Assembly: GCA_025355965.1 (NCBI GenBank)
Contig: JANXYR010000026.1
Location: 1-32,353, forward strand
Origin: Geobacteraceae bacterium
GTDB taxonomy: Bacteria; Desulfobacterota; Desulfuromonadia; Geobacterales; Pseudopelobacteraceae
Length of the DNA: 32,353 nucleotides
Direction: 5' to 3'
The notes beneath the pieces are model-generated. The model saw only the letters and a program-made list of their open reading frames with translations, was not told the DNA's origin and made no database searches. This document shows, in pieces, positions 1 to 32,353 of this stretch (the first letter of the stretch is position 1; every line of letters starts with the position of its first letter). Both the position numbers and the translations under genes were made by a program.

Positions 1-2230
1 CTTTGCTGATCACCAGTGTACCTGTGGCATCAGTTGCCTGATAGTTTGCGTTGACCAGTTTTGCCACAACGGCATAGTTGCCTGGAGCGGTCGGCGCAGA
101 GGCTGAGCCGTCATAAGTAATAGTTACGCCGGTAAGGCTTAGTGGGGCAGTAGTTACCGTCGCTGATTTCGCCGCGCCGTCGTAGGTCTGAGCCAAACCG
201 CTTAATGCTAAAGTTGCAGTCGCATTGTTGATAGTCAGGTTAGCTCCGACATATGTCACAGCATATTTGTTGCTGGCGGCCAGAGTCCCCTGAAGTATGG
301 CATAAGTGCCGACATTCTCACCAATTGAGCGGACCAGAGCACCGGAGATGGTGTCGTTGTTAACAAGGGAACCACTGGTGATTTGGTAAGTTAATGCCGG
401 GTCGGTGGCACCATATGTTTTGCTCACAGCATCGGCTGTGATGGTAATTGGCCGGGCCTTTGCGTTCGTAGATTTAGTCACTTTGGTTGCGGCATTGAAA
501 TTGGTGTTGCCCGGTTGGCTATACTCAATGACACAACTACCTGAAGCACTAGTCATTGAAACGGCAACTGGTATATTTACATCGGTAACGCTGCATGAGC
601 CGTTGGCTGTGATTGCCACTGGCAGTCCTGAATCCGCATGGGCAGCCACATTGAAAGTGGATCCGTATGGGGGGTCAGCAGGCACGGGAGAATCTACAAA
701 GATTGCCTGGTCAAGTTTTAGCAGGGTGAAAGTAGCTGAGGCACTAGCTTGGTTGGATGCAGAAGTGACAGTATTATTTCCAGCTGTTCCAGTTGGGATG
801 GTGAAACTGCACGCGAAACTCCCACCAGATTGGGTTATGCAAGTTGTGGGTGACGTTGCTACGGTGGTGCCGGCGAACTTTATGGTAACAATCTTTTTGT
901 TACCATGTAAAGAACCAGATGCATTTACAACACTGCCGGGGAGCCCGGAATTCGGAGAAAGTACTAACTCCGGATAGCACGCTGCAACATATGGTCCCAC
1001 AAACGGTCCGCCGTTTCCAACAGGCGATGCGCCGGCAGGCTGGACTTCGTCTGTGCCAATATCGGCCAAGGCGTTTGCCATGTTAACCCGGCCGTTGCCG
1101 AACATTACCGGGTTGCTGGGGTCACCCACCGTACCAATTGCATCCGCTGAACTGGCCAGGCGGCCGACAATGACCCCATTGGTCAGTGTGGGGTCAACTG
1201 CCTTCATGAAGGCGGCTACACCCGCGACAACTGCAGATGAAGCCGAAGTGCCGCTGATGTAATTATAGGAGTTGCCAAGGCCGGTTGTATAGATATCTGT
1301 TCCGGGAGCAGCCATAAAGATATGTTGCCCATAGTTGCTGCCAATATAGAGTGTATCGTATTGGTTAGTGGCAGAGACACCGACAACACCCCGGTTACCT
1401 GCAGGAAATGTGGGGGCGCTCAGGCCCTCGTTGCCTGCTGCGGCTACCATTACTGCCCCTTTCGACCAGGCGTAATCAATGGCATCCTGAAGGTTCTGGC
1501 TGAAGTCCGGATTACTGAACCCCATGAGAATAACGTTTGCTCCATTATCAGCCGCCCAGATGATACCGGTGATGATGTCGCTGTCTTGGCCGATGCCGTT
1601 CTCATTCAGGACTGTTACCGGCATGATTTTCACACCGGCATAACTAATTCCGGCAATGCCTTGCCCGTTATCAGTCATGGCTGCGATGATACCGGCCAGT
1701 GAGGTCCCGTGACCGTTAGGGTCGCTAAGGCCGTTTGTACCGTTAAGGATGGAGGTACCAGAAATGATGTTACTGCCAAGGTCCGGATGTGAAGCGTCAA
1801 TGCCCGTATCCAAAAGGGCTAATTTTGCAGATCCGCTCGGAGTTATGTTGCCGAAGGCCGACTCCCAGCCGATTTTGGATAATGCCCACTGTAGACCGTA
1901 GTTAGTGTCTCCAGAGATACTTTCCGCTTTACGGATCTTGTTTAGTTCGACACTTTGAACCTGGGGATCTGTCTGATAACTCCCGAGGATTAGGGACAAG
2001 TTGGCTGTCGGGACAGTGACCACGTGCAGACGCAAGGCCGGTACTGATGATGTCTCGACACCGCCGTCGCGGTTAATTACGGCTGTCTGCTCAACGGCGG
2101 TGAGACCGTTTATGAGCTTGACTACCAGGGACGTGGTTTCGGTTTGTCCAGCGGCTGATGCGTTGGAAAGTGTGCCGATAACCATCATTGTTACAGCCAA
2201 TAACATAGCAATAAAACTAATTTTCTTCAT
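1..2230 (-). CDS. secreted subtilisin-like (S8) serine protease with MBG-type C-terminal modules, partial
   Basis: Seen: reading the minus strand from ATG at 2230, with GGAGGG (2240-2235) just upstream, the frame stays open to the left edge (743 residues, C-terminus missing). A signal peptide ending near ASAAG (about residue 25) is followed by an inhibitor-I9-like propeptide and a subtilase domain. The catalytic triad is visible: D141 (DTGID), H174 (NGHGTS) and S329 (GTSAS). From about residue 590 there are Ig-like MBG/YDG-type repeats, with motifs such as KTYGATDPALTY and QTYDGAAKSATV, which are typical of large surface or secreted proteins. Known: S8 proteases of this form are exported as zymogens and cleave extracellular proteins. 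Inference: it may act at the cell surface, where the cytochromes also reside. A role in cytochrome maturation is possible, but nothing here shows it. It is divergent from, and separated by 700 bp from, the kinase genes. Confidence 0.93.
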   Translation of the reverse strand, partial: MKKISFIAMLLAVTMMVIGTLSNASAAGQTETTSLVVKLINGLTAVEQTAVINRDGGVETSSVPALRLHVVTVPTANLSLILGSYQTDPQVQSVELNKIRKAESISGDTNYGLQWALSKIGWESAFGNITPSGSAKLALLDTGIDASHPDLGSNIISGTSILNGTNGLSDPNGHGTSLAGIIAAMTDNGQGIAGISYAGVKIMPVTVLNENGIGQDSDIITGIIWAADNGANVILMGFSNPDFSQNLQDAIDYAWSKGAVMVAAAGNEGLSAPTFPAGNRGVVGVSATNQYDTLYIGSNYGQHIFMAAPGTDIYTTGLGNSYNYISGTSASSAVVAGVAAFMKAVDPTLTNGVIVGRLASSADAIGTVGDPSNPVMFGNGRVNMANALADIGTDEVQPAGASPVGNGGPFVGPYVAACYPELVLSPNSGLPGSVVNASGSLHGNKKIVTIKFAGTTVATSPTTCITQSGGSFACSFTIPTGTAGNNTVTSASNQASASATFTLLKLDQAIFVDSPVPADPPYGSTFNVAAHADSGLPVAITANGSCSVTDVNIPVAVSMTSASGSCVIEYSQPGNTNFNAATKVTKSTNAKARPITITADAVSKTYGATDPALTYQITSGSLVNNDTISGALVRSIGENVGTYAILQGTLAASNKYAVTYVGANLTINNATATLALSGLAQTYDGAAKSATVTTAPLSLTGVTITYDGSASAPTAPGNYAVVAKLVNANYQATDATGTLVISK

Positions 2231-2705
2231 GATGCCCTCCGTTATTTACATATCATTTAACTACATTAATATTGTTGTGAGCTTTTTCGTACTGCCCTGG
2301 TTGCCGTTTGTGTTGCCGGCACATTTCATATTCATTCCTTACAATCTGTAGACTGCCATGCGCCATAACAGCAGCGGCACTAACAGGCTGCAGCTCTGCT
2401 GACAAGGTACTTTTTTATTTATTGATTGGATGCACGGAAAAATCATGCTTGAGAGCAGAAAAAGAGACTTCCCCCCTGTTTGCAGGCCCTGTGGCATGGC
2501 ACTCTCCAAAAAATATATCAAGGTCGGCTACCACAGAGAAGAGGAACGGAACCGAATTGTAATCGTGGAAGTGCAACATTTGTTCCATTTTTGTATACAA
2601 ACGTGAATATATTTGCGAATCCCGTTGTGCTTCTGTGACAATAGGACTTTAATTAGCTGCAGCACATTTTATTTTTCATAAAAATTGAATTTATTTTCAA
2701 AAATA

Positions 2706-2723
2706 TTGGGTTATATGACCCAA
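2706..2723. repeat. 18-bp inverted repeat, candidate operator
   Basis: TTGGGTTATATGACCCAA: arms TTGGGT/ACCCAA around TATATG. It resembles TTGGGTATAACACCCCAA at 23341-23358 and TGGGGCATATGACACA at 15034-15049, both upstream of sigma-54-type promoters of cytochrome genes. No -24/-12 promoter was found next to this copy. A shared regulator is inferred. Confidence 0.4.
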
Positions 2724-2788
2724 AGCCCAACCATTGCTGAGGGAAATAACCCACTAAAAAAGATACATTCTATAATCTTATATATTCG

Positions 2789-2818
2789 TTGACGAAAGTA
2801 CTCTTAAAATGATATTTT
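2789..2818 (+). promoter_or_regulatory. possible sigma-70 promoter of the HDOD kinase operon
   Basis: TTGACG (2789-2794), an 18-nt spacer and TATTTT (2813-2818), about 110 nt before the TTG start at 2929. The match is moderate in an AT-rich background, so this is tentative. Confidence 0.3.
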
Positions 2819-2928
2819 TTTACGCTGCAGTGATGATATGTTAATATTTCTATATATAATTTGGTTTATTATAATATTAATTGATGTATGCTAATTATGT
2901 ACGTTAACAAAGCACAGGAGAGAAATGC

Positions 2929-5115
2929 TTGTTGCGAATACCAGAGGAAATCCTTGACTCAATAGAAGCGATTCATCTTCCCACCATTCCGCAAACTGTA
3001 TTGCGTTTTTTACACTTGGTTGATGATGAAAAAACCACTTTTGCTGAGTTGGCAACGCTTGTAAGTTTAGACCCGGCTCTGAGCGCAAGGGTTATGACTG
3101 TTGCTAATTCACCAGCGCTGAGAGGCAGAGGTGAATCAAAAGATCTGGTCAGCTGTCTGGCCAATATTGGTACTAATCTCGCTCGGACTCTTGCGGCGTG
3201 TCTTGTCGTTCAAAACGTTTTTCCACCTGATTTAGACAGCCAGGACTATGATTTTACCGGTTTCTGGGGCCATTCATTACGGGTTGCTGAAGTGGCTCGG
3301 GCTATAGCAGTCGAAAACAAATATCCCGATGTTGATGAAGCCTATCTCGCCGGCCTTTTGCATGATATAGGACAATTGCTATTACTGGGTGGGTTAAGGA
3401 GTCGCTACGGATTGCTGCTGGCGGCAAGCTCAGATGAGTCAGTCCTCCGAAACAGTGAAAAGATGGAGCTCGGCACTAACCATTCAGCAGTAGGGGCATG
3501 GCTGGTTGATCAATGGGATCTTTCATCCTTTATGGCAGATTCAATTCTGTTCCATCATAACGCAGCAGATGAGATCGTGACTGCCGACAAGTTAAGTCAA
3601 ATTATTTGGTCTGCCCACACAATTTGTCATCACCATGCAGCACAGGAACCCCTGCAACAAGAACAAAATGCCGATTTTACAACAGTACATTCAATGTTAG
3701 GAGTTGACGTCTCAAACTTTATCACTCTTTACCAACATTGCTCTACGCGGGTTTCCCAGTTTGCAACAGCCTTGGGAATTTCTGAAACAGTTGATGCCAA
3801 GACTCTTCCGTATACAACAACTATTCCCATCGAAATTTTGCGTCCACCCCTGAAAACTAACGACACAGCCTATTTACAAATGGCTGAGATGGTACAAAAT
3901 ATGGCCATGCTGCAGCCTCTGCAACGAGGCTTTTCATCGTCACAAAGCGAACCAGAAATACTGCTTTCCATACGTGAATCGGCATCGATTCTCTTTGGTC
4001 CGGGGCAGTTTGCCTTTCTCATGGTGCAGCCAGAAGAGGCTGTGCTTTCAGGAGTTAATATCATTGGCCAGTCAGTTTTACTGCAGAAGATCAAAATCTT
4101 CCTTGATTCAGATTATAGTCTGGCGGCTGGTGTGGCTCTCGGTGAAATGCCAAGTTCTAATACCTTTGAGCAAAAAAGCTCGGATACCGTCTCACTGGCG
4201 GATGTACAAATCACTCGAATTCTTGGGTGTGATGGGCTGCTGTACATTCCTTTAAAAGGTCGTACACGAATCCTTGGTGTCATGGCATGTGGTGTAAGCG
4301 TTTCAAGCTACGGAAGTCTCAAAAAGCGCCTACCGTTGATGGCGAGTTTTGCCAATATGGCTGCAACTAGTCTTGAAGATTTGCGTGAAATGCAGGAGCG
4401 TGAACGGTTGTTAGCAGAAAGGCTGAAGAATAGTTTTGAACTTCAGGCTCGCAAAGTTATTCATGAAGCAGGTAACCCTCTTGGAATAATAAAGAACTAT
4501 CTTGAAGTCGTACGCAAAAAACTGCCGGACCGTGGCAGCAAACTGAATGAAATTAACATTCTTGGTGAGGAAATAGATCGCGTCACGCATATAATCCGGC
4601 GGATGAGTAATATTACGGATGAAGTGACTACTATAGTGGGCAATGTAGATGTTAATAACGTGATTGAGAGCATGGTGGCTCTCTATGGCGACTCACTATT
4701 CTCCAAAAATGGCATCATAATTGAGAAAGATCTGGATCCTGAACTTTCAGTTGTTACGTGCGACAAGGATAACATCAAGCAGATTCTCTTTAATCTTTGG
4801 AATAATGCGTCCGACGCCATTGAAGCAGGAGGATTTTTCATCATCTCCACACACGATAATGTTATTCTGGATGGGCGTCCCTACATTGAGATCCGTCTGA
4901 GCGACACCGGACCCGGTTTGCCTCCGGAAGTCATGCAGCACCTATTCCAACCGCTGCCTCCTGACAAAAGGCGTCCCGGTCATTCCGGTCTTGGACTATC
5001 TATTGTTGCAGTATTGGTGGAGAAACTTGGAGGCCGTATTACTTGCCAGAGCAAAATAGGACGGGGAACGAGATTTTCAATCTTGCTGCCAAAAATTATG
5101 AATGTGCAACTATGA
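2929..5115 (+). CDS. HDOD domain / sensor histidine kinase fusion
   Basis: 728 residues. The start is TTG 2929, chosen because AGGAG (2916-2920) sits 8 nt upstream. The ATG at 2925 is in another frame and stops after ten codons. Seen: an HDOD domain (about residues 15-210; VSLDPALSARVM, LAGLLHDIGQLLLL), a central GAF-like region (about 330-480), a short coiled segment, and a C-terminal kinase core. The core has an H-box (VIHEAGNPLGI, H512), an N-box (NLWNNASDAIE), G1 (DTGPGLPP) and G2 (GHSGLGLSIV). There is no transmembrane segment, so it should be cytoplasmic. Known: HDOD domains are signalling modules related to HD hydrolases, and the kinase core transfers phosphate to a receiver. Its stop overlaps the start of the REC-GGDEF-EAL gene by ATGA, so that receiver is the likely partner. 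The joining of HDOD with a kinase is uncommon but seen in delta-proteobacteria. Confidence 0.9.
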   Translation: MLRIPEEILDSIEAIHLPTIPQTVLRFLHLVDDEKTTFAELATLVSLDPALSARVMTVANSPALRGRGESKDLVSCLANIGTNLARTLAACLVVQNVFPPDLDSQDYDFTGFWGHSLRVAEVARAIAVENKYPDVDEAYLAGLLHDIGQLLLLGGLRSRYGLLLAASSDESVLRNSEKMELGTNHSAVGAWLVDQWDLSSFMADSILFHHNAADEIVTADKLSQIIWSAHTICHHHAAQEPLQQEQNADFTTVHSMLGVDVSNFITLYQHCSTRVSQFATALGISETVDAKTLPYTTTIPIEILRPPLKTNDTAYLQMAEMVQNMAMLQPLQRGFSSSQSEPEILLSIRESASILFGPGQFAFLMVQPEEAVLSGVNIIGQSVLLQKIKIFLDSDYSLAAGVALGEMPSSNTFEQKSSDTVSLADVQITRILGCDGLLYIPLKGRTRILGVMACGVSVSSYGSLKKRLPLMASFANMAATSLEDLREMQERERLLAERLKNSFELQARKVIHEAGNPLGIIKNYLEVVRKKLPDRGSKLNEINILGEEIDRVTHIIRRMSNITDEVTTIVGNVDVNNVIESMVALYGDSLFSKNGIIIEKDLDPELSVVTCDKDNIKQILFNLWNNASDAIEAGGFFIISTHDNVILDGRPYIEIRLSDTGPGLPPEVMQHLFQPLPPDKRRPGHSGLGLSIVAVLVEKLGGRITCQSKIGRGTRFSILLPKIMNVQL

Positions 5116-7340
5116 ACAAAATTACCCAACCAGATATGTATGAGACGACCGTTTTATCTGACCACTCTCGGAGCATCCTGATTGTTGATGATGAGCCGCG
5201 CATGCGTTTGAGTTTGAATCTCCTGTTAGAGGAACCAGGACGTGAGTTGCTGGAATGTGCAACAGGTATTGATGCAATTGCAATACTCAAGGCCAGAAAA
5301 ATAGATCTTGTTCTACTCGATATCAACCTTCCGGACCTTTCCGGATTGGAAGTGATGGAATGGATCTCGCAAAACCAGATTTCAACGACCGTCATTTTTG
5401 TCAGTGCTGATACAAGCTTCAACTCAGCTATTCTTGCTCTGCGTTATGGCGCTGCAGAATTTATTCGTAAACCAAGTGAACTGGGAGATGTCCAACTTAA
5501 GGTAAAAAATGTGCTCTACCGCAACCAGCTTGAGATGAGTAATGCCTTGATGACTGCTCGTCTTGGACAGTCAGAGCGCCTGCATCGATTTTTAGTAGAG
5601 AATTCACCCGATCTGATCTACACACTTGGGCACTCCGGCCTTTTTGTTTTTATCAACAAGCGGTTTGAGTTGCTGCTTGGTTACTCACGCGAGGAACTGA
5701 TAGGTAAGCCGTATAGTACCATCGTCCATAATGATGATATCGAAAAGGCACTCTACGCCTTTACTGAGCGACGACGAGATGAACGTGCGACATTTAATCT
5801 TGAGATACGCCTGAAATGCAAGAAAGAGCGTGATCAAGATTTCATATTTCAGCACATTGTAGCTATAATGAGCTCTACGGGTGTTTATGATCACATGGGT
5901 GCAACTTCGTCGACACCTGATTTTATGGGTACATACGGGGTGGCACGCGATATCACAGATCGTAAGATAGCTGAAGAGACCATTGCGTTTCAGGCTTTTC
6001 ATGATCAACTCACCCATTTGCCTAACCAGCGATTGTTCTCAGACCGCCTAGAAATGGCAGTTACCCACTCGAAGCGGTATGATAGGTTGGTAGGTATTAT
6101 GTTTATAGACCTTGATCGCTTCAAGCGGGTAAATGATAACTATGGGCATTCTAAGGGTGATGAGCTGTTAATAAGTGTCGCTCATCGTCTGCGTAATTGC
6201 ATGCGGGCTGTAGATACCCTTGCGCGTAAGGGAGGCGACGAGTTTACAGTACTCTTGCCGGACCTTTTACAAGTCGAAAATGCCGCATTGATAGCTGAAA
6301 AGATTTTAAGCGAGTTTAAAAAGCCCTTCGCAGTTGCCGATCAGGAGATCTACATTACCGCTAGCATCGGGATTGCTATATCTCCCTGCGATGGTGAATG
6401 CGTTGATAACCTCTTAAAACATGCCGATATTGCTATGTACAAGGTCAAAGCCAGTGGCAAAAACGGCTACCGTTTTTTCTCTCAGGATATGAACATCAGC
6501 GGTCACAAGCGGATTAGTCTTGAAAACGAACTGCGTCATGCCTTGCATAATTCGGAGCTGAAACTGTATTACCAGCCGCAAATCAGTGCGAATGAGGCCA
6601 GGATAATAGGCATGGAAGCGCTGATTCGCTGGCAGCATCCTGAACGCGGGCTATTGATGCCGTGTGATTTTATTGATGTGGCCGAGGAAGCCGGCTTAAT
6701 AGGCCAAATAACAGACTGGGTACTTGCCGAAGCGTGTCGACAACTGGCTCACTGGCGTACTCTGGGATTGCAGAATGTTCGGATGTCCATCAATGTTTCT
6801 CCTCAGGAATTTGATAATGATGACATGATTGAGCGTATCTCTGAACACATAACCAGACATCGTCTTCCCGCCGATTCTCTGGAGATAGAAATTACAGAAA
6901 ATATCTTTCTGCGAGAGACGGCCAGTATAATATGCAAGATGAACGTGTTACGTCAACAAGGCGTCCGTATTTCGATTGATGACTTTGGAACAGGCTATTC
7001 CTCACTTAATTATCTGCGCCTTTTCCCAATTTCCACCTTAAAGATTGACCAGGCATTTGTCAGAGACCTGATTGAAGGGCATCATATATCACCGATTATT
7101 AAAGCCATAGTCGATATAGCTCGCGGTTTCGGATTACATCTAATTGCTGAAGGTATTGAAACAAGGTATCAAATGGAAACCCTGCGTAGTCTTGGGTGTG
7201 ACGAGATGCAGGGTTATCTTTTTAATATGCCGGTAACTGCCTCAGAAGCCGAATATCTGCTGCGTAACAACGCTTTTTTCACTGAGCAGGTGTGCCCTCT
7301 CCCATTCGACAGCGTCACTGCTTCCTTGCCTTTGGAATAA
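5112..7340 (+). CDS. response regulator with REC-PAS-GGDEF-EAL (cyclic-di-GMP turnover)
   Basis: The frame is open from 5043, but ATG 5112 is preferred. It overlaps the stop of the upstream kinase as ATGA, a normal translational-coupling junction (742 residues). Seen: receiver domain (about residues 15-130) with phospho-acceptor D70 (LVLLDINLPD), a PAS domain (about 150-285), a GGDEF domain with intact GGDEF at 374-378, and an EAL domain with EAL at 502-504, plus EITEN, IDDFGTGYSSL and AEGIET. Both the cyclase signature and the phosphodiesterase metal/catalytic motifs look intact, so the net activity cannot be told from sequence. Known: such proteins make or break cyclic-di-GMP, and some GGDEF proteins in Geobacter make cyclic AMP-GMP. 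Inference: the upstream HDOD kinase phosphorylates D70 and biases one activity. Confidence 0.95.
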   Translation: MNKITQPDMYETTVLSDHSRSILIVDDEPRMRLSLNLLLEEPGRELLECATGIDAIAILKARKIDLVLLDINLPDLSGLEVMEWISQNQISTTVIFVSADTSFNSAILALRYGAAEFIRKPSELGDVQLKVKNVLYRNQLEMSNALMTARLGQSERLHRFLVENSPDLIYTLGHSGLFVFINKRFELLLGYSREELIGKPYSTIVHNDDIEKALYAFTERRRDERATFNLEIRLKCKKERDQDFIFQHIVAIMSSTGVYDHMGATSSTPDFMGTYGVARDITDRKIAEETIAFQAFHDQLTHLPNQRLFSDRLEMAVTHSKRYDRLVGIMFIDLDRFKRVNDNYGHSKGDELLISVAHRLRNCMRAVDTLARKGGDEFTVLLPDLLQVENAALIAEKILSEFKKPFAVADQEIYITASIGIAISPCDGECVDNLLKHADIAMYKVKASGKNGYRFFSQDMNISGHKRISLENELRHALHNSELKLYYQPQISANEARIIGMEALIRWQHPERGLLMPCDFIDVAEEAGLIGQITDWVLAEACRQLAHWRTLGLQNVRMSINVSPQEFDNDDMIERISEHITRHRLPADSLEIEITENIFLRETASIICKMNVLRQQGVRISIDDFGTGYSSLNYLRLFPISTLKIDQAFVRDLIEGHHISPIIKAIVDIARGFGLHLIAEGIETRYQMETLRSLGCDEMQGYLFNMPVTASEAEYLLRNNAFFTEQVCPLPFDSVTASLPLE

Positions 7341-7481
7341 AGGCTAATGATGATCAAACAGCGGTCGAACTAAGTTCTATCAAACAAATATCGTTGTAAA
7401 TAAATTAAGTTAGACAGTTGCATAAAAAACATCGTGCAATAAAATAACCAGAAGTGACTAAAAATACTTAGGATTTTGTAA

Positions 7482-9008
7482 ATGTTCAATAGTCTGATTA
7501 CTCGCGTAATTGTTGCCATGATCACACTGCTTATTGGCGGCGTATTTATCTATACATACTTTAATGTAAATCGTCAGCAGGGCATTTTGATCAAAACTGC
7601 CCGAGAAAATACCGAAGTATTGATGAGCACGGTTGAAAGAAGCATCTTAAATAACATGAAATATGGCAATACGCACAATGTCAAAACAATACTTGAACTG
7701 TTAGGGCATCATAATCGGCTAATTAATGTGAATATCATTAGTATGCAAGGGATTATTCTCCACTCCTCAAATCCCTTCAATGTCGGTAGTAAAGTTAACA
7801 TGGGTATTTGTCAGCTCTCTAGTCGCGACGCCAAATACGCCATATTCAGTAATTCAACGGACGGTGAGATCCTTTCAATGGTCAAACCTATCTACAATGA
7901 GGAAACGTGCTATACTTGCCATGATAGCAAAAAGAAAGTCATTGCCCTACTGCGGGTCAATTATTCACTGAATTATACAAAAAAACAGATACTTGATTCA
8001 TCGCGGATTTTTATTTTTTCCTCGATCGCGATGACGATCTTTCTGTCGGCAATGATTTCGTTGATCCTTTTGATAGTGGTCAAAAAACCGCTTAATAAAA
8101 TGATCAGCACCATGTCATTAATTGAGCAGGGCAATTTAGACGTTCATATTGATTATGAACGTAAAGACGAAATTGGCCGTTTAATTGTCAGTTTCAACTC
8201 GATGATTGATCGTCTCAATTTAGCCAGAATGGAACTGGAACAGCTGCATTTTGAGCAACTTGAACGTGCGGACCGATTATCATCAATTGGCGAAATGGCA
8301 GCCGGAATAGCTCATGAGATCAAGAACCCTTTAGCAGGAATTTATGCAGCCATTGGTGTTGTAAAGAATGAAACGCTGGCAGATGATTTGCGTGCTTCGA
8401 TTCTTGGGGAGGTTCTTGAGCAGGTCCAACGCCTAGACAAAACAACCAATGATCTTCTGTTTTTGGGGAAACCATCTTCGCCTGAGCTTGCCTGTGTAGA
8501 TGTCGAAAGTATTCTGAATAAAACGATTAGATTTGTCTCTTTACATCAAAATGGAGCTCATATTGAGCAAATTTTGGAACTGGAGGGTGGTCTGCCTCCG
8601 GTTTACGTGGATAATAAACAGATTCAGCAGGTTTTTTTAAATCTAATTCTGAACGCTTTTCAGGCTATGTATACCACTGGTGGAATTCTGCTGGTCAAGA
8701 CTTCACTCTCCTATCATGATGGCAATGAATTTGTCAGGATAGATTTTACGGATTCCGGACCCGGCATTCCACCTAAGGTACTTGAAAGTATTTTCAACCC
8801 ATTTTTTACTACAAAAACACATGGTACAGGCCTTGGACTCACGATATGCCTAAAGCTAGTGCGACTTCATAATGGGAATATTAGTGTTGCCAGTGGCTCA
8901 TCCGGAACTGTATTTACAGTGGAACTACCGACTTGCCGACGTATTAGCAGCGAAACAAGTGAGGTAAGGTATGAAAAACGACAAACAGTAGATGATCTAA
9001 CGTCTTGA
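7482..9008 (+). CDS. membrane sensor histidine kinase with periplasmic c-type haem motif
   Basis: 508 residues. Weak AGGA upstream of ATG 7482. Seen: transmembrane segment about 7-27, a periplasmic domain of about 150 residues, a second transmembrane segment about 178-201, then HAMP, HisKA (H278 in GIAHEIKNPL) and HATPase (NLILNAFQAM, DSGPGIPP, HGTGLGL). The periplasmic domain carries CYTCH (C143-H147) just before the second membrane helix, in a part that looks like the end of a PAS/Cache-type fold. Known: CXXCH in the periplasm binds haem c covalently, and haem-bearing sensor domains are described in Geobacter chemoreceptors and kinases. Inference: this kinase senses redox state or a haem ligand. 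The NtrB/AtoS-like core fits the orphan NtrC-type regulator at 11128. Good candidate for the input of the local sigma-54 circuit. Confidence 0.92.
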   Translation: MFNSLITRVIVAMITLLIGGVFIYTYFNVNRQQGILIKTARENTEVLMSTVERSILNNMKYGNTHNVKTILELLGHHNRLINVNIISMQGIILHSSNPFNVGSKVNMGICQLSSRDAKYAIFSNSTDGEILSMVKPIYNEETCYTCHDSKKKVIALLRVNYSLNYTKKQILDSSRIFIFSSIAMTIFLSAMISLILLIVVKKPLNKMISTMSLIEQGNLDVHIDYERKDEIGRLIVSFNSMIDRLNLARMELEQLHFEQLERADRLSSIGEMAAGIAHEIKNPLAGIYAAIGVVKNETLADDLRASILGEVLEQVQRLDKTTNDLLFLGKPSSPELACVDVESILNKTIRFVSLHQNGAHIEQILELEGGLPPVYVDNKQIQQVFLNLILNAFQAMYTTGGILLVKTSLSYHDGNEFVRIDFTDSGPGIPPKVLESIFNPFFTTKTHGTGLGLTICLKLVRLHNGNISVASGSSGTVFTVELPTCRRISSETSEVRYEKRQTVDDLTS

Positions 9009-9180
9009 CTGTTGCATAGACAGAAAAAATGATCAATTTAGGTTTGTTCCAGATCGGTTTGGACATGCCGCTAGCTGTATGTTTCCGAGGGTTCCGGTGT
9101 AATCTTCTGCGAGGCTGTAACAAATGATATGCATTAGCACCACAGGTAGCATAAGCATATATGATGTAAGGAAGCGAGTA

Positions 9181-9858
9181 ATGGGGTACTCGCTTTTACT
9201 TTCTCTTGTCTTGCACATCGTCGCGGCACTTGTTTTTATTGTTGCCGGTGGTGTTATGACTGGCGTAGATAATGCCCCTAAATTCATTGTTCAGGATGTT
9301 GTACTTGGCCCATCGATCAGTGCATCGAATCAATCTATTGCACCCCAACCTTTAGTACCTTCTTCTGAGAAGACGTCGTTAGAACCAACAGCTGATCAGA
9401 AAACAGTTGAGCATTTGCAGGAACAGTCATCAGACCAGTCGTCTGAAACATCTGCCAATTCAAGAGAGGGTGACCTTATGTCGATACCCTTGGGATTGGG
9501 TATGACACACGGTTATTTCAGCGGTTTTGCAGATGGCAGGTCATTGAAGGATGACATTCGGGTATATTATTTTGAAATGGTTGAAAAAATCAACCGGGAG
9601 TGGTGGAATCATGCGGCACAACTTAATGAGCCGATTCGTCAGGATGGTCTGTTTGATGTGCTGCTTCAACGGGATGGGACCATAGTTTCGATACAGATCA
9701 AGCAGGGAACAGGATTGCCTGAGGCGGATCGGCTTCTGATGGAAATCATAAGGAAGGCGTCACCTCTTCCGCCTTTACCATCTACCTATGAACTGTCAAT
9801 GTTTAGGGCTCCGTTAAGGATAAAAGCACCATCATTTCTATTTCGCCTTGGAAAATAA
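9181..9858 (+). CDS. TonB/TolA-like C-terminal domain protein, inner-membrane anchored
   Basis: The frame is open from ATG 9124, but ATG 9181 has AAGGA at 9168-9172 with normal spacing and puts the membrane helix right at the N-terminus, so it is preferred (225 residues). Seen: one N-terminal membrane helix (YSLLLSLVLHIVAALVFIV), a polar Gln/Ser/Glu-rich linker, then a TonB/TolA-type C-terminal domain (about residues 125-225: INREWWNH, VLLQRDGTIVSIQI, LPEADRLLMEII, LPPLP). The linker lacks the usual Pro-Lys repeats of TonB. Known: such proteins couple the inner-membrane proton motive force to outer-membrane receptors. No ExbB/ExbD or TonB-dependent receptor is in the window. Lies between the kinase and the OB-fold protein. 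A structural or energising role for the outer-membrane complex is only a guess. Confidence 0.8.
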   Translation: MGYSLLLSLVLHIVAALVFIVAGGVMTGVDNAPKFIVQDVVLGPSISASNQSIAPQPLVPSSEKTSLEPTADQKTVEHLQEQSSDQSSETSANSREGDLMSIPLGLGMTHGYFSGFADGRSLKDDIRVYYFEMVEKINREWWNHAAQLNEPIRQDGLFDVLLQRDGTIVSIQIKQGTGLPEADRLLMEIIRKASPLPPLPSTYELSMFRAPLRIKAPSFLFRLGK

Positions 9859-10007
9859 TCGACAATCAAAAATATTAACGACTGAACAATTGTTTCGCCC
9901 AGATTCTGAAATCTGTATCCATGCTTGCGTATTTGCGATTAAAAATGTTACAATCCAACTTCAATGTTTTTTTGCAACGGCAATTACATACAAAAAAAGG
10001 AGATGAA

Positions 10008-10751
10008 ATGAAAATTGCAATAATCAGCTTGGCCCTTAGCTCACTGGTTCTAATGCCGGTTAGCGGAATTTGTAAATCAGACAATAAAGTGGCCGATGCT
10101 TTAACCGCTGGAGGAATGATCGAAAATGATGCCCCTTCAGGAGAAACAGGCATAGTTGTAGAAACTATGAATGCGGGTGGTTACACTTATTCCAATTTGA
10201 AAAAAAATGGTGTAACAGATTGGGTTGCTTCTCCAGCCACATCCTTAGAAGTTGGGCAGGAGGTAACTTTCACAGGTTGTATGCCCATGGCTAATTTTCA
10301 TAGTAAGGCCCTCAATCGTACTTTCCCGACTATCAAGTTTTGCGGTGCAGTAAAGGGGAAAACCGGTGCTGAACAACTTAACAAAAAACCAACAGGAAGC
10401 AAAGTAGTTGAACCAACTTCCGATGAAAAGATAGCTATTCAGGCGGCAAAAGGTAAAGATGCTCATTCGGTTGCCGATTGTTTTGCAAAAAGTACGGAAC
10501 TTGACAAGAAAATCGTAGAAGTAAGAGGCAAAGTAATGAAGGTCTCAAACGGAATTATGGGCATGAACTGGGCTCATATACAGGACGGGACCGGCACTCC
10601 TGCCATGAATAATAACAATCTTGTTGTAACAATGAAAGGAGAGCCTGAAGTAGGAAGTATTATAACTATTTCCGGCACTTTGAACAAAAATAAGGATTTC
10701 GGTTCAGGCTATAAATATGACGTTATAGTGGAGCAGGCAACCATAAAATAG
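10008..10751 (+). CDS. periplasmic NrfJ-like / tandem OB-fold-type protein
   Basis: The frame is open from 9921, but ATG 10008 is the real start: AAGGAG (9997-10002) lies just upstream and a clean signal peptide follows (cleavage about residue 20-24). 247 residues. Seen: two related halves. The first has VVETMNAGGYTYSNL, WVASPATSLEVGQEVTF and MPMANFHSKALNRTF. The second, after about residue 125, has VEVRGKVMKVSNGIMGMNWAHIQDGTG and VGSIITISGTL. The first half matches my memory of NrfJ-type proteins found beside cytochrome nitrite reductase genes. The second half is an OB-fold-like repeat (bOF/nucleic-acid-binding-like) often seen in such periplasmic proteins. No haem motif. Function unknown; in similar loci it accompanies cytochrome clusters. 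Followed by a terminator at 10821. Confidence 0.75.
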   Translation: MKIAIISLALSSLVLMPVSGICKSDNKVADALTAGGMIENDAPSGETGIVVETMNAGGYTYSNLKKNGVTDWVASPATSLEVGQEVTFTGCMPMANFHSKALNRTFPTIKFCGAVKGKTGAEQLNKKPTGSKVVEPTSDEKIAIQAAKGKDAHSVADCFAKSTELDKKIVEVRGKVMKVSNGIMGMNWAHIQDGTGTPAMNNNNLVVTMKGEPEVGSIITISGTLNKNKDFGSGYKYDVIVEQATIK

Positions 10752-10820
10752 GCCAAAACGTTACCATTGTGCATGCCAATTTCAAAACTAAGGATAAGTA
10801 AGATCTACACACCGCCATTC

Positions 10821-10868
10821 ACTGTTCCTTGTCATATGTATCATGGCAAGGAACAGTCTGCTTTTGAT
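10821..10868 (+). terminator. hairpin terminator after the NrfJ-like gene
   Basis: Perfect 11-bp inverted repeat ACTGTTCCTTG / CAAGGAACAGT (10821-10831 and 10847-10857) with a 15-nt loop, followed by CTGCTTTTG. The T-run is short, so termination may be partial. The rest of 10752-11127 holds no gene I can support. Confidence 0.6.
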
Positions 10869-11127
10869 TGTAAGAAGTGATGTCAGATGCTTAATTGGAT
10901 TCATGCCGATTTAGTGTCGGTTGGTTTTTACGTACAAGTTGCATAATGCACAACAACCTCATTAGGGATATGAATAAGACTATTAAAACTAATTGTTTTA
11001 CCTTTCGAATTAGATCCTTTATAAATATAATCAGATATAAGGCTAATTTACTGTTTCGGGACAGGGGAAAGTTTGTTTTTCCTTACGGTGTGTCAGGCGT
11101 TAATAACCCTAACTTAGGAGGCCAGTC

Positions 11128-12639
11128 TTGAGTAAAGCCAAAATTCTCATTGCAGACGATGAACATCTCATTTCCTCAATGCTAGCTTTAAACCTAGAAA
11201 AGGTGGGATATGTTGTTGAGACGGCTGCTTCAGGGGAAGAAGCCCTTCAGAAATTTTATGATTTCAAACCTGATCTGGTGATACTTGATCTTCATCTTCC
11301 CGACGCATACGGTCTTGATTTACTAGTTACGATGAGGGGGGCTGATGACTCTCTACCCTTCATAGTCATTACAGCGAATATTATGGCGGATTCCGCCGTA
11401 AACGCGTTTAAATTGGGCGCGGTCAATTTTTTTGGCAAGCCGTTCGAAATGGATGAAATTGTACTTTCTGTTGCTAAGTACATAAAAGATAAGCAAATAG
11501 AGGATGTTGAACCAAGCCCTACGGTACGTCGAAACGTATCGACACAAGATCAAATGATAGGTAATTCACCCAAGATGGTGGAAATTTCCAAGCTGGTTTA
11601 TGCCTGTGCATCAACTGACGCAAGAACGGTTCTGGTCACCGGAGAAAGCGGTACCGGCAAGGGATTGGTGGCACAGGCGATTCACCAGTACAGTGCACGT
11701 TCCAATGCACCATTCATAGCGGTAAATTGTGCGGCTATTCCAGAAAGTCTTATTGAAAATGAACTGTTCGGCCATGACAGAGGTGCTTATACCGACGCAG
11801 GTAAAAAACAGAAAGGGATTTTTGAGCAAGCCAATGGTGGAACTGTTTTTCTTGATGAAATAGGGGACATGCCACTCTCTATGCAGACTAAGCTGCTCAA
11901 TATCTTGGAGACCAAGCGGTTTCGACGCCTTGGAGGCGAAGCTGATGTTGAAACCGATGTACGCATCATTGCCGCAACGAATCAGGATCTTGTTAAAATG
12001 GTTGCGGATGGCCGTTTCAGGGGAGACCTCTATTATCGGCTTAACATGATAAATATCCGTGTTCCTGCTTTGCGGAAACGCCTTGAGGATATCCCGGCAA
12101 TGGTACAGTATTTCATTGAGCGCTTGAATGCTGAGTATGGGAGGAGGATAATAAAGGCCTCTACTGATGCTTTGGAGAAGTTACAAGCCTATTCCTGGCC
12201 GGGGAATGTCCGTGAACTCCGTAATGTTATCGAACGTGCGATGATGCTTGAGAAAGGCAATATGCTTACGCACTTTCATTTGTGCGAGGAACCCAAGAAG
12301 GATCGCCTCGCCACTTCACCTGAACCGCAGTCTTCCGATCAAACCGTTTTGACAACAGATAATGGGCACCGTTTTGCAGGTTTCCAATTGCCTCCTGAAG
12401 GGATCTCATTCGAGGAGGTTGAAAAACAGTTGATTGGCCTTGCCTTGGAGAGCGCCAGCGGTAATCAGTCAAAGGCTGCCAAAATACTTAAAATGAGCCG
12501 TGACACCCTACGTTACCGGATGAAAAAATATGGTATCTCTGAGTTCATGTATCAAGATCTTGACTGCGAACAGAAGGTTGCGGTTCAGATGAAGTCCAAG
12601 CCTGAAGGATATACGGTATTCAAATGGGCTAGCTGTTAA
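11128..12639 (+). CDS. NtrC-family sigma-54-dependent response regulator
   Basis: 503 residues. TTG start at 11128 with TAGGAGG at 11115-11121. Seen: receiver domain (about 4-118) with D54 (LVILDLHLPD), AAA+ domain (about 145-375) with Walker A GESGTGKG (172-179) and Walker B GGTVFLDEIGD, and a C-terminal Fis-type helix-turn-helix (about 440-490: NQSKAAKILKMSRDTLRYRM). The sigma-54 contact loop reads GAYTDA (219-224) instead of the usual GAFTGA. The F-to-Y change is common; the second G to D is less so. Known: phosphorylated NtrC-type proteins bind enhancers and remodel sigma-54 polymerase. Inference: it is paired with the haem kinase at 7482 and drives the -24/-12 promoters at 15178, 23517 and 27990. 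It stands alone between two terminators. Confidence 0.95.
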   Translation: MSKAKILIADDEHLISSMLALNLEKVGYVVETAASGEEALQKFYDFKPDLVILDLHLPDAYGLDLLVTMRGADDSLPFIVITANIMADSAVNAFKLGAVNFFGKPFEMDEIVLSVAKYIKDKQIEDVEPSPTVRRNVSTQDQMIGNSPKMVEISKLVYACASTDARTVLVTGESGTGKGLVAQAIHQYSARSNAPFIAVNCAAIPESLIENELFGHDRGAYTDAGKKQKGIFEQANGGTVFLDEIGDMPLSMQTKLLNILETKRFRRLGGEADVETDVRIIAATNQDLVKMVADGRFRGDLYYRLNMINIRVPALRKRLEDIPAMVQYFIERLNAEYGRRIIKASTDALEKLQAYSWPGNVRELRNVIERAMMLEKGNMLTHFHLCEEPKKDRLATSPEPQSSDQTVLTTDNGHRFAGFQLPPEGISFEEVEKQLIGLALESASGNQSKAAKILKMSRDTLRYRMKKYGISEFMYQDLDCEQKVAVQMKSKPEGYTVFKWASC

Positions 12640-12750
12640 GGTCGTAACGTGCCAAGTTAACAGCCATAACACTTGAATAATTTTACCATATCTAGTTTGA
12701 AAGAACTCATCTTTGTCCTTATCCTGCGAGGCAGATGAATTCACGATATA

Positions 12751-12779
12751 AACGCCTCCCCAAAGAGGCGTTTTTTTTT
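12751..12779 (+). terminator. rho-independent terminator after the sigma-54 regulator
   Basis: AACGCCTC / GAGGCGTT stem (12751-12758, 12765-12772) with a 6-nt loop and a run of nine T. Strong classical form. Confidence 0.93.
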
Positions 12780-12847
12780 ATAGATCAAGGCGCAATTACA
12801 ATGTATATAATGTGAAAGTAACTGAGAATTTAATAAGGATTTAATGG

Positions 12848-13345
12848 GTGAGGAATATGAAAAATATGAATGTGGCTATCTGCTTTTATTTTATTTTACT
12901 TACAGTGGTTGTTGCCCCTGCTTGGGGATTTGACGGCATGGATATTCCTAAACTCAAACAAATGGCGGAAGAGGGCAATGCTGACGCTCAGTCGAAACTT
13001 GGAGTTATGTATGCCACTGGCATTGGCATTGATATGAACAAGCAGGAGGCGCTAAAATGGTATCGGAGGTCGGCCGAGCAAAATGATCCGGTTGGTCAGT
13101 GGAATCTTGCATTCATGTATGTGCGTGGCGAAGGCGTAGAAGTAAACTACAATAAAGCACGAGAGCTCTTTCAAAAATCTGCCGACAGCGGTTTTGCAAA
13201 CGCTCAATACGATCTTGGGATGATGTGTCTTCAAGGACTAGGTGGAAAAGAGGATCGGATCGAAGCAGAAAAATGGTTCCGTAAGTCAGCGGAACAGGGA
13301 TACCGGGAAGCAAAAAAAATACTGAAAGAGTTTGAACCGAAATAG
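12848..13345 (+). CDS. secreted Sel1-like repeat protein
   Basis: 165 residues. GTG 12848 is chosen because AAGGA (12835-12839) is well spaced; ATG 12857 and 12866 are in frame and also possible. Seen: signal peptide (cleavage about residue 27, APAWG-F), then three Sel1-like tetratricopeptide repeats. Each has the A/G-x-LG-x-MY-x-G-x-G pattern and WYRRSAEQ / LFQKSADSG / WFRKSAEQG helices. Known: Sel1 repeats form a superhelix for protein-protein contacts. Inference: a periplasmic scaffold or assembly factor for neighbouring secreted proteins. A possible -10 TATAAT lies at 12806-12811 without a clear -35. Confidence 0.9.
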   Translation: MRNMKNMNVAICFYFILLTVVVAPAWGFDGMDIPKLKQMAEEGNADAQSKLGVMYATGIGIDMNKQEALKWYRRSAEQNDPVGQWNLAFMYVRGEGVEVNYNKARELFQKSADSGFANAQYDLGMMCLQGLGGKEDRIEAEKWFRKSAEQGYREAKKILKEFEPK

Positions 13346-13382
13346 GTATCGTGTGCCCTGACGAAATCCACTGCTGTCAAAT

Positions 13383-13399
13383 AGCCTTTTTGAAAGGCT
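13383..13399. repeat. small hairpin downstream of the Sel1 gene
   Basis: Perfect 7-bp stem AGCCTTT / AAAGGCT with a TTG loop, 38 nt after the Sel1 stop. There is no T-run on the plus strand, so it is not a clear terminator. It could be an mRNA 3' stabiliser or a weak bidirectional terminator. Confidence 0.4.
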
Positions 13400-13552
13400 T
13401 GATAATAAATGAAAAGCGTAGTAAACCGCACAATAATAATATTGACTGAAAAGCAAAAAACAACGTATTACATTAAAACAAGTTTTACTTTGGAGAATAC
13501 GAGTCCTGCTTAAAAGTTTCTCAAGTACAAAATATTTGGCGAAAGGGAGAAA

Positions 13553-13618
13553 ATGCCTGTGGATCTCATAACCTTCATCTTACCCCTCCGGAATGTTGCG
13601 TATGTATATCATGATTAA
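13553..13618 (+). CDS. possible 21-residue leader ORF overlapping the cytochrome start
   Basis: ATG 13553 is preceded by a good AAAGGGAG (13542-13549). The ORF ends with TAA at 13616-13618, across the start codons of the large cytochrome (13593, 13602, 13611), none of which has its own Shine-Dalgarno sequence. This could be a translational-coupling leader. The peptide (MPVDLITFILPL...) resembles nothing I know. It may be fortuitous. Confidence 0.3.
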   Translation: MPVDLITFILPLRNVAYVYHD

Positions 13619-14954
13619 AACATGGGCCATATCTTTTGCCATTGTATTTTTTCTTGGTAATGCCACGCCGTCTTATGCGGAAACATGTTTATCAACAACC
13701 TGTCATTCGGCTATCGGAGCTTTTAAAAATATTCACCAGCCTCTAAAGAATGGAGATTGCTCTTTCTGTCACCAGCAAACAGTTAAGGAACATCCTCTCA
13801 AGGGTGGAAAAAGTTTTGGGTTTATCGCCAAGCCTGCTGAGCTCTGCAAAAAATGCCACAATTCATTTGGGAAAAAGAAGGTGACACATTCTCCATTCAA
13901 GGAAGGAGAATGTGTCGCTTGTCACAACGCTCATGGCGCAAATGGACGTTTTCTCTTAGATGACAACGAGGACCGCTCCGGACTCTGTTTCGGCTGCCAC
14001 GACAGCGCCCCTTTCAACAAAAAGTACATACATGGTCCGGTGGCTACGGGGAGTTGCACCGTCTGTCACGACTCTCACCAATCAGATGTAAAGGGACTAT
14101 TAAAATCAGCTTCACGAGAACTGTGCCTTTCGTGTCATGACGATTTTGCCAAAAAGATGAATTCTGCAACAATAATTCACCCTCCCGTGAAAAAAGAACC
14201 ATGCACATCCTGCCACAATCCCCACAGCTCGTCGTGGCCCAATTTGCTGAAACAAGGGATGCCGGATCTCTGTGCAGGGTGTCACAGGGAAACTGTGAAG
14301 AAGATCAAAAATGCCAAAGTGCCTCACAAGCCGGTCACTGAGGGCAAACTGTGCAGTAGTTGCCATTCGTCTCACTTTTCCAAAGTAAAGGGCCTGCAGT
14401 TGTTTGATGATGAAAAAAACACCTGCCTTGTTTGCCACAGTAGCGACAAACTCGGCAAGCCCCCCCTTGCCAATATAAAAAAAGATCTGGAAGGGAAAAA
14501 GTATCTTCACGGGCCGATCAAAAAAGGCCTTTGTGGTGGTTGCCATTCCTCCCACGGGTCTGACTTTCCCCATATTTTGACCGGTAACTATCCGAGTGAT
14601 TTTTACGTACCTTTCAAAGAGGATAGCTATAGTTTCTGTTTGCGATGTCACGACAAGAATATGGTCAACTTCGCTGAAACCACCATCTATACAAAGTTTC
14701 GTAATGGCAGCAGGAATCTACACTATGTTCACGTCAACAACAGCAAAGGACGTAGCTGTAGGGCTTGTCACGAATCACACGCCTCCGGCGGGCCGAAACT
14801 CATCAACGCTGAGGGGACCAAATTCGGTGAGTGGCGCGTACAGAGCCGCTTCCAGATTACTGCCACAGGCGGGAGTTGTGCACCGGGTTGTCACCGTCGC
14901 TATGGCTATGATCGGGTCAAGCCGGTCGATCTGACCTTTCCCATAAATAAATAG
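13593..14954 (+). CDS. multihaem c-type cytochrome, doubled-CXXCH family, up to 15 haems
   Basis: 453 residues. ATG 13593; ATG 13602 and 13611 are in frame and give an equally good signal peptide (WAISFAIVFFLGN...SYA-E). Seen: 13 canonical CXXCH motifs (CSFCH, CKKCH, CVACH, CFGCH, CTVCH, CLSCH, CTSCH, CAGCH, CSSCH, CLVCH, CGGCH, CLRCH, CRACH), plus CLSTTCH (CX4CH) at the N-terminus and CAPGCH (CX3CH) at the C-terminus. The motifs alternate in paired units with CxxCH-x-SH/PH/AH and HGP/HPP spacing. This is the doubled-CXXCH fold, in which the next unit's His completes each haem. Known: such proteins are periplasmic or outer-surface electron carriers. It lies between the Sel1 protein and the tetrahaem cytochrome and likely passes electrons along the same route. 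Confidence 0.95.
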   Translation: MLRMYIMIKTWAISFAIVFFLGNATPSYAETCLSTTCHSAIGAFKNIHQPLKNGDCSFCHQQTVKEHPLKGGKSFGFIAKPAELCKKCHNSFGKKKVTHSPFKEGECVACHNAHGANGRFLLDDNEDRSGLCFGCHDSAPFNKKYIHGPVATGSCTVCHDSHQSDVKGLLKSASRELCLSCHDDFAKKMNSATIIHPPVKKEPCTSCHNPHSSSWPNLLKQGMPDLCAGCHRETVKKIKNAKVPHKPVTEGKLCSSCHSSHFSKVKGLQLFDDEKNTCLVCHSSDKLGKPPLANIKKDLEGKKYLHGPIKKGLCGGCHSSHGSDFPHILTGNYPSDFYVPFKEDSYSFCLRCHDKNMVNFAETTIYTKFRNGSRNLHYVHVNNSKGRSCRACHESHASGGPKLINAEGTKFGEWRVQSRFQITATGGSCAPGCHRRYGYDRVKPVDLTFPINK

Positions 14955-15033
14955 CAACAAGGCAGTTCAGAACTTTAAAAATATGGCGCATCTTCGATCA
15001 CTATTTTTATTTGCATATGGAATGTGGGGGTAA

Positions 15034-15050
15034 TGGGGCATATGACACAC
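15034..15050. promoter_or_regulatory. candidate upstream activator site
   Basis: TGGGGCATATGACACAC, about 130 bp before the -24/-12 promoter at 15178. The 11-mer ATATGACACAC recurs in reverse orientation (GTGTGTCATAT) at 27707-27717, upstream of the second selenocytochrome. The distance fits an enhancer for an NtrC-type activator. Inference from repetition only. Confidence 0.4.
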
Positions 15051-15177
15051 TCGGATGTCTGTGAGGTGGGTGAAATTTACCTCAGGGTTGTTGGAACTGC
15101 ATCGGATGTTACTATACTAAACTAAAAATATAAATAAAATCAATGCTTTGAGCTTATTTAAACAAATATTATAAAGA

Positions 15178-15193
15178 TGGCATTCTACTTGCT
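15178..15193 (+). promoter_or_regulatory. sigma-54 (-24/-12) promoter of the tetrahaem cytochrome
   Basis: TGGCATTCTACTTGCT: GG and GC are separated by exactly 10 nt, with TGGCA and TTGCT elements intact. It lies 135 nt before ATG 15329, giving a predicted leader of about 125 nt. Confidence 0.8.
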
Positions 15194-15232
15194 TTATAAT
15201 ATGCAACGAACGTTTTGTTTGTATGGGTGGTT

Positions 15233-15246
15233 GCTTTGGGGGAAGC
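15233..15246. repeat. leader hairpin with TGGGGG loop
   Basis: GCTT-TGGGGG-AAGC, roughly 30-45 nt after the start site predicted from the -12 element. The loop is the exact complement of the CCCCCA loops in the leaders of both selenocytochromes (23588-23603, 28066-28089). The stem is only 4 bp. Confidence 0.3.
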
Positions 15247-15328
15247 GATTACTCCGGAAAGTTAGCGGTGTGCACAGAAAGAGGGCCACGCAATTATCCA
15301 AAAAAAAAGCTAAAGGAGATATCACAAA

Positions 15329-16129
15329 ATGAAAAAACAGATTATTACTCTTGTTGCAGTAGCTAGCATCGCAGCCGGATACACTATGGCCTACGCAGCT
15401 GCCGGTTCTCAAGGTGGCGGTATTGTTGGTTCAAAGCATGACATGAATCTTTTTCTAACTACTAATGGTGGAGTTAAGGACACTGATACTCGTACTTGTG
15501 CTTACTGCCACACTCCTCACCATGCTGCTGCTCCTGGACAGATGGTTGATGTGCAGGTTGGCGGTGCCACTGTTAGTTATGAGGTCTACTCTCCTCTCTG
15601 GAGCCGTACTTTGTCTAACGGTAACTATGATCAGTACGTCAGCGCCACCTTCAATCCTGCATTAGACGGTAAAGCCTACGATCCAATGATGGGCCCATCA
15701 CGTCTTTGCATGAGTTGCCATGATGGTTCCATCGCTGTCGACTCCTATTATGGGAAGACAGGGACAGTTGCACAAAGAGGCGATGACCTTATGAACTACT
15801 TTGGTTCGAACCACTTTGCTATTGGTGGAAGCTATGGTCTTGCAAATGATCACCCGGTTGGTTTTGTTTATACCGATATGCAGTCTGATACTATCAAATA
15901 TGAGCTGAAAGGCGTTACCTCGACATTTATTGGCGGGACGAAGTCTATTCTGTCAGTCTTGACTGATATTCCTGGTGTAGGTGCTGTTATGACTTGTGCT
16001 TCTTGTCATGACGTTCACAACGGTCCAGCAGTTCTTAACAAAACCCCTGCTTCCGGTCGTGGCTATTTCTTGCTTGCTTCGCAGACAGACTCAGCACTTT
16101 GCCTGTCGTGCCATGACAAAAACAAATAA
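15329..16129 (+). CDS. tetrahaem c-type cytochrome
   Basis: 266 residues. ATG 15329 with AAAGGAG at 15312-15318. Seen: a signal peptide (IITLVAVASIAAGYTMAYA-A) and four CXXCH motifs (CAYCHTPHH, CMSCHDGS, CASCHDVH, CLSCHDK). The N-terminal pattern GSKHDM...CxYCHTPHH...LWSR...CMSCHDG is shared with the first 110 residues of the dodecahaem protein at 21519 (SSKHNL...CIFCHTPHH...LWSR...CLSCHDG), so the two are related. Known: small tetrahaem cytochromes of Geobacter act in the periplasm or assemble into extracellular filaments; the sequence does not decide. It has its own sigma-54-type promoter, strong ribosome site and strong terminator, so it is likely an independently controlled and highly expressed transcript. 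Confidence 0.95.
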   Translation: MKKQIITLVAVASIAAGYTMAYAAAGSQGGGIVGSKHDMNLFLTTNGGVKDTDTRTCAYCHTPHHAAAPGQMVDVQVGGATVSYEVYSPLWSRTLSNGNYDQYVSATFNPALDGKAYDPMMGPSRLCMSCHDGSIAVDSYYGKTGTVAQRGDDLMNYFGSNHFAIGGSYGLANDHPVGFVYTDMQSDTIKYELKGVTSTFIGGTKSILSVLTDIPGVGAVMTCASCHDVHNGPAVLNKTPASGRGYFLLASQTDSALCLSCHDKNK

Positions 16130-16152
16130 TTAAACTGTATTCTGTCACTCGA

Positions 16153-16182
16153 AGGGCCGCCGAATTTCGGTGGCCCTTTTTT
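16153..16182 (+). terminator. rho-independent terminator after the tetrahaem cytochrome
   Basis: 11-bp stem AGGGCCGCCGA / TCGGTGGCCCT (one G-T pair), 3-nt loop ATT and six T. Very strong. Confidence 0.95.
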
Positions 16183-16294
16183 AATTCTTTCATTTTTATT
16201 ATTTTATAGTTATAAAAAGATTGGATGTTGTAGCCGGAACGGTTTTTCCGTGTAGACGGACCGATCGGCATCTTTTGGAAGTGAGGAGGATTGC

Positions 16295-17542
16295 ATGGGA
16301 AGTTGGTATTCGGGTTGTCAAACGGTTTTGGGAAAAAGTATGATTTTAATTGCTACGGTACTGTTATCTGCCAGTTTAACCGCGTGTGCCGGGAAGTCCA
16401 ACGTGAAAGAGGTCTTCTGGCCTCCGACCCCTGATTTGCCGCGTGTCCAGTTCCTGAAGGCCATCAAAGATTCTGAAGATGTTATTGAGAGTAAGTCGCT
16501 GTCGCTTGTCAGTCTTGGCGGTGGTGGCGAGGAGTTTGTGTCTATAGTCAAGCCATACGGAATCACTGTGGCCAACGGCAAGATCTACGTCTGTGATACG
16601 GTCCAAGCGGATGTACTGATTATAGATCTCCCAAACAAGAAGATGACGCGCCTTCCGGGCAACATCAATGCCGGTCGGCTGAAAAAACCGATAAATGTCG
16701 CCGTCGACGGAAAGGGCAACATTTTTGTGGCTGATACCTCGAGGCTCGAGGTGCTTCAGTATGCCCCTGATGGTAGCTATCTGCGCAGTATTGGCACCGG
16801 TAGGGAGATGAAGCCTGTTGATGTACGTGTAGATGAAGAATACATTTTTGTTCTTGATCACAGCACTAGTCAGATACTTATCTTCGACATTGTCAGCGGC
16901 GACTTCCTGAAATCCATTGGCGGTGGTGACGATCCCAAAAGGCGACTCTCAGGCCCGACCAATATGGCCAGTGACGGCAAAGGGGCGTTGTTTGTCTCTA
17001 ATTTCGGTAATGGCCGGATCGTCAAACTCGACCGGGATGGCAACTTTCTCATGGGGTACGGGCGGTTGGGGATCACCGTCGGTGAGTTTGGGCGTCCCCG
17101 CGGGATTGCCGTGGACAATGAGGGGTTTATCTACGTAGTGGATGCTGCCGCGCAACATGTGCAGATTTTTGATGATCAGATGCGTATTATGATGTTCTTC
17201 GGAGCTCCTGGTACACCCGGATCACTTAATATCCCTGCCGGTATTGCTGCTTCCACAGATAACCTTGATTTTTATCAGAAAATGGCGGCACCCGGCTTCA
17301 TTCTGGAAAAGGTAATCTTTGTGGTAAGTCAGATTGGAGATCATATGGTCAACATCTATGGTGTCGGTAAAAAGCAGGGAGTCGACTACGACGCTGATGT
17401 TAAGAAAACCATAGCAGAACAAGCTAAAAAGGCAGCGGAGATCAAGGGAAAGCTGCTCAAGGCCCAGGAGGAAAAGGAGAAAAACGCTGGGCAGGAACCG
17501 GTCACTGAAACTCCCGACACTGTTAAACCGACGGTAAAGTAG
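16295..17542 (+). CDS. NHL-repeat (six-bladed beta-propeller) lipoprotein
   Basis: 415 residues. ATG 16295 with GAGGAGGA at 16283-16290. Seen: a lipoprotein signal with lipobox LTAC (C31), the motif VFWPPTPDLPRVQFLKAI, then NHL repeats (about 80-345; VKPYGITVANGKIYVCDT, INVAVDGKGNIFVADT, PRGIAVDNEGFIYVVD). The C-terminal tail is Lys/Glu/Ala-rich (about 365-415) and probably helical. Known: NHL propellers are protein-binding platforms; in Geobacter-type loci they accompany multihaem cytochromes. It is first in a tight operon, with 8 nt to the next gene. The protein at 20247 is a paralogue with the same WPP start motif. Inference: an outer-membrane-linked scaffold of the conduit. Confidence 0.92.
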   Translation: MGSWYSGCQTVLGKSMILIATVLLSASLTACAGKSNVKEVFWPPTPDLPRVQFLKAIKDSEDVIESKSLSLVSLGGGGEEFVSIVKPYGITVANGKIYVCDTVQADVLIIDLPNKKMTRLPGNINAGRLKKPINVAVDGKGNIFVADTSRLEVLQYAPDGSYLRSIGTGREMKPVDVRVDEEYIFVLDHSTSQILIFDIVSGDFLKSIGGGDDPKRRLSGPTNMASDGKGALFVSNFGNGRIVKLDRDGNFLMGYGRLGITVGEFGRPRGIAVDNEGFIYVVDAAAQHVQIFDDQMRIMMFFGAPGTPGSLNIPAGIAASTDNLDFYQKMAAPGFILEKVIFVVSQIGDHMVNIYGVGKKQGVDYDADVKKTIAEQAKKAAEIKGKLLKAQEEKEKNAGQEPVTETPDTVKPTVK

Positions 17543-17550
17543 GCATAACT

Positions 17551-18162
17551 GTGAGAAGAATTTATCTGCATCTGAATCCGTTTTTTTGTTTAGTCCTACT
17601 GGTGTGCGTGGTTTGTACCGCCTCTGGTTGTGATCCTGTGAGCAGACATAAGGTGCTGACTTCCGTACTTGATGGCTACCCAACCCTGCCCCCGGTGGAG
17701 GAACTTTGCCGGGAACACGAGGAGAGGGCTAAGGCTGCTTGTCTGAACAAAACAAATGTGAACTCTTTGTTGCCTGTGGTGGAAACAGCTTCTGTGCATA
17801 GCCCTTACGAAGAGAAACGCTGTAATGACTGCCACAGAGAGAATAAGGGTGCTGGCGGGGGTGAGGAAGAGGGGTTGTTAGTCAAGCCACGGGAGGAACT
17901 TTGTTTCATCTGTCACAAGGATATCCTTGCCAAGCCTTTTCAACATGGCCCCGCAGCGGTCGGTGACTGCCTGGCCTGTCATCTCCCCCACGAATCAAAA
18001 TTCCCTTCGCTGCTCAATGTGAATAAAGAGGCCCTATGTATAAAGTGCCATGTGGAGCGCCGCAAGGCCGCGCGCATGCATGATCAGTTTGCAGAGAAAG
18101 GTTTGACTTGTGAAGGTTGTCACGATCCCCATGCCGGGAACACATACTTTTTTCTGAAGTAA
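17551..18162 (+). CDS. pentahaem c-type cytochrome lipoprotein
   Basis: 203 residues. GTG start 8 nt after the preceding stop, with only a weak TAGG upstream, so coupled translation is likely. Seen: lipobox TASGC (C27), then five CXXCH motifs (CNDCH, CFICH, CLACH, CIKCH, CEGCH) in doubled-CXXCH style with HGP and CHDPHA spacing. Two extra Cys (near LCREHEE and KAACLN) lie before the first haem. Known: in porin-cytochrome conduits a periplasmic or lipid-anchored cytochrome plugs the barrel from the inside. Inference: this protein plays that part for the beta-barrel encoded next. Confidence 0.93.
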   Translation: MRRIYLHLNPFFCLVLLVCVVCTASGCDPVSRHKVLTSVLDGYPTLPPVEELCREHEERAKAACLNKTNVNSLLPVVETASVHSPYEEKRCNDCHRENKGAGGGEEEGLLVKPREELCFICHKDILAKPFQHGPAAVGDCLACHLPHESKFPSLLNVNKEALCIKCHVERRKAARMHDQFAEKGLTCEGCHDPHAGNTYFFLK

Positions 18163-18201
18163 CCCCTTTAATCAGGGGCGTTGCCGGAGACCTACTGCTT
18201 C

Positions 18202-20247
18202 ATGAGCCAAGTCACGAGGAACAACACCATATTACAAAGCGCCGCCGTGATCATGAGGCCGTTGCGCGGTTTGCTTTTATGCGCTTTGGCAGCTTTAGGA
18301 GTGACACTGCTGCATTCACCTGCTTTGGCGGCCCAGTCCCGCTTCACCCTGCTGACCGTGAATGATCTGCGTCAATTTGTGACTGCCGGATATAACTTTC
18401 AGGAAAGTATGAATGAATATGGGTCAGGAAAGAATAACTCTACGCACAACGGTTTAAGCGAATCTTACTCCATTAGCGCCGAGTATTCTATAATGCACCC
18501 TCGCCTGCTGCGTGGCGATGCGAGCTTCAGCCTAGTTTTCAATCAGGACTGGGATAACAAAACCGTCCAAGGAAGCACTTCGGACCGCGCTAACCGTATA
18601 ACCTACAGCGTCAGCGGCATAATACTAGACCGAAAGCCTTATCCCATCAATTTTAATGTCCAGTCGATGTCCTCGACGATTCAGCCGCCCTTCAGCCGGT
18701 CTTATACAGTGGATTCTCAAGGTCAGACGGTATCAATGAGCTTAATAAACGTCTTCTTGCCAGTGGTCTTTTCGTATTCGAGGAACGAGTCTACTACCTC
18801 CGGACTCGTCGATGACATCAAACAGAACTTCCAGTCTGCATCGATAAATTTATCCCAAAAGGGCGGTAGCCTGAGTTCTACCACGTTATTTCTCAACCAG
18901 TCGTACGATCAGCAGACACTGCTTGGAACCGGGGCAGTAGACAGCCGCAACGAGTTCAGTGGTGATATAGCAAACACTCTGTACTGGGATAACTTGCGAG
19001 GGCTGCATCGCAAGTTTGGTACAAAATATATCTATCGTAATCAGAGCGGCAGCTCTCCTGGATCGCAATCTAACTTTGGTTCTGCCCTCGACTGGCAACT
19101 CGGCAAAGCCCTCGATAGTCGACTCACCTATGACCAGAGCAGTAACCAGAACGTGCTGAACAGCAACAACTTACAGAGGGCCTCCGGCACGCTAACTCAC
19201 AGATATCTAAAGAGTCTGCAGACGAATGTGGGTGGTGCTTTTTCGAAAGGGAATTACAAGGATGGTTCGGATGTCAGCACTTCCGGGAGTTTAAGTGTAT
19301 CTTATCTCAAGGAACTACCCAAAGATCTATACAGGGACAGCGTTATTGGCCTTGATTATGGGTATCAGTACTCGTTGCAGGACCGTTCGCGAACGGACGT
19401 TGTTCTGAACGTATTTGACCCGGTGCTGCTTAAAGGTACCATTTTTCCCCAGGATCTTGACCTGACAGCCGAAAATATTGATAGCAGCACGATCAGATTC
19501 TATAAAGACGCAGGACAAACGCTCCCTTTCACCGATTTCGATGTAGTTTTCTCCGGTGTTTTAACACGCATCCGGGTTAATTCGAATCCGGGCGTCACGA
19601 CTCTGTACCTGAAATTCTCCTATAAACAGAGTCCAAAAATAAAATATTCCACCTACGGGCATTCTATCGGTGGGCGTCTCGCTCTTTTAGGGAAAAGGCA
19701 TGTCCTAAATGTCAACTACAGTTGGAGCGACGTGCGGATCTTTTCAGGATCTGACGTCAACACAACCTTAGGTGGTAGCTCCTATCTTAAAGCTGGGATA
19801 AAGAGTGAACTCGAGCCTCATACCCTGTCGCTTGACTACTCCTCCAACAAGAATGTATTCCAGAGCATCCAGAATGTTGATGCAAGCTGGATATATGCCA
19901 AGAAGTTGGCTGACGCATCGCTGCTGACTAAGGCACAGGATCGCTATTCATGGTATTCCAACAGTTCCAATTCCGCTGCCAGTTCCCAGAGATGGGACAA
20001 CACTTTATTGCTTTCCTCCACCTACACCCAGCCTATCCTCCAGAATGTTAAGGGGACACTGACACTCGGTTATTTCAACACGATGACCAATTCTGCGAGC
20101 AGTAATAGATTTAACCTTTCGCTTAATATGGCGGGCAGCTTTGGGAGGACGGCCATCATTCTGGATGCTTCTTCAAACTGGAGCGTTTTCTCAGCCAGCT
20201 ACGCACGCAATCAATCAATTACCCTTAATGCCAGGAGGTCTTTTTAA
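18202..20247 (+). CDS. outer-membrane beta-barrel, probable porin of a porin-cytochrome conduit
   Basis: The frame opens at TTG 18181. ATG 18202 (GGAG at 18186-18189) is preferred, and ATG 18253 would also give a good signal peptide (LLLCALAALGV...ALA-A). 681 residues from 18202. Seen: after the signal, long alternating polar/hydrophobic strands with many Ser, Asn, Thr and Tyr, no Cys in the mature part, and a C-terminal Phe in ITLNARRSF, the usual beta-signal of outer-membrane proteins. Not close to any porin I can name. Its place between a lipoprotein cytochrome and an NHL lipoprotein, with multihaem cytochromes on both sides, points to an electron conduit. It ends in TAATG, shared with the next gene. 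Confidence 0.85.
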   Translation: MSQVTRNNTILQSAAVIMRPLRGLLLCALAALGVTLLHSPALAAQSRFTLLTVNDLRQFVTAGYNFQESMNEYGSGKNNSTHNGLSESYSISAEYSIMHPRLLRGDASFSLVFNQDWDNKTVQGSTSDRANRITYSVSGIILDRKPYPINFNVQSMSSTIQPPFSRSYTVDSQGQTVSMSLINVFLPVVFSYSRNESTTSGLVDDIKQNFQSASINLSQKGGSLSSTTLFLNQSYDQQTLLGTGAVDSRNEFSGDIANTLYWDNLRGLHRKFGTKYIYRNQSGSSPGSQSNFGSALDWQLGKALDSRLTYDQSSNQNVLNSNNLQRASGTLTHRYLKSLQTNVGGAFSKGNYKDGSDVSTSGSLSVSYLKELPKDLYRDSVIGLDYGYQYSLQDRSRTDVVLNVFDPVLLKGTIFPQDLDLTAENIDSSTIRFYKDAGQTLPFTDFDVVFSGVLTRIRVNSNPGVTTLYLKFSYKQSPKIKYSTYGHSIGGRLALLGKRHVLNVNYSWSDVRIFSGSDVNTTLGGSSYLKAGIKSELEPHTLSLDYSSNKNVFQSIQNVDASWIYAKKLADASLLTKAQDRYSWYSNSSNSAASSQRWDNTLLLSSTYTQPILQNVKGTLTLGYFNTMTNSASSNRFNLSLNMAGSFGRTAIILDASSNWSVFSASYARNQSITLNARRSF

Positions 20248-21314
20248 TGGAGCGTAAAATGTCCCCTTGTCTTGGGCGGTTATTTTTAATATTGCTAGCG
20301 TGGATTCTGGCGTTTGCTTTAATCTTAGGAGCTGCCGGCTGTGCCGTTACCCCTGAGTTGCATCAGACCCCCATGCTTGATAAAATTCTTTGGCCGCCAC
20401 CTCCTATGGAAGCCCGTATTTCCTGGGTAAAAGCCATTGTCACCCCTGCTGATGCCGGAATCCGCAAGGGTTTCTGGAGAAGAGTTTCGGACGCCGTTTT
20501 TGGTGAGACACAGGTGCGGATCGTGCGCCCCTACGGTATTCATGTCGATCCGAAAAAAAGGATTCTAGTTGCCGACACCGGAGGGCGGGTTGTCCATTTC
20601 ATAGATCCTGCAACAGGTCGGTATGAACTGGTGAGAGGGATCGCAGAAAGTGGTTTTGTGTCGCCCATCGGAGTGACCGAGGATGCGGGCGAAATGGTCT
20701 ATGTGACCGATTCTAGTGCAGGAAAGGTCTATCGCTTCAGACCAGACAATCTTAAAGTGATGCCATTCATCTCCGGTTTACAGCGCCCAACCGGCATAGT
20801 CTACAGCCCCCGTAACGATCTTATCTACGTCAGCGACACCGTTGCAGGGCAGGTTGTGGCCTTCACCACAGAGGGGAAGGAGTCTTTTCGCTTTGGAACT
20901 GCCGGTGAAAATGCCGGGCAGTTCAACCGTCCCACCGATTTAACGGTAGACGGACTGGGGCGTATATTCGTAACAGATGCCCTGAACGGCCGCGTCCAGA
21001 CTTTTTCCGGTAATGGTGCCCATCTGAAAAGCTTCGGTGAACAGGGAGATGCGTCAGGTAACTTTGCCAAACCCAAGGGGATAGCTATTGACAGCGAAGG
21101 GCACATGCATATCTGTGATGCACTCTTTGATGCGATACAGATATTCGATGAAGATGGTCAGTTCCTGCTAAGTTACGGCAGCAGGGGGGGCGGTAATGGC
21201 GAACTCTGGATGCCCTCAGGTATTTTCATCCGCGATGATATGATCTATGTTGCAGATACCTACAACAACAGAATCCAGATATTCCAGTACTTCCCGGAAG
21301 TTACAGGGAGATAG
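20247..21314 (+). CDS. NHL-repeat (six-bladed beta-propeller) lipoprotein
   Basis: 355 residues. ATG 20247 overlaps the barrel's stop by one base (TAATG), with AGGAGG at 20233-20238. Seen: lipobox LGAAGC (C32), the motif ILWPPPPMEARISWVKAI (shared with the NHL lipoprotein at 16295), then about six NHL blades (VRPYGIHVDPKKRILVAD, PTDLTVDGLGRIFVTD, PKGIAIDSEGHMHICD, PSGIFIRDDMIYVAD). It lacks the charged C-terminal tail of its paralogue. Known: such propellers bind partners rather than catalyse. Inference: the two NHL lipoproteins flank or cap the barrel-cytochrome complex. It is the last gene of the operon that starts at 16295. Confidence 0.93.
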   Translation: MERKMSPCLGRLFLILLAWILAFALILGAAGCAVTPELHQTPMLDKILWPPPPMEARISWVKAIVTPADAGIRKGFWRRVSDAVFGETQVRIVRPYGIHVDPKKRILVADTGGRVVHFIDPATGRYELVRGIAESGFVSPIGVTEDAGEMVYVTDSSAGKVYRFRPDNLKVMPFISGLQRPTGIVYSPRNDLIYVSDTVAGQVVAFTTEGKESFRFGTAGENAGQFNRPTDLTVDGLGRIFVTDALNGRVQTFSGNGAHLKSFGEQGDASGNFAKPKGIAIDSEGHMHICDALFDAIQIFDEDGQFLLSYGSRGGGNGELWMPSGIFIRDDMIYVADTYNNRIQIFQYFPEVTGR

Positions 21315-21518
21315 CATTTAGTAAGTTAGAAGTTGTATTCTGCAATTTAAGTACGATAGAAATTTATTCCTGCGGTTTCTGCCGTAATAATATAGTGAAC
21401 GTACTTATCCCGTTTTGGGGCAGGTAGATTTTTTTTGTTAACACTCTTATTCTGTCTATCAGGGTAAGACAGATATTGGTTAACGAATTAATACGCATAC
21501 GGAAAAGGGAGAATAGCG

Positions 21519-23156
21519 ATGTTGAACATTCTAAGGCCTGTTTCAACACTGATCGCGTCTTTGATCATTATGATCGCAGCCTCAGGATGGGCCGTCGCGG
21601 CAGGTATACTGAGCAGTAAACATAACCTGTCTGTATCGGGCCCAGGAACGATCAAGGCAACCAGTGAAGAGCGGGTCTGTATCTTCTGCCATACACCTCA
21701 CCACGCTAATCCCTTTACGCCTCTTTGGAGCCGCCCGACTAGTTCGGCCATCTATGACTTGTACGAGTCCACGACATTGGTGGCAAAGCCTGGGCAACCG
21801 AGCGGTTCTTCGCGCCTCTGTCTCAGCTGCCATGATGGGACCATTGCCTTGGGGGCCTTTTTTGGCACATCAGATTCCATCCCGATGGCGGGGGGCGTCA
21901 CAACCATGCCGGCCGACCGTTCCACCAATCTGAAAACAGATCTGAGAAATGATCATCCCATATCGTTTGCCTATAACGATGAACTTGTCTTGCTGAATGG
22001 CCAGCTGAACCCTCCTGGCAACCTTCTACGCAGCAAGGTCAGGCTTGAAGGGGGGGACATGCTTCAGTGTACATCATGCCATAACCCGCATACCGACCCG
22101 TACGGCAAATTTCTGGTTATGGACAACGCCGCTTCCGCCCTCTGCAAAACGTGCCACAATATAACCGGATGGAGCACTTCCACTCATGCCACAGCGCCCA
22201 CTACTGGTGCTGGGTGTATACTCTGTCATGTCAGCCACAATGCCGGTGGGCCTGCACGTCTGCTTAAGTTTGCCGCCGAGGAAGCTAACTGTTATCAGTG
22301 CCATTCACTCTCAGGAGGGGCCAAGGATATTCAGAGCGCCGCCAGCAAATTTTACAGTCACCCCATGGAGTCAACCACAGGTATCCACGACCCTGTGGAG
22401 AACCCGCTGACCGCTCAGAAACATGTCGAATGCAACGACTGCCATAACCCTCACCAAGCCAAGACAGCAACGGCAACGGCTCCTGCAGTGAGTGGACCCC
22501 TTGCAGGGGTAAAAGGGGTTTCAAGTAGCGGAGTAGTGCTCACCTCTGCCGCTACTAACGAGTACGAGGTCTGTTTCCGCTGTCATGCCGGAAACAGTTT
22601 TTATAATACTCAGACCGTTCTCAGGCAGATACAGGAGCTTGATACACGTCTGGATTTTGATCCGCTCAACCCCTCCTTTCACCCGGTGCTTACATTTGGC
22701 AAAGGCGTCCAGGTACCGAGTCTGCGTACACAGTTCAGCACAAGCAGCATGATTTATTGCACCGATTGTCATAATAACGATGACAGAAGTCAGGCAAAGG
22801 GTCCACACGGTTCAAATAATAAACATATTCTTGTCGATCGTTACGAAGATGACATCTATCCACTTGCCTACAGCGAGGCCAACTATGCACTTTGCTATCG
22901 CTGCCATGATCAGAATGTACTGCTTGATCCTATGAGGTCGGCTTTTCCGCACCATCAGAGCCATCTTGTAACTAACAAAGTCCCCTGTTCAGTCTGTCAC
23001 GATCCACATGGCGTGCCGCAGACCCGTGGAGCGACCATTAGCGCCAACGCCCATCTGATAAATTTTGATATCCGTTTTGTAACAAGCGGAACATATAACT
23101 CCGTTGCCAAAAGCTGCACAGTAAGCTGCCATGCAGCAAATCCTAAGTATTATTGA
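21519..23156 (+). CDS. dodecahaem c-type cytochrome
   Basis: 545 residues. ATG 21519 with AAGGGAG at 21505-21511. Seen: signal peptide (cleavage near GWAVAA, about residue 28), 11 CXXCH motifs (CIFCH, CLSCH, CTSCH, CKTCH, CILCH, CYQCH, CNDCH, CFRCH, CTDCH, CYRCH, CSVCH) and a final CTVSCH (CX3CH). The C-terminal CX3CH also ends the protein at 13593. The first 110 residues resemble the tetrahaem cytochrome at 15329. Several CHNPH / CHDPH units mark the doubled-CXXCH family. Known: this type is usually periplasmic or exported and carries electrons across long distances. Inference: the outer-face cytochrome of the barrel complex. Lies 204 bp after the operon with no clear terminator between, so it may be co-transcribed. 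Confidence 0.95.
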   Translation: MLNILRPVSTLIASLIIMIAASGWAVAAGILSSKHNLSVSGPGTIKATSEERVCIFCHTPHHANPFTPLWSRPTSSAIYDLYESTTLVAKPGQPSGSSRLCLSCHDGTIALGAFFGTSDSIPMAGGVTTMPADRSTNLKTDLRNDHPISFAYNDELVLLNGQLNPPGNLLRSKVRLEGGDMLQCTSCHNPHTDPYGKFLVMDNAASALCKTCHNITGWSTSTHATAPTTGAGCILCHVSHNAGGPARLLKFAAEEANCYQCHSLSGGAKDIQSAASKFYSHPMESTTGIHDPVENPLTAQKHVECNDCHNPHQAKTATATAPAVSGPLAGVKGVSSSGVVLTSAATNEYEVCFRCHAGNSFYNTQTVLRQIQELDTRLDFDPLNPSFHPVLTFGKGVQVPSLRTQFSTSSMIYCTDCHNNDDRSQAKGPHGSNNKHILVDRYEDDIYPLAYSEANYALCYRCHDQNVLLDPMRSAFPHHQSHLVTNKVPCSVCHDPHGVPQTRGATISANAHLINFDIRFVTSGTYNSVAKSCTVSCHAANPKYY

Positions 23157-23211
23157 ATCCTGGCGTTGTCCGGTGTAACCCCGCCTTATCCCCTCAATCG
23201 ACCTTTGGTCA

Positions 23212-23290
23212 CCCTCTCCAGTTCGCGGGGAGAGGGAATGTGCTCCCCTTCTCCATCAGGTTGATTTTTTTTGGTGCAAAAATCAACCTG
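23212..23290. repeat. double inverted repeat (REP-like / terminator)
   Basis: CCCTCTCC / GGAGAGGG (23212-23219, 23229-23236) followed by the perfect 13-bp pair CAGGTTGATTTTT / AAAAATCAACCTG (23257-23269, 23278-23290). The second, with T-rich and A-rich inner arms, could end transcription from the dodecahaem gene. The first resembles intergenic palindromic repeats common in bacterial genomes. Confidence 0.55.
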
Positions 23291-23340
23291 ACAACACTGA
23301 CTGAATCCTTATCCTAGTTATCAAGGTTAGCTAAAATAAA

Positions 23341-23371
23341 TTGGGTATAACACCCCAACTTGTGGGGTTAG
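23341..23371. promoter_or_regulatory. candidate activator-binding inverted repeats
   Basis: AACACCCCA-N5-TGGGGTTAG (23349-23357, 23363-23371), with an overlapping TTGGGT...CCCCAA pair starting at 23341. The same 9-5-9 design occurs as AACACCCCA-N5-TGGGGTGTT at 27771-27793 before the other selenocytochrome. It lies about 150 bp before the -24/-12 promoter. Further TATAACCCA half-sites follow to 23411. Confidence 0.5.
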
Positions 23372-23516
23372 TGAGTGATATAACCCAGATATAATTGGGC
23401 AGTATAACCCACCAGCTAGTTATAGTACTTAAAACCGCCAGTAACCCACTGCCAAAAAGCTCACAGATCCAGCCTCCATAAGACTTTGCTGAATTGCATC
23501 TCCACTCCAAAATAAA

Positions 23517-23532
23517 TGGCATAGTCCATGCT
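23517..23532 (+). promoter_or_regulatory. sigma-54 (-24/-12) promoter of selenocytochrome 1
   Basis: TGGCATAGTCCATGCT: GG-N10-GC with an intact TGGCA and an ATGCT -12 element. It lies 129 nt before ATG 23662, almost the same distance as at the tetrahaem gene. Confidence 0.7.
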
Positions 23533-23587
23533 AAATGAATACAAAGGCTCTCTTTCAAAGCCTACTGCTTGCAAGTTTATCTTCAAT

Positions 23588-23603
23588 GCCCACCCCCATG
23601 GGC
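23588..23603. repeat. leader hairpin with CCCCCA loop
   Basis: GCCCA-CCCCCA-TGGGC. The octamer ACCCCCAT at the tip is identical to that of the hairpin at 28066-28089 in the leader of the paralogue. Confidence 0.4.
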
Positions 23604-23661
23604 GAAATAAATCTTGCGCACAAAAAAATGATCATCAATCACATCTAAAGGAGATCAAAGA

Positions 23662-26600
23662 ATGAGCAAACGAATCCAGAAAAAGTCTGTTCTGCTGGCC
23701 TCACTGGCTGTCGGACTGGCATGCGGATCGGCATTTGCCGCTACGCAGCACAGTGGTATGGTGCTGCGCGACAGAGCCGGTGTTGCAATTACGCCTGCCA
23801 CCAAAAATAACGCCTTCAGTATGCAGGGCACCTGTTCCTTCTGCCATAACGGCACCACCATGAACACAAAAACTCCACCAACAGCTCTTAAAACCTATGC
23901 CCAAATCGAGCAGCACAACTTTCACGCTCAACTTGGCGCCAACGAGTTCCGTGGTTTCAACCCTTATAACCCCGATTCAACTGACGCTTGGCGCGCCGGC
24001 GCTGCTGCCCCCGGCAAAAGCTGGGTACAAAGCCCCGGTCACTTTGGATCTTGGTGACCACCCTCTGCTCGCCAGTTGGCGAGAACTTATTTAGACGGCG
24101 GAGCACCGATTTACGATACAGCAGCAGCAAAATCGAATGACCCTGCATTTACCTCTTTTACACCGTTTGATTTTACTACGGGCTTTACAAAAAAAGCTGA
24201 CAACTCCGTTGCCGGCGAGATGCGTGACTGTGGCGAGTGCCATGTAGGTGGCGGCTTCATGCAGTATTACACATCCTCAGTAACCACACCGGTAGATGCC
24301 TCGGCCAAAAAATTCCAGTATGACCCGGCCAACCGTACTGATTACCGTGACGCCAATTTCGGCGCCTCCGTAAACACGTTCAATACCTTTATTGATATCT
24401 TCGGTCTTGACGGTCTCGGTTTCGAACTACTTAATCATCAAGGCGTTGCCCGTGATCTCAACCCTGCCAGCCCTACCTACGTAGGTCCTACCTATGCAGC
24501 CAAGAAAAACGATTTTGTCCAGACCGGCGCCCTGGAGATGGACTGCCTCATGTGCCATCTAGATGGTTACAGTTGGGATAAACGTCGTGATGCAGTTCGC
24601 GTAGGTAACTTCGATTCGTCCCGCGTTGCCGGTGCCGGTCTCGGTACGCCTATTCAAAACACATATTCAGCTGCAAAAAATGTTGTGTACAACAACAACG
24701 TAGTATTGGCTGGCGGCAACCTGACCCTCGACGCCAATTTTGCGGCGAAGATCGTCGCTCAACCAAAATCCTCAAACTGCGCATCCTGCCATCAGGCAGA
24801 ATACCAGGTTGACTGGAAGAAACGTGGTGAAATCTGGAAATCTGGTAGTGAAGTACATTACGGTATCGGCTGCATGGCCTGCCATGAGCGTAAAACAGGC
24901 GCGGTTGTTGGTACAACCGGTGTTGTAACTGAAGCAGCTCTTGGTCAGTGTGATCCGGCTAAAGGGGCCACATCGCCTTTTGACGCCATGTGGAATCCGC
25001 TGGACGGCGTTGCCTTCAAAAAATGCGAAGATTGTCACACTCCTGCAACCACTCCTACGTGGACAACTTACGGCGCACCTAACGCAGTACAGGCTCACGG
25101 AGCCGCCGGACTCAACGCAATATTGCTGCAGGCACCAGGTGTGAAGAACGGTGTTGCTACAAAGAGTCACATCGATATCATCGACTGCACCGCCTGCCAC
25201 ACCAAGAACAAAGCCGGCATCACCGGTGGCGCTTTTGTTGACGGTACCGGAACTGACCTGCAGGGCCGCGTAGCTCTGCATGACGTTCCTTTCGTAGGCA
25301 AAGACATGTCAAACGGTATGGCTCTGCACTGGCTGGGTGGCAAGCTTTATTCCGCCAACCTGCTGACCTCATTCTTTTGGCGCGATATGAACGACTATAA
25401 CTATGACGCCAATCAGGATGGTCGTCCTGGCGGCATGGATGCGCTGTTGCCAAGTCATGTTGCCAAGATTAACTTTGATAACGGTCAGCTGAAAGCTCTG
25501 GCTGCCGACGGCATTATCAACACCGCCGAAATTACTGCCCGTCAGGCTCTGCTCACTGCAAACATTGCAGCACAGACAGGCGTACCAATCCCTCTGAAGA
25601 GCGACGCTGTTACACCAAACTTTTCACCACGTATCTCTATGCTGACCGTTCCGTTCAAAGGCACTCACAACATCGCTCCGGCTGACGTTGCCTGGGGCAA
25701 GAATGGCTGTACTGATTGTCATGGCGCTAACAAAGGTTTTTACAACGGCGCATATCCGATCAACGGCAACCTCGCTTGGACATTTGGTCCTAACCAGCTG
25801 GCTACCTTCACCAAGGTTAACGGAAAGATGGACGCAACCGAAGGTCATCCAAACATCATGGACAAGCATGGCAAGCGTTCTGTTGCTTTCCAGCTTTTCA
25901 ATCCAGCTCCTGCAGGCGCTGATCTTGGCGTCCTCAGAAACATTGACCGCAGTGAAGTAATCTATGAGCCAACCTTCAAAGCTCAGAACACTGCTCTGAC
26001 AACCTTCACCGCTACTGCTATCACTGGCGGCGCAGCTGCAGGCATCACTAACTCCAGCGCTGATGGTGGCGTATCAACCAAAGGCCACATCCTGAAGATT
26101 GACGTCAAGCCGACCGCCGCTTCTCCTGACACAGCTATCGTCAGCAGAACATGGGCTGTAAATGCTGAGTGCACAACCATTGCTCAGGTCATCACTGCCA
26201 TGGGCGTATTCGCAACAGATGCAAATGCTTTTGGTTTCATTATTACTGACGGCGGTGCCGGTAACATCGTTATCACCCCGACCGGCACGAATGTAATAAG
26301 AATCAATGCTGCTGCAACTGACTTCGGACCGTTCGGCCTTGGCGCGGCAGCATTCGTTGCAGCCCCGCAGACCGGTGTTATTACCCAACTGCCATATGCT
26401 GGCCGTGCAACATGGGTTACATACCTTGACAGCATCACTGAAGCTAACTCCGGTATCGGCGTGAAGCCGTTTGCCAACTTCTCAACAGCAGCCTCAGTTG
26501 ACAAAGATCCTCGTGCTCCTGGTGTTCAGGTTTTCACAGGTACAGTTTTGCCACTGGTAGCTAATGTTGCAAAGCCAGGCGTAGTTACCTACAACTGGAC

Positions 26601-27063
26601 CCTCACTGAGAGAACTGGACTTGTCGATAATCCTGCGACTCTTACAACCGACGAAGCATTCCTTGTTACTCCTCTTCCAAGCGGCATAAACTCAACCGTG
26701 ACCTTCGCTACCCCAGGTGTGAAGATCATCGAACTGAAAACTGTCGATGCGGAAGGTAATCTTTCCAGGAAAACACAAGAAATTAACGTAATTGATGTAC
26801 CAGCTAACGTCATTGCTTGGACTGACAATGCTGGCGTAAATGCTGGAACGCTTGACCTTGTGAATTTGCCAGTCGCTAACAACAAGATTAAAATCATGTG
26901 GGGCGATGGCAATTATGAGTACGTAACCACGAATACTGCTGCATCAGTTCTTGCTAAGGCTCATACCTACAGCACTCCTGGAAGCAAGTTCGTACAGGTT
27001 TACGTGTACATGAGTGGTGTTCAGAAGGGCTACTTCAATAAGACCATCACTGTAGCACCGTAG
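23662..27063 (+). CDS. selenocysteine-containing octahaem c-type cytochrome 1 (UGA at codon 132 read as Sec)
   Basis: 1133 residues when TGA 24055-24057 is read as Sec (U132); a standard reading would give a 131-residue fragment and a separate ORF. ATG 23662 has AAAGGAG at 23647-23653. Seen: signal peptide (about 1-27), eight CXXCH motifs (C58, C190, C295, C373, C404, C455, C509, C683), and U132 between haems 1 and 2 in GHFGSW-U-PPSARQLA. A beta-rich C-terminal half follows, ending in a PKD-like module (about 931-1133). The part after the TGA has no start with a ribosome site and no signal peptide, yet carries seven of the eight haems, so it must be translated with the first part to be exported. 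A SECIS-like hairpin follows the TGA. The gene at 28203 has the same layout. Known: Sec needs SelB, tRNA-Sec and SECIS. Inference: Sec may be a catalytic residue or ligand near haem 1. Substrate unknown. Confidence 0.92.
24055..24083 (+). promoter_or_regulatory. UGA-Sec codon and SECIS element, selenocytochrome 1
   Basis: TGA at 24055-24057, 10 nt, then stem CTCGCC (24068-24073), loop AGTT and stem GGCGAG (24078-24083). There are 16 nt between UGA and the loop, and G is the second loop base. This matches the known bacterial SECIS form (short stem, G in the first two loop bases, loop about 16-37 nt after UGA). Confidence 0.9.
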
Positions 27064-27097
27064 TTAACTAGAACTACCTGAAACAATGCAATGCAAT

Positions 27098-27135
27098 AGA
27101 GCCATGGGGAAATTCCCCATGGCTCTAATTTTTTA
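27098..27135 (+). terminator. rho-independent terminator after selenocytochrome 1
   Basis: 14-bp perfect stem AGAGCCATGGGGAA / TTCCCCATGGCTCT (27098-27111, 27113-27126) followed by AATTTTTT. Very strong. It shows the transcript covers the whole frame through the TGA. Confidence 0.95.
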
Positions 27136-27690
27136 CTTCAATAAAACGAAACTGCCGCAGGCGCTAACGCCACATAGCCCAGTGCGCCGGCTTTGAGACA
27201 TAATCTAAATGCTGAGAATGGAGAATCTTGGCCGAAGGATCAATCTTCAATATCTCCCAAACCACATAGATAGGTTGCTATACATATGGGTGAGCAAGTG
27301 CTGGCTTTCAAAAAAGGATAAAACCGTATAGAACAAGGGTTAAAAAGGTGCCGTCTTAAAACAGGCCTATAAGGCTTTAATTGACTGGTCGCTATAGATT
27401 GATATGGTTTTGGTGTGTTTTGGCATTCTAGGCGGGTTATGGACGTTTGAGGGCAATAATAACAATTTTAGCGTAAAACTGCCAAAAATTTGTTGCAGAT
27501 AAATAGAATCTTCAGTGGATCACTGCCAACATCCACGAAATAACTACACTGAGTTAATAAAGATTATATACGTAATACCCTGTAGCATTTACCTCCTCCT
27601 TCTCCCCAACAGAGCATAATCTTAATACATTGTAACATTCACGCAAATCTCATCCCGACATTTCGCCATAACAATAAGTTATTGCGTCAT

Positions 27691-27793
27691 AACACCCTTG
27701 CATATGGTGTGTCATATCACTCAATTTGAGTGTAATAACCTAGTATATACATCTCAAAAACACCCCATATAACACCCCAGTATATGGGGTGTT
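27691..27793. promoter_or_regulatory. cluster of AACACCCC-type repeats, candidate activator sites
   Basis: AACACCC...GGTGTGTCATAT (27691-27717), AACACCCCATAT (27759-27770) and the perfect AACACCCCA-N5-TGGGGTGTT (27771-27779, 27785-27793). Direct and inverted copies of the same 9-mer lie 200-300 bp before the -24/-12 promoter. Related to the sites at 23341-23371 and 15034-15050. Confidence 0.5.
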
Positions 27794-27989
27794 AACCACT
27801 ATAATTAAATTCATCTATAGATTTGTAAAAATTAATTTATTCGGCTCACTGACACGGGATATATTCTGTAGTTAAATAATCAAATATAATAAATTCAGTG
27901 TATTAAGTCTTGTCATCAACATGTCGGTATCTGCATGTATTAAAACTTTTATACGCAATTTAAAATATATACTACGTGCTCTATATAAT

Positions 27990-28005
27990 TGGTACAGCTA
28001 TTGCT
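27990..28005 (+). promoter_or_regulatory. sigma-54 (-24/-12) promoter of selenocytochrome 2
   Basis: TGGTACAGCTATTGCT: GG-N10-GC with a perfect TTGCT -12 element and TGG-AC at -24. It lies 197 nt before ATG 28203. Confidence 0.75.
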
Positions 28006-28065
28006 TTATTGATTGTCAGGCTCTCTTTAATGGTGCCCGATTTGGGTAAAACGGTTCGCGGGTTT

Positions 28066-28089
28066 GTTGTCGTACCCCCATACTACAAC
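28066..28089. repeat. leader hairpin with CCCCCA loop
   Basis: GTTGT-c-GTA / TAC-t-ACAAC stem with one mismatch around the loop CCCCCA. The tip ACCCCCAT is the same as at 23588-23603. About 50 nt after the start site predicted from the -12 element. Confidence 0.4.
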
Positions 28090-28202
28090 AGCTAATGTAA
28101 ACCGGAGTTAACATTCTGAAAAGGAGGCAATTAGGTAGCGTAACAAGCTATTCACAACTCCGTAAATGAGATTAATCCATTAAATGTGAAAGGGAAGATA
28201 AA

Positions 28203-31200
28203 ATGAAAAAACATTGTAATTCTAAAATGTCTCTTCTGGTGAGTGCCTCAGCGGTCGCCGGTCTTGCCATAGGCGCAACAGTCGCCTTGGCAGCCCATCC
28301 GCCGATCCAGCTATTCACCTATGAAGAAGTTGCAGCTCAAATGAACGGCACTGTAGTTCCTGCGAACCCCTTCAGTGCTCCCACACAACAATTTCCTGTT
28401 ATGGTTGATCCGAATACCAAGCAGGGTATGCCCTACAGCCCTAAGCAGACATGTACTGGCGGCGGCAATCTGGCCTGCCACTCTACCGGCAATACTGCAA
28501 ATCTGAAAAGCTATGCCGACATGGCCGATAAATCATTCCACTCCTCACTTGGCTACAATGAGTGGATGGACAACTCCGACAGTGGCCTGTTCGTTGAAGG
28601 TGGCATACAGACCGGCTTGAATCCGCAGAAACCATGGCTGCAGTCCCACGGCCATAACGGCAAGTGGTGAGTCCCCTCTCTCCGCCAGGTGGCGGATCTT
28701 CAGAAACCAAATGCAGGACCACAAGCAGGCAAAAACGTTATATATCCCGGATCTATGGCTGCAGCTCAAAATCTCTTCCTTAACGGCGGCACAGGCTCCG
28801 ACGGCAGAGCTTACCCTAAAGTCGACATGTCGCTTTGGGACCAGGCCACCATGTGCGCTACCTGCCACGTTGGCGGTACGTTCTATGAGAAAGACCGTAG
28901 TGGAGTACGTCTCCCTATGAAAACAATGATGGACATGGGCGCGATGCTGGCTGGCCAGCCATTTGTAAACCCATTCACCTCTACTGTTTGGGAACAATAC
29001 ACCGCGCAAGGTGCAGATACATCTTTCACCACCCTTGCTCCATGGATCTATCCGCAGTACAATGGCAACAATCCGGCAAAAGGCGCGATGTTGGCACCAT
29101 TCGGTTGGGGCCAGGCAATGACCATGCAAGACCCGAACACTGGTGCTTCTATGCCGGTTGTCGCCAAGCAGTTGATGATGCCTAACGTCAAAGAGATGGA
29201 TTGCCTCTTCTGTCACTTCAAAGGGTACGACAACGTAATGACTTCTGTCATGGTTCAGGCCGGTAGCCTCAACGCCGCACCTGGAGCTGGCGCGGGCCTG
29301 TTTGATATGACCCCCGGCAGCCCAACCTACATGGGCTTCAACCCCATGAACGGAAAAACAGCCTTCACCAGAGCCGGCGCAGCATTCGGCCCTTACTCTT
29401 CCATGCAGTTTGTTTCCCTCACACCAAGCTTCATCGACAATATCAAAGCGAAGCCTGATTCCAACAACTGCATGCAGTGCCATGCAACAGGCACAATGAA
29501 GGATTTCCCTGAAATGTTCGGCGTAACCGGCACAAGCTCCGGCTTCCTGTCGTCGGCACCGATGATCTACGATCCAGCCAATGCTGTTGGTCCTCTCGGC
29601 AAGCGTATGACCGCTTACGACATCAACTCTGTATGGCTTTTCAGTGGGACGTCGCCTGTAATCAACTTCGGTAATGTTGCAGCAAACATGATGCCCGGCC
29701 TGAACTATCCGTCGGCGATGGGCGCATCATTTTATGGCAACTCAATTGTTGTTGCTGGTTCTCCTGGCTACCTCGGTGGCGGCAACAATGCGATGACCGG
29801 TCCACTCTACTATGATAATGGCACCGCTGCATCCATGATGGATCAGAACGTGCAGAAGCGTTCCGTGCCGGTCTTTGCCCGCGCTGAATGGTTCAAACGT
29901 GGCGACGCATGGCAGGATGGACAGGATGTACACAGCAAATTCGGTTGTGCCGGTTGTCACTTCACCGGTGATTCAGTTAACAAGAACCAGTGCGACCCAG
30001 GCCGCGGTTTTGACATGGCCAGCACGATTCAGGACGGCGTACCAGCCATCAGCAAAAAAGGTGTAGTAAAAGGTTACGATGCCGCCGGCATGCCTATTCT
30101 TGCTGCCAACGCCGCTGAAGTATCCGCTACTATCAAACAGCACGACACCAGAAACACAGTCAAACGGTGCGAATTCTGCCACGTAACTGGTAAGGACTAC
30201 TACGGCCAGACCATAGACACCCTTGGCGCACCAAATCCAACATCACAACACCAGGCCTACGGCTTAATGGCCAATAACGTCCAGATCGCCGACAAAATGG
30301 ATCCTCATGGCACCTACGGCGGCATGGGCATCTCTAAAGTTACCAACTTCACCTCGCCCAATACAAAACTCGGTATTGGTAACCACCTCGACGTCATGGA
30401 CTGCACAGTATGTCACGTGCAGAAAATAAGCATGGCAGTTCGTGCTCTCGATGCCTCCAGTGGTATGCGTTACCCATCCGTAGTCGGTACCAATCCTGCT
30501 TCGGGAATGATGGGACTATTTGAAGACCCAGCACCGGCTGGTTTCAATGCAGCCATGGTTACTAAGATGAACGGCATGTATGCTGGTATAAACGGCATGT
30601 TCGGTTACACCGGTGGTGAACTCCCCGGCACACTGGGTAAAGCTGGTTCATCAATGGTTGATCTGCCTGGTCCTGGCTACCAGAACATGATCCCTGCTGG
30701 CACACACGTAGTCGGCAGCAAACTCCAGGAGTGGAAACCACTCACTATGTGGCAGAAACTCGGCAACATGGAAGCTCCTTTGACAGCCTCATTTACCGGC
30801 TCCAGCAATGGTGGCCAGAGCCAGATGAACTTCCGTCGTAAACTTTACCTTGCAAACTCGATCTCGGCACTGATCTGGAACAACACAGATCCAGCTATCG
30901 ATGCTAACGGCGACACAGCTAACGGTGGTTTGCTGATTGGTAATGGTGACGAACTTGGCCGCCCAGTAAAAGCATCATTAAACGGCTACACTGACATCTT
31001 CGACGGCGATGCGCCAGACAAGAACAACACCCAGGGTTACGGCGAGCCGATCTACGATCCGTGGATCATGCGTGACCTCAAAGCAGGTATGAACTTCGGA
31101 CCGTCAGCTCTTTCCGTAATCTCAGTCGGCTTCGGCGGCCCTAGTGCCCCTGTAGTTGGCAATACGTACCAGAGTGCTTATGACGCCAATGGCCTTTTCA

Positions 31201-32353
31201 CTGGCGCATGGAAATATGCCAGCGTTTGGAGCGGTGCAGTAGTCTTCACTGAGCCAGCTGAAATAGCTAATTACAAAGCTTACCGTACCGCAACAGGTTC
31301 GAAGTCTTGGGCCGGTACTAAGATGTCCGTTGTCGGCGCACCATTCATGGTCACCCATGGCGTAAAACGTGTTGCTACCTTTGCAAAAGGCAAGTTGTGC
31401 GCAGATTGCCACTCCGCTTCTGCAGAATTCTTTACAGGCGGCTTCAACATGGTCGGCACAGCTATCCCTGCCGATGCTACATTCAACCCAACCTCACAGC
31501 TTATGCCACAGAATGCCAGCGGCGATTTTGTACGTGTTCCAGGCCTTCCTGGTTTCACTTCCGCCAGCAACCTGATGGAGCGTCCGCTTGAGCCATTCCG
31601 CATCAAGGGATATGCAAGCGATATCGCTACCATGTTTGAAGGCTTCAACAAACTTGGTCAGCCACGTACAGCTACATTCGAAGGTACTGATGGCACCTAC
31701 AAATGGACCAAGGATCTTGAGCGTGCCGATGTTATGTATCCTTCCGAAGATGGTGCGATCTACTACACGATCAACGACTGGAATACAGACGGTACACTCA
31801 AAGTTGGTGCTGTTCCTAAGACTGGTGCACAGTATGCAACCTACTTGAATACCCTGGGCACTCCTGCAGCTTCTGGTATCGGTGTGAAGCCGTTTGCCAA
31901 CTTCTCAACAGCATTCTCAGTTGACAAAGATCGTCAGTCTCCTGGCGTTCAGGTTTACACAGGTGCTCCTGTGGCCCTGATAGCTGATGTTGCACAGGTC
32001 GGTGGTGTTGTTAAATACGACTGGATCATTTCTGAGAGCAGTGGACTTGTCGACAATCCTGCAACACTTACCGTCGACGAATCCTATATTACTACCAAGC
32101 TCAGCGGCATAAACACAAGCGTGACTTTTACAACTCTTGGTAAGAAAGTCATCGTTCTGAAGGTTACCGACGAGGAAGGTAATGTTGTATCAAAAACACG
32201 TGAAGTTGAAGTAATTGCTCCACAAGCTAGCGTCATCACTTGGGTTGACAATGCCGGTGTTAATTCCGGAGCGCTTGGCCTCACAAATTTGCCACTCCCT
32301 AACAACAAGATTAAAATCATCTGGGGCGACGGCAATTATGAGTACGTAACCAC
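28203..32353 (+). CDS. selenocysteine-containing octahaem c-type cytochrome 2 (UGA at codon 156 read as Sec), partial
   Basis: ATG 28203 with AGGGA at 28191-28195. The frame runs to the right edge with TGA 28668-28670 as its only stop (1383 codons visible). By alignment with its paralogue about 45 residues are missing. Seen: signal peptide (about 1-30); haem 1 as C84-x7-C92-H93; U156 in GHNGKW-U-VPSLRQVA; then CXXCH at C218, C334, C423, C582, C656, C734 and C1066; and a PKD-like C-terminal module from about 1225. The order and surroundings of the haems match selenocytochrome 1 one for one (CxxCHVGG, CLxCHxxGY, HxDxxDCTxCH). The region after the TGA has no own start or signal peptide. Internal segments are rich in Met, Gly and Asn. 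Known: same Sec requirements as above. Inference: an exported redox enzyme or terminal electron-transfer cytochrome. Confidence 0.92.
28668..28696 (+). promoter_or_regulatory. UGA-Sec codon and SECIS element, selenocytochrome 2
   Basis: TGA at 28668-28670, 10 nt, then stem TCCGCC (28681-28686), loop AGGT and stem GGCGGA (28691-28696). Distances and sizes are identical to those after the TGA at 24055. The outer two pairs are T-A, C-G here against C-G, T-A there, so they covary. Confidence 0.92.

What the first reader, a model, noticed from the sequence alone, without database searches (positions are those of the whole stretch)
23662..27063. Selenocysteine in an octahaem cytochrome (copy 1)
A TGA at 24055-24057 splits an otherwise continuous frame. 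The 131 codons before it hold the signal peptide and haem 1; the 1001 after it hold haems 2-8 and have no usable start. The hairpin CTCGCC-AGTT-GGCGAG begins 10 nt after the TGA, the standard place for a bacterial SECIS. A strong terminator exists only after the second part. I recall no established selenoprotein family that is a multihaem cytochrome, but I cannot check databases here, and such split ORF pairs may exist unremarked in other Geobacter genomes.
Basis: partly seen in the sequence, partly recalled or inferred. Interest (0 to 1): 0.96.

Follow-up and report, generated by a model that had tools for sequence, protein, structure and literature searches.

The report
Selenium-carrying eight-haem surface-type cytochrome
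A bacterial gene with eight haem-binding motifs carries an in-frame UGA codon, kept with an RNA hairpin in most of its relatives, that is very likely read as selenocysteine and would place selenium near the protein's predicted catalytic haem.

Summary
In detail: frame 23662-27063 is open except for one TGA (24055-24057), followed 10 nt later by a 6-bp hairpin. The selenocysteine (Sec) reading is strongly supported. In a count blind to the site, 81 of 89 distinct homologous contexts have TGA; 6 have Ser codons (one paralogue group), 1 Cys and 1 Asp. The hairpin covaries and freezes codons. W-U-x-P-S-x-R-Q runs through the TGA. The genome has selA, selB, selD and two tRNA-Sec genes. In at least 9 of 43 genomes selB lies within 15 kb of such a gene.

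Sec lies between haems 1 and 2, the interval holding OTR's invariant Cys64. The likely role is a selenium active site at haem 2; that step is inferred.

'No multihaem selenoprotein family is known' does not hold: ExtKL was predicted in 2007, and a Sec-bearing OTR-family protein is annotated in GenBank. This family scores over no NCBIfam cut-off tested, and my searches found no description. New variant of a known kind.

The parts
23662..27063 (+). Sec cytochrome copy 1 (1133 residues read through the TGA): signal-peptide-like start, eight CxxCH, C-terminal PKD-like domain
24055..24057 (+). in-frame TGA, codon 132, predicted selenocysteine
   Evidence: homologue codon counts
24068..24083 (+). 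SECIS-like hairpin CTCGCC-AGTT-GGCGAG, loop G conserved
23649..23654 (+). AAGGAG, ribosome-binding-site-like stretch before the ATG
   Evidence: read; not tested
24820..24822 (+). codon of Lys387, equivalent of OTR Lys153 (65 of 65 in A4)
26569..27060 (+). C-terminal part with PKD-like similarity (profile 968-1057 against collagenase PKD domains)
   Evidence: bounds approximate
27097..27127 (+). terminator-like stem-loop after the final stop
28203..32353 (+). Sec cytochrome copy 2, cut by the contig end; eight haem motifs, the first CX7CH
28668..28670 (+). in-frame TGA of copy 2 (codon 156), predicted Sec; hairpin CTCCGCC-AGGT-GGCGGA follows
13593..14954 (+). multihaem cytochrome (453 aa) of the shared operon
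15329..16129 (+). multihaem cytochrome (266 aa) of the shared operon
16295..17542 (+). NHL-repeat protein (415 aa)
17551..18162 (+). multihaem cytochrome (203 aa)
18181..20247 (+). 688-aa protein, outer-membrane barrel inferred from position, signal peptide and final Phe; no Pfam or NCBIfam match
20247..21314 (+). NHL-repeat protein (355 aa)
21519..23156 (+). multihaem cytochrome (545 aa)
11128..12639 (+). NtrC-like response regulator upstream of the operon, also next to it in several relatives
   Evidence: ORF (name read from sequence, not scanned against a library); co-location

Best explanation
The frame 23662-27063 is one gene for a predicted octahaem c-type cytochrome whose in-frame UGA is very likely decoded as selenocysteine through the hairpin just behind it, so that selenium would likely sit at the active site of an OTR-like reductase. 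Steps shown from sequence: the UGA, the hairpin, their conservation, the machinery genes, the OTR-like predicted fold, the conserved Lys387, and the shared operon. Steps inferred: SelB binds the hairpin and brings Sec-tRNA; Sec132 stands where OTR has Cys64, beside haem 2; the protein is exported and takes electrons from the operon's cytochromes and predicted outer-membrane barrel; the selenolate then attacks or binds an oxidised sulfur, selenium or similar extracellular substrate, which haem 2 reduces. The substrate is unknown; a sulfur compound such as tetrathionate or polysulfide is my first guess.
Against: A paralogue group has Ser at the site and has lost PS (6 of 89), one paralogue has Asp, so Sec is not needed in every member. 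Rfam found nothing. Single folds are weak: z -0.74 to -2.15 over nine sequences, and copy 3 (L131) folds differently on its own. Of 52 hairpin stretches 38 pair at all six positions, 10 lose only the outermost pair, one loses two and three fit only with a shift and a bulge. The N-terminal stretch with Sec does not align to OTR by sequence, so Sec132 = Cys64 rests on order along the chain. Confidence at the Sec in the good model is about 65, its TM-scores to 1SP3 are low (0.26, 0.40), and a first full-length model was poor. The protein scores 20 bits against a TIGR04315 cut-off of 375. selB is common in the class (234 of 271), so co-occurrence alone proves little.
Confidence: 0.8

Rival explanations
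1. Sec is inserted, but it is not an OTR-like catalytic residue: the selenolate is an axial ligand of a haem or a metal-binding or protective group in an electron-transfer protein.
Against: Lys387 and an acidic residue three before it are kept as in OTR, and a true OTR carries TGA at Cys64.
Confidence: 0.25
2. The TGA is a true stop and two genes lie side by side, a short cytochrome and a long one; the hairpin is a weak terminator or chance.
For: In-frame starts exist after the TGA; the hairpin passes the loose terminator scan; public annotation splits the gene in this way; TGA is a normal stop here, 3 of 15 genes.
Against: The residues directly after the TGA (P134, S135, R137, Q138) are invariant in 65 of 65 rows while their codons vary and would be untranslated; one Cys, one Asp and six Ser homologues run straight through; the fold spans both parts.
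Confidence: 0.03
3. The UGA is read through as another amino acid, or is a sequencing error or pseudogene.
For: No protein data were seen.
Against: TGA recurs in 81 of 89 contexts from many genomes, Sec machinery is complete, and TGA ends other genes in the window.
Confidence: 0.02

Closest known systems
Octahaem tetrathionate reductase family (OTR, TIGR04315, PDB 1SP3)
   Same: Eight haems in the same order, predicted fold, the lysine 10 residues after the haem-4 His, a single conserved thiol or selenol position between haems 1 and 2; one member with TGA at that Cys (L181).
   Different: 20 bits against a cut-off of 375; larger, with inserted stretches and a PKD-like tail; Sec rather than Cys in most members; part of a cytochrome and predicted barrel operon.
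ExtKL of Geobacter (NF040886)
   Same: Predicted selenoprotein with several haems in Geobacteraceae, also split in annotation at the UGA.
   Different: Five haems and no SECIS found by its authors (PMC1914089, section read). The NF040886 model gives no match to this protein at E up to 0.1 and no match over its cut-off in this genome.
Sec-bearing TIGR04315 protein WP_331457571.1 (review table)
   Same: Sec in the OTR family, annotated in GenBank.
   Different: Known to me only as a table row (PMC13188914); sequence not seen.
MmcA of Methanosarcina (TIGR04314)
   Same: Related to OTR; this protein scores 43 bits.
   Different: Cut-off is 250 bits; archaeal, seven haems, no Sec reported in the passages seen.

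Membership tests
bacterial selenoprotein (UGA and SECIS) | in-frame UGA conserved at one protein position | tested here: met
   81 of 89 contexts
bacterial selenoprotein (UGA and SECIS) | hairpin directly 3' of the UGA with a G in the first two loop positions, about 16-37 nt from UGA to loop (rule recalled) | tested here: met
   16 nt; loop AG in 52 of 52; covariation. bSECISearch itself was not run
bacterial selenoprotein (UGA and SECIS) | SelA, SelB, SelD and tRNA-Sec in the genome | tested here: met
bacterial selenoprotein (UGA and SECIS) | natural Cys homologue | tested here: met
   L095, TGT; three full-length database proteins also show C at the site, but C may stand for U there
bacterial selenoprotein (UGA and SECIS) | selenium in the protein | not testable with these tools
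   needs 75Se or mass spectrometry
OTR, TIGR04315 | score over the curated cut-off | tested here: not met
   20 bits, cut-off 375; L117-type 26.9
OTR, TIGR04315 | eight c-type haem sites and OTR fold | tested here: met
   (predicted model)
OTR, TIGR04315 | Lys153 equivalent (haem-2 ligand, recalled from Mowat 2004) | tested here: met
   Lys387, 65 of 65
OTR, TIGR04315 | active-site Cys64 equivalent | tested here: inconclusive
   same interval between haems 1 and 2; not alignable
OTR, TIGR04315 | reduction of tetrathionate, nitrite or hydroxylamine | not testable with these tools
   biochemistry needed
ExtKL, NF040886 | match to the family model | tested here: not met
   absent from the scan at E up to 0.1
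porin-cytochrome conduit | outer-membrane barrel with periplasmic and outer multihaem cytochromes in one operon | tested here: inconclusive
   operon shared, but the 688-aa protein matches no Pfam or NCBIfam family

The most novel reading that the evidence does not exclude
A family of extracellular selenium enzymes: the catalytic cysteine of octahaem tetrathionate reductase has become selenocysteine beside a lysine-ligated haem in large PKD-tailed surface cytochromes that end a trans-envelope electron conduit and reduce extracellular sulfur or chalcogen compounds, and the module spreads with its own selB and tRNA-Sec.
Probability: 0.45. Interest if true: 0.88.

Novelty: new variant of a known kind. 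Interest (0 to 1): 0.77.

Why it matters
It would put selenium chemistry next to a c-type haem at the end of a respiratory electron wire, in organisms that breathe metals and sulfur. It shows genes that public annotation cuts in two: 29 of 29 N-terminal fragments found end at the UGA and nearly all long database entries found begin after it. It gives an explanation for why some genomes carry selB and tRNA-Sec beside cytochrome operons. Cultured hosts (Geomonas, Malonomonas rubra, Geotalea; a Geobacter sulfurreducens entry, P0027, begins after the site) make it testable.

Tried and rejected

Considered and rejected: two adjacent genes; code reassignment; sequencing error (see rivals). ExtKL membership.

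Mended during checking: my first count (77 of 79) required the motif W.xPS.RQ and so dropped relatives that had lost it. A count with the site column masked gave 81 of 89 and brought in six Ser paralogues, now reported.

Literature: ten searches of an open-licence library. PMC13188914: section 7 parts 1 and 2 read, otherwise passages. PMC1914089: section 8 read, otherwise passages. PMC5877670, PMC12013277, PMC11024163, PMC4484225, PMC3495685, PMC7894505, PMC2725144, PMC8691401, PMC9012536, PMC7096707, PMC8840924 and PMC5146829: passages. PMC12977616: term search with no hit. Haft and Tolstoy 2025 (PMC12013261) is not held and was not seen, apart from its rows in the review's table. Mowat 2004 is recalled.

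Full report
Observation. The frame 23662-27063 is open but for TGA 24055-24057; 131 residues precede it and 1001 follow, ending in TAG. The hairpin CTCGCC-AGTT-GGCGAG lies at 24068-24083. The protein has eight CxxCH, one before and seven after the TGA. A second gene, 28203 to the contig end, shares only 26-27% identity over its haem part but has TGA in the same motif. Contig C28 holds a third, also with TGA.

Codon at the site. Homologues were gathered from whole genomes with stops read through (28 of 141 genomes of the order; 43 of 277 of the class), from one scan of named genomes (33 loci) and by place. With the site masked in the profile, 145 domains cover it, giving 89 distinct 120-nt contexts: 81 TGA, 6 Ser codons, 1 TGT and 1 GAT. 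The Ser cases form one paralogue group (W-S-P-x-Y-N-R-Q) in genomes that also hold TGA copies. The Asp case is in Malonomonas rubra beside TGA paralogues, the Cys case in a Desulfocapsa MAG. An earlier count restricted to the motif gave 77 TGA of 79. Copies in G050 (Geotalea toluenoxydans) are broken by further stops or frame breaks, and one in G164 holds two TAG besides its TGA.

Protein selected across the TGA. In 65 aligned proteins (65 of the 74 long ones among 79 contexts), G129, W131, P134, S135, R137 and Q138 are invariant, while the codons of P134 and S135 vary. Public annotation stops there: 29 of 29 N-terminal fragments end in this W, one of them the window's own. Of 66 database proteins found with the profile, three show a C at the site (P0021, P0028, P0030); whether these are Cys or Sec written as C cannot be told without their DNA.

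Hairpin. In 52 distinct stretches from the 77, six pairs hold in 92.0% of 312 cells; slid versions reach at most 70.5%. Cells changed on both sides: 39 observed, shuffled mean 12.8, none of 500 shuffles as high. The number of pairs with a double change (3) was reached by 69 of 500 shuffles, and the number of further pair types (6) by 435 of 500, so these two measures do not separate. Examples: CTCGCC/GGCGAG, TTCGCC/GGCGAA, CTCGAC/GTCGAG with Ala to Ser, TTCGGC/GCCGAA with Ala to Pro. Thirty-eight of 52 pair at all six positions, ten lose only the outermost, one loses two, three need a shift and a bulge. Codons are frozen: of 100 four- and six-fold columns in 20 genes seven keep a single codon in every row, four of them at 136, 139, 140 and 141. 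Single-sequence folds are only mildly better than shuffles, and the C28 copy prefers another fold alone. The hairpin fits the bacterial SECIS rule as I recall it; bSECISearch was not run.

Machinery and linkage. selA, selB, selD and two tRNA-Sec with anticodon tca are present. selB is common in the class (234 of 271). Of the 43 genomes, 40 are listed with selB; G087 has it, G247 is not listed, and G050 shows none. selB lies within 15 kb of a family gene in G000, G080, G087, G117 and G009 and in G023, G054, G118 and G271 (coordinates). G114 has a tRNA-Sec beside the operon. It is on the same contig but far away in G038, G046, G047, G051, G174, G176 and G248. Not all 43 were checked.

Surroundings. 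Upstream are four multihaem cytochromes, two NHL-repeat proteins and a 688-aa protein that I take for an outer-membrane barrel; the whole row is shared with L084 and L085 and parts with many others. A histidine kinase with a CxxCH and an NtrC-like regulator precede them.

Mechanism. Shown: UGA, hairpin, conservation, machinery, fold prediction, Lys387, operon. Inferred: SelB-directed Sec insertion, export, position of Sec at haem 2, electron supply by the operon's cytochromes, and reduction of an oxidised sulfur or related compound. The substrate is a guess; OTR reduces tetrathionate, nitrite and hydroxylamine (PMC4484225, passages).

Known or new. ExtKL was proposed as a Sec cytochrome in 2007 without a SECIS (PMC1914089, section 8) and is listed with a GSU2204-family protein and a Sec-bearing TIGR04315 protein in a 2026 review (PMC13188914). 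Neither ExtKL's nor any other NCBIfam model tested takes this protein over its cut-off. My ten literature searches found no description of this family; subscription papers and Haft and Tolstoy 2025 were not seen.

Noticed in passing
   Followed up: partly
L131:10919-13080 (G000:C28): selB and tRNA-Sec lie about 4 kb from the third Sec cytochrome gene; a second tRNA-Sec lies about 2.4 kb from selA on C50.
   Followed up: yes
G023, G044, G054, G114, G117: Genomes of this family with two selB copies each; in G023, G054 and G117 one copy is beside the cytochrome genes.
   Followed up: partly
L091:4580, L185:1515, L186, L187, L189, L190: Paralogues with Ser at the Sec site (W-S-P-x-Y-N-R-Q) in genomes that keep Sec copies.
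   Followed up: partly
L094:22087: Fourth Malonomonas rubra paralogue with Asp (GAT) at the Sec site, hairpin pairing retained.
   Followed up: no
L115:4334 and L116: Distant members with three extra residues after the motif (WUPPSSDSSQLAR), TGA kept.
   Followed up: no
window 31812-32353; L131:14-271; L132:3-473; L133:14-271: Nearly alike C-terminal PKD-like domains at contig ends; the assembly probably breaks at these repeats, and copy 2 may continue on one of these contigs.
   Followed up: no
window 7482-9008: Histidine kinase with a CxxCH in its sensor part and similarity to a periplasmic haem-type sensor domain, upstream of the operon.
   Followed up: no
L086: A Thiobacillaceae MAG contig with a 60% identical copy; possibly a binning error.
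   Followed up: no
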